From assembly GCF_000346465.2 (NCBI RefSeq), contig NC_034014.1, positions 21,287,457-21,351,456 of the forward strand: a stretch of DNA of 64,000 bases, read 5' to 3'. Positions 1-64,000 of the stretch are shown here, one piece after another. Position numbers and translations under genes: made by a program. Within the stretch, counting starts at the first letter, position 1, and every line of letters starts with the position of its first letter. The notes beneath the pieces are model-generated. The model saw nothing but the letters and a program-made list of their open reading frames with translations. It was not told where the DNA came from and searched no databases. Source of the stretch: Prunus persica. Its lineage: Eukaryota > Streptophyta > Magnoliopsida > Rosales > Rosaceae.

Positions 1-590
1 AAATGATAATTAGGAAATGCCATTTTATCACATTTCCATGTTTCGTTTGTGTAGTATTAGGAATGAAAAATTTTCAATTTTCCAATAATACTTTTAACTT
101 TTTTATTAAAAAGAAAGAAATATGAAGAGTTTTTCAAGGGTAAAGTATTTTAAAAAATAGAATAGAGATAAGTTAGTCATAAAAATTTGCATTAAATGCT
201 TTCCCAAGTTGGGGGGGAAATTTCCCCAAGCTCATCCAAGGGTATGAAATTCCCCTATGTGGAAAGTTCATACACCCATGAGTCCATAATTGCATTCCCA
301 AGAGTGCACTTACCAAACATGGAATTCAATTTCAAATCCTTTCACAAACTCCTAAACTTTGAACCAAACAGGCATTTCTTGTGAATCTTTTTACCCCTCA
401 CCTGAGAAAGCATTTGATTCAATTTTTTCTAACTAACTTATCTCTATTCTAAATTTCAAGTACCACTTTTTATTAATAACTTTAAATAAAGAATAATAAA
501 GGGTATTTTGGAAAACTGAATAATTTTTTATTCCTAATACTACTACACAAATCAAACATGGAAATGAGAGAAAATGTTTCTTTATGTGCC
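1..590. repeat. Long terminal-inverted-repeat element (MITE/MULE-like), cut by window start
   Basis: Bases about 27-180 reappear in reverse complement at about 432-585. Shared stretches include a GTAGTATTAGGAATG-like block near 50 and its complement near 535, and AGAATAGAGATAAGTTAG near 160 with its complement near 435. The arms are roughly 150 bp and diverged, around a ~250 bp core with no convincing coding potential. Long arms and a non-coding core suit a Mutator-like or other non-autonomous DNA element. The true left end lies outside the window, so target-site duplication cannot be tested. Confidence 0.7.
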
Positions 591-3500
591 GAATGTATTT
601 TGAACTGTCGTTTAACTTAATTGTAATAATCTAACCTTAACACGAAGGTTAATATTTTTTATGTGTATTAAAAAGAATGATCATGGGGAATATTTCTTTT
701 TCTTCTATCATGGGTTAGTAGGCCCCCAATAAAATAATAATAAATGTTGAAATAGCCTTACTGAACGCATGGGAACGATAATTTGTCAGAATAAGAGCAT
801 CAACAAGCCGGAGTTTATGCCCAGATGCCAACACGTATGACTTGTCTCCTTCTGCATCCACCCTTGGATTAATTTGGATCAATAATTTCTCCCTCTACTA
901 AGAAAACCCACTCAAATTTTAATATTCTTCGTCATGGACTTATACGGCAATATAATATTTTAAATCATAATTTAGGGGATGGAAATATATAGGTTTGCAT
1001 TTACATATTCCACTGCAAAATGCAAATATTTTTCATGGAATTTTATAGTTAGTTGATTTCATATATATCTTTGAACAATATAGAAAACATGTGATTACTT
1101 TCTAATGCAATGCAAATATTAAGAATTGAAATTATAATTAAATGAGGATAATATGGTAAATTCACACTTTTTCATATATAAAAAATTAAAATTAAAAGAA
1201 AAATCAGATAATGAATTTTATTTTTATAGAACACAACTACCTATTATCTTTTTTAATTCTAAAATAAAATAAATTTTTTTAAAAAAAATCTCTCACAGGC
1301 GCGGAAGCGCGTGTAAAGAAACTAATAAATAATTAAAGGTAAAAAGGAAATAAGGGTCTATATCCAACAAAAATATCTCTTATTAAAATAAAAGAATGAA
1401 TATAAAAAATAAAAAGCCTATTGCTGCGTGCATGAACGCTGATTGAGAAGTTAGTATATATTTAAAGAGTAAAGAACAAATTATTTACTAATCATGTTTG
1501 TAACTTGGGCCATTTACTTGTGGTGATCCAAGGAAACAAAAAATAACTAAAACGTGAGCTTAGAGTATTCATAATGGGTTTTCTAAAATGGAGAGATTTT
1601 TAGGAGCTCCTAAATTTGAGGAGAGATAAAGAACTCCTAAAGACTCTCTAAAAAAAACTTTTGTGTGTGTTTTAACTAATTTTCAACTAAAAAATAAGTA
1701 TCACATGACAAGAAAAGATACTTTGAATTTGTTGTTGATATGTCATTTTGTGGTATTTAATGTCGGTGCTTCTTTATGCTTTGCTTTGGAACTATTCAAA
1801 TTTGGTACTTATATTGTTCATGACATGATGTAAACGTCGATATTATTATTAGCTCCTCCTCCTCCTACGATTATGTCGCATCTCCTGACTCTTCTACTGG
1901 TTTCAGATAATTTATTATCTAACAGCACGAAACAACCGACGGTCAATGGAGAAAGAAAGTGTTGGATGAGGAGGTCTGTCCACATCACTTGTACGATCAC
2001 TTTCATAAGGCCCTATGATGGGGGAGTCTCTCTTTTTTGTGAGAATGGTTGTACGCGTGATACATGATCGGACCGCCTCACTCAAGACTTTCCTGATGCA
2101 CTGCTCGGATATAATGTTATATTTCCATGCTAGCATACATTCACCAATCACCATCTTAGTTTGAAAAATGTATATTTGATTGATTTGGCCGCCTCTACGC
2201 TTAGACAGTTGGCCTAACCAATGGTTCATGAGTATTTTGTGATGCGTGATACAAGAGACGGATCAAGAGAATGGAACAAGAAGAATACAACCAAATGGAA
2301 TATGAGAAAAAAGGTGTGTACAAGGGTTCAATTTTTCAAGAGACAGCTTCATCAGCTTACAACCAAATTTAACATAATTTATTCATGACTGAAAAATGAA
2401 AAGACCAAAGTAAATATTCGAAACTAATTAATATAAGAGAAAAGTGAACGATGAATTCCCATTAGACTTTACAAAAAAAATCAAAGAAAGTTGGCAGTGG
2501 TGCAATTTTTGAAAGGATCAAGGTTATTGTTGGGCATATTTGGATGTTTTATAAAAGGAACTTTAGAAAAAGTTAAACGTCATTCATTTGCAAGCTTTCT
2601 TAAAAACTTTAGCAAAGACTCATTTTGTCTTTATCATGGGATTCAAACTTGAAACCTCTATGCTATGCGAGATTTAAAAACATATTTTCTTCGTGCAACC
2701 AGTCGTAAGTGCTCTATAAGCCTTATATCTTGAGTGGTCTTGTAGTTTCATGTGATATCACTCTGGCATCTATGTAAGTAAAAAAATTGACCCACCAGAG
2801 ATCACATCAAAAAAATAATAAAAATTATTAGACGAACGAATTAACTAATGGTATAGCCATTTGTAACATTACAGTGTTTTTTTTAAATTTTAAATGATAG
2901 AGACTGCAAACTGCAAGGGATCTTGGTCATTTAACCTCTACATGTTGGAAATCGGATGAAAGGTGTGAACCAAGGAGAAGGAATGACACATGTAACGGAT
3001 TTTAATTTTAGTTTGTTCTATTCTCATTGTTTTCCCCTCACCTTTCCTCTCAAAAAACAACAACAACAACAACAACAACAACAAATCTTCATCTTAATTC
3101 TAAAACAAATTGATAATTATGCATAGATCTTACAAACTGTCAAGATGAGAAAGAGAGCAGCTGTGCCGAAATGTACAAGCAACTAGAGCCATCATTTTCA
3201 AACTGTAATTGGATAACGTTGTCTCGAATGTGACATATTTTAATGTTTGAATTTTATTAGGGTTTTGTGAGGTTGGTATGGGTTTGGGTTTGGAAGGAAT
3301 CTTTGAGTTCATGGAAACGAGATACACGAGACCAGGAGACAAAACTGGGTTTGTTGAACTCAACCTTACAGATACAAACACAAGACTTCGGACTCAACTT
3401 CTCAACACTCAAAACCTAATGACGTACTATTCCAAATTCATGTTAGAGGAATCTTTCTCACCTCAGAAAGAACACATTGGACTAAACTTTGTAGGCCCAA

Positions 3501-5274
3501 ATATCCCATTTTTCTCATGCATCTCACATGTCACGGATGGATGCAATTGCCACATGTCATCATTTCATCCATTAATTTGACCATGTTTATGATGGATACA
3601 TATTGCCATATGTCATTCTTTGTCTTTTGGCTTTTTGTTATTATTTTTTTTAATTTTTTAATTTTTTTTTTTGTAACTACGAATTTCATGTTCTGATCAA
3701 TGGGTATTTTCGGCAGTCCATTTCTAAATAGTTTGACAATGGGCCTGCCTCTATATTGGAACTCATTTTTATCCTATTTGCGAAAGCCCCATTTCGCTTC
3801 CTTCATTTAAACTCCATGCTTCTTCTGTTAGCTGTATATTTGATGTCCCAAAGGACACTGGAGCTTGACATTGCAAGAGGAAAATAAATGAAGAAAACCA
3901 AGGTTCACAATGAAGTGTATGAGTGTTTCAAGTGTGAATGGTTTTACTTTTATATTCAGTCTGCTCTGCTAGATAAATTCTACAACTCGCTAATTTTAAT
4001 TTCGCGTAAAATATATGCCGATATCTCTTCAGGTGAGAGCTCAACTATTACAGGAACCTAAGCTACCTGGTAGTACCTTTTGTATTGTGTCCAAACAGAA
4101 TAATTCAAAATGAAAAGCACCAATGGGTTTGAGACTTATTTACAAGCTGGTCTGAGTTCAATGGCCTGCAATCTTTGGTGTTTGCTTCTATAACCACCAA
4201 TGCCAGATCCAAATCGGCTTAAAACAAGTCCTGACGTTTACTTTTTGGTTGGTTGGTTTGTTTTTTTTTCAAACATTACCTCCTTGGGTCTAGTTTCATT
4301 ATGGTTCTTGTCCTCTTGGGTCTTGCTCGACTGGGATCAACGTATTGCTCAACTAAGGTCAACATATAACTATAAGTTTGATGGCCTGTATAACAAGGGT
4401 AACAGGGTTTGGATCCTCGCAGGGTTTCTGATTTGGCATTAGTGATGCTTTACACTCCATAGGTTCTCCACAACTGGAGATGGCTACTCCTATTAGCACA
4501 GATAGAACTGGACATGGTACCCCAGTCAAGCCATGAATTTGAGGAAATTTCTGATCTTGAGGATTGGGTTCAAGATAAATGTGTCTCGACTCATACACGA
4601 CGCAGCATGACTAGTTAATTGGTTGAGTCAACATTACGTTATCTGCACGATTAATTGAATTGATTCGTTTAGGTTCACTAGTACTTGACACGAACTTGAA
4701 GGGTACACATGACCTAAACACGACATGGTACGACCCAGTTCGACTGTCACCCCTAAAAGTGGCCTGGAAAAAGAGTAGGAGATGGCCGGATTCTCTTCTT
4801 TCCTTCATCAAATTAATGGAGGGAATGAATGGAAAACTGAGATCCCAATAGTATGTTTTAGATTGGCTTGTAGACCATCTTCCAATAGACTACGTCAAGA
4901 TAATGCATATATCATTATAAATCACGCTCCCATTTGGTCAAGTCATCAAAAAATGTAACCAGAACTGCAACTTATGCAACCCTAATTGCTTCATCCAATT
5001 CTAGAGGCAAATAGTGGTATAATACCTAGTCCAATAACAAAGAATATTCCTCTTGGTTTTCTATTAAAACAAGAAAGTACAGAACCAAACAATGATGATA
5101 GGTACAAAGAGGGAATATTCCCCATATAAAGAACGAACAAATAGTAAGATCGTTTGGTTACCTGTACTTTTAATTCCTTCATCAAAGATCATGGAGAAGG
5201 ATGAGACTACTGTATGTGATTTACAAGCCTTCGATTTGCTAGCCAGAAAGTGTACAAAATGTTAACTGGCAAGA
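591..5274. other. Intergenic, AT-rich, no gene recognised
   Basis: No ORF here has a recognisable domain or a consistent exon structure. The ORFs around 1.8-2.2 kb and 3.1-3.6 kb are short, overlap on both strands and show no family motif. A (CAA)n microsatellite lies at about 3058-3084. The stretch near 1560-1680 resembles the start of a plant MITE, but no matching opposite end was found. The segment downstream of about 4.6 kb has CACGAC-type words seen in plant DNA-transposon relics. Confidence 0.6.
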
Positions 5275-8179
5275 TCAGTATTTGATAACATGGTGGCGCA
5301 ACCAAAGATCGTACATGACCATGTGGAATGCATCATATTTGACGGGCGGTGAATTCCACTGGAAGTGCTGCTGGACCTGATAAAAGAACAAGCCACAAAA
5401 AGAATTTCTTACTAACCTCCAACTTCTATACTTTTGGTATAAGCAACGCTTAAAAACACGCCTTCACAAACAATCACAGACACCCACAAACGACATATGA
5501 TGGAAACAGATTAATTACATAAAAATTGAAGTGCATAAGATTTTTTCAATTGTAAATGAAAGTTTTACCTTAACCAAGTTTTTGTGAAGTGTAAGAAACT
5601 CTGAATACGGTATATCCTTAAGACTTTGTTTAAGGTTATACACATCCTTCTCAGTAAGTATGACAGCAAATTTTCGCCAATCGAGAATGTCATTGAACGG
5701 CAGGTCATAGTAATTTGATAATATTACTGCAAGAAATCAAACCAATCAGCTGATAAACAATTATAAGGACCTTGAATGGTATACATTACATCTCAAGCTA
5801 AAACCAAAAGGACAAAGTCAGATGGGAAATTGAACTTCCATGTTTTGTCAATAGAAAAATTAATCACTAAGAATCCCCTCAAGTTACTGTCAATATGTAC
5901 AGTCCTAAGAGAAAGTGCAACTGCACCCTAAAACCCTTTACTGGTTGAACAGTAGTCATTGATGAGTGGCATGAAAGATTAGACTCGAGGCATACACCCA
6001 TTAGATAAGCAAAGCAGCACTACATTGAACACAGACTTGAGGCATATACCCATTGAATAAAAATGAAATAGAAACAAAAATAAAGAGATATCTGCAAGGA
6101 GAGGCTGACTTAACTTGAAATCTCTGGTCAAAATTAAAAATATTTGAAGAAAAAAAGTTTTAAATATACATAGAGAGAGAGAGAGAGGCTGATAGAGAGA
6201 TTGCTGGACATAAAAGCAGCAGCCAGAACAGAAGTTTGTAACCAAAGAAACAAAGAAGGGGAAAAGAAAAGATGAAAGATTCCTCAGGCGAAGGCAGTCT
6301 TTCTTCCCCATGGTATGGGAAAAATTGTCTTTTGCTGCTTCTTTTTTCCATCTCTATTTCTCTCTTTTTTCTAAAAATAATATGGTCACATGGCTTGATC
6401 ATTGATTTTTACCATTCAAGCAAGGATAGAATATCAAATCATTGCAATTTGGAAGAAACAAGACGATTTGAATTCTTACCAGGAATACATCCATAATGGA
6501 TTGAGTCAGTTATACGAGCGCTGTTAACCTGGGAACCGCCAGGACATATGCAGAACTTGGTGTTGTAAAATTTCTTTTGATATAACAAATTCCCTTCAGC
6601 CCTATTTATTCTGTTGTTCAATATGTAAAGTTCTGTGTCATTCTCCCATACTCGTGCCAGTATAACTCTAATTTTGGAGTTCCTATGACCGGCCCAAAAA
6701 CCGAGGGTTGTCCTGCAAAGCATGCCTCCTATTAATTAATGAACTTATATTATTAGGCTAAATCTAGTTGCAACAAAGTGATAATTACCTTCCATTTGAA
6801 CACACGTCTTAACATATAAAACAAATCATCGAATAGGTCAACCACCATGAACTATGGAAATTAATCCAAAAAGGGAGCAATACATAGTGCATGTGTAGTT
6901 CATTAAGTGATAACAGAATATATACAAGAAACTGATATCCTTCTATATTACCTGTTTTCCACATCATTTCCTCCAGCTGGAAGAGCAAATGGCTGGAGTA
7001 CTTGAGGAAGGGCAACATCTTTGTGTGGAATGAACCCAACGTCATAGCTAGGGGAGCACACAACTCGAATCGAATTCTTTACAAGAAGTGGAAATCCTTC
7101 TGTTGCCCTCACCCCAACATCATGACACGTGACAAAGAAGTGGTCCGCACCCAGGGTTCGGTTCCAGTAAGGATACTTGAATATCAAGCTCTCCACATAG
7201 TCCCGAACAATCACGGTCATTTCGTCATAAGTTGTATTCTGAAAAATCATTATATACCAACATAGGAAAGGTCAAATTCAGAGTAAGAAGTTTGCCTTCT
7301 GCATTTAGGCATTACTATTCCCATTCAAGGTGAAGCAAACTTAGACTCTCAAATAATTACATCTGTTAAAATAAAGTGGCATTGAAACAAAAACAAAATC
7401 CACCAATGGAGTTTACGTGTATTATGTGTTAGTAGTCAAAAACCACCAAATGCTTCGAAGCATTGGTACATAGAGACTAGAAAAACCAATAAGAACAGAT
7501 GAAACTAATGGAAATCAGCAACAATAAAACCATGGGTCACTGCATAGTTCATCTCCACAGTTGCACTAGTTGTAGTTATATGTCCCTAGTAAAATTCAAA
7601 ACTCATCCACACAAAAATTGAGACTTTGAGATATGTCAGATCCACAGCAACAGCAACAATGAAAAGCCCCATATATAAAGCTCTACTTTCCCACAATTTT
7701 CTCAGCAACCATACAGTTCAAACAGAATCAGATAAACTTAATACCTTGCCTCGCATCTTGTGGCAGGATATAGGGATGAAGAAGAGGTGAGCTTGATCCG
7801 GATCGTCCGTACGGAACCGACTCTCTCTGATATTCTGGAAGAAGTAGCCCTCGCTGGCGTACTTGCCAGTGAGCTTCCTGGGCGTCTGGTAATACGTCTT
7901 TGGATCGCCGTCGGGGTATATGTAGACCTTGAATTTCGCTTCCATCTCGGCGAAATTCAACCGAAACACCTCCGGCGAGTGGTAGATATCGGAAAACTGC
8001 TCATTTGTATCGGCCGAGATGTGAATGGTGGGGGAGGAGGAGAAATGGACGGAATTGAGAGAGAAGTAGATGAAGGAAAGCAAAGTGAAGATGGCGAGAG
8101 TCAATAGCGATCCCTGTAAAGAGAACAACATCGGAGAAGACGACTGTGAGTGCGGTTGCGATTGCTTGCCCAAACTCAT
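5275..8179 (-). CDS. GT47 exostosin-family glycosyltransferase
   Basis: Five exons: 7745-8179, 6952-7238, 6480-6712, 5569-5726, 5275-5376. All introns are GT-AG and phases close to a 404-residue protein. The ATG at 8179 is the first in-frame ATG. Residues about 18-40 form one hydrophobic segment after a short polar N-terminus, the type II topology of Golgi glycosyltransferases. The lumenal part has exostosin-domain hallmarks: KVYIYPDGDP, a DPDQAHLFFIPIS stretch, ADHFFVTCHDVG, LGFWAGHRNSK, KFCICPGG and SIHYGCIPVI. Plant GT47 enzymes transfer sugars to pectin, xylan or xyloglucan from nucleotide-sugar donors. The compact length and motif order resemble the XGD1/ARAD-like clade, but donor and acceptor cannot be read from sequence. 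No frameshift or missing core motif was seen. Confidence 0.93.
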
Positions 8180-9495
8180 TTGCTCTCTCTCCACTCTCAA
8201 GTGGGAACAAGAAGCTCAGCTCTAAGCTAACGCCTGCCTTTGCTGCTGCTTCGATTTGGACTTTGGATATTGATTTTTTCTTTTTTCTTTCTTCCTTTTG
8301 AGTAAAATCAATCAAGATTTGATTGTCAAGTGAGTCCATGAACCAAATTGAAGTTATAAGTTCCTGACAAATATAAATATTTTTTTTATAAAAAAAAGGG
8401 AAAAACTTTTGTTTGTTTTTTTGCTTTTTCATGGGGAATTAGAAAAGAAATGGTTGGACCCAAAGGAAGAAAATAAATAAATAAATAAATAAATAAGCAG
8501 AAAAAGGGAAATTAGAAAATCTTTTTTTCTCTGTTTTTTTTTTGGGGAAAGTAAGAAATACTCTTTAGTAAATTGGTGGTTTAGGCAACACTAGTACTCA
8601 ATTTAGGGCCCACTAATTCCCAATTTGAGGTTTGGTATTTTTTTGGCAAAACAAATGTTTTGGTGTTTGCATCTTTTGGGGTGGTAAAATTGCATGATTC
8701 ACTTTTTGGTGCTGGTTACTCTTGTCATAAGTTTTTTGATGTGTTTTGTTAACCCCAAAAAAAAAGGTGAATCATAGTGGAAAATGTTCCTACCATTCTG
8801 AAAATCTATCAAAGGAAGTTAAATTAATTTTTAAAACACATCTAATTGGCATTTGGTCTGTGAGAGAAGGTGCAAATTTAGGGTTATGATATATTCGGTA
8901 AGGGAGTATTTTTGCTCATCATTTTCACCAAAAGTGTACCATCATCACCATTCTCAACACTTAACAAATATTCATAGACAAATACAAAGCAAAGAGTTAA
9001 CATAGTATGCCTATAAACATTTATCGTGTTAAAAATAGTGGTGAGAATACATTTCAAGTTAAAGTAATGGACAAAAATATTTCCATTGGGAGTATGTGCT
9101 CTTTTTCTTGGTCCATTATGTTGATAAAATCTAGTATAAATATTCACATTTATAATTGAGTTGGGTCAAGACCCAATCAGAAAACATCAAGTTTGGTTGG
9201 AGCCTGAAAAGGCAATCCAAGATGGAAAGAACCAGGTTCCAAGTTGTCATGTTGAATGGACTATGCAACTATGCAACCCATTATAAAGTGATTCATTTAT
9301 GTTATGGGCTTGTTGGCGGGCTTGAAATTATTAATGATGTTATATACACCCAAAAGCATGATCACACCACACCCAGTAGATGGTGGTCTAAAACCCTCCT
9401 AATCTCTGAATATACATGACCCCTTCAGAAAAGGAAACCACACAGTTTTGAGTGGGAGACTTGCACAGATATTGACCATCCCAAATTGTAAAGAA
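8180..9495. other. Intergenic: GT47 upstream region and a MITE copy
   Basis: This separates the GT47 start from the 3' end of the methyltransferase gene, both on the minus strand. It holds an (AAAT)n microsatellite near 8470-8496 and the MITE listed separately. No coding region is supported; the apparent ORFs at 8001-8432 and 9156-9419 lack ATG-supported, domain-bearing translations. Confidence 0.6.
8905..9085. repeat. Short fold-back MITE, copy 1
   Basis: The segment begins TTTTTGCTCATCATTTTCACC and ends with AGTAATGGACAAAAATATTT. Its two halves are imperfect inverted complements (ATCATCACCATTCTCAACACTT against TGGTGAGAATAC). A clearly related copy with the same ends sits at 51743-51937, so this is a dispersed family rather than chance complementarity. 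Confidence 0.55.
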
Positions 9496-11992
9496 TCACA
9501 TTAAAGATTTATGGTTTTTAGGCTGTAACACATACAAGAAAATCCCACCTGCAACTGAAACATTGAGTGACTCAAACTCTCCTGCCATTGGAATGCTTAC
9601 AAGCTCACATAGCCGTCGAGATTTCTCAGACAGCCCACTTCCTTCACTGCCCAAAACCAAGCTCAGCGGCACATCTGCAAAAGAATCTGCAAGCTTTTGA
9701 GAAAGGTGAGACACTGGTTTCAGTTTTTCATCGGTCCCCGGATGGCCAGCTAGCATCTTTATTTGGAATTCATTTTTCAGGGATTCGAGATGATTCCAGG
9801 TACCAGAAACAATACGGAGCTGAAACGAGGCTCCTCGGCTAGCTCTAAGTGCCTTCTCATTGAATGGATCACAGCATCCAGGAAGAAGAAAAGCACCATT
9901 CTGTTGAATATTAGACATCTTTTAAAACATAAATTAAGAAAAATTGATCAAAGTACACAAGAAAGTGCAATAGATGCATCTTAAGATAGCATCAGAAAAA
10001 GGGAACACCAAGGAGTACGTATGATTCATCCTTGCTCCAGCTGTTTATTCAATGGATCTAGTTAAAATATGACGTCGGATTAAGATAACAGGCACATAAG
10101 CATATAGATATGAGAGGTTCGGAAAAGCAAGAACATAGCATCTCAAAATAAAAGAAGAAATAACAACTTTTAAAAATTAAAAAAAAAAAAACCAATAAAT
10201 AAACAGGAAAGAAGAGAGAATGAAATCAAATGCCTTACCCATCCAAAAGCCATAGCTGATCTGAGCAGCGTACCAAGGTTACCCGGATCCTGCAGTGAAT
10301 GATTTTTTATTGATCACTGATACAATTGCCCATAAAGTTAATGAAATCAAATGCCTGAAATTACAACCAGTAGATTAAACAGCATCTCAGAACTAAGACA
10401 TCACATTTACTTTTTCTTTTAAAGAAAAAATCAAGCAGCACGGGAAAACAAAATTTACCACAGTCTCAGCAATTAATATATAAAGTACAGAGATGAGAGA
10501 AACTTAAAATGAAATTCATTCTTCCGTGCAACAATTAGATCGAAGAGATATAGTTTGCTGCAAAAATACAAGCGCATATTTTATTTATGATAGAAAAATA
10601 TATCAAGTGATTGAGTTGCAGAAATTGTGACAAGAAAAAAGCTGTATCAGCAGAATGGCCATTACCAAATGCTTGGATAAAGCCGAATACAAATGAGGCG
10701 CTGGGCTTTAATTTGTAGAACAAGAACATAAAGAAACCACAGAATATGCCAAACCAATCAGGGAACTTCCACCCAAAGACCAAACAATTACAGCCCAATA
10801 TTTAACTTTTAGATGACAAGTACAAGTTTTCAGAGAAAAACGATGCTGAATTTTTTTCGAAATTTCATTTTTGGGCACAGGGAAAACTTTCGCAAAATGC
10901 CATTGTTTTCTGACAGTTGCTTCAACACTAGGAAAGCTTCACATGGCAGAAGACTAATCAGTATCCACACAGCCAAGAGGCGCATGATGCCATCTTTAAA
11001 ATCAAAGGTGCAAGATTACAATACTTGAAAATTTGACAGGACCTAATGTTAGGTCAGTGAAAGACTCACCTGGACGCCATCAAGGACTAGAACTCGATGG
11101 AGTGAGGGAAACCATGTCTTACAGTTTACCTCCTTTTCTTCAGAATCTATATCTGAAAAACTGGTAGGCATTCTCATTAGGGCAATTGCTTCAATAGATT
11201 CAGTTGATTGCATCCCCGAAAGTTTTTTCATCACAACAGAGCTCACTTCCACAATACGAACAGAGAAACCATCAATCCACTCAGGGACCTCAGCTTTTTC
11301 AAGTAGAAGCAAGCAATCTATTATAACAGTTTTCTCTTGCGATGACCTTTGGAACCTGTATATTTCCCTGAAAATGAAAACTTCATCATACATATTACCA
11401 GGTTTTATTATGTTTAGGAAAAACAAAATCAAAATCAAATGCAAGGAACACAGTTAGACGGCAATACAGTAGCAGTAACACAAAAAAAGGACAGAAGTTT
11501 AGAACATTAAAATTAAACCTTCCCTCCAGTTCCATATGCAATGAATAAAGATTTCAACATTGGAATTTTATCTTTTTCATCTTTCTCCAATTTCTCAGCA
11601 ATCAAACAGGACAAGAAAAATAGCATATACCCATCTGAGTTTTGTGCAAGTAAACTGATTATTGCAAAGAACCCACATAGATTCAAGTGGAAAAGAGAAG
11701 GATAAAGATGAAACCTGATAGGCGTAGCACCCACAACGAGAGCTGAACCATGACTGTGGCGATAAGATGAACTCTGTCGAAGCTTGTGGCAGTGTTTCAC
11801 GAATGGGTTAGAGGTGCTTGTTATGGAATTGACATGGGAAGGCAGAGGAAGCTTTACATCATAGTCTTCAAAGTTGCTCTGCCTCTGGGTATGGATTTGG
11901 CTTGGACCAACTGATAACTCTGAGTGCAAGTCCCAAACTTTGCGCTTTCTGGGGTCAATGGTTGACGCTGAGATGATGTTAGAGCATTGCAT
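9496..11992 (-). CDS. SpoU/TrmH (SPOUT) family tRNA/rRNA 2'-O-methyltransferase
   Basis: Four exons: 11715-11992, 11070-11367, 10239-10289, 9496-9900. They give 343 residues with all phases closing. Residues about 60-190 form the N-terminal substrate-binding part ([13 protein letters not shown], then ATPIREIYRF across the first junction). The 51-nt exon 3 encodes motif 1 in full, [17 protein letters not shown] (193-209). Motif 2 is [10 protein letters not shown] (290-299) and motif 3 spans about 311-326 (SIPMAG then SLNVSVA), which together make the trefoil-knot S-adenosylmethionine site. The family methylates ribose 2'-OH groups of tRNA or rRNA. Target RNA and compartment are unknown; the N-terminus could be an organelle presequence but is not diagnostic. 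A stop lies in frame upstream of the chosen ATG, supporting the start. Confidence 0.93.
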
Positions 11993-13009
11993 TTTTTTCT
12001 CCTTGCAAGTCTACTCACTTAAAAAATTCCTCTCGAATTCAGCTGAAGATTTCTTTTGGGCTAGGGTGGTAGAGGCCGGGTCTCTTGATGTTTTTGAAGA
12101 AGTGTTTTACAAAAGATAGTATTTTGAACTTCTATAAACGAGTTTTTTTTTTCTTTCTGTGAAGAAATCTACAATTAAACTTCAAAAAAATGAGTTTTAT
12201 AACTTTTGAAAATATATATATTCAAAAGTTCATAAACTTTTGAGGATCATTGGCGGCTAATTTTGTGAACAACGATAGAACATGTTGTTATTTATTTCAA
12301 TTTAAACACATCATAAATGCGTTATTTTATTCTCGGAGACGTTAGAGCATCTTCACTTTAATAGGGAGATGTAAATTCGAGAGTGTAAAGCCTCATCTAC
12401 ATCCTCTTTACACTAGTATGTAAATGTGATTTTTGGTACAATGTGGAAGATGCAATCTGAAAATGTAAAATTTGATTCTTTGATATTTTTTTTTTTTTTT
12501 TTTTGTGTTAACTTTTAAATGTGGCAGTACATTTGTTCTTAAGCCATTTGAAAATAATCCAGGTGACATTTTAAACACGGGACAACAAAGAGAAACATAG
12601 ATATAAGAGATAAGGAAATAAGGAGGAAGAAGAAAACTAGCGCAAAGAAAGAAGAAGGAAAAAAAATGCACGGAAAGGATAAACGCATGGAAAAAAAAGA
12701 AAAAGGAAACATAGAGAGAAGAGAGAAGGAAAGGAAAGAATAAATGAAAAAGGAAAAGAAAGAGAATAGAGAGTTTGCTTGAATTAATAATCAAAAGGCA
12801 TTTTAGGAATAATGGTGAGTGGAAAGATAGGTTTGTGTTTTTTCAAATTTACATGGTAAGTGGGGAAACAAGACAGTGACTGGAAATAGCAGCATTCTTA
12901 TTTTATTTTTCCAAACAAATATACCTAAAGTATTTTATTTTTGAAAATTTGAATGTTTCACCTTTAAAGAATATGACTTTCTGACTGATGGTTATGTGAC
13001 GGATCTTAT
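11993..13009. other. Intergenic, low-complexity A/T and purine-rich
   Basis: No gene seen. Near 12345 a TTAGAGCATCTTCA word, typical of plant MITE ends, opens a TA-rich stretch, but the matching far end was not found. Positions 12600-12790 are purine-rich low complexity, which produces a spurious minus-strand ORF. Confidence 0.5.
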
Positions 13010-13317
13010 GCTCCATTTGGATGAAAGAATTGCAAATTACATAGAATTCTAAAATGACGGAATTTAGATTTCCGTCATTTCAATTTCTGACAATTGAAAA
13101 TTTCAGTGTTTGGATTTATGTACAAAATTTGAAAATTTCAATGCTTTGATAGCTCATGTAAATTGTAAATGACAGAAATTAAATATTTCAAAAGAAAAAA
13201 AAGCTTGATAATCGACATAGAAGGTATTTCTCAAAGTATTATAAAAAAACATATCGTTTGATGAACTAAATAACTCAACTTAAACAAACAGAGCATATTA
13301 GCAAACCAAATCACTCC

Positions 13318-14420
13318 CTACGTGCAATAAACACAGCAACATACTCTCTCTTTCTCTCTCTCTCTTTTCTCAATTGGGTGTGCCTTCAACATCTGAAATT
13401 GTTTGTCATTTTCTATCAGCCAAGCACATGCTTTGAGTTGTTCATTTTCACTAAGACCTGATATTGCTTGTACTTCAGCATATACCTCTGTTGGATCAAG
13501 GTTCTTAGTATCAGCACAGATAAACTCTTCAAATGATAAAGCCATTCTAACAATCGAATCAGCAATAACATCTTTGACAACACCTCTTTTCTTTGTAGGC
13601 AGAATATCAGAAGAATTTGATGTACGATTTCTTCTTTTTTGACCATTTGCTGAAGTTGGTGAAATATCATCAATAACATGAATATGTTCTAAATCTTGTG
13701 TATCACCATCCAAATCAACATGATCAACTTCATTAGTAGGAGTCATAACCTCAGTTGCATCTACACCTGTTTCATCGTCCTCTCTAGTAGCTCTATCTTT
13801 GCCACACAAATCTACTATATCATCCCACTTTCCTATAACTTTAAATTGAAAACCTCTAGCATCGTCATGAGACTACCAAACAAATAATCAAAGTCAAATA
13901 AGAATCTTACAAGTATTTGTTAAAAACAGAAAGAAAAAAAAAACACATGATTAAAAAAAGGGTAATGCTAGGCTTACCACATTTTAAAACCACATTGTAT
14001 ACCACATCTCTAATAGAGATGGAGCCCACCAATACAAGGGGGCCCATCTCTGTTAAAGATGTGGTATAAAAATGTGGTAAGCCTAGTATTTTCCTTAAAA
14101 AAAAAATAACTTTTAATATATTTACCTTCATGTATTCTTCCCAAACATGATCTTCATCTACACTTATCATCTTTTTTGTCGAATCCCAACTGAATCCACT
14201 TTGACTTAGTATGTCACTCACTACTCCATAGAACTTTTTCCATGACTTAATACGATTTCTAATATTATCAGCGCTTATCTGGAGATTAAATTGTGCAACT
14301 AATATATTTGCAGGAGTATTGTAAGCAACTGCCTTCCATCCACCATCTCCTTTGTGACCTTAGCTGCACTCCTCGCGAAGTATATCAGCTATTCAGGGTT
14401 CCATAGCTATATTCAACCGA
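13318..14420 (-). pseudogene. Harbinger ORF1: Myb/SANT-like DNA-binding protein relic
   Basis: Readable exons at about 14126-14420 and 13318-13872 (minus). The upstream exon carries DGGWKAVAYNTPANILVAQF, NRIKSWKKFYGV and DEDHVWEEYMK, the plant Myb/SANT-like domain of transposon ORF1 proteins. The downstream exon starts after a TAG acceptor with SHDDARGFQFKV, continues into an acidic linker, and ends in a helical region (LSENEQLKACAWLIEN) typical of these C-termini. An in-frame TAA just before GHKGDGGWK breaks the N-terminal part. The intron between the exons hosts the nested MITE. Such proteins help the transposase bind element ends. Confidence 0.75.
13953..14101. repeat. Fold-back MITE nested in the Harbinger element
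   Basis: AATGCTAGGCTTACCACATTT near 13964 is the inverted complement of AAATGTGGTAAGCCTAGTATT near 14070. The arms are about 60 bp with a small loop (around 14020-14040). Size and GCTAGGCTTACCACA-type ends match a common class of plant fold-back MITEs. It sits in the intron of the Harbinger ORF1 relic, so it landed after that element. Confidence 0.8.
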
Positions 14421-14934
14421 AAATAGTTTTTGTCTTCTTCTTCAGGTTCAACTCCTTATTTGTCTTTCCTTTTGCCCAACTTTCCTTTGCAAGCCTCTTT
14501 TCCTCCAAATTCATTCATGACTTTAGCTCCTGCTAGTTCACTTCTGCACGTTTAAAATACAATTAGAAAGAAAACGAAGTAGAGAATCCCAACTTTGGAC
14601 ATCAGTAAGCATGACACATGTGATAGAATAGTCAAGTACTTATAGAAACCAAATAACTTAAGAAGTAATGATCATTTTGATTAACTTTTTCAACCGAAAA
14701 AAACAACCATGAAATACACGAAGCAAGAGAAACAAAGATCCAAGTGTGAACAATAAATCAAGAATTAATGATGCCTTGTTGCACTTGATAATTATGGAAC
14801 ATCTCTAATGCCAATGTGCCGCGAGAGTTTGTCTATTGATCAGTAACTTGAACACTTGCAATCCTATCATGAGCATTATTTGTATTTCCCTCCAATGTTG
14901 GATGATTTGATATGTCATGATCCACAAAAGCTAA

Positions 14935-15600
14935 AATTACAAATCTTGAACTTCTAAAATAGGATCATCAGCTTGCTCAGTTCGAATAAAGTTATGCAAT
15001 ATAAAATATGCATTTATGATTCTAACTTGCGTTTTGATGTTGAAAAATGAAGGTGTACGTAATATACTCCATTGTTTCTTCAATAGTCCAAATGCTCTTT
15101 CAACTACATTCCTTGCAATTGAATTACGTAGATTAAATAACTCTTTGTAATTTTCAAGTCGATTGTTTCCACTCCATTCACTCGAGTGATATCTAGTTCC
15201 TCTATACGGTGCTAAAAACCTCGGTCCATTAATATAACCGCATCCACAAGATAGTACTTATCTACAATAAGGAATTTTAAAAAGCAAATTAGATATAAAG
15301 AGTTTGTATTGAAAAAAAGAAGAAAAGAATATCAATCTAATTTAAAACTAGTATTAAAAATTACCACTTGCAACATGAAATTGGTTGTTCCTACGTAAAT
15401 CATATCACAATATACGAGCATCAAATGCGGAGCCCTCCCATCCAGGTAATACATAAATAAATCTTAAATCTGGAGCACAAACCCCTAAAACATTAGTTGA
15501 GAGATCGCCCTTCCTATTTCGATATTGTGGTCTTTCTTCCGTTGACACTGTTATCGGAAATGTGAGTTCCATCAAGTACCCCAAGACAATTCTAAACATG
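14935..15600 (-). pseudogene. HARBI1-like Harbinger transposase/nuclease relic
   Basis: Reading minus from about 15595: LGVLDGTHI, then after a one-base shift STEERPQYRNRKGDLSTN, LGVCAPDLRFIYVLPGWEG and SAFDARIL, followed by an in-frame TGA. After an intron-like gap (about 15265-15365) the second part gives RFLAPYRGTRYHSSEW, NLRNSIARNVVERAFG and KTQVRIINAYFILHNF. These contain the first D (LDGTH), second D (FDARIL) and E (VVERAFG) of the DDE catalytic triad. Another base is missing near 15240. With at least two frameshifts and one stop it cannot make active transposase. The N-terminal helix-turn-helix part is absent. Confidence 0.85.
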
Positions 15601-15790
15601 AAATATAAAAAAGTATAAGTATGAAATTAAACATGAGAATTTGATGCCTCAATTTCCACGATTTTTCCCGCGTGTCATTTAATAAATTCCAAGCTTAAGT
15701 TGCCAAAAAAGGGAATTGTCAATTTCTTCTCTTAAATTCCCGACTTTTAGCTAAATTCTGAGTTATTTTCCCTCATCCAAACGAAGGGAT

Positions 15791-16661
15791 AGAGCACTTC
15801 CATCAATTAGTCCACCCCAGGCAAAAGGCCCTCTAGGCCTCCAAAAGTGGCCCTGACATGGGGTCCACCAAGCCCGAGCAAGATCAATTCGAGCTCCTGC
15901 CAGAGGACGATGACGTCAGTGAACAAAAGTAATTTCTTTTACCGTTGGCGCGTGACGTACACATGAGGCGTGAGCGCATTAGGCCCGCCAATGGTAAAAA
16001 AAAAAATTGAATTTTTTTTCCGATGGCGTCAGTGCCTGCTTTCCTCTAACGGCTAGAAGCCACATGGCACGACCTGGGGCATCCGATCAATTTTTTTCCT
16101 CCATCCAAAATCGAAAAAAATGGGAAGAAATACAAAAAAATTCTGATTTTTTATTTATAAATACCTACAAATAATGTTTACTTTCCACACCAAATCTTCA
16201 TTAAAATTCTTCTCCTATCTTTATTTTCTACTACTAAATTCCATTTGTGTAAAAATACAAATGGTCTCTTCTATCGAACCTAAAGGCATGTGGACAATTA
16301 TGAAAGATGTTTTGTTGTGTGAGTGTTGGGTCCAAGTTGGTCATTACCCGATCACGGGAAATGAGATGAAGTTCTTTTATATGTAGAGGAAAGTTCATGG
16401 AGTTCTCTCTTACCCGAAAATTTTATCCGAAATATAAGATGTGAATTTTATAGTTAATATATATGGACACGTGACAATCAAAAATCTTATCAAAAAATAT
16501 AAATAAAATTAATCTCATGTGAATAGTGTTGCCCTTAGGTTACCATAGCAATGGGTGGAAAAGCATTAAAAAAAATAGTCATGGCAGGCACTATTCACAT
16601 GAATAGTAACAACCCTTGCTTGCCTTTACCCTTTGCCATGCCCAATGAGTGAAAGTGCTCT
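15791..16661. mobile_element. Non-autonomous DNA element with AGAGCACTT inverted ends
   Basis: The left end AGAGCACTTCCA at 15791 is mirrored by the complement at about 16650-16661 (AAGAGCACTTTCA when reversed). The 870-bp interior is mostly non-coding with a GC-richer left part. From 16261 the plus strand encodes a short SANT/Myb-type fragment ending in TAG at 16384. The fragment's LLCECWVQVGHYPITGNEMKF resembles the N-terminus of the transposon-associated Myb/SANT proteins often mis-annotated as glutathione S-transferase T3-like. A target duplication could not be fixed because the left flank is the Harbinger end. Confidence 0.6.
16261..16386 (+). pseudogene. Transposon-type SANT/Myb domain fragment
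   Basis: A 41-codon fragment starting at an ATG and ending at a TAG where relatives usually have tryptophan (Y-M-stop-RKVHG). The recognisable core is LCECWVQVGHYPITGNEMKF. It lies within the AGAGCACTT-ended element and is probably a remnant of the protein of the autonomous parent. It is too short and interrupted to be functional. Confidence 0.55.
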
Positions 16662-16993
16662 TAATGAAGCCAGTAAAATCTTGAACCCTTTTTTTTTTTT
16701 ATCACTCTTAAAAGGTCTTTTCTTTTTTCTTTTTTTTTGGTCGAACCTGGTAAATAAGATGTGAGCGAAGTCAGTGATGCTACTCGCCTCTAAAGCATCT
16801 CTTTTCTTCCCCGGCACTTGACCTATTTTTCTTGGCCAGTGCCTGTACTCTCACTTCAAGGAAGAGGACAAGGGTGAAATAATATAGAAGAGAAACTGCT
16901 TAGCCAAAAAAGCAAAACTTATTTTGCATTATAGAGGGATTATAGTCTACCGATTCCTAAAAAGTAAAACAATAAATAGCACTAGGTTCTATC

Positions 16994-18284
16994 CTATATC
17001 CTCTGAGAGGTCGGTAAAGTCAGTGATGCTCCTTGACTGGGAAATTCATCCATCGAAACCATCGAGTTTTGAGGGAACATCCTCTGAGGTGCACCCGGAA
17101 TATATAATCTCTCGGATGTTGGTGACATACCAGGATTTCTCTGAACCAATGGAGACATATACAATCTTTCCGAGGTGGAAGGAACAGCATCGGCATGTTG
17201 AGAGGCCACAGCCAAGTCGTCATTCCTTTGAGATGCTGTGGACATGTATATCCTCTCCGAAGTTGGATGTAGAGTAATATCAGTTCTCTGAGATGTTGAA
17301 CCCATGTGGTCATGCCGATGAGATGTTTCAGGCATGTAAAGCCTCTCAGATGTTGAAAACATGGTGGTGTCATTGCTTTGAAATGTTTGGCCCATACTGT
17401 CATTCAGCTGAGATCCTGCCAGCATGTATACCCTCTCCGAAGCTGGATGTAGTGTTGTATCCATTCTTTGAGATGTTGCACTTATCCCGTCATTTCTGTG
17501 TGATATCGGAACCATGTTGTCATGAGACGCAGGCACATATACCCTCCCAGAAGTCAATGCCATAGAAGTATCAGTCCTTTGAGATGTCAGTGCCTTGTTG
17601 CCATTCCTCTGAGATGTAGGCACATGATTCCTTTCAGAACTTGGAATATTTTGAGTCCTTTGAGATGCTGGTATTGAGGTTTCCATCCAATGAGAAGTTT
17701 GAGGCATATTCTCAGTCCTTCTAGGTGTTAGTATTGACGCTTCCATCCAACGAGATGTTTGAGGCATATACATCCTCTCTGAACTCTGGGTCGGTCTCAT
17801 TGACACACCTTGACTTGGTATATCTCTTTCTGGTTCTGGATGCGTAGCTAGTGAGATCTCTGCACTGGATAGATCTCTCTCAGATGTTGCTGGCCTGACA
17901 AGGGGCACTCCTTGACTAGACAAATTCCTATAAGCAGTTGGAGACACGGATAAGACTCCTGGGTTCGGTAGATCTGCCTCAGACGTGGGAGTGATGGACA
18001 GTGGAGCTCCATGACTTGGTGAATCACTCTCAGATTCTGGGTGCATGTCTGGTGACACTCTTTGGCTAGGTGAATCTCTCTCAGATGTTGAAGGCAAAGC
18101 TGAAGACACGCCTCTACCGGTCAGATCTGTCTCAGATGATGGAGGCAGAGGTAGCGACACTTCTAAGCTAGGTAAATCCTTCCACTGCTGCGCAACCGTC
18201 TTGATCTGGGTGTAAAATTGCACACCTGCCTTACCTGCAAGTTTGAATGGTAACTGCAGTTATGGAAAAGGTTCAACCATCCTC

Positions 18285-18363
<79 letters not shown>

Positions 18364-19229
18364 ATACCACAAAAATTGAGATCGCTACCAAAAGATGCCT
18401 TAGATCCATCAAATGAAGAAAATGGCAATGGAATTGGAACAGGGACATTGATTCCAACCTGAGATATGTCAAATCCGTGTCAGTTAGTAACATGCAAGTC
18501 ACACCATAAATTAGAAAATGTCTACGAGATGAGAGCATTCTCTAATTGCAGTGAAGATTCCATGAAATTACTAAAAGAAACATATTTATTCAACCAGCAT
18601 ACTTTCAGTTCAAACTTCTTATCCCCCTCCTGGAGCCAACATGGTTCCCTATACTTCTATTAATATGTATGAAAACACCAAATGTATGCTGGCATAAAAA
18701 ATTGTAACATCTAGCCCACAGAGAACTATAGGAGGGACGTCATAAAGCATCACCCCATAAGTTCTCATAACCTACATGATAGAAGGAGTTGGCTTACCAG
18801 CCCTGCCTCAACTTCATTCTGGAACTTCCTTGCAGCAATGCCGGATGTTGTGAATATGGAAGCTCCATTACCATACCTAAGGAATCGTAAGACAAGATAT
18901 AAAACTGATAATTGTAAGTGCCTATATTTTAAACGAAATGCCTGTTTCAAGAAGTTGCAATTGATGCCAGAATTTTTAGGGAAAAAAAAATTGAAAACAT
19001 TATATTAAAACAAGAAGGAACTATGTTTCTCATAAGTTGCATCCATAAACAAATAATGAGAGTCTTCATTTCACGACTTTAATGGATCTTGGAAACAAAA
19101 GAAAGCAGGAGAGCGAGTACCTGTTTCTGTTTATAATTGATATGGCCTCTTCTAGGCTGGCAGCCTGTTGGTCATCAAAAACAGAAAGTTTCGTAACCAA
19201 TCTACAACTCGTAGCAAACTCTCACACAA

Positions 19230-19312
<83 letters not shown>

Positions 19313-22218
19313 CCTGCATGCAAAGAAGAACTGGTCCAAAAATTTCTTCCTGCCCAACACAAGATACAATGCTGTCAAGAATATGCCAATCTCTTTGGTT
19401 TCAACTCTTCTTCCACTGAGAATCATAATTAACCAAGTCCATTTATTCCGAAGACATAAAAGAACTGGGAACATGAAAAGATTACCTTAAAGCAATCCAT
19501 GTTGGTTGTAACATCACATAAGATTGTAGGACCTATAAAATTTCCATTCTCATATCCTGGAACCTACAAAGTCGTGTTTGAAAAATTCAGAGAATGTTTC
19601 TAGAAAGCAATCTCCTTAGTTATACACATGCTCAGCATGTGACATATAGAACACTACATGCTCCTCCATTGTTACCAAGAGATCGGTGATAAAATGATAC
19701 TTTATCAGCAAAAGATAATATAAGATGCATATTAACAGGAAAGAATATAAGAATATGGAAAGAAAGCAGAAAACTGCTAACGGAGAAGCCATGCTACAAA
19801 AAGGGAAGGAAAGTAGTCCGTAAAGTACATCAACAATCAGCAATGTTGTCACTAAAACATAGAGTGCATGAAACCAACTTCTGTAAATGTATAGAAACTC
19901 AAGGTGAAAATTCACACAGTTTTCCTTTTTTTCATCCTTAGATGATTGCATGCATATTTTGAAGAACTTTCAAGATACAGCAAAACTATGCATGAATCAT
20001 GATTTGCTCATAAAATGGAACAAATTAATGTATTTTATCGCCAGCACCTTAAAAAACAAAAATATATATTCCTATATTTCTCTTAATTTGATCTGTAAAA
20101 TTATTAAAAGCCACCACGGGGGTGCAACCAAACTACACAAGCATACAAGAAATAACCACCCAAAGCTAAGGATTCTAAAATCAGGATAGAAGAAAATAGG
20201 CAAGGATAGAATATGCCTTCCATGGAGGTAAAAATTATCCTTCCTTGATATGGTCACTTCAAGAGAAATTACCTAAGTCATATTCCCTAAACAGTGCAGC
20301 CAAAAGAAAATTTCAAAAAACACCTCCCAGAGTTTTGGTAATATACTGAAATTAACATGTTTTTCAATTTGTGTTTATGCATGTGCACATGTGTAAAGCA
20401 TTTCTTCAAAGCAAGAATTGATTTATCTCAATACGTACCCTAACATTTCTCCCATCAAGCAGAAGTCTAGCACCACTTTCAACACTGCTCTGAACTAATC
20501 TGCAAATGCAATCCTTCACCTGTGAATTTAGAAATCTTGTGAAAAACTTAAAAAAAACTGCATTAAGCATATCATCTAAATAGGTTATACAACATGCTTC
20601 CATGAGAAATTTGAAGGATCTTTTAGTAGGAAACTTAATTTATAGATAAAAGAACATAATTACGAAAAGATAGGGACATGTGTTCCACCTATTGCAAAAA
20701 CAACAAAAGGCACAAAACAAGCAAAGTCACACTCAATACAAAACCCGAGCCCAATCAAGGTGAACTACACTAAACAGAACATCTCTAAAGTGCTTAGACA
20801 AAGGCATCAACAAAAGGAGGCCAGAAATTTAATTGTTCTCGAACAAAATTCAGTTCCTCTTCCCCATCCTAAAAAATTCTTCTATTCCTCTCCTGATACA
20901 CAACCCAAATAGAACCTAGTTCTCCATAGAGCAAAGCTTACAACTCTCTTATAAGCCCCCATCCCAAACATCCCTAAAAATTCCTCGATCAATAGAGAAT
21001 AGCAATCTCTTGGAACTAGAAAGACCTGCTTCAGGCCAAAAGCTAGCTCCTTACAATACACAGAAACTAAGCTTTCCAATTAGTTCCTTTTTTATAAAGA
21101 AAAAAGGCAGACAACGCAGGAGGATTTATTCACCTCTTTTGTAATAACTGGGCCAAGGTCTGCACTGGGATCTGTTCCTACATTCACTTTAAGGGCTCTG
21201 ACATGCTCCAAAATTTCGCTTTCCCTGTAAAACATAAATAGACCACCAAGTTTAGTTGAAAACTAACTTGCTACCTATGCAAAGCACAGGCCAAATAATA
21301 GTTTTTTAAGCCAAAACAAATATTGTTAAGTTTATGACAAAATAGAAATACTTTTATAGTTCACATAATAAAAAACAGTTTAAAAAATCTAACATGTAAA
21401 ATAAAAGGAAAATTAATATCAACCCTGCACTACTGACGTTCTAAACTTGGTCAGTCTTAGTTTGGCCACTCTTTCCAATTTACACTAACCCATGAGAAGA
21501 CTTGGTAGAAACTTTAACCCTTCCCATTAATATGTTAACTACTATGGGAAGCCCAACAGGCAAACGTAGGAACCCCACAGATCACATCTCTTTTAGAACC
21601 ATAAATGGACACATGTCACTTGTTTAACAAATTTAGCCCAAATGCAACATTGGATGAGCATTAATGTAAATACAAAATAAGATCCAACTGTTAGATGTGA
21701 GCTAATATATAAATTGCAAACAGATAAAGAATGAGTAACAATAACCTCAAGTTGCAAAAGATAAACAAGAAAGTATCTCAAAATTGTAGGCAAACTCAAG
21801 AAGTTACAGACTAAAGACACAACTAAGTTGAGTGGTACATGTTCCAGTAACATTCAAACTTCGAAGAAGAATATAGGCATGTAACTCCTATTATTAGATG
21901 CAGTGAACTCAGTAGATGGGAAGATACCAAAAAGAAAAGAAAAGAATAAAACATTATCAGATCAAACAAACAAAATGAATTACCATGGCCTTGAACCTCC
22001 AACAAAAACAGCTGTATTCAGAGTCATACACCTTTGTCCTGCAGCACCAAAGCCAGCAGTAACCAGAGCATTCAAGGTAGCATCCATGCTAGCATCAGGC
22101 ATGATGATTGCATGATTTTTTCCTCCTATATTAGACTAGGGAGTTGACAGAATCACCAGTTAGAAAGCAAATTTAGTTAAAAAGTTAATGCCGATTGTGT
22201 GTGCGCTTGGGTGGGTAA

Positions 22219-22252
<34 letters not shown>

Positions 22253-25200
22253 AACTATTCACCTGAACACGTTTTCCCCTAGCAACTGCTCTCGCATATA
22301 TGTGCATCCAAGCCTTCACAGTACATGAACAAGAGAGAGTAGATATAAAAAGGAAATTAAACACGTAAGAGTAGAATGGCATATACTCTCATATATTTGA
22401 AGTCCAAAGTTAAACATATGTGCTATGACAACCTATTGAATACAAGCAAACCTATTCAATTTCCAAAGTGCAGGGAAATGTAAGATTTCAGCAGAAAAAA
22501 CTAATTACACTTACTCAGATTTATGAGCTCTACTATCAGTTTAATGATTTAATTTCATACCCATGAACTATTGATGCAGAGGCCTCCAAAAGGTTTATTA
22601 AAGCCTCTCTTGTCCACATACTGTGAAGGCAGTGAGCTTAAAGTGTTTTTAAGGGCTGGGATTAAAGGGTTATTTTCATATCAATGGCTTGGGCTGGAAT
22701 GTCTTCAATATATGTGTTTCTCATTATGAGCCTTTGAAAAAAAAAACATTTGACAGAATATATAATCAGATTAGACAATTGTTCTTGGGCCACTCTTTCC
22801 CTAGACATTCAATTATCATCGTTCCAGCAATGGTCTTAAGGCTTCCTTTCCCTAGAAACTTAGTAGAAAATTTTCTTTTCTGTTGCACCAATGATAAAAA
22901 CAGTGGATAGACTAATGGAACACTTCAGCTCACAAGGACAATCACATAAACAAATTCAATTCACAATGACTTTTGTGTTTTTCGCCATGTGAAAATGTAG
23001 CGAAGGCCGACGAGGTTATATGTGAGTGTGCTGATGTGTCGAGTGAATCTGAACTTCACGTCATATCTTCAGGCACCGGATAGACATATAAATAATCATG
23101 AACCACCAAACTGAAAGAAACTTACCGTATTTGAGCCAACAAGTGATACAGCTTTTATGTCATCATCATCACATACATAATTAATAACGTCCTGCTCAAA
23201 TTGATTTTCAAGAAAAGTAAATTTTGTCAGTGCGTAGAAAAGATTAATTAGCAACCTACCCCAGATTTCAAATTGACATTACCTAATCATTTACAGAACA
23301 GCATAAATTATTGGAAAAGACATAAGGCGCAATGGGAGTGGCCAACAGCTTGGCCACCTGTTTTAATAACATATATTAACCCCGAAAAAATAGCAATTGC
23401 CATTTGTACAACTACATATTAATATGTCTTTCATTTTTCTACTTAAAACGCAGGAGATTTCCACGACTAGAACTGTGGCAAATATGTACAAATAGATGGA
23501 GATCCTGATCAACAGAACTTACATGGGTGCCATGAACAATATTTAAGACACCATTGGGTAAACCAGCCTCCTTTGCAAGTGCTGCAAGTATCATTGAAGC
23601 CCCTTAAACAAAAACAACGTCAGCCATTTCAATTTGTCAATATGGGCACAGTAGAAGAAAAATGAAACATAAGATTGCATTTCTAGGAAGATACATAAAA
23701 AACAAAAAAAGAAGTCAACAATGATACAAGGTGTAGCATACAACAGCTTCCATATAACAAATGATCGATCTACAGAGATCATTGAGACACATTAGAATGA
23801 CATACACAAAATTTAAGAAGTGCGTCAATATTGATGATCTTTTGTGGTTTCCTTTTTGTAGGAAAGATCTAAACCTAGAACCTCACCAACCCCACACCTT
23901 AGCATTACCACCCTTCTTTTAATGTATGGCTTTCCAACTAACACTAAGGCACAACACAGCTACTATTGATTAAATGTATTCCCATATGCACATGTATGCA
24001 TTAGCATAACTTAGTTGTTTAAAATCTTAAATACATACAACTTACAAACATGAATTATATTCATTATATCACCCACAATTCCCACTCGATAACCTTTTCA
24101 CCACTTATATCGATTTAATCATTGTCTTCATATCTGGAAACTTGTTAGAAATTTGAATCTGGAAACTTCTCCAAAGATGATTCTCCATGTAAAACTCTGA
24201 TTCTTATGAAAAATCAGAAAAGTGAAGGGGGTATTATTTTTATTGGATATCACTTATCAGTGCAAGTTTTGTTCCAAACTATTGCCAGTAGATCCATGGA
24301 CAATGAATGGAATTATAGATGTTCAATGGCCTCCACATTATTGCTTAAAGCAGTACCCAAATACACGCTTTCAATTCACATACATCAGCAACATGCAATC
24401 CAAGTAGAAACAAAATGTCCCAATCTTGAACATAATAGTAACGGATTCAAAGTCACCTGGATTATTTTCACATGGCTTAAGAACAAATGTATTGCCACAT
24501 GTAACTGCAATTGGGAACATCTGCAAAACAGTGGAAAAGTTACTCACAGGAAATTCCTCTTATCTTTTTCCACAAACCACACAAATAAAAGACTCCTAAG
24601 TACCCAAAAAAAAAAAAAAACAGTTACGTGATTAACAATAGAAACTTAAATGCACAAAAAAGCTACACAATCTAAAAGTTTGTCTTCCGTAGTTTAAAGA
24701 AAGAGAAAATGCATGAGAAAATAAGCACATCAACCTAAACTAAAATAGGAAGTAAAATCATATAAAATTGTCGCCTGAGTCTTGCAGAAGGTTTTTAAAA
24801 ACAATGAAAAACAAACCACCAACAAAAAGAACTGAGAGGTAATGTAGCCATACCCACAAGGGAATCATTGCTGGAAAGTTGAAAGGGCATATCCCAGCAC
24901 AAACACCTAGTGGTTCCCTAATGCAGTATGTATCAATACCATTGGATGCATTAGGAACAAACTCCCCCATTTGTAGAGTTGCCATCCCACAAGCATGTTC
25001 AACCACCTCTAAAGGAAAAAAAAAAAAGAATAAAACCAACTCACTGTTGGTTAACACTGGTTACAGTAACAGAAATGGCAAAAAGACATGTGCAAAGACT
25101 GACCTAAGCCACGGAGCACATCATTCTCGGCACCCTTCAACGTCTTACCCTGTTCTATGGTGATATTCATTGCAAGCTTGTCCTGAAAAGAGTAGTGTTG

Positions 25201-27201
25201 TGTTGTCCACATTGAGATTCATAAGTCCAGGATAGAAATCATATATTACAATAATGAATTTATGAGACTCCAATTACTAACGATATCTCTCCGAATGAGC
25301 TCCTGGAGCTTAAACATGATACGTTGACGAGTGGTAATAGGAGTGTTTTTCCATGACGGAAAAGCCTGCTTGGCTGAACTAACTGCAGCTTTGAACTCTT
25401 CATAGGTAGTTAAAGGAACATGAGAAACAACCTCTTGTGTCGCCTAATTAAGAAATCAAACATAAATTTAATAATATAATTGATAAATGCGTCTTACGAA
25501 AAGAGAATAAGATGATAATTAATTGAATTTTGTGAGCTTACAGGATTTACTACATCAATGATTGAACACCCTTGAGAATCAACAAATTTCCCTCCAATAA
25601 AATTAGGAACCTTCAGCTACAATTGAATCTAACATAAGTTTGTAATACCCAACTCATTCAACAAAAAGCAGAGAGAGACAGAGCAGAAGTGGAAAAGCAG
25701 CCTTATTCGACCACCTTTAACATCAAACCTTACCGGTTGGTTGTTCTGTTCTGATGACCCCCCACTGGTAGTAGCACTTGTACTCACCAGAGCAGATCTG
25801 TCAGGTCTCCATGACTTGAAACTTTTTTCTGATGAAATAAGTTTAAAATATAAAGTTGTTAATGATTACTGATAAATTTTCTGATCTATTCTAGCTATTC
25901 TATCCAGAAATCCAAAAGTTTCTAGCTATTCAATCCAGCAATCCAAAAGTTAGTTTATCAAATTTTCTAGCCAAAACCTATACAATCTTTTGGCCCTAAA
26001 AGCTTGCTTTTTTCTTACACAGAAATCCCCGGGCTCCGAAACTGGGGCCCCCCTCCGAACCCTACAATCTGTTGGAGGCAGGAAACTCTGGCAAATAGCT
26101 AGATAGGTATCTTGAGGAATCGAATCTCAGACCACATGGGAGCAAACCTCTTACATGATCTTAGTGGCCACTCAAAAACTAGGGTACCATATGCACGTCT
26201 GCTAACTTTTCAAAGTCCTGCAACTTTCTTCCAATCTTTAAGTATAACTATCAGTGAACCAAATTATTAAAAACTAAAAATCAACATACTTGCGGTATCA
26301 GAAACTAATACCAATGTGGATATGACCTAAAATTTAACTTACAAAAGTATGGTGAAAGCTCCCCTTTACATGATCTTAGTGGCCTCTCAAAACTGTAATT
26401 TGGATTTCACTAGGAAAATGACTTTTCCTGTTTCCAATGAATAGCACCGTAGTATGAATATGTGCCCTTTATATTAAATATAGTTGCTCTTCAACTGCAA
26501 AGAAGTCCGCCTCAAACCCCAATACTAACTACGCATTAAGAACCTAATAAAAAGGCCACAGTAGCATGCCACTACCCACCAACACACTGTGCAATAGTAC
26601 AGATTCGGTTTTCTAGCAACTTAGAATATGAACTAAATCTTTATAAATCTTGGGAACAAGAGGAACCTGATAGATTTCCTTGACGGATCTTGGCTTTGAG
26701 GTTATACAAATGCCTTGGTGTTGACTGCAGTTCAGGATTGATTTGCTTGAGAGTCTTAAGAACTTGACGTGGTTTCACACCAGCTTCAGTCATTTGCTTG
26801 ATTTGTCTGACCTCTTCCTCAGTGAAACGACGACTATATGGATGCTCTGACATGTCCTTTAACGCATCATGGTTGTGATCCCCATTTTTTATTGCAAGTA
26901 CCCATAAATCGTCTTCCTTTTTCCCAATGGCTTCAAAAGGACAATTTATAAGGCGTGAACTTGCTTTCCTTTTGCGCTTGCTTTCATCAATTTTACGCCT
27001 ATTGCGATAAACACCTCCTCTATCACAACCAAGTATGACTCTTCTGTCTTTCCTCGACTTCTTGATGGTCACCACATATCCTTGACTAGCACCAAAATCA
27101 CGAACATATTTGATGAGATCTTCACGATCTTCAAATGCACCCGGTTGTGGAGGAAGCATCTTGTTCAGCTTTGTAACCTCAATTTGACTCTGAGCTTCCA
27201 T
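16994..27201 (-). CDS. FAR1 DNA-binding domain / ALDH6 methylmalonate-semialdehyde dehydrogenase / repetitive tail fusion
   Basis: Nineteen coding exons: 26667-27201, 25734-25828, 25542-25616, 25282-25443, 25104-25182, 24854-25008, 24457-24520, 23523-23602, 23126-23191, 22263-22313, 21984-22135, 21134-21224, 20439-20519, 19486-19563, 19314-19349, 19121-19164, 18798-18876, 18368-18458, 16994-18234. Every junction is GT-AG and in phase, giving 1084 residues. Residues 1-178 are a FAR1-type zinc-binding domain (C59, C87, H109, H111). Residues 211-691 are a full ALDH6 domain with catalytic C490 in GAAGQRCM and GPVLLCMQ downstream. Residues 692-1084 are a repetitive Ser/Thr/Pro/Arg tail. Ordinary ALDH6 is mitochondrial, about 540-610 residues, and oxidises malonate and methylmalonate semialdehydes to acyl-CoA in valine catabolism. 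Here the ALDH exons have no ATG or transit peptide of their own, so localisation may differ. Whether the enzyme is active is unknown. Confidence 0.88.
17000..18180 (-). repeat. Coding degenerate tandem repeats in the fusion-protein tail
   Basis: The last exon encodes two repeat classes. Residues about 692-830 repeat a ~17-residue unit of the form VSLxxPTSERDLPSQG (examples: [30 protein letters not shown]). After that, SER-hydrophobic-YM motifs ([56 protein letters not shown]) recur every ~19-37 residues, alternating with [12 protein letters not shown]-type segments. The protein ends [16 protein letters not shown], which again matches the unit. Low complexity and charge suggest a disordered tail. 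Confidence 0.85.
18297..18358. repeat. (GT)n(GA)n microsatellite next to a 5' splice site
   Basis: About 24 bases of GT followed by about 38 of GA on the plus strand. In the pre-mRNA of the fusion gene this is a CU tract starting about 10 nt after the donor of exon 18 (exon end 18368), followed by a CA tract. Confidence 0.9.
19232..19309. repeat. (GA)n microsatellite next to a 5' splice site
   Basis: About 39 GA dinucleotides. In the minus-strand transcript it is a long CU tract beginning within a few bases of the donor after exon 15 (exon end 19314). It generates spurious ORFs in several frames. Confidence 0.95.
22222..22252. repeat. (GA)n microsatellite next to a 5' splice site
   Basis: About 15 GA dinucleotides; in the fusion-gene transcript a CU tract starting roughly 10 nt after the donor of exon 10 (exon end 22263). 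It is the third intron of this gene with that arrangement. Confidence 0.9.
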
Positions 27202-29161
27202 TACCAATGGTAGAAAGAACAAGCTGATAGATAAACCAAAAAATAATATATAAACATGGTATTGTTTGACAAAGAATAGGATATAAGAACTTTACTTTTT
27301 AAAAGCATGTATATTTGAAAAAATGAAGTCCTAAGGCTTTCACCATAAATAAGTCCATAGACAAATTAAGCATGAAACTTATTTCTTCAAACCAGCTGAG
27401 TCTTGAATCTTGTAAAGATATGGTCATTTTCCTGAGTGAAAAATAAATTGTTGAACCACAGACCCACAAACCAATAACTTTAGCACACCTAAATATTTTG
27501 ACAGCACCAGTCAAATTTAAATTATTTAGGCACATGGTAGCAACATAATGTGCAACCCATACAACAAACCCGGAAACCTCTCCAGACATATCGAAGACGA
27601 TTGTTCCTAAAACTCATGTGTGCTGTAGAATACAGACAGTCAAATCAAGGGTTCTACTATTATTCTACATCAAGCAAGAATAGGTGACTTATTTCAATCA
27701 CAATGTTCTCATCCTATAAGTTATTAAAGATGAATACCATTATACCATGATAAGTTATTAACCCACAATGCAATTTTTTCAGTGATGTCTTTGTTAAGAT
27801 TGGCCTCAAAAGAAAAAGTGGAAGCCCTCCAATGCAATAGCATCACTCTTGTATCAACCATTGAGACAAATGTGGATATTCTCACACATCAGAACGCAAT
27901 TAGATTAAAATTCCACAATGTTCAACATGGTTTCTACTTTATAGAACTCTAGGGAGTAACCATGGGAATGGAAACGATTGCATAAAACTACTTTCTGTTG
28001 CCAGCATAACTCATAATCTTTTTTCTTTTTTTCTCTTTTTGTCTGAACTCAGTAATCTTAGTTTAGAACTCAAATTGGACAACTTTCTGTAAATCAACTT
28101 TGCAAAGCATAAGTTATAGAAACAAGCAAACCCCAAAAGAAAAAAACAACATACATACAATGGTAGAGTGAGACTCTTGAAAACACCAAATACCTCTCTA
28201 TAACCAGCAATGATTTCTATCACAAATTAACAAAAAAACTACAGACATAACAGTAACCTAAAACAAAAAACGTGAAGGTGAAAAGCTTACCTGATTGAAA
28301 ATTCTTAGGTCAGTGAAAACTTGCAGTTACAGACCCAAAATTGCACCCCCAAGTGCCAGCACAAAAATACCTGGAAAACAAATTCAACACCAAGAAAATT
28401 AATCCCAGAATCAAATTTCAAAGGAAATGAATCTCAATATAGAAACAACAAATATAATGAGGTTATACAGATCAGCAATGCCTTAATGGAGAGTCTTATT
28501 GTGTTAATGCATACCAAAAACATATTTGCAGCAATAAATTCATTTCTCTAAAATATATTACCTACCCATAAACGGAAAATAAGAAAAGCGTAAATATTTG
28601 AAAATAAAAATAGAGATTTTGATCTTAGACATGGAAAGTGAGGGAAAATTTTGAAGGTTACAGAAAAGGATCGGGACGCCCACTAGTTTTGATAAACAGG
28701 GACACCTCACTTGCTTCAACGACAGTGCCCTCAGAGACCTTCAGATGCGGTCTTCGTCACGCGCTTGAGTGGCGCTTGTGAGTTGGATGGGGTTCGGTTG
28801 ATTGTTGAGTAGTTTCACGCGCTCGCCTGGGAAGAGTAGGGTTGTGTTTTTTGTATGGTTTCTCAACGGCAGTTTTGGCATTTCGACGCTTCTCGAGACG
28901 GGTGTCCCGTTTATCAAAACGAGGATTGTTATTTCAAGTTAGAGCACGACATTGTTATGGATGTCGTTCACTCACTTTCCATCGATGTTTGGTTTGTTTT
29001 TGGTTTGAGCCAAAATCAAGGCTGTTTTTTAAAAGAAACACAAGTGTTAAGTGACTTTTAGCTTAGCTTAATTTGTTAAAAGCAGTTACCTATATTTGAA
29101 AAAAAAAAATTTAACACTTACCTAGTCTTCTATTCAAATCTTTCCTGCCCCATATATGCTC
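27202..29161 (-). promoter_or_regulatory. Leader and promoter region of the FAR1-ALDH6 gene
   Basis: The ATG exon is preceded by a TATCAG acceptor about 30 bases upstream, so the 5' UTR is probably spliced. A strong donor (AATCAG then GTAAGC on the minus strand) ends at 28291, marking a likely leader exon upstream of it. Between them nothing coding was recognised; the minus-strand ORF at 27299-27589 has no domain. Beyond about 28600 is the presumed promoter, with an inverted pair at 28677-28702 and 28900-28926 sharing GTTTTGATAAAC then GGGACACC. The transcription start is not visible. Confidence 0.4.
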
Positions 29162-29166
29162 AATTG

Positions 29167-29299
29167 TGTTATAAATCTAGAGAAATTGGAGAGGAAATTG
29201 AGAGAGAGAAGGGAATGTTTTTCTCCTCTTATTGTATGTTCATTACAAGTATGGAGAAGCCCTATTTATAGGCATTTGAGCTCCATCATATTTACAACA
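29167..29299 (-). repeat. 3' LTR (left copy)
   Basis: 133 bp, TG...CA ends, matching 34318-34450 almost completely (differences include CTAGAG/CTAAAG near the start and TTTGAGC/TTTGGGC near the end). Bounded by AATTG on the left and by a CTCCCCCTTGG polypurine-tract complement on the right. Confidence 0.93.
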
Positions 29300-29334
29300 C
29301 TCCCCCTTGGAGACCACAAATGATATAGAATATG

Positions 29335-29760
29335 CCTCGTTAAAAACCTTGCCAGTAAAAACCAAGTGGGACAAAAACTGGTCAAAGGGAAAAAGAGTAC
29401 ATAATCATGTGTAACATAAAATTCTGTGTATATTGACGCGCGTGCGACACTGCCTCGTTAAAACCTTGCCAGGAAAAACCCAGTGGGATAAAAACCTGGA
29501 CGAAGGAAAAAAGAGTACAGTGTTTGAAGATCTTTATGGATAGCGCGCTCCCCCTGATGCTTGGCAAAATATCTTTAAGTCATACTGTTGATCACCTTTC
29601 TAAATATCGTAATTGACACTGCTTCTGTGAGTCAATCTTGAGCGACACTGCCTCGTTAAAACCTTACCAGGAAAAACCCAGTGGGATAAAAACCTGGATG
29701 AAGGAAAAAGAGTACAGTGTATGGAGGTCTTTATTAAAACCACGCTCCCCCTGATGAATA
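29335..29760 (-). repeat. Three reiterated copia-type 3' blocks
   Basis: The block GCCTCGTTAAAACCTTGCC ... AACCCAGTGGGATAAAAACC ... AAAGAGTACA occurs at about 29335, 29444 and 29642. The second and third are about 198 bp apart and nearly identical, each followed by a GCTCCCCCTGATG polypurine-like complement. Read on the minus strand this is the conserved ACTCTTTTTCC...CCCACTGGGTTTTTCC...AACGAGGC segment found downstream of pol in many plant copia elements. Confidence 0.85.
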
Positions 29761-31490
29761 TCTCCCCCTGAAAACTTCATGACTAGCTTTTTCCAGTAAG
29801 CGACCATAGAGATTTCCAGAGTCCGCATATCTAATAACACTTGGGCTATTTGTAAGTTCACTCAAAAATATGCCCGTATATGGTGTTATGCTAAGATAGC
29901 ATCAAATATGCCTCACATCATCCTAAAATGATGGTGATGGAGTTGAGCTCTATCTGAAAAATACGATATACGGTCCAATATACTTCCGGAAAATCCTTAA
30001 AGTGTCCAACGGATAATCCTCATAAAAATGTTTCAATACTTTCTTAGTATAAGCAAGAATCTTGTTGGCATAATGCTCGATTTTTAAGTCGAGACAAATA
30101 TTAATGTGTTGCAATTACATTATAATCAATGTACTCACTGAGGTAATTTATGCATATTAATATTGAGTACAAATTTTGTGCTTCAAGCACATGTCCTTTA
30201 GGGACTTGCTTTATGCAATGTCAATCCTCTCAACGGATTTTGTTTAAAAAGGGATTAAATTTTATGACACATTATACATCTTTAGGAAATCGCTTCTGGC
30301 GATATGCTCCGTGCATTTAATAACCCTTAAAGATAATATGTTGGTCTCCGTAATTGTGTAATAAGGGGGGCACAATTGAATCTGTAAATATGGAGAAAAC
30401 CCAACATTCCTTGTTTCTGCCAGAAACAGTGTGTCATACAAAGTAGGTATATTCCCTTTTATTCCGAACACCCAAGTATAAATTTCAGTATTAACAAATT
30501 TTGGGGTTCGTATTGTGGGTTTGTTTTTTCACGTTCATTCTCATCTATAATGGAATTACCTCATTCCATTTTGGCCAATGATATTGTCGACATTTAATAA
30601 CTGAACGTGATTCCAATCAACACAGCCCATTGATGATTTGAGTAGCTACTCCAAAACCAAAAATTGTCATTCATCAATTCATGATCCCACTATTCTCATT
30701 TGCATGCGCATGCATCAATTATAAGCATTTCTTTGCTTTTGGGTACCCAAGCCACTTCATGGGGCTTTTATTATGTGAGAATGTGGATTATAACCTCCAA
30801 TGGAGCGTTATTTTACAGTAGGGCGTGGATAATCTCTATTTAGAGAGTTGGAACATTTAGAACCCATATATCTGTCATGCTGCAGGCATGCCACAGATTA
30901 ATACATACATGTCAATTAATTTCTGGGACCTTAACCCATATTATGGGACTTTAACCCATATAATTTGCTACGCATTAGGCGTGCATAATATCAATATTGA
31001 CATGTCAAAGGATTGTCCTTTCGGGACTTCAATCCACATCATTTGCTACGCAACAGGCGTGCATCATATTGATCACTGCTATACCCATATTCTGTTCTTA
31101 TGGGACTTTAATCTGTGCAGTGTATTATCAATGTATCCAACTTGCAATCTGTAAAATTTGCATTAATAATTCATGGATACATACAAGCCATTCTTTTGGA
31201 ACAGACTTATCTCCCCATTTGGTTACCTTTCAAGATAAAATATCAAATAAGTATATAAGCATAAAATAACACAAGTATTGCTTACATCCTTAGGTGGGAG
31301 AAACTTTTCTTAAGTATCATTCAAGCTCGTATCGGCCTAGTAAATATAATGTAGCGCTTGATGATCTAGTTTTATCCTGCAAGAGCAAAAATCACAACTC
31401 TTTTCTCTGTCAAAAACAAATAATCCTCAGAGAGTTACAAAAAGAGAAAAAATGCAAAAATAATGTGATATTGATTGCAAGAGAAGGTAA

Positions 31491-31574
31491 GCAATCAAGG
31501 AAGGAAGCTGGTGGGAGCAGACAACAAGCTCAGCAATCAAGGAAGGAAGCTGGTGGGAGCAAACAATAAGCTCT
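31491..31574. repeat. 42-bp tandem duplication
   Basis: GCAATCAAGGAAGGAAGCTG starts at 31491 and again at 31533; the two 42-bp units differ at a few bases. It lies inside the LTR element with no coding role seen. Confidence 0.9.
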
Positions 31575-32195
31575 CATTTCTTCCAGTCTAGAAGAACTTC
31601 CGGAGATTAGAGCATAAGGTTGCCTTCACAGTTCCCTGATGTGGTGGAAACGTGATCAGGGATAGTCTCGCTTCCTGAATGGATGATCAGAGATAGTCTT
31701 GCTTCTCGGGCATGTTAAGTGCTCACTGATAAGAAAAACAAGTAGATATCGCATCACTAGGTATGGAGAAAACTGGATGTCTTCTGCAAAGAAAATTTCG
31801 TTAGTAACACATTTATACACAAATACAATGAATAGGTAGAACCGGTGAATTTCAAATTAACCATAGGAAAAATTGCGAGATTCTCGGGATACTTTTGAAA
31901 AAGCAGCTCCGTGAAATTCGTAAAGCAAGATCAGCTTTGACGAAAATAATACTTTGAAAGTGCCGAAAGTGCCAACAAACATTAATGGAGGCCACGTGAA
32001 GTTTTGGACTCTGGGAAAGAAAAAAAGAATATGGGATCCGAAAAGATATTGGGATTCTGAAAAAACTGTAGCCATATTTCCTCCTATAGATATTGCCTTT
32101 GCAAAACTTGATTGGAGCAACTGCGTTTCAACTTAACTTCCTTCATTTTCTGAAACTTTAGTTTTCTTAAGGCTTTCTTCGAAACCTTCTTAAAA

Positions 32196-32747
32196 ATGGC
32201 TTCCTCTTCTTCCTGCCCAAATTATTTCAATTTAAATGATACTTCCACAACAACCAGTGATGCCCAAGTTTGGCGTCCATCCTTTGTATCCCAAAATCGT
32301 CATCTCACAGTTAATGATTCTGTGATGATGAATGATGCTACTGCTGTCATAGTAGCTAGGAATTTCATTACTCCAATGGATGAAATGTTGTTGACAGGGA
32401 GATCAGAGGAAGAGGCTATTGATGACTCAATGGCTTTTAGCATTCAGAGTGTTGTTTCTGTTTCTAACATGGCTGATCGTTTGCGTGCCAGAGCAAACGA
32501 GGTTGAGAGGTTAGCTACTGAAAATTCGTCTCTCCAAAGAATACTTCATGAGTCTCAACAGGAGGTTGAGAAACTTAAAGGAGAGAATAATGCCTTGTTG
32601 AAACTGGTGAGTTCATACTCTGTTGATACACTGAGAAGGCTAGACATGCTGCAGGTCTCCAATGAAAGAATTTTGGGAGACCATGAGAGGCTCATGGCTA
32701 AGCTTAAGAGGCGTCGTCCTCTTCCTTCAGAGGCTTCCGGAACATAA
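32196..32747 (+). CDS. Element-borne antisense ORF, 183-residue coiled-coil protein of unknown function
   Basis: An uninterrupted ATG-to-stop ORF on the strand opposite to the retroelement's own orientation. The N-terminus MASSSSCPNYFNLND is Ser-rich. The middle (about 65-100) is mixed with many Met. Residues about 95-170 have heptad-like Leu/Val spacing (ANEVERLATENSSL, QQEVEKLKGENNALL, LRRLDMLQ), so a coiled coil is likely; the C-terminus is basic (KLKRRRPLP). I recall similar hypothetical proteins scattered in Rosaceae repeats but cannot name a family. No gag, nucleocapsid, protease or transposase motif is visible. It could be a captured host gene or an accessory ORF. Confidence 0.6.
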   Translation: MASSSSCPNYFNLNDTSTTTSDAQVWRPSFVSQNRHLTVNDSVMMNDATAVIVARNFITPMDEMLLTGRSEEEAIDDSMAFSIQSVVSVSNMADRLRARANEVERLATENSSLQRILHESQQEVEKLKGENNALLKLVSSYSVDTLRRLDMLQVSNERILGDHERLMAKLKRRRPLPSEASGT

Positions 32748-33267
32748 TGTATTTTTATAGATTTTACAGGGCCTGCACCTTCATTGCAGGAAAAATCTAT
32801 CTGTTGTATGTTCCTGTTATAATAATTGCGCACATTCTTAAACTTGCACCTGTGGTTTTTACGTCTTTTCAAAATGACGATTTGGAACCTTGTGTATAGG
32901 TTCAAATAACCACATCGTCTCTCCCAAATTTCATATTTCAACGTATGGAACTTTTGGCCTGTGCTAAACACAAACTCAGAATTTATTTGCCCTTTTCAAA
33001 TGAACATGAAATATGGATTGAGTAAAAGCCATGATAATATCACAATATAGTAGTGAAGAGCATTAACTACTATATACCCACAACCTCAAGTTCGGGATTT
33101 CTCATATATTTGAATCCATGTGCTTCCGGCCCAGATATAAAAAAATATGTGGGGAGCCTCAATTCATCATTCTCTTATGACAAAGAAATATGTGGCGTGC
33201 CACAATTTGCAATAATACCTCAAGGGTTGTCCATTTAATTGTTGGAACTTCAGGTTCTCAACACTGT

Positions 33268-33380
33268 TAGATTTTGAACCTCAAGCCAAAATCACATGTT
33301 CTCATGGTATGGACATTCAATCCCCTTAGATTTTGAACTTCGGGCCAAAATCACATATTCTCATGGTATGGACATTTTTA
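33268..33380. repeat. 59-bp tandem duplication
   Basis: TAGATTTTGAACCTCAAGCC at 33268 recurs as TAGATTTTGAACTTCGGGCC at 33327, each followed by AAAATCACATNTTCTCATGG. The copies are diverged and non-coding, within the LTR element. Confidence 0.85.
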
Positions 33381-33858
33381 CAATTTTCTGTACATATTTC
33401 TGGACTTCAAGCCCTTACATAATTGTCCATATCTTGAGGAACTTCTGGCATCTCATTTAATTGCTCATCCATGAGTTTAAGGAATTGCAGGTTCCTTTTT
33501 GAATGGTGATAGTTTACCCAAAATGGTAAATATTTATGTATATGTCACTATTCATATATCCGGTACTATTCATCAAGTCATGAATACGTATCTATTCATG
33601 TGTACAGTACATTTGCCAGTACAGTTATCATCCATGTGTACGGCATTATGAACCAATACGGTACTGTTACATCATTAAGGAACCCCAGGTCCTTATTTAC
33701 ATGTCAGGGATCAAGGACCCTCAAGTCCAATCACATGTATACAAATATAGTACCGGAGAGACTGCCAGCTCTCATATTAACATCATCATCAAGGATCTTC
33801 AAGTCCTGATGTAATTGTATGATGAGGATCAAGGAACTTCTGGTCCTGATCTGCATAC

Positions 33859-34011
33859 ACGAGCAGAAGAGGGCTTTCCAGCAGAGAAAGCAGAGGGCTT
33901 GGCCTCAACCATTTCATCATCTTCGTCCACATCAGACTCGTCCTTGAATTCCTGGAAATCAGCCTCGAAGTCGTGGTCTAAGTCAATGATTTCGGGCCTG
34001 AGAGGCTTCGA
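33859..34011 (-). pseudogene. Fragment resembling group VII ERF (RAP2.12/RAP2.3-like) N-terminal region
   Basis: Minus-strand reading gives 51 open codons, SKPLRPEIIDLDHDFEADFQ then EFKDESDVDEDDEMVEAKPS then AFSAGKPSSAR. This acidic segment matches what I know of plant ERF-VII proteins between the N-degron start (MCGGAI) and the AP2 domain. Neither the N-degron nor the AP2 domain is present, and flanking codons drift into non-ERF sequence, so it is a captured fragment. It lies about 300 bp inside the right (5') LTR, in the orientation of the element's own transcription, so it would be in the genomic RNA. Confidence 0.75.
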
Positions 34012-34317
34012 GAAGGAAGATCTATGTGAGCAATGTTGGGGCGGACTTGGAACCCCGGAAGCTGCTGATGTTATTTTCTAGGTTTGGAGAAATTGAGGAA
34101 GGGCCACTAGGGCTTGATAAGATGACTGCGAGGCTTTCTCAGTAAACACTGTGAATGGGTCTGAATAGGGATATTGATTGCTTGCTTGTTTTATTGTGAT
34201 CTACATGCTCTAAAACAAAGCAGAGGTCGGTTGTTAAGGTTTGAGGCTTGGCAGAGAAAGAGAGAGAGAGAGCGTTTAGGCTCTGAATTTGGAGATAGAG
34301 AAATCGTGCTGATAACG

Positions 34318-34450
34318 TGTTATAAATCTAAAGAAATTGGAGAGGAAATTGAGAGAGAGAAGGGAATGTTTTTCTCCTCTTATTGTATGTTCATTACAAG
34401 TATGGAGAAGCCCTATTTATAGGCATTTGGGCTCCATCATATTTACAACA
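34318..34450 (-). repeat. 5' LTR (right copy)
   Basis: 133 bp partner of 29167-29299. On its left is GTGCTGATAACG, whose complement CGTTATCAGCAC is the primer-binding-like site directly after the LTR. On its right is the AATTG target duplication. Confidence 0.93.
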
Positions 34451-34455
34451 AATTG

Positions 34456-35640
34456 AATATATTCAAATTAATTTAAAGTAATTTAGACTATTTCTTATAT
34501 AAATAAATGAATAATATATATCGTAAATTAAGATTATTTAAGTTTGCAATTTCTCACGTAGAGGTGTTAAATGGATTCGGTTAGCTCGAGCATAGCCTAG
34601 TTTGGTCGGGTTAAGTAAGGCTCGACACGACACCATCAGTATCTTTGAACACTTTGAGACGAGATAATTTGGCCTAATGAGTCGGGTAGGTAGGCTCAAG
34701 GCTCGTCATTATCCGTGCCGGGCCAAAAATGGACCAGTCCGTTTAAACACACATTTATTAAATTATATTTATTTTAGAGAAAAATGATACATAATATTAT
34801 TATATTTATATCATAAGTTCAAGTCTATGTCTTTATCCTAATAATATATTTTAAAAAATACAATGTTTTCTTTATAAATAAACTAATGATTTAATTTTTC
34901 AAGTTTCAATTTTTAAATTCGAATAATAGTCTAGCCCCTTTTTATTTAAATGTACTTTCAAAAAAAATCATTGGCCTCTTTTTTGAACAAATAATAAATC
35001 TTGTTAGTATATACAAAATTGTAAAAGGCATTAAATTAAAATTGTAAAAAATTACAACAAACAAATGCAATACATAAATTGAGCTTGACATGGGCCCATA
35101 TCGGTCAGTTTAATACTACGAACACAGGCCAAACTTAATGATTTTTATAAATAAACGGGCTGCCTATTTAGTAAGTGGGCCAATCCGGCCCGATACGGAA
35201 CCCTTAACTTGATGAATAGATATTCTACAAATAATTGAAACTGCAAACGAAGAAGTTCAAGCCTTCGACCGAAAAAAGAGAGAAGTTCAAGCCAGTTTGG
35301 TTCGACTCAAGTGAAATGAGAGAGAATAAAAGAAAATGATCGAACCAAACCAGTCATGTCGAGCCAGTTTGATTTTATTTTTTATATATATTTTTTCTGC
35401 TCACTAGTTCACCAGCTTTTTTGCCCATCCCCTATGTTTTTACACAAGGACTAAATTACCTAATCATATAAAACACACCGAACGTTTTCATATTTAACCA
35501 TGGTTTCTTTTTGTTGAAGAAATTATTGCTTGAAAATAAATTGCACAAGATGGGTTTAATTCACATGTCAATGATAATGCGCTCCCTAATCTGTATTAAA
35601 CCAAATTAAATACCATACTATATATTTTCTTTCCTTTTAC
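34456..35640. other. Intergenic with DNA-transposon-like remnant
   Basis: No gene seen. Positions 34560-34770 and 35080-35210 carry GC-richer words (TCGGGTTAAGTAAGGCTCGAC, GGGCCAATCCGGCCCGATACG) around an AT-rich middle. This resembles the two ends of a degraded hAT-like or similar element, but clean inverted repeats were not established. Confidence 0.45.
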
Positions 35641-35861
35641 GGTTGGAGCAACTTTCTAGTAACAGCGGGACTATAACGGTCTTTCATTCCAACGGTAACT
35701 AAATTCAAATTTGAAGACACTCAAATTCTCAAATGCAAACCCTCATTCTGCTCATTCAAACATCAATCCCACTTTCTTTGCTGCAAGAAAGGCTCTTTCC
35801 GCTTTCCGTACCACAATAATTTTCTCAGTTCCCAAACACTCTTTCTTTACCTCCCATTTCC
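35641..35861 (+). promoter_or_regulatory. Kinesin promoter with MSA-like (AACGG) motifs
   Basis: Two AACGG cores lie at 35675-35679 (CTATAACGGTCTT) and 35691-35695 (TCCAACGGTAA), within 190 bp of the ATG. The second differs at one position from the mitosis-specific activator consensus YCYAACGGYYA bound by three-repeat MYB (MYB3R) factors, which drive G2/M expression of many plant kinesins. Confidence 0.55.
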
Positions 35862-38800
35862 ATGGAAGATCTGCAATTCGACCCCGTTTTCCAAGAGGCA
35901 AAAACCCCAATTTCTTGGGTTCCTGATTCCGACAGAGTTCAACAGCCAAACCCAGATCTCAAAGATTCTTCCTTGGGCGAGGTTGATGAGTCTTTGGTGG
36001 AGTCGATGCTTTGTGACTCGGGTTCAAGACTAATCCCTTCCGGATTATCAAGATCCAACTCTACAGGTTCCTATCTCTGGTCTCATACAGTTTTTATTTT
36101 CTTGTTCTGGATAGTATTTGTTTGGTTTCTGAGAAAAGAAAATAAGTCAGATCTGGGTTTTTCTTTTTCCTAGTAATTGGGACCTAAGTTACAAGAAGGT
36201 CATCCTTATAAGCGTCTTTGTTAAATTGAAAGAAAAAGATCATCCCTTTGTTTATTCAATTTCATATGATGAATATTAGGGCTAGGCTTTTCAGTGACTT
36301 GGGTCTAGATAGATGCTCATTTTTGTCTGGTTTGGTTTGCAAATTTTTGAAACCCTAGGAGTTGCAATCCATGTTAATCATTTTATGTTGTAAATATTAT
36401 TAACTTGCAATTGTATTTTTGTTTGAGTTGGAAATTTCGGAAATTTACAGCTGTTGAGTTGTTCTATTCTAGTGTCACAGTGTTGGTTATAGATGAAATA
36501 GACAAGAAATTATTCTTCACTGAACTGGGGGAATCTAATTATGGTGGATTTTGCAGCAGATGAATATGTGATGTTTGTGAATGCTGGAGGTGATGCTTCA
36601 AATGAAACAGATTCTAGTGTGAAGTTTCTTGCCGACACTTACTTTGAGGGAGGGAATGTTTTACGAACCAATGAACATATAAATGATGGGGGGGATTATC
36701 CATTCATCTATCAGTCAGCCCGAGTAGGGAACTTCTACTACCGGTTCAATTGTCTTCCTCCTGGACACTATTATGTTGATATTCATTTCACTGAAATCAT
36801 AAACACAAATGGGCCTAAAGGAATGAGGGTATTTAATGTATTCATCCAGGAAGAGAAGGTAAGTCAAATTAAGGGAAATGCGTATTTGTGGTTTATTTCC
36901 TTTTTCCATTTCCTTTTGTTGAAATCAGTAAATCCAGGGACTGATCCTTAGAACTTCTCTTCTTGGCTAATGTGGCAGGTCCTATCAGACTTCGATATCT
37001 TTGCCGTTGTTGGATCCAATAAGCCCTTACAATTAGTTGATTCAAGGGTCTCTGTAAAGGAGGATGGAGTAGTTGTGATAAGATTTGAAGGGGTTAATGG
37101 AAGCCCAGTAGTTAGTGGAATCGGAATTAGAAGAGCACCAAATGTTTCAGGTATTCTTGTATACATTTATTTTGTTTGACCTGTTGTGTCTACGTGTTGT
37201 ATGTTTATATCAGTATTCTAAAGTTAGTTTTGGCTTATATTTTATTGTAGTTCCAAAGCTGGTGGTGGAACACTTTAAATGCAACAACTGTGATGCTGAA
37301 ATAGAAGTTCCTTCAGCTCAGGTCAGGGACATATCACCTAAAGTTGAAAGAGCTTACAACTTTAAGGCTTTTTCTTAATTAGCGACATAATTTTTTATTC
37401 ACAGATGAAATTAATGCAAACAAAGTCCACTGCCAAATATGAGAAGAAGATACAAGAGCTTACCACTCAGTGCCAACTTAAAACAAAAGAATGCTATGAG
37501 GCATGGATGTCTTTGACTGCAGCAAATGAGGAGCTGGACAAGGTCATGATGGATCTTGACAACGTGACATTTAGGACACTGTCTCAAGGTATGGAGAGTG
37601 GCTCTCTGGTGTCTAAATTAAGTGAACTAAGAAAAATTTTAGCTAGTCAAATGACAGATAATGAAAAATGTCCATAGTTTGTTACTTTCGGTGACTTTAG
37701 TGAAAAATTTCCTTGATATGAAATGAGGATATCTATTAGTTTAGTTTTTGTTTTATATTGTCTTGTACAAATTTTGTTATATCAGCTGTACATGGATGCC
37801 AGTTCAGATTTAAAGGACTAAAAAATCTTTAGACGTTGTCCTATTTTCAAGGTCAAAATTGGGGAGAGCTGGCCCACATATTTTATTTAATACAAAAAAA
37901 TAAAATAAAATAGATATAAAAGATGGTAGTTTGCATTATACATCATATGAGTTGAACATGAAAGAAGAAAGCCATAAGGCCTGCCTACAAAGTAATACCA
38001 GAATCATTTTCAATTTAACTAAAAGTTATCTTAGATTTTACACTTTGAGATATTATAATTTCTGATTCTATTGCATGTCCTTAGATCAAACCATTCAGAA
38101 ACAAGCTGAAGATATAAAGAACATTTCTAGTAGGTATGAGTGTGACAAGAAGTACTGGACAATAGCAGTCAATGACTTACAAGAAAAGATTAAGGTATTT
38201 GGAAATGCATTATTTGTGGGTGTGTATATTCATAATTTGTTCTCAATATCACGTTTCTGACTATGGATTTTTGTGCCTGGTTTCTTATGCAGCTGATGCA
38301 TGAGGAGCATTTGCATCTTTCTCGCGAAGCACATGAATGTGCAGATTCAATTCCCGAGTTGAATAAAATGATTTTTGCAGTTCAAGCATTGGGTATGCTA
38401 TTGCTAGAGTTCACTTTTCCATTTTTTGGTTTTCAAATACAGGTGAAATAATAAGTTTATGCCACAACATGTTCCATGGACTCATGAAATTATTTTGCAG
38501 TTGCGGAGTGTGAAGATCTTAAAGTGAAGTACAACGAAGAGCAAGCTAAGAGAAAAAAGCTCTTTAATGAGGTTCAGGAGGCTAAAGGCATGTGTCATTT
38601 TTCTACCTAGTAATTTGTGATGCAATTAATACGTTATATGTTGACAAGTTCAACTTATGAACTTTGTATGTGCTTAAAAATTATCAGGGAATATCAGGGT
38701 ATTTTGCCGCTGCCGCCCATTAAGTAAGGAGGAGATGGCAGCTGGGTGTAAAACAGTTGTAGACTTTGAGGCAGCAAAGGATGGATGTCTTGGATTCCTG

Positions 38801-38869
38801 ACAGGAGGCTCCACTAAAAGGTCTTTTAAATTTGATCGAGTGTACACACCGAAAGATGATCAAGGTATC

Positions 38870-38900
<31 letters not shown>

Positions 38901-41900
38901 TTCATTTGATTGCCCCCTAACAGTATTTAAGTTGGTGAAATCTGTATTGAGTTTGAGCCAGAGCTTTTGCTTTTGTCTTGACAGTGGATGTTTTTGTGGA
39001 TGCTTCCCCCATGGTGGTTTCAGTTCTAGACGGTTACAATGTATGTATATTTGCTTATGGACAAACAGGGACAGGAAAGACATTCACAATGGAGGGCACT
39101 GAACAGAATAGGGGAGTCAATTATAGGACTCTAGAGCAGTTGTTTGAAATTGCAAAGGAACGAAGTGAAACTTTTTCATACAGCATATCTGTTAGCGTAC
39201 TTGAAGTTTACAATGAGCAGATTAGGGACTTGTTAGCAATATCACCATCATCAAAGAGGTAAGATTACTGTTGTTTATTTGAACTTATAGCCACAGCCAT
39301 CATAGAATTGATGGTTTGAATATTCTGTAGCTCAAAACTTGACTTGGTTCAGCTGAGAAAAGATTCTTAACATTTTGGGTATCTATCACCTTGCAACATA
39401 AAGCTTACACAAATTTTTATGGAATTTTTAGGTTGGAGATAAAACAGGCTTCTGAAGGGTGTCATCACGTTCCAGGGATAGTAGAAGCCAAAGTTGAAAA
39501 TATTAAGGAAGTGTGGAGTGTACTGCAGGCTGGAAGCAATGCTAGAGCTATAGGAAGTAATAATGTTAATGAGCACAGCAGCCGATCTCATTGGTACTAT
39601 GCTCTATTGTTTTCTCCTTATTCTGTTTCCTTGTGAGATCTATTTTAATTTCTTTTACTCTGTGTTTTTATACTAATATATAAATATTGTACCTGTTATT
39701 TAGCTTGCTTTCCATAATGGTAAGATCAAAGAACTTGATAAATGGAGAGTGCACCAAGAGCAAGCTTTGGTTAGTGGATTTGGCAGGCAGTGAGAGGCTT
39801 GCAAAAACTGATGTACAAGGAGAGCGACTAAAGGAAGCTCAAAATATCAATAGATCCCTTTCCGCTCTTGGAGATGTGATATCTGCTCTTGCAAATAAAA
39901 GTAGTCACATTCCTTACAGGTCTGCTTTATCTGTTGTGCGCATTTAGGTCATTCCTTCACCAATCTTCATATTCTGGTTATTAACTATGCTTGTTGCTGG
40001 GTTTCAGGAACTCTAAGTTGACACATCTACTTCAAGATTCATTAGGTAAAGCTAAGTTGTCCTAGCGGTGTTTGTGTGTGATTGTGTTTGCATGTCTTGA
40101 TTTGTTAGTTCAAAATTTTGAGGCTTGGGTACTTTAATTCTCTGATTAAATTAAATGGTCAATCTAGCTCTAAAGGAAAATTGATTTCTGGTAGTTATTA
40201 ACTTGTTTTCACTTACTTTATGACTTATGAGATTATTATTTATGTATTGCAGGAGGTGACTCTAAAACTTTGATGTTTGTGCAAATAAGCCCTTCAGACC
40301 AGGATTTGGGTGAGACTCTGAGTTCTTTAAATTTTGCAACAAGGGTTCGGGGAATTGAGTTGGGTCCTGCGAAGAAGCAAGTTGACACAAGTGAGCTCCA
40401 GAAAACAAAAGTCATGGTTGGTACATTGATTTTCAGTTGAATCTTTAATAAATTTTCACTTATGTTTTCTTTATTACACTAATGATTTACATATTAAACA
40501 TCTTTTCTTTTGTTAAACAGCTTGAAAAAGCAAGGCAGGAAGCAAGATCCAAAGATGAATCTCTGAGGAAGCTAGAAGAGAGCTTACAAAACTTGGAGAG
40601 TAAGACCAAAGGAAAAGATCAAATCTACAAAAACCAACAAGAAAAGATCAAAGAACTTGAAGGGACACTTGAGTTGAAGACAGCCTTGCACAGCCAGTTA
40701 GAGAAGCAAGTTTCACAACTTTCAGATAGATTGAGGGGGAAGGAAGAAATCTGCTGCAGTCTCCAACAAAAGGTTGCTCTCTACCTTAATAATTATTATT
40801 TCTGTGCTTCTCTCTTATTAATGCTGACTGGAACTTTATCTGTTGAAGGTCAAAGAGTTGGAGGTTGAGCTCAGAGAAAGACACAAGTCAGACTCAGAAT
40901 ATGCATCCTTGCAACAAAAGGTCGCCAGACTCATGTTTTGGATTTTTTTCCCATTTTTATATGTTTCTTTTAAGTCAGAGGCCCTTTTTGTATTGCTTTT
41001 CTTTTTTTAAAATGTGTGCAAGTTACTGCCTCTTGATATGTTCTAAAAAGATGAAAGCTTAACTTTGTTCTTTCTGGAGCAGGTTAAGGATCTTGAAAAC
41101 CAACTGAAAGATCAAATGCAAGAGTCTGAGTTTCAATCCACCATTCTTCAACACAAGGTTTTTAAAGACAAGCAATCCCAGTGCATAGTTTATTATACAT
41201 GTTGACAATGAATTAGCTCATAAATACTTTTGTTTCTTCATTGACTTAGGTAAAGGAGCTCGAGATAAAACTGAAAGACCAGGAACAAAAATCAGACTCC
41301 TCCGCACTTCATCAAAAGGTTCCTGCACTACCCCTTTTTGTCCTTATTTCCATTGAACAGTTACTTTCTTATATGTTTTAATGCAAGCTATTCACGCAAG
41401 GTTTTTAAAGACAAGCATTCCCAGTAGTGCATAGTTAATTATACATGTTGACAACGAATTAGGTCATAAATATTTTTGTTTCTTCATTGACTTAGGTAAA
41501 GGAGCTCGAGATAAAACTCAAAGACCAGGAACAAAAATCAGACTCCTCCGCACTTCATCAAAAGGTTCCTGCACTACCCCTTTTTGTCCTTATTTCCATC
41601 GAATAGTTACTTTCTTATATGTTTTAATGCAAGCTATTCAGTGGAAATGTGCAAAATTCAAATATAGCGAACGGAAATATAATTACTGGTCGGTATCAAA
41701 TGTATCATATGTTTGTACTTGTAACAAAATTTCCTTCACATGATAAAAGATGTCTTGTTAAGGAAAATGTATTCTACAATGATAATATTCTACATACTTT
41801 ATTATTCTGAAATTGTGATCTACAATGATAATATTTTAGAACTTTCCACATTTCCTTTTTAAAAAAAAATTCTGAAACAGATTGTGTTTTTACTATTCAC

Positions 41901-42418
41901 AATATTTTTAGTTTTTTCTCTGAGAGAGGATGGAAGAGAAACTAAAAGTGCTAACATTTTTTTGACATGTGACACAGATTAAGGAACTTCAAGACAAGTT
42001 GAGGGAGCAAGAGAAACAATCAGAGTTTGCTGATGCAGTAAGGGCCACTCCTAATGAAGGAAAGACCTGCGTAAGAGATGAGATCATGAATGATGCTGAG
42101 GCTTGCATCTTAAGGAGTTCGAATTCACTAAATCGTCCAATGAGTCAAGGGTCTATATCACTAAGAGGGAATGATTCTGTCCGTGAGACGAGAAGGAAAA
42201 GAGAGTTTAAAAGTGGTGAGACGGAGAACATCATTAGGCTACCAAATTCTTTTAATGATAACAAAGTTAGGAAATCCGACCCACCGAAGATTGCAAGAAT
42301 TACAAGAACAGCAAAGCCAGCCACTGCTACTCAAGGGCCATCGGTTAATAGGAGGTTTAGCAGAGATCAGATTCAAGTTAAGGAGAGGGATACTGTGAAG
42401 AAAATCTGGTCAAGATAG
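35862..42418 (+). CDS. Kinesin-14 with N-terminal malectin-like (di-glucose-binding) domain
   Basis: Twenty exons: 35862-36066, 36557-36858, 36979-37150, 37251-37321, 37405-37588, 38085-38194, 38293-38392, 38501-38587, 38688-38864, 38985-39258, 39432-39593, 39704-39919, 40008-40045, 40253-40416, 40521-40772, 40849-40920, 41083-41157, 41250-41318, 41496-41564, 41978-42418. Phases close to 1079 residues. Residues about 70-225 are malectin-like ([18 protein letters not shown]). A coiled coil follows (about 250-400), then the KIN-14 neck and motor start [11 protein letters not shown] at 411. P-loop GQTGTGKT is 495-502, switch I SSRSH 610-614, switch II DLAGSE 640-645, and the motor ends near 738. 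Coiled coil and a basic tail follow. The neck before the motor marks a minus-end-directed microtubule motor. Arabidopsis relatives are called di-glucose binding protein with kinesin motor domain. Intron 8 is GC-AG; exons 18 and 19 are a tandem duplication. Confidence 0.95.
41154..41645 (+). repeat. 246-bp tandem duplication carrying one kinesin exon
   Basis: The segment from CAAGGTTTTTAAAGACAAGC at 41154 recurs from about 41397, each copy holding intron sequence, a 69-nt exon and following intron. The two exons differ only by a synonymous G/C (CTG/CTC), while the introns differ at several bases and small indels. The duplication adds 23 residues ([20 protein letters not shown] plus HQK) to the coiled coil without changing frame. 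Confidence 0.95.
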
Positions 42419-45383
42419 TGAAGAAGGAAAAAACATCAACTTTCTGTACGTGTACATATATGAATACACATAGTACTTCTGCATTATGTTTTCAACATAT
42501 AACTTTTTTCGTACTATCTTTGAGTGACATTAGAAATTCATTCATTAATGAATTTTCTTTTTTCATTCAGTGTACGGATTAAGTTTCTTTTGGTTTTCCT
42601 GTTGTATTTGTGTTTGTTTTCCTTTGTTGACCTCTCTGTAATACCTTTGAGTGTGAAGTGGAATATATTTGATATTTTAGGTAGGTTGAATTTGTACATG
42701 TTTTAATGGCAACAGAGTTTATTAAGAAGTGCTGTGAATTGAATTACTGCAACCTTTGGAAGAACTAATTTTGAGTCCATAAGCTTTGAGTGGAAGGAAC
42801 TCAAGAGCTATACTTTACAGTGATTCTAGTGTTGACTAGGGTTGGATGCAAATGTGCATTTAATTTGAAGATGGATTTCAAAATTGCAATATAATTATCT
42901 ATGGGGGCCTTTGTTGCTACCTTGCAGCCACTTTACGGGGCAAGCTCAATTGTGGTGAATTAAGAGACCAGCTTTGGTTTGGTAGTAGCATATGTTGAGC
43001 CACCACGCATAGCCAACAATCATATGCATAATTAATATAGGATTAGCAACATTCACTTACATTAATGCACCGGCTGCTACTCATATTTTTACCTATAGTA
43101 TTGAAATAGATAACAAATTACGTTGAGAATGGTAGCTCAAGTGATCAAAAACAATTATTCGATAACAGAGTCAGGCATAATCAGACCAAGCCTAAGGCAA
43201 GCACTCCACCTTTTTTGAATAAAGGCCTCAATTTAGCAACCTTCTTAAACCAATTTCAAACCCAAAGGAATGCCGTTAAAATAATGCTACCATCGGAGGG
43301 GCCCGTTTGAAGGTTTGAGGAGGCCTGTTATTTTCTTATTTGTGGTAAAAACGATGGCCTCATTTTTGTTTTATTAAAACAAAAAATTATTGGCAAAGGA
43401 CCCAATAAAGTAATGTTTTAGAGCAATTATTCTCCAAGAAAGGAGCTGAGTTCGAATCTTAGCATCCGTGTATTGTGTGTAAGTTTAATTTACTATCGTT
43501 TCTCTCAGTATGAAAGGTCCTAAAAAAACAACAAAAAATTCAAAATTAAACCCCTCTAGCCCCACTCCTCACAATTAATTAAGGAAACTCCTTCTAGAGA
43601 AAAAGAGAAGCAGCGTTCATTAGTTAATCTTAGAAAACCATAAATCTCTCTAAAAGAAGTTACACACACAAGCACTTGGGTTTGAATATTGCAGTCAAAG
43701 ATACAGATGTTGTGAAAGAAAGGGGAATTTGTAGTTAAAAACCAGTCTAACAGAAGAAGCTAAATGCACTTATTTGAAGACAAAAACAATGAAATGATGA
43801 GGGTTGGCTTGGTGGGAGGGAAGGTGTGTGAGGGCGGTGTTGTTTTCCGACCCCTAAAGAAAATGCCAAAAAGGGTGACGATATATGAAAGCGATTTTCT
43901 CGTTCTAAAGGGGGTCCCCATTGTCCAACAGGTCATCACAGACACAACAAAACAAAATCCCCGAACGTTATTATGTGATGATGATGACATGTTTGATTGC
44001 TTAATTGCCACATCTCTCTGTTTTGCTTTGCTGTATGGAGAGAAACAATCTTTCTTTTCTTTTCTTTTCTATTAGATTGACCAAAAAAAAAAAAGATAGA
44101 GCTAGCAACAAGAAAGAAATCCAAGTTTGCATATGAAATTTGTGCCATACTTTTGATTAGTTTGACATGTTGTTGTGAATTTGAATTATACATATTTAAA
44201 TAAGAATCTACATAATTAGTGATTCAGATAAAGAATTTAATAACGGACAACACAATATTTTCCTATGTCGGTAAGATATGTAAAGTCATTTTTGCATTAA
44301 AAAAGTATGCCTTGATATTTATATGGATTAGGCAAAAAGCAAGGAGGAAGCTATAATCTCAGTCAAAACCATTATGCATAAAAGAGGTAATTATCTAAAA
44401 CCTTTTGATTCATGTCATCATGAAGCATTGCCCTTCTGAAATAACGTGCGGTTGAATAATTAAAGAAATGTCTGGCTACTTGTAAGCATGACCTTCGTGC
44501 TCTTTCTTGGAAGGGTCCACACATGCATGATTGGACGGTGGATGATGATGAAGCCAACAAAATTACCAAGCAACACACACACAGAGACAGTATGTGGTGG
44601 GGCCAGAGCTGGGCTGCAGGATAAGGCCAGGTGAAGATGAGAAACACTTGATTGTTTCTCAACAAGAAGTCATGAGCTTCTTGCAGCTATATCTATATAG
44701 GTTGTAACTTGTAAAATGACAGTTGACACAACGCACAGAAACAGTCTAACCAAAAAAAAAAAAAAAAAGTGCTCTCCCACTCAGTCCTTCACGATAATCA
44801 CGCAGTTCTTCATGTTCCTCCGTTGTTGAGCCACTCATCTGTCTCTGTCTCTAAAGCCAAATGCTAATTAACAATTATACATGCATGCATGGTGTATATA
44901 TAATAGTTCTTTTGTTGTTGTCATAGTTTAACTTTAGAATGGGAGGGACCATTGAGGTTCGAACTTAGAATTATTAATCTGTTGATAAATGCTCTTATTA
45001 CTGAGTTATGGACCTGTTGGCATAATTATATATATAGGTTTTTATTGAATACATTTGGGTCTGAGATGGTACGAAAAGCAGCAACATGTTTATGAAGGAT
45101 GTGTGTGGGCGGGGGCCCCTGGCATGTCATGGCAGGGAGTTGGTGGTGTTACAGTGCCCTACTATATATATAATTGGATTCATTGAAGCCTAAAAGAATG
45201 TTGCACCAGTAGAGGCCTGCAACACCAAAAAATTGGTTTCATGGAAGGAAGCCTGGCACATGTAATTTCTTACTCATCTGGTAGATATACAGCCTTTTTG
45301 CCTTGATGTAGCCCAAATTGAAACAAAGGTATAGACAGAACGGATTGGTCTTATTATGCAGTACACAAAGTAAATAAGTGGAT

Positions 45384-45422
<39 letters not shown>

Positions 45423-45944
45423 AGAGAAAGAGGTTTTGCTGATGCAAAGAGTAAGAATTCATTGATATTAATATGCATGCAAAGATTTGCTTAAGAATTG
45501 AAGGACAAGCAAGCAAGCAAGCCATTCTTGTATTATGTAAAGAATTAATGGCTAGCATGCTTTTTGGATACTTATAGTTGAGTATATATAATATATATAA
45601 TATATAATATATATATATATATACATGGACATAAAGGGAAATATAGGAGGAGCTTTATGCAATATTATTTCTGCTAATGTGTTTTTTGAAAGTAATTGTG
45701 GGGTCTGTTTAGTTTTACATAAATAGGCAAAGTAAAGAATAAAGTAGGGCAAGGCAGAGGGAGAGAAAGGGTTTGCTTTTCCCTCTCACTTGTCATGAAA
45801 CAGAATCACAATGAGAGATGCTTTCAGTGGTAGCAATTAGCACGGAGGGAGGAGGGCTCGCTCTCCAAGACTCTAAAAAGCTAAACACACAACATTTTTT
45901 TGATACACCAAAAAACGAACCCTAAGCTTTAAGATGCCACATTT

Positions 45945-45992
<48 letters not shown>

Positions 45993-46107
45993 GATTCAAA
46001 TGTTGACAGTCCTTCATTCAATACACTTTCAAACCACCACTTTTTCAGACAGCACCAAATCATGTACACACCACACTGCCACTAATTATTACGAAGACAG
46101 CCCAAGC

Positions 46108-46157
<50 letters not shown>

Positions 46158-47202
46158 TGAGGGTGATCAGAGGCTAGCTAGGCTGGCTCAACATTGCAAC
46201 TATTGCAGGGCTACGGAGGCTTTAAGTAGCTGGCCATTACTGCTACTGAGCTACTGAGCTACTGTGGTGTGTTTCTGTTTCATACAATGACATTGTGATC
46301 AGAGGCCGAGGAGGAGAGATGGAGCCTGAGACTCAGTTCCTTGATAGAGATGTATAGAAAGAGAAAGAGATCGGAGGGGAGACAAAGACACACTAATTAG
46401 TAGACAGTGAGAGTTGTAGATACTGACTGAACATAAAACAAATCAAAGATATGGTATTAAGTCCCCATTTAATAACAGCCCAAAATCTATATACACAGAT
46501 CCCAATGGGATTTTTATTTGAGACAAGGGAAGAGCTAGAAAGAATGAATGAGTGAATTAAGTAGTGATCTGAGATTTAAATGCTACATTGTTTAACTAGC
46601 ATCATACTTGCTACATTCAATCCAATGTTATAGATACTTAATTACTCGAAGAAAACTTGGATACCCACAAAATGATTTTTTTTTTTGGGGGGGGGGAGGG
46701 GGGGTGGGGTGTGGAGGGGCGAGAGAGAGAGAGATGTTCTTGCATTTTGGTGCAAGGATATTATTTCACTTCATGAAAAGCTAGTGTATTTATTGCTACC
46801 ATAAACAGCGAACTTTTTCCTGAATCTACATGCATAAGAAATGGGGAAAACTACATGAACTGATGAACATCAACACAAAGCACTGCACAAAAAAAAGAAG
46901 AACATCATGTGAAAAAGCAATGCAACAAGTTATCTAATTAAACAGATGACAGTACTATTGATGAACATATTACTGAATAGTACTAAAATATAAACATGAA
47001 TTTAGGGCAAAAAGTACTTTTCTTTTTGTTACCAATTAAACTTTTACATTTTTGCATATGAACCCAACAAAACCAACAACAAAACATATGCCAAAATGGG
47101 TTTTTAGTCTTGGACAATTTCTTAAAATAAACAATAATATAACTTCCCCACTTTTTCATGATCGCCATATGCTTTTTGGATTTGTGTCTACCTCATGATC
47201 AT
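42419..47202. other. Intergenic with microsatellites and weak SINE-like boxes
   Basis: No gene recognised over 4.8 kb. Two segments have tRNA B-box-like words: GAGTTCGAATC near 43450 and GGTTCGAACTT near 44958. They could be SINE relics, but A boxes and ends were not established. Microsatellites: (CT)n 45387-45421, (AT)n about 45584-45622, (CT)n 45952-45989, (GA)n 46112-46153, and a G-rich tract at 46687-46725. A poly-A run lies at 44752-44768. Confidence 0.6.
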
Positions 47203-48534
47203 CTAGGGCAAAGCATTATATTGCTGCAAATCATGGCTACTCCACGCTTGAATTCCATGTTGCCAGTTGCTTGTGTTTTCATTGCCACCGCCGCCACCGT
47301 TTCCACCTCCGCTGTTGGTTGGAGTCGGAGTCACTGGCGGCGCATAAGAATTCCCAAAGAACCACTCCGTCGCTGTATCTCCGCTCGCACTTGCACCTTC
47401 TCTTCTTCCATGAGTGCCAACAACTTGATGTTGATGCTGATGATCAGCTTTTGATGAAACCTCCAGATTCTGAAACAAGCTTATGGGTGCAATCTGCTGC
47501 GTTTTCTGCTGCTGTTCTAGCTGAGACTGCGTTGTCTGAGTTGACTGATCATGATCATTGCCACTCCCAAACAACATGGCCAGCCTCTGCTGTTGCAATT
47601 TCCAGTGAAGGTCTTGGTTAATGGAGCTCAAGGACTCAATCGACGACGCAAGGCTACTATGAACATTCATAGAGCTCATCATATTCTGAGTAGCACTAAA
47701 CCCATCACCGCCACCGCCTCCTCCACCGCCGCCTCCGCCGCCCAAAGTGAGCGGATAATTGAAACCCAGAAAAGAATTACAAGAGGCTGATGTATCAAGA
47801 GGAGTGCTTATAGTCAATCCAGAAGTACCCGAAACGTCTCCAAAAGCCGAAAACTGGTTGTTGTTGTTATTATAACTGATTCCAGATGAAGGGTTATGGT
47901 GGAGCCTGCTAGGCAAAGATGATAGGCCGCCGAGCTGAAAATCCATGGCGGGAGAAATGCCATGGAAGAACTTCAAGCCGCCCAGCATCATATTCTCCGA
48001 GGAGGAAGAGCCGGCGGAGTCTTTCGAGTCGAGGCTGCAGGAGAGCCTGGAATTCGAGGACGACGACCGCACTCTCTTGTTCTTCCGGCAGCCTCCGCCG
48101 ATGGGGACATTGCGCAAGGCGCCGCCTTTGGTCCAGTATCTCCGGCAGGTCTTGCAGAAGTGACGTGGCTGCGTGAGGCTGTAGTTGTTGTAGTAGCAGA
48201 ATTTGGTGTTGGGCGAGTCGCATCTCGGGCACTTGAGGGCTTGCTCCGGTGGCGGATGCTGGTGCTTTGCTCCTGAGGATGATGATGACGTGGGCTTCGC
48301 CCTGCTGCTTGCGCCTCCACCTCCACCTCCTCCTGCTGCTAGGCTCTCACCGTCTTTTGTGCCGGGAGGAGGCTTCCCTGGCGGTGTGTTGTCGGAGGAC
48401 ATCATGTTTATGTTTTGCTTTGCCGCAGGAGAGGGTGCTTGAATAATCGATTGATTAGTTTTGTGGGGGTGGTGTGGTGCTTGGGTTTCCTTTTGGAGAG
48501 GCAAAGATGTAGTCAATTCATTAGTTTCATGCAT
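47203..48534 (-). CDS. Dof-type zinc finger transcription factor
   Basis: Single-exon ORF of 443 residues from the ATG at 48534. The Dof domain spans about 101-154: CPRC (C102, C105), then HFCKTC (C127, C130) with the CX2CX21CX2C spacing, followed by [20 protein letters not shown] and KNKR. This finger binds AAAG cores in DNA. The N-terminus holds Gly and Ser runs. The C-terminal half is low complexity (Gly run near 280, Gln-rich near 350, Gly/Asn-rich near 420) and ends [15 protein letters not shown]. An internal [11 protein letters not shown] at residue 44 is an alternative start with better similarity to typical Dof N-termini, so the first 43 residues are less certain. Subfamily and targets cannot be fixed from sequence. 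Confidence 0.95.
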
Positions 48535-48714
48535 GGGATGGAAAGAGAGAGAGGAGGGGAAGGAGGGTCGTTGAAGGTCGATGGGTGCTTGTGATCTTCA
48601 TCAAAGAGAGGGGGATAGGGATTTTAATTAGAAAAAAGAAGAAAGAAAAAAAATAGTGATATAAGTAATAAGATGGTTTTAGAACTTAGATCTGATAGAA
48701 TAAATAAAGCTGAA

Positions 48715-48760
<46 letters not shown>

Positions 48761-48785
48761 AGTAGAAAAAGAAGTCGGTTTATAA

Positions 48786-48842
<57 letters not shown>

Positions 48843-49718
48843 GAGGACAGAGGACAGAGAAAAAGAGGGAGAAGAGACAAGTAAACTAGATGATCTGAAA
48901 ACGATCAGCAGCTGGCAGAACAAAGAGATCCATAGGTAATTGGCATTCACAACAACAACAACAAAACAATTTGGATAGAATCACTTCGTCGATGGTTGGG
49001 GAGATGGAAAATGTGACCATACTGAGAGAGATTACTCTTATACCCAGCAGCACTGAAAATCAAAACCCTTTAACCTTTGGAGGAGCTGTGTGTACACGTG
49101 TTTGCGCTTTTATTGACCAGTAAAAAAGTAATTTAAAACGTGATTAGTAACACTAATTAAGTTGTTAAGGATTTCTTAAAAAACAATCAAGGATGATGAA
49201 GTCATTTGAAGGCTGAGTCAGTTAGGCAGCAGCAGCAGCAGCAACAGTAAGAGTGGGGGTCTCTCTCTGTTACTCACAGCAGCTTTGTCTATTCTTTCCC
49301 ATGAAATGTCCCTTTTCAACACCAAACAAAACAATACATCACTTTAAAAGGCATGCATGCACAGTTCCCTTTTCTGTCTAATTATAATTACCTATAGCTT
49401 TTAGCATAATTAACCATTAATTATCTTGGTTTAAACTACTAAACAGTATTCTCAATTATTTTTTGCTCTACCTATGAAATTAATTCACAGCACAGACCAA
49501 ACTTTTGGGCACTGTAGCCAGTTACCAAAAACAGAAGGGTTTCTTTCAAGACAAGGTTATGAACAGACACAAGACAAGGTTAAAAAGATGATCAGTCCAT
49601 TATTAACATTCTCTAAATAATAACTTTGTTTGTTGTCTGGAACTAGCTAGCTAGGCCTTGACCCAGCTTGTAGGGATTATGAGTCAGAGATATACCCATC
49701 TCGCCAGTTTTATAAAGA

Positions 49719-49751
<33 letters not shown>

Positions 49752-50618
49752 ACTCAGGAATTTAACGGTCGCGATCACATTTTTTTTCTCTCTCTCAATT
49801 TGTCTTCTTCTTGGTCTGGATATTGATGAATTTTATTACTTTGTGCTGGGAACCAAGAGAGATGTACAACTCTCACACAGAGAGAGGGAGAGAGAGAGAG
49901 AGAGAGATTGAATATATATCATTTTCATGCTAGTTTTCCATCTCGTATGAAAAATCTTGAGCATTGATTTTCTTGCACAGAGGAATCCTCTGAGTTTTGA
50001 ACCTCCCCATCTTCACATTACATACACATGCTTCTATACTGGAAAAGAGCAACGCTTGTTTGCAAATCTATACTGGTTACAAAGCTTTTCTCATTCTAAT
50101 CACTTACATGATTTGTGAGATGTAAATAATTGACAATATCTTCATGCAGTTGCATGATATATATATACATATATGATCATTGTTTACACGCAATTTAATT
50201 GGTCACATGCGATAATGAAAGTTTCGTCCCAACATATTTTTAATTATTTAATGTAGGATGAGGCTGCACTTCCGTATATTTGTATCTCTCCACTTGCATG
50301 ATGGAGTCCAGTGGAGAGCTGGACATATATTGTTGACTCCTTCCGGCACGGTTGTCTAACAAAATCGTAGATAGTGCTGTTCAAGATTTAGTATCATAGT
50401 GTTGTTGAAGTCAAGCAAGCAAGGTTAAAATTGACAGTGTGTGGCTATAGAAATTAATAGTAGTACTACTGATTTAGACATACAGCCAGGCAGGGCACTA
50501 CCGACCAAAGACGTTACGTTAAGGAAGGAAATGGTGGTGGAGAAACGTGGACCGCCGTAAAACTAGTCTAGCTAAGCCAAATATGTCCATATTTAGAGAG
50601 AGAGAGAGAGAGAGAGAG
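48535..50618 (-). promoter_or_regulatory. Dof gene upstream region with GA/CT arrays
   Basis: Upstream of the Dof ATG are (GA)n at 48721-48757, (AT)n(GA)n at about 48787-48838, (CT)n at 49721-49744, (GA)n at 49879-49905 and (GA)n at 50593-50618. In plants GA/CT repeats near promoters are targets of BPC/GAGA-binding factors. No coding region is visible here. The transcription start is not defined; the first two arrays, 190-300 bp from the ATG, may be in the 5' UTR. Confidence 0.45.
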
Positions 50619-52202
50619 AAACACGTGATAGAGGTGGCCAGATTCCCGTGAGAGACCAAACCAGAAGCCAAGCTAAGTCCATAACCTCCCAAATCAACAC
50701 ATAAAACCAATGTTTCCATCTGCCCTGCCACTATTACGTACGAACCAAACGTTACAATTATATCTCACGGGCCTTCCATCCACCCCCCCACAAATAGCCA
50801 TCATCTATCTAACCACTTCCAAGTTACCATCCATCATTTTATTATATCCATATTTGTTTTCTGTTTTTTTTTTCTTTCTTAATTATTAATTAGTGTTGTT
50901 TTTCATATGGTAATGATGGCTATTTGTCAGATTATCCAAAGCCTTCAAGAATGGCGGAAAGCGCTATAGTTTAAGTGTCAATTAAGATAATGTTTGATTT
51001 TGTTTACACTTGACAGATGATTGACAAAAGTTTCTTTCTTAATCAAATGACTTCCTAACAAGGAAATATGTGAACTCTGTTTTTTTAAGAGAAATTATAC
51101 TTATAGTACTGTACGGCCATTTGATATTACCCATCCACATGTTTTAAAATATAGCGAAAATATGACAAGAACGGCTACTAAAGAATAATTTATACTTTTT
51201 TTGTTTTGACAAAATGAACTACTCTAATATCTAAAAAGAAAGATCAAATTTGAGTATAAGAGAACGAACTCACTATTTTAGTCAACTCACCTAATTCACA
51301 TATACAATAACGAAGATCCACAACGTCAGATAAACTGATTGTGAAAATTATTAATTAATAAACTAGGTTATGATTTTTGTCCTATATCTCCATCAGCTTG
51401 CTTTCACTCTGCCTCTCCTGCTCTGTTCTGCTCCATGGACCATGGAGGGTGTTCTGGTCATTTCATAAATTTTGCAACTGTGAAGTCGCTCTCTAGTCCC
51501 TAATCTCAATTAGTCACGACTTTCAAAGGTTTGACTTTTAGTACTTCACTGCTACAAAGCTTCACTGCATGACATGCTTCCGCGTATTGATTTTTGGGGC
51601 AAATTAATTTTAATTTTAAGTCATAATTGTATTTTATATTTTATATCAATAAACATTCACTGCAAACTGCATCATAAACATGTCACGTTTCAGACTAAAA
51701 AAAAAAAAAAAAAGTCAAGTGGCAAAACACTCTAAATTAGGTTTCGCTCACCATTTTAAGTTAAGGTGTATCATCGCCACTATTCTCAATACTTGACACA
51801 TGTTTATGCATAACCATTGTTTCATAAATACAAAGTAAAAAATTAATAATTGTTATGTCTATGGACACGTATCAAGTATTAAGAAAGGTGATGATAATAC
51901 ACCTTATGTTAAAGCGGTGAACAAAAATATTTTCGAAATACGGAATATCATAATAATGGTAGAAATTGACTTACTTTTCGTTTTGATATTCTATACAAAA
52001 TTGCATAAGTCTAAGTAGAATTTATCAGTTCCCTTCCATCTGTTGCAAATTTCAATTTGAGTTAAAAAATTCTCTTTATTCCTCCATTCATATGTATTTC
52101 AGACATTAAATAAATGGGGTTAGGTAAAATTTCATGTGATTCAGTAAACAGAATATAAATTTCATCATTGTTAGATCAATCCATATAATTCGATGAAGAA
52201 TG
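50619..52202. other. Intergenic, one MITE
   Basis: No gene seen. It contains the fold-back MITE at 51743-51937 and a poly-A run near 51697-51714. Confidence 0.6.
51743..51937. repeat. Short fold-back MITE, copy 2
   Basis: CTCACCATTTTAAGTTAAGG near 51747 is the complement of the segment ending near 51925 (CCTTATGTTAAAGCGGTGA), and the arms continue through GGTGTATCATCGCCACTATT against GGTGATGATAATACACC. The related copy at 8905-9085 shares the ATCACCATTCTCAACACTT-type arm and the GGACAAAAATATTT end. Confidence 0.75.
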
Positions 52203-53514
52203 AGCAAATAGTGGAATTTTTGTCTTGAAATGGGAAATTAAAAAAATTGCTTGCGGGTGGAAATGAGGCAATATCTACGATACCTGGATTTAATCAGATA
52301 TGTTTTGAGTTCAACTTGCTAAAACACCCAACCCTAATACTCTGATGAATGATTGGGTTATGATCTTTCACACCTGAAACTGACCAAACATAAATAGAAA
52401 CAAATCCAATAAAGATCCCAGGTGGTTGAGAAGATGGATTAGGAGGCCTATATTCTTTTGCAATATTCTAGGCCCATATATATCAACCCCAACATAGAGA
52501 TTTGTATTCAAGTAAAGAAGGGTGTAGATGCTTCAAAGCGAAATTCTATACACTACTACATTTTACTATTTGCCTAACGACAAAAAATTCGTCACGTAAA
52601 AAGCACTTGCGCGACGAAAGCAATCATTCGTAGCATAAACTATCGCAAATAATAATTTTATAGTTCAAAACTTGAGCGACCAAGAAGTTCGCCGCGCAAG
52701 AAAACTTAGCGCGACCAAATACTTGATCGTCAAGCAAAGTTAGGAAGAAAAATGCGGGTTTATTTTATTTCGAGTCAAACACTTACGCGACGACAAATAT
52801 CGTCGCTAAAGAACACCTAGCGCGACTGTAATCGTTATTGTGGAGTAAAGTTAGCTAGAAAACTGCGGGTTATTTTATTTGACTCCAAACACTTGCGTAG
52901 CGACAACTGTCGTTGCAAAACAACTCTTAGCGCGACAACACACGTTATCGTCACGTAAGAAAAACGTGGGATTTTTTTATTTGGCGCCAAATACTTGCAC
53001 GACGAAAATTTCTGTCGTCGCGTAAAGTTTGATGTCGGCATGTTCAGGCGCGACAAAAATTGGCTTTTGCGCGACGAGATTGAGCATTTGAGTGATGAAA
53101 TTTGGTGCGCTGAAAATGATTTTTCATCACGCAAATGTTGGATGTCGGCGCGTACTTGCGCAATGAAATGGTATTTTAGGCGACGAAATGGACCACTTGT
53201 GCGAGGAAAATGAGTTTTTGCGCGTGAAGCAAAATCCTTCTTCATATAATATGGATTCTGCCATTGCAGAGACAGACTTAAAAAAAAAAAGCTCTGCCTC
53301 TTACGTTACTTCTTCTGCCAAAAAAAGTTTACACACTTCAAAAAAATCATTCTTCATATAATCTGGATTCTACTATTGTAGAGGCAGACTATATAGTGAC
53401 TAATGAAAAGCAGAACATGAGTTTACACACTTCACTTCTTACATCACTTCTTCTGCCAAAAAAAATTGCGACAATGTGCAGTTTATATGGAGAGTCGAAA
53501 CAGTAAAATATAAA
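52203..53514. repeat. Diverged, interrupted copy of the defensin array unit
   Basis: GCAAATAGTGGAATTTTTG at 52204 through AAAGCGAAATTCTATA at 52550 matches the start of the 1.84-kb units at about 90%. The match resumes at about 53391 (ATAGTGACTAATGAAAAGCAG) and runs to TAAAATATAAA at 53514. Between these lies a CACTA-like insertion. The defensin-like exons are absent, so this is a promoter-side relic. Confidence 0.8.
52551..53390. mobile_element. CACTA-like element (non-autonomous, right end degraded)
   Basis: Begins CACTACTACATTTTACTATT exactly where the flanking unit sequence is interrupted (AATTCTATA | ... ATATAGTGAC), with ATA as a possible 3-bp target duplication. The interior is dominated by subterminal-type repeats built on GCGCGACGAAA and its complement, a layout known for plant CACTA ends. 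The right end has instead two diverged copies of TTCTTCATATAAT-GGATTCT (53241, 53349), so it is rearranged. No transposase is visible. Confidence 0.65.
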
Positions 53515-53710
53515 CACTAGTAAAAAAAAACCCCTTGCGCGACCAAATTTTGCGCGATGAAAAACTATTCGTCGCTCAAAGTCACTTTGCGCGACGAAAC
53601 TTGAAACTTCGTCACTCAAAGTCTTGCGCGACCAAATTTTGCGCGACGAAAAATAATTCGTCGCGCAAAGTCACTTCGCGCGACAAACTTTTGCGCGACG
53701 ACAATACATC
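53515..53710. mobile_element. Second CACTA-like end fragment
   Basis: CACTAGTAAAAAAAAACCCC at 53515 opens a 196-bp stretch of GCGCGACGAAA / TTCGTCGCGCAAAG repeats that stops abruptly at the start of array unit 1 (GTTTGGGGGTGG). The array breakpoint therefore cut into a CACTA-type insertion. Confidence 0.65.
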
Positions 53711-54704
53711 GTTTGGGGGTGGAAATGAGGCAATATCTACAATACCTGGTTTAATCAGATATGTTTGGCTTTTGATCTTTCACACCTAATACTGACCCAA
53801 CATAAATAGAAACAAATCCAATAAAGATCCCAGGTGGTTGAGAAGATGGGTTTAGAGGCCTATATTCTTTTGCAATATTCTAGGCCCATATATATCAACC
53901 CCAACATAGAGATTTTTATTCAAGTAAAGAAGGGTATAGATGCTTCAAAGCGAAATTCTATAGTGACTAATGATAAGAAGAACATGAGTTTACGCACTTC
54001 ACTTCTTCTGCCAAAAAAGTTGTGGCGATGTGCGGTTTATATGGAGAGTCGAAACAGTAAAATATAAAATATATATGGTCTTTTTAGGGAATTAGTTGAC
54101 CTTAATTACGTTGTTACAAACGCTACCAATATATAAAGCTAAGTTGACTATTGAAACGTTTGAGAATTAACCCAGTCTTAATCTTTTATGGGGTTTTTTT
54201 AATCATTATTTTGAAATCAATTATCTTTCCTTTCAAGATGCATGCTAGTTATTCCTGGTATGATACTTTCTTTTTAAAAAATTGGAGTCATTAATGTGCT
54301 AGAAATCAGGGAGTTTATGACATGCTTTAAAATATATTAAATACAAACATGAAGGTAGATCACATATATTGTAATTTAGTTAATAATAATAGAGCATATA
54401 TACCATACCAATTTAGGTTTTAATTAGATGGTTAAAATTATGTGAGTTTATGTTTAGGATATAAAAGTTGTAAAGACAGCTATGTGAAGAATCAAAGACG
54501 GCACATTGCAACGGAAAGCCTGAGCACACAGAAATGACAAAATGCCAAGATAATTTTATTCAACTAAAGAAGGGTACATAAGATTGAAATTGGAAATGAC
54601 GATCTAGTCTAGTAGGGGAGGAGCCCCCCTACCTAGCCAACTTAAGTATCTTAGATAAAACTGTTAACTAATTAATAATATTATGGAATAGGGTTGAAAG
54701 AAAA

Positions 54705-55379
54705 TCAACATAAGCAATGGCAATGATGATGATCGCCAAATAGTTTGCAGATGCCTCCTTTCTCACAATCTGAAGTGCAAAATGTCCAGCATTTTCCACC
54801 GTTTGGGTTGTCATCCGCACCAGGGACACACTTTCCAAGTTCAGAATGATCAGTACAACACTTAGACCCTTCAACAGTTGTAATCTTCCAAACTGAAAAA
54901 AAAAAAAAGAAAAAAAAGAGAGAGACAATTAATTAATTCTCAAAAAAAAAAAAAATAATCTTATTATGAAATGAACCAAAAATTAAAAAACAAAAAGCCT
55001 CTTGAACAAACTCTGCAATATATAAAATTATATTACAAAATATTTACAGAAAAAACAAGTGTAGACATGAGTTTATGCACTTGAAAAAACTCTAGATTCT
55101 TAGATTAAAAGTAATTAAAAATGATCCAATTTAGATTTTCTATCGACTCATGCATTGATACGATCAACCAAAAAGAAAAAAGAAAAAAAAACCCTGATAG
55201 CTTGCATGCATGGGCATCTGTTTGACCATATATATAGGAGATTGTAAATACTTAATTGAAAAGCCTAACTAACAGGAAAAAAATAAAATATATATGATTG
55301 AAGATCATTGAAACAAACCATTGGTGGTTGACAAGAGCACCAAAATGAGGAAGAAACAAGGGATTGTAAACTTAGCCAT
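54705..55379 (-). CDS. Secreted cysteine-rich defensin-like protein, array copy A
   Basis: Two exons, 55319-55379 and 54705-54892, with one GT-AG intron in phase 1; 82 residues. Exon 1 encodes a signal peptide (MAKFTIPCFFLILVLLSTTN), and exon 2 the mature part. The mature part has ten cysteines in the order KCC, KCVPG, KCW, FCT, DCE, ICK, HCHC, LC, ending in cysteine. The signal exon, single intron after it, and Gly/Cys pattern fit plant defensin-like (DEFL) peptides, which act outside the cell in defence or reproductive signalling. The specific role is unknown. A TATA box lies about 57-65 bases upstream of the ATG. The mature-coding exon is identical to copy C. Confidence 0.88.
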
Positions 55380-55435
55380 CGTTTTTAACTAGAATTCACT
55401 TCACTTGTTCTGCTAAAAAGTTGAGAGGATGTGCA

Positions 55436-55444
55436 ATTTATATA
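55436..55444 (-). promoter_or_regulatory. TATA box of defensin-like copy A
   Basis: TATATAAAT on the minus strand, 57-65 bases before the ATG at 55379, within a CTCTCTATATAAATTGC context conserved in the other copies. Confidence 0.7.
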
Positions 55445-56545
55445 GAGAGTTAAAATACATAGTCATAAATATATAATTACGTTCAAAATATATATGGTAT
55501 TTTTTGGCAAATAGTGGGATTTTTGTTTGGAAATGGGAAATTAAAAAAATTGTTTGGGGGTGGAAATGAGGCAATATCTACAATACCTGGTTTAATCAGA
55601 TATGTTTGGCTTTTGATCTTTCACACCTAATACTGACCCAACATAAATAGAAACAAATCCAATAAAGATCCCAGGTGGTTGAGAAGATGGGTTTAGAGGC
55701 CTATATTCTTTTGCAATATTCTAGGCCCATATATATCAACCCCAACATAGAGATTTTTATTCAAGTAAAGAAGGGTATAGATGCTTCAAAGCGAAATTCT
55801 ATAGTGACTAATGATAAGAAGAACATGAGTTTACGCACTTCACTTCTTCTGCCAAAAAAGTTGTGGCGATGTGCGGTTTATATGGAGAGTCGAAACAGTA
55901 AAATATAAAATATATATGGTCTTTTTAGGGAATTAGTTGACCTTAATTACGTTGTTACAAACGCTACCAATATATAAAGCTAAGTTGACTATTGAAACGT
56001 TTGAGAATTAACCCAGTCTTAATCTTTTATGGGGTTTTTTTAATCATTATTTTGAAATCAATTATCTTTCCTTTCAAGATGCATGCTAGTTATTCCTGGT
56101 ATGATACTTTCTTTTTAAAAAATTGGAGTCATTAATGTGCTAGAAATCAGGGAGTTTATGACATGCTTTAAAATATATTAAATACAAACATGAAGGTAGA
56201 TCACATATATTGTAATTTAGTTAATAATAATAGAGCATATATACCATACCAATTTAGGTTTTAATTAGATGGTTAAAATTATGTGAGTTTATGTTTAGGA
56301 TATAAAAGTTGTAAAGACAGCTATGTGAAGAATCCAAGACGGCACATTGCAACGGAAAGCCTGAGCACACAGAAATGACAAAATGCCAAGATAATTTTAT
56401 TCAACTAAAGAAGGGTACATAAGATTGAAATTGGAAATGACGATCTAGTTTAGTAGGGGAGGAGCCCCCCTACCTAGCCAACTTAAGGATCTTAGATAAA
56501 ACTGTTAACTAATTAATAATATTATGGAATAGGGTTGAAAGAAAA

Positions 56546-57217
56546 TCAACATAAGCAATGGCAATGATGATGATCGCCAAATAGTTTGCAGATGCCTCCT
56601 TTCTCACAATTTGAAGTGCAAAATGTCCAGCATTTTCCACCGTTTGGGTTGTCATCCGCACCAGGGACACACTTTCCAAGTTCAGGATGATCAGTACAAC
56701 ACTTAGACCCTTCAACAGTTGCAATCTTCCAAACTGAAAAAAAAAAAAAGAAAAAAAAGAGAGAGACAATTAATTAAATCTCAAAAAAAAATATAATCTT
56801 ATTATGAAATGAACCAAAAATTAAAAAACAGAAAGCCTCTTGAACAAACTCTGCAATATATAAAATTATATTACAAAATATTTACAGAAAAAACAAGTGT
56901 AGACATGAGTTTATGCACTTGAAAAAACTCTAGATTCTTAGATTAAAAGTAATTAAAAATGATCCAATTTAGATTTTCTATCGACTCATGCATTGATACG
57001 ATCAACCAAAAAGAAAAAAGAAAAAAAAACCCTGATAGCTTGCATGCATGGGCATCTGTTTGACCATATATATAGGAGATTGTAAATACTTAATTGAAAA
57101 GCCTAACTAACAGGAAAAAAATAAAATATATATGATTGAAGATCATTGAAACAAACCATTGGTGGTTGACAAGAGCACCAAAATGAGGAAGAAACAAGGG
57201 ATTGTAAACTTAGCCAT
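56546..57217 (-). CDS. Secreted cysteine-rich defensin-like protein, array copy B (diverged mature peptide)
   Basis: Exons 57157-57217 and 56546-56733, 82 residues, same structure as copy A. Exon 1 is identical to A. Exon 2 differs from A and C at three bases and all three change the protein: Thr to Ala (ITTVE to IATVE), Ser to Pro (DHSEL to DHPEL) and Asp to Asn (TSDCE to TSNCE). All ten mature cysteines are kept. DEFL function is inferred from the signal peptide and cysteine pattern only. Confidence 0.88.
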
Positions 57218-57273
57218 CGTTTTTAACTAGAATTCACTTCACTTGTTCTGCTAAAAAGTTGAGAGGATGTGCA

Positions 57274-57282
57274 ATTTATATA
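57274..57282 (-). promoter_or_regulatory. TATA box of defensin-like copy B
   Basis: TATATAAAT on the minus strand at the same distance (57-65 bases) upstream of the ATG at 57217 as in copy A. Confidence 0.7.
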
Positions 57283-58385
57283 GAGAGTTAAAATACATAG
57301 TCATAAATATATAATTACGTTCAAAATATATATGGTATTTTTTGGCAAATAGTGGGATTTTTGTTTGGAAATGGGAAATTAAAAAAATTGTTTGGGGGTG
57401 GAAATGAGGCAATATCTACAATACCTGGTTTAATCAGATATGTTTGGCTTTTGATCTTTCACACCTAATACTGACCCAACATAAATAGAAACAAATCCAA
57501 TAAAGATCCCAGGTGGTTGAGAAGATGGGTTTAGAGGCCTATATTCTTTTGCAATATTCTAGGCCCATATATATCAACCCCAACATAGAGATTTTTATTC
57601 AAGTAAAGAAGGGTATAGATGCTTCAAAGCGAAATTCTATAGTGACTAATGATAAGAAGAACATGAGTTTACGCACTTCACTTCTTCTGCCAAAAAAGTT
57701 GTGGCGATGTGCGGTTTATATGGAGAGTCGAAACAGTAAAATATAGAATATATATGGTCTTTTTAGGGAATTAATTGATCTTAATTACGTTGTTACAAAC
57801 GCTACCAATATATAAAGCTAAGTTGACTATTGAAACGTTTGAGAATTAACCCAGTCTTAATCTTTTATGGGGTTTTTTTTTATCATTATTTTGAAATCAA
57901 TTATCTTTCCTTTCAAGATGCATGCTAGTTATTCATGGTATGATACTTTCTTTTTAAAAAATTGGGGTCATTAATGTGCTAGAAATCAGGGAGTTTATGA
58001 CATGCTTTAAAATATATTAAATACAAAACATGAAGGTAGATCGCATATATTGTAATTTAGTTAATAATAATAGAGCATATATACCATACCAATTTAGGTT
58101 TTAATTAGATGGTTAAAATTATGTGAGTTTATGTTTAGGATATAAAAGTTGTAAAGACAGCTATGTGAAGAATCAAAGACGGCACATTGCAACGGAAAGC
58201 CTGAGCACACAGAAATGACAAAATGCCAAGATAATTTTATTCAACTAAAGAAGGGTACATAAGATTGAAATTGGAAATGACGATCTAGTCTAGTAGGGGA
58301 GGAGCCCCCCTACCTAGCCAACTTAAGTATCTTAGATAAAACTGTTAACTAATTAATAATATTATGGAATAGGGTTGAAAGAAAA

Positions 58386-59061
58386 TCAACATAAGCAATG
58401 GCAATGATGATGATCGCCAAATAGTTTGCAGATGCCTCCTTTCTCACAATCTGAAGTGCAAAATGTCCAGCATTTTCCACCGTTTGGGTTGTCATCCGCA
58501 CCAGGGACACACTTTCCAAGTTCAGAATGATCAGTACAACACTTAGACCCTTCAACAGTTGTAATCTTCCAAACTGAAAAAAAAAAAAAGAAAAAAAAGA
58601 GAGAGACAATTAATTAATTCTCAAAAAAAAAAAAAAATAATCTTATTATGAAATGAACCAAAAATTAAAAAACAAAAAGCCTCTTGAACAAACTCTGCAA
58701 TATATAAAATTATATTACAAAATATTTACAGAAAAAACAAGTGTAGACATGAGTTTATGCACTTGAAAAAACTCTAGATTCTTAGATTAAAAGTAATTAA
58801 AAATGATCCAATTTAGATTTTCTATCGACTCATGCATTGATACGATCAACCAAAAAGAAAAAAGAAAAAAAAACCCTAATAGCTTGCATGCATGGACATC
58901 TGTTTGACCATATATATAGGAGATTGTAAATACTTAATTGAAAAGCCTAACTAACAGGAAAAAAATAAAATATATATGATTGAAGATCATTGAAACAAAC
59001 CATTGGTGGTTGACAAGAGCACCAAAATGAGGACTAAACAAGGGGTTGTAAACTTAACCAT
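58386..59061 (-). CDS. Secreted cysteine-rich defensin-like protein, array copy C (diverged signal peptide)
   Basis: Exons 59001-59061 and 58386-58573, 82 residues. The mature exon is identical to copy A. The signal exon differs: MVKFTTPCLVLILVLLSTTN, four changes from A and B, all conservative for a signal peptide. Upstream sequence also diverges, and as the last unit it has its own flank rather than a following unit, so its expression may differ from A and B. Confidence 0.88.
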
Positions 59062-59116
59062 CCTTTTTTCTTGAATTCACTTCACTTGTTCTACTAAAAA
59101 TTTCAGACGATGTGCG

Positions 59117-59125
59117 ATTTATATA
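59117..59125 (-). promoter_or_regulatory. TATA box of defensin-like copy C
   Basis: TATATAAAT on the minus strand, 56-64 bases before the ATG at 59061. The surrounding bases differ slightly (CGATTTATATAGAG on the plus strand). Confidence 0.7.
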
Positions 59126-59186
59126 GAGAGTCAAAATATATAGTCATAAATATATAATTACGTTCAAAATATATATGGTATTTTTA

Positions 59187-59607
59187 GGGAATTAATTGAC
59201 CTTAATTATTTTGTAAATGCTACAAATATATATAGCTGAGTTGACTTTTGAGAATTAAGCCTAGTCTTCAATCACGTCGGCTGCAAAACTAGGAAAGGAA
59301 ATGCATACTTTCTTTCTTTTATGGGGTTATTGTTATGGAAAGGAAACGCATCCTTTCCAAGATGCACTAGTTATTCCTGGTATGATACGTCCCCTAGGAT
59401 CATTTTTGTTCTTGTAATTTGCTTTATTTTGTTAATAAAAAAAGTTGTCGTTTCTTCTACAAAAAGAAAAAGAAAATCAAGCATAAATTATATCTTTTCC
59501 ATACAATACTATTAAATTTTACACATGTTATGCATGTAAGTTCCACATTAAAATCTGTAATCTAATATATGAAAATTTTAGAATTAGATTAATTAGAGAG
59601 GAGTAGT

Positions 59608-59664
<57 letters not shown>

Positions 59665-59720
59665 GTTTCTCACTTGCCCGATTCAAGACTTTCCCTATAG
59701 ATAGATATGACCCATATATA
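59187..59720. other. Intergenic between defensin array and copia element
   Basis: The first ~200 bp are a diverged continuation of unit sequence (AGGGAATTAATTGACCTTAA, then GATGCACTAGTTATTCCTGG near 59358, matching 54238). No further defensin-like exon was found. A (CT)n microsatellite spans about 59613-59662. Confidence 0.7.
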
Positions 59721-59954
59721 TGTTGGCGTGACTTGTGGATATTGACTTACTTTCCTTACACACCAAGAATTCCTATTATAATTGTAATTGATTTACTTTA
59801 ATTCTTGATTTCTTACTGTAAATAGATTTAGGAATTTATTATTTACTTGCCCATTCAGGTTTAAATGTATTATAAATATGACCTCCTACAAGGAGAATGA
59901 TACATAGAAAATTCCCACAAACAAATATTCTCTCATAGTTTTTATATTTTAGCA
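59721..59954 (+). repeat. 5' LTR of the copia element
   Basis: 234 bp, TGTTGGCG...TTTAGCA, TG/CA ends, immediately followed by the TGGTATCAGAG primer site. The 5 bases before it are ATATA; the matching downstream duplication is outside the window. Confidence 0.93.
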
Positions 59955-59966
59955 TGGTATCAGAGT
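59955..59966 (+). other. Primer-binding site (initiator tRNA-Met)
   Basis: TGGTATCAGAGT directly follows the LTR CA end, complementary to the 3' end of plant initiator methionine tRNA, the usual copia primer. Confidence 0.9.
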
Positions 59967-60013
59967 GGCGATCTTGGAATTGCTGACTCTAGTTTCAAAC
60001 CCCCGCTGCCGCT

Positions 60014-63000
60014 ATGGGGGTTGATTTTTTCAACCCTCACGGAGGTAGCACCACTGACTCTTTCTCTCTTTCTCAACCAGCCATTGTTGAGTTGAGTGCC
60101 CAGATGGCTCCGCCCCTACAGATGCAGACTTTGACCCCGAATCCGATCCAGAATCAGGATCCTCTTTTGATGACCCAGACCCGGACTCCGAAGACGACCC
60201 CGACCCCCACTCCAATGATGACCCCAACCCCGAATTTGTCTATGATTCATACCCCGATCCTAATTTCGACTCCGACTTTGACCCCGACTCAGGCTCAGAT
60301 TCCGATCCAAATTCCTACTCAACCTGTATCCTATGCATCTTCCGCTGCACAGATTATGACTTCTAGACTAACGACCCCGACATATGGACCAAATTGCGCA
60401 TATTGTGGTGATCCGAGATACACTTGTGAGACTTGTTTTAAATCACATGGCTACCCTAATTGGTGGGCTACTCTTACAGATCGAGGATAATGCAATATGA
60501 CTAGTAATGGTACTGGTTATGGATTCCATACTTCCGATAAGATTGATTCCAAGAGCTAGATAATTGATTCCGGTGCAACTGATCATATGACGTTTGATCC
60601 TGATGATTTTCTGAATACTATACAACCTCGACGAACCTGTATTGCAAATGCCAATGGTGTTACTTATCCTGTGACAGGGGCTGGCACTGTTGCACTCTCA
60701 TCCTCTCTCATATTGTCTAATACTTTACTTGTTCCATCTTTATCCACTAAATTGTTGTCAGTTAGTCAGCTTACTGAACAATTGAATTGTTGTGTACTCA
60801 TTTACCCGAGTTTTTATTTGCTTCAGGATATTCACACTAAGGAGATTCTTGGTCGTGGTACTAAGAGAAGGGGGCTATATTATGTTGATGACTTCAGTCC
60901 CAGCGTGGTTAACAGTGTGACACATCCTTTTGATAGCAAACAAAAGCAAATCTGGTTGTGGCATCGTCGATTGGGACATCCGTCTTTTAGTTATATGAAG
61001 CATCTTATACCAGATTTATTCTCAGGTTTCAAAGACTCCGACTTCACATGTGATACTTGTATTTTGGCCAAGAGTCACCATGTGCCCTATCCATTGAGTA
61101 CGAACAAGTGTACTACTCCATTTACGTTAATTCACTCTGATGTCTGGGGACCTTCGCCTATTATTGCTCCTTCTGGTGTTCGATGGTTTGTCACATTCAT
61201 CGATGATTGTACACGGATGACATGACTTTATTTGCTGAAGAATAAAAATGAAGTGTTTTCCAGTTTTCAGTCCTTCCACAAACAGATAAAAACTCAGTTT
61301 AATGCTCAAATCCAGATTCTTTGCTCAGACAATGGTGGAGAATTTTTCAGTCATGACTTTCTGACTTACTTCCAACAACATGGAATTATCCATGAGATGA
61401 CTTGTCCTCAGACACCGCAATAAAATGGTGTTGTTGAACGAAAGAATCGACATCTTTTTGAAACCGCTCGAGCACTTCTGATTAGCACTCATGTTCCTTG
61501 CCATCACTGGGATGATGTTGTTGTCACTGCAGTTCACCTGATCAACCGCATGCCTTCTGGTGTATTGACCTTTAAAACTCCCTTACAGGTGCTTGCGCAA
61601 CACAGACCTCTGCCCTCTGTTTTGGTACTCACACCCCGAATCTTTGGATGTGTGGCTTTCGTTCATCTCCACAAAAATCAATGTAGCAAACTTGATCCCT
61701 GTGCGCTTCGTTGTGTTTTTGTGGGTTATGCCACTCATCAGAAAGGCTACCGCTGTTATCACCCTCCTACCCAACGAACCTATGTCACTTTAGATGTGAC
61801 CTTTCTGAAATCTGAGCTGTTCTTTCATGACCCATCATCCAATTCTGCGCTTCAGGGGGAGATACGAAGTGAAGAGCAGAATTGGAGCAACTTGGAAAAC
61901 AAAGAAATTCTCCTCTGTACAGAAATGATTGATCATCCCGAGTCTGGAGCACGAGATTACTCTCTGTTGAAAAGCGACCAATCGCTCATTCATAGCGATC
62001 AGTTGCCTGACCCACTTGATCCATGCAAAGATATTTCTAATCCGAGTCTCACACCTACAGACAATACAGAACAACAAGATGAAGACCCCCCTTCTAACTC
62101 AACAGTACCAACAGACCAATCTCCTGAGAATATCTTTGAGGTAACTACTCCTACTAGACTTGTGTATTTATATGATAAAACTATTGGATATCAATTACCT
62201 TTTAGGCAAAATCTTGGGAAGCCACCAAACCGTTATTTACCTAATATTGGCAAGACATCCAAGTATCCAATTGCAAATCATGTATCAACTAAAAAGCTGT
62301 CTGAACCACTCAAGGCTTTTGTGCATCAGTTGTCTGCTATCCATATTCCAACCAAGGTCACTGAAGCATTGAACGATCCTAAGTAGGTCCAATCTATAAA
62401 AGAGGAGATGAAAGCTCTTGAGAAAAATCAGACTTGGACATTGGAGACTATACCCCGAGGAAAAAAAGACTATCGGATGTAAATGGGTGTTTACTATAAA
62501 ACACAATGCAGATGGATCTATCGAGCGATACAAGACAAGATTTGTGGCAAAAGGTACACACAGACCTATAGTATAGACTATGAAGAAACCTTTGCTCCAG
62601 TTGCAAAGTTAAACACCGTCAGAGTCTTATTATCCCTTGCAGCTAATTTGGATTGACCACTACACCAGTTTGATGTAAAGAATGCTTTTCTACATGGCGA
62701 ACTCACGGAGGAGGTGTACATGGACATTCCTCCTGGATATAATACTACTCATACTAGAATAGTTTGCAGGTTACAAAAAGCATTGTATGGATTGAAACAG
62801 TCACCACGTGCATGGTTTGGACGGTTCACCGTGGCAATGAAGAACAATGGTTTCAAACAGTGCAACTCAGATCATACTCTGTTCTTGAAACATCGAAAAT
62901 GGAAGATAACAGCATTAATAATCTATGTTGATGATATGATTATTACTGGGAATGATAAATAGGAAATATCACAGCTACAAGACTATCTGGCTACGGAGTT

Positions 63001-63879
63001 TGAGATGAAGGATCTGGGTGGACTCAAGTATTTCTTGGGAATTGAAGTGGCTCGATCGCAGCAAGGCATATTTCTCTCTCAAAGGAAATATGTCTTGGAC
63101 TTGTTGACAGACACAGGAATGCTAGATTGTAAACCTGCAGACACTCCTATTGTTCAGAATCATCATCTTGGAGAATATCCGGATCAAGTTCCAACTAACA
63201 AAGAAAGATACCAAAGGTTAGTGGGAAGATTGATCTATTTGTTACATACTCGACCAGACATTGCTTATGCGGTGAGCGTTGTCAGTCAATTTATGCACTG
63301 TCCAAGTGAAGACCACATGAATGCAGTTCTTCGTATACTTAGATATTTGAAGTTTGACATGAAAAAGGACTTATGTTCTCAAAGCATGGTCATCTAAATA
63401 TTGATGGTTATTCAGATGCAGATTGGGCAGGTAATGTAACAGATAGAAAATCCATATCGGGTTACTTCACATTCGTGGGAGGTAATTTGGTGACATGGAG
63501 GAGCAAGAAACAGAATGTAGTAGCTTTATCCAGTGCAGAAGCCGAGTTCAGAGGCATGACTAAAGGGATTTGTGAACTTCTTTGGTTAAGAAAGTTGCTT
63601 ACTGAACTTAGGTATAAACTTACATCCACAATGAATATCTTTTGTGACAACAAGGCTGCTATAGCCATTGCACAAAATCCGATTCAGCATGATCGTACTA
63701 AACATGTTGAGGTGGATCGACATTTCATCAAACAGAAGCTTAAGGCTAAAGTGTTTCAATTTCCTTTTGTGAAATCCGAGGATCAATTGGCGGATATTTT
63801 GACAAAGGCGATTTCAAGTAAAGCATTCCATAATTCACTGGATCAGTTAGGCATTGGCGACATCTATGCACCAACGTGA
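60014..63879 (+). pseudogene. copia gag-pol relic
   Basis: The N-terminal part is short and lacks most of gag. A PT-repeat low-complexity stretch leads to a nucleocapsid-like CAYCGDPRYTCETCFKSHGYP. After that come a protease site (IIDSGATDHM), integrase zinc motif (HRRLGHPS, CDTCILAK), integrase core (HSDVWGP, CSDNGGEF, ERKNRH), RT (FDVKNAFLHGEL, YGLKQSPRAW, YVDDMI) and RNase H (GYSDADWAG, SSAEAEF, DNKAAI, RTKHVEVDRHF). In-frame stops are at 60488, 60557, 61223, 61421, 62384, 62654 and 62960, with frame breaks near 62465, 62555 and 63375. It cannot move on its own. Confidence 0.93.
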
Positions 63880-63886
63880 GGGGGAG

Positions 63887-64000
63887 TGTTGGCGTGACTT
63901 GTGGATATTGACTTACTTTCCTTACACACCAAGAATTCCTATTATAATTGTAATTGATTTACTTTAATTCCTGATTTCCTACTGTAAATAGATTTAGGAA
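63887..64000 (+). repeat. 3' LTR of the copia element (partial)
   Basis: The first 114 of an expected 234 bases, identical to the 5' LTR except T/C at two sites (AATTCTTGATTTCTTACTG against AATTCCTGATTTCCTACTG). Confidence 0.95.

What the first reader, a model, noticed from the sequence alone, without database searches (positions are those of the whole stretch)
16994..27201. Gene fusing a FAR1 DNA-binding domain to a complete metabolic enzyme (ALDH6)
Seen: a FAR1-type zinc domain exon (26667-27201) ends in a phase-1 donor and continues in frame through a 95-nt linker exon into 17 exons of a full methylmalonate-semialdehyde dehydrogenase with catalytic C490. The ALDH exons have no start codon or mitochondrial presequence of their own, which argues against two separate genes. 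Known: FAR1 domains act in nuclear transcription factors and MULE transposases, while ALDH6 is a mitochondrial, CoA-dependent valine-catabolism enzyme. Inference: a transposase-derived DNA-binding domain was joined to a duplicated ALDH6, possibly giving a nuclear metabolite-sensing or moonlighting protein. I cannot tell whether this arrangement has been described.
Basis: partly seen in the sequence, partly recalled or inferred. Interest (0 to 1): 0.87.

Follow-up and report, generated by a model that had tools for sequence, protein, structure and literature searches.

The report
Transposase DNA-binding exon fused to ALDH6
In this plant genome a zinc-binding exon related to a jumping-gene enzyme stands in place of the first exon of a mitochondrial enzyme gene; the resulting two-part protein is found in many other flowering plants, and because the enzyme's active site has decayed in many of them it probably now works as a gene regulator rather than as the enzyme it is named after.

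Summary

It is no local oddity. Of 120 relatives listed (602 found), 87 have all three parts; some lie on ~3.5-kb contigs too short for introns, so presumably transcripts. The same genome (a Prunus, probably peach) holds a shorter FAR1-ALDH6 gene 19.5 kb upstream of an ordinary ALDH6. Comparison shows the origin: the FAR1 exon stands where ordinary ALDH6 has its 25-nt start exon, at the same phase-1 intron; the "linker exon" is the remainder of the mitochondrial presequence. The nearest non-fused FAR1 relative in this genome is a MULE transposase.

In dereplicated rows zinc ligands are invariant (70/70 long, 54/54 short), while the catalytic Cys is missing in 21/70 long and the active-site Asn replaced in 39/54 short forms. 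Published predictors place poplar and melon long ALDH6 proteins in the nucleus.

Best reading: a nuclear DNA-binding regulator on an ALDH6 scaffold, often non-catalytic. Function untested. No paper found describes the fusion.

The parts
26667..27201 (-). exon 1: FAR1/AFT-type (WRKY-GCM1) zinc domain plus following helices, aa 1-178; ligands C59, C87, H109, H111; basic cluster RNRRK...KRKRK (aa 66-79)
   Evidence: nearest non-fused relative in this genome a MULE transposase, 52%
26667..26667 (-). last base of exon 1, phase-1 donor CAG|gttcct; reading through it ends after 8 more codons (GSSCSQDL stop)
   Evidence: sequence
25734..25828 (-). exon 2 (95 nt, 'linker'): decayed second half of the ALDH6 mitochondrial presequence
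   Evidence: same intron phase and alignable peptide to exon 2 of the canonical gene (98 nt) and of the short fusion (95 nt):
18368..25616 (-). exons 3-18: ALDH6 catalytic fold, aa 210-672; exons 4-18 have the same lengths and phases as in the canonical and short genes
21984..22135 (-). exon 11, holds catalytic Cys490 (AGQRCM)
24854..25008 (-). exon 6, holds oxyanion-hole Asn359 (CPFNFP)
23126..23191 (-). exon 9, start of the GxxxxG motif (GSNTA); second Gly is Trp439, encoded in exon 10
16994..18234 (-). exon 19: ALDH end (aa 673-690) and 394-aa Ser/Thr/Pro-rich tail with repeated SERxYM and TSQR words, ending LTLPTSQRI stop
   Evidence: found in 87 of 120 listed relatives, but poorly conserved in sequence (mean pairwise identity 0.41)

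Best explanation
One gene encodes a DNA-binding protein made by exon replacement. Step 1 (shown by gene anatomy): a copy of ALDH6 has, in place of its 25-nt first exon (start codon and front of the mitochondrial presequence), an exon encoding the DNA-binding end of a MULE transposase, spliced in at the same phase-1 intron. Step 2 (inferred): losing the presequence front and gaining a basic zinc domain moved the protein from mitochondrion to nucleus. Step 3 (shown): the fusion exists in two old families, a short one beside ordinary ALDH6 and a long one with an added Ser/Thr/Pro-rich tail, both across core eudicots. Step 4 (inferred): the zinc domain binds DNA; the ALDH6 fold, an oligomer in its relatives (recalled), brings several zinc domains together and may still hold a nucleotide, CoA or aldehyde ligand; the tail acts as an effector region. 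Catalysis is dispensable, since catalytic residues were lost repeatedly while the zinc domain was kept.
For: Gene model: 19 exons, all in frame. Relatives: 87 of 120 listed proteins have FAR1, ALDH and tail; at least 8 of the listed 'lgn' rows (P0002, P0012, P0013, P0022, P0042, P0053, P0088, P0101) code 1030-1084 aa on contigs whose longest is 3282-3890 nt, too short for 18 introns. Exon swap: canonical exon 1 of 25 nt, short fusion 550 nt, long fusion 535 nt, all ending in phase 1; exons 4-18 identical in length and phase in the three genes. Source: a FAR1 relative at 52% over aa 44-177 on contig C7 lies in a frame with a MULE transposase domain. Constraint: in 70 long rows FAR1 mean pairwise identity 0.870 against 0.756 for ALDH, FAR1 higher in 2413 of 2415 pairs; zinc ligands 70/70 and 54/54; Cys490 not Cys in 21/70 long (18 replaced, 3 gaps) and 5/54 short; Asn359 not Asn in 39/54 short; at least 13 changes at the Cys site on a 97-row tree. 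Controls: 8 of 8 canonical rows keep Cys and Asn, 80 of 80 bacterial MMSDH keep Cys, Asn, Lys and Glu. The nucleotide-site Lys382 is kept in 69/70 and 53/54, and in 21 of 21 Cys-less long rows. Location: PtALDH6B5 (713 aa) and PtALDH6B7 (958 aa) predicted nuclear, PtALDH6B3/6B4 (542 aa) mitochondrial (PMC4409362 Table 1); CmALDH6B1 (1043 aa) nuclear, CmALDH6B2 (537 aa) mitochondrial (PMC11510909).
Against: No experiment on DNA binding, location or activity was found. Most relatives keep a full set: 49/70 long rows keep Cys490, 46/70 keep both Cys and Asn, and peach keeps both; ALDH is under purifying constraint in peach (dN/dS about 0.15 long-canonical), so activity in some species is possible. 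Retention of a nucleotide site is not uniform: the first Gly of GxxxxG is Ser or other in 15 and a gap in 1 of 70 long rows and non-Gly in 8 of the 21 Cys-less ones. The short set was found by FAR1 similarity and rows with many FAR1 gaps were dropped (8 for FAR1 gaps alone), which favours FAR1 conservation. The bacterial control is mostly Pseudomonas and was picked by patterns, one of them (AMIPLWMF) two residues past the Asn. The tree does not settle a single origin: long+short together support 88, and short+canonical together is not rejected (p-AU 0.506).
Confidence: 0.66

Rival explanations
1. Nuclear working enzyme: the fusion is still an active methylmalonate-semialdehyde dehydrogenase that is brought to chromatin, where it makes propionyl- or acetyl-CoA or clears aldehydes.
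For: Peach and 49/70 long rows keep Cys490; 46/70 keep Cys and Asn. The ALDH domain remains 76% identical among long forms.
Against: Cys missing in 21/70 long and Asn replaced in 39/54 short rows, with at least 13 changes at Cys on the tree; Trp at the second Gly of GxxxxG in peach.
Confidence: 0.15
2. DNA binding was lost: the FAR1-like exon only stabilises the protein or mediates protein contacts, and the protein is a cytosolic ALDH6 relative.
For: FAR1 Pfam score below cut-off; no solved relative at the default threshold.
Against: All four zinc ligands kept in 70/70 and 54/54 dereplicated rows; FAR1 the most conserved part of the protein; published nuclear predictions.
Confidence: 0.1
3. 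Competitor model: the exon-1 product, alone or fused, acts like the FRF proteins by occupying FHY3/FAR1 sites without activating; the ALDH part is a passenger. Reading through the exon-1 donor gives a FAR1-only protein 8 codons longer.
For: FRF proteins are FAR1-only and proposed competitors (passages of PMC13306707); read-through frame; 84 proteins of 106-303 aa that are FAR1-like without the full ALDH were found.
Against: The ALDH part is conserved in full in 110 of 120 listed rows, not as a passenger; the 84 rows are mostly unnamed and may be exon-1 frames of genomic contigs.
Confidence: 0.06
4. Two neighbouring genes joined by mistake in gene models.
For: Gene finders do join neighbours here: 8 listed models (P0005, P0007, P0010, P0017, P0028, P0049, P0092, P0099) join a short-type copy to a second, canonical-like ALDH6.
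Against: Same exon join, phase and linker in two paralogues in this genome and in relatives from many plants; intron-free contigs; no start codon for the ALDH exons.
Confidence: 0.03

Closest known systems
Canonical plant ALDH6B (mitochondrial MMSDH), here C8:10663070-~10656300 of the same genome
   Same: Exons 4-18 identical in length and phase; TIGR01722 match; Cys and Asn kept in peach
   Different: Canonical starts with a 25-nt presequence exon and is 538 aa; the window gene starts with a FAR1 exon and ends with a 394-aa tail
VvALDH6B7 (1031 aa), VvALDH6B5, PtALDH6B5 (713 aa), PtALDH6B7 (958 aa), CmALDH6B1 (1043 aa)
   Same: By length, tandem position (6B3/6B5) and nuclear prediction these are taken to be the long and short families; sequences were not fetched
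   Different: Published only as ALDH6 members; the word FAR1 does not occur in the main texts searched
FHY3/FAR1, FRS and FRF transcription factors
   Same: Zinc domain related to MULE transposases; FRF proteins also lack the transposase and SWIM parts (PMC13306707 passages)
   Different: None described there is joined to an enzyme; peach domain is below the PF03101 cut-off
Host-transposase fusion genes (e.g. Tc1/mariner HTH captured by F-box genes, PMC12062965 abstract start in listing; SETMAR recalled)
   Same: A transposase DNA-binding part spliced to a host domain and kept
   Different: Here the host part is a whole metabolic enzyme and the capture replaces a targeting exon; no FAR1 or dehydrogenase in that paper's main text

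Membership tests
ALDH6 / MMSDH | MMSDH profile TIGR01722 above cut-off | tested here: met
   669.5 bits, cut-off 448.5, over 476 of 477 positions
ALDH6 / MMSDH | catalytic Cys and oxyanion-hole Asn | tested here: met
   Cys490 and Asn359 in peach; not met in 24 of 70 long and 39 of 54 short relatives
ALDH6 / MMSDH | GxxxxG nucleotide motif | tested here: not met
   GSNTAW in peach, second Gly is Trp439
ALDH6 / MMSDH | mitochondrial presequence | tested here: not met
   FAR1 exon in place of the presequence exon; no other in-frame start
ALDH6 / MMSDH | enzyme activity | not testable with these tools
   needs purified protein
FAR1/FHY3 (FRS/FRF) | PF03101 above gathering score | tested here: not met
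   24.3 against 28.1 bits for the exon; AFT PF08731 25.6 against 21.6 for the exon, 21.5 in the full protein; PF03101 is precomputed for 3 of 120 listed relatives (P0100, P0101, P0107)
FAR1/FHY3 (FRS/FRF) | C-C-H-H zinc ligands | tested here: met
   C59, C87, H109, H111; 70/70 long and 54/54 short dereplicated rows
FAR1/FHY3 (FRS/FRF) | MULE and SWIM domains (FRS; absent in FRF) | tested here: not met
   Pfam scan finds only Aldedh and AFT in the full protein
FAR1/FHY3 (FRS/FRF) | sequence-specific DNA binding | not testable with these tools
   no fold search available; weak AFT2 match E 0.0046
Host-transposase fusion | domain of transposase origin | tested here: met
   nearest non-fused relative in the genome is in frame with PF10551 MULE; direction of transfer is inferred
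Host-transposase fusion | spliced in frame to host exons and transcribed | tested here: inconclusive
   splice sites and phases fit; intron-free contigs of relatives; no RNA of this species seen directly
Host-transposase fusion | kept by selection | tested here: met
   FAR1 exon long-short dN 0.228, dS 1.48; conserved across the listed relatives

The most novel reading that the evidence does not exclude
A nuclear transcription regulator of core eudicots that reads metabolism: the ALDH6 fold has become a ligand-binding sensor (NAD(H), CoA or a valine/pyrimidine-catabolic semialdehyde) that controls DNA binding by a transposase-derived zinc domain, with catalysis repeatedly and independently discarded.
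Probability: 0.3. Interest if true: 0.92.

Novelty: new variant of a known kind. Interest (0 to 1): 0.8.

Why it matters
Proteins of this family are named in public records 'methylmalonate-semialdehyde dehydrogenase, mitochondrial' (names), which by this analysis is likely wrong in place and, for many members, in function. It gives a clear case of how a transposase exon can re-route an enzyme: one exon replaced at a phase-matched intron removes the organelle address and adds a DNA-binding domain. Two old paralogues plus the unchanged parent in one genome, and repeated loss of the catalytic Cys, make the change from enzyme to regulator testable species by species.

Tried and rejected
Two separate genes: rejected on splice phase, absent start codon and relatives.

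Whole-genome duplication as the source of long and short forms: tested weakly. Window neighbours were searched in the genome; the best kinesin paralogue lies on C1 at 43.7 Mb and the best Dof paralogues on C6 and C2, none near the C8 pair. Not settled; dS values of the three genes are alike (0.85-0.89).

Range outside core eudicots: no monocot, magnoliid or early-branching eudicot name was seen among the 120 of 602 and 120 of 325 rows shown, but names are cut and the 'lgn' rows have none, so absence is not shown. Published surveys list one ALDH6 in sorghum (540 aa) and foxtail millet (581 aa) (passages).

Stand-alone donor gene: 84 proteins of 106-303 aa found, mostly unnamed; no clear stand-alone orthologue recognised.

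Literature: combined FAR1 or nuclear terms with ALDH terms; listings only, 14, 3, 1, 1, 0 and 13 papers, none whose title or abstract start describes this fusion. (ALDH6B7, 0 papers) was a poor query, since the name is printed with a species prefix. FAR1 reviews and surveys were looked at by term search of the main text: no mention of aldehyde. PMC5501352 (soybean) and PMC8440639 (potato) passages added nothing on the fusion.

Structure: exon-1 model has mean pLDDT 75.5, pTM 0.59: four strands and flanking helices, not compared with known folds. The RNA fold around the exon-1 donor showed nothing (z -0.89). The PHROGs scan gave nothing significant.
Full report
What is there. The minus strand from 27201 to 16994 carries 19 exons with GT-AG borders that read as one frame of 1084 codons. 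Exon 1 (535 nt) encodes a zinc domain; exon 2 (95 nt) a short link; exons 3-19 ALDH6, and exon 19 a further 394-aa tail rich in Ser (17.0%), Pro (10.2%) and Thr (9.4%). The ALDH part passes the MMSDH subfamily profile (669.5 bits, cut-off 448.5) and matches solved MMSDH chains (best 8xxq, E 5.7e-193). The zinc exon passes Pfam AFT (25.6, cut-off 21.6) but not FAR1 (24.3, cut-off 28.1). The window lies at C6:21287457-21351456 of a 227.5-Mb, 192-contig genome.

Is it one gene? Upstream of exon 2 the frame has a stop at 25868 and no ATG. A whole-protein search found 602 proteins, 120 listed; 87 of the 120 have FAR1, ALDH and tail, 110 have FAR1 and ALDH. Eight of the listed rows from source 'lgn' (which I recall as contigs assembled from read archives) code 1030-1084 aa on contigs of at most 3282-3890 nt; the peach gene spans 10.2 kb, so these are spliced. 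Names seen include rosids (Prunus, Pyrus, Castanea, Populus, Citrus, Gossypium, Glycine), asterids (Nyssa, Camellia, Coffea, Olea, Daucus), Liquidambar, Dillenia and Malania.

How it arose. Searching the same genome with the ALDH part found two more ALDH6 loci on C8, and with the FAR1 part one further close copy at 67%, on C8 directly upstream of one of them. Modelled in full: a short fusion of 698 aa (from C8:10692001) and a canonical gene of 538 aa (from C8:10663070), same strand, about 19.5 kb apart, the fusion upstream. Exons 4-18 have the same fifteen lengths and the same phases in all three genes. Canonical exon 1 is 25 nt (MLQLSIQR plus one base); in the fusions a FAR1 exon of 550 or 535 nt stands in its place; all three end in phase 1. 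Exon 2 (98, 95, 95 nt) reads VRNLKALRP in the canonical presequence, VRNFKSLST in the short and EKSFKSWRP in the long fusion. The nearest FAR1 relative outside the fusions (52% over aa 44-177) sits on C7 in an open frame of 612 codons, whose 544-codon listed part has a MULE transposase domain; a further copy on C4 (43%) is broken. That the transposase was the donor is inference.

How old. A search with the front of a short fusion (Ziziphus, 709 aa) gave 325 proteins, 120 listed, from rosids, asterids, Vitis, Liquidambar and Malania. In a tree of 97 ALDH domains (41 long, 42 short, 8 canonical, 6 bacterial) the long and short families are each one side of a branch (support 100 and 97); the two together have 88, while short plus canonical is not rejected (p-AU 0.506). 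A single capture followed by duplication is the simplest reading, chiefly because exon, phase and place are the same, but the tree alone does not show it. Eight listed gene models join a short-type copy to a second, canonical-like ALDH6, and poplar and grape surveys report ALDH6B3/6B5 as tandem, so the side-by-side pair looks old.

What is kept and what decays. From 235 aligned rows (232 found proteins and 3 peach models), 103 were dropped (81 near-identical, 22 for gaps, 8 of these for FAR1 gaps alone) and 7 joined models set aside, leaving 70 long, 54 short and one canonical row. FAR1 identity is 0.870 in both families, ALDH 0.756 and 0.759, tail 0.414. All four zinc ligands stand in 70/70 and 54/54. 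Position 490 is not Cys in 21/70 long rows (8 Ser, 6 Gly, 2 Phe, 1 Arg, 1 Tyr, 3 gaps) and 5/54 short rows; position 359 is not Asn in 39/54 short (27 Asp, 10 Glu, 1 His, 1 Ser) and 7/70 long rows. Before thinning the figures were 24 of 107 long without Cys and 89 of 127 short without Asn (67 Asp, 20 Glu, 1 His, 1 Ser; one more a gap). On the 97-row tree the Cys state needs at least 13 changes for 15 Cys-less rows, the Asn state 7. Controls keep both: 8 of 8 canonical, 80 of 80 bacterial (biased as stated). Lys382 of the nucleotide site stays in 69/70 and 53/54, and in 21/21 Cys-less long rows, but the GxxxxG motif erodes (first Gly kept in 54/70 long and 13/21 Cys-less rows; second Gly in 57/70). 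So loss of catalysis is well supported for part of the family, kept ligand binding only partly.

How it most likely works. Shown: one protein, exon replacement, zinc ligands kept, active site lost in many members. Inferred: nuclear entry (basic cluster RNRRK...KRKRK; published predictors put PtALDH6B5, PtALDH6B7 and CmALDH6B1 in the nucleus and their 537-542-aa sisters in mitochondria), DNA binding, oligomer-driven avidity, tail as effector, ligand control. The exon-1 model (mean pLDDT 75.5) has four strands and helices, in line with a small zinc beta domain; no fold comparison could be run, and the only sequence match to a solved DNA-binding protein, AFT2, is weak (E 0.0046) and was not repeated by a profile.

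What is known. Grape, poplar and melon surveys list long ALDH6 proteins without the word FAR1 in the searched main text. FAR1 surveys and reviews searched for 'aldehyde' have none. Paper searches for the pair of terms found nothing relevant in their listings. Subscription papers and supplements were not searched. The proteins themselves are in public databases, so what is new here is the recognition of the architecture, its origin by exon replacement and the pattern of decay.

Noticed in passing
window 29166-34450: An element with 134-nt direct repeats 99% identical (29166-29299 and 34317-34450), about 5.3 kb, about 2 kb upstream of the FAR1 exon; its 183-aa coiled-coil frame (32196-32744) has at least 150 close copies in the genome, so it looks like a recent non-autonomous LTR element.
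   Followed up: partly
window 16994-27201, relatives P0123, P0151, P0153, P0165: In several short-family proteins (hop, cotton, hibiscus) the catalytic Cys is replaced by Arg (GQKRM), on top of Asp/Glu for the active-site Asn.
   Followed up: partly
P0114 (Sesamum alatum, 707 aa): A FAR1 front joined to an ALDH that is closer to the canonical peach gene (83%) than to the short fusion (77%): gene-model error, gene conversion or a second use of the FAR1 exon.
   Followed up: no
window 9499-9918 (-), 6951-8200 (-): SpoU methylase and exostosin GT47 genes lie downstream on the same strand; a Cannabis model (P0090) joins the long fusion to a SpoU domain, suggesting conserved neighbours.
   Followed up: no
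window 36541-39260 (+) and 47206-48534 (-): A gene with malectin and kinesin motor domains, and a Dof zinc-finger gene.
   Followed up: partly
window 60587-62383 (+): Fragments of a copia-type retrotransposon (GAG-pre-integrase, Pol_BBD, SH3 domains).
   Followed up: no
window 19234-19309, 18320-18359, 22222-22251: Perfect GA repeats of 38, 20 and 15 copies inside introns of the gene, possible markers.
   Followed up: no
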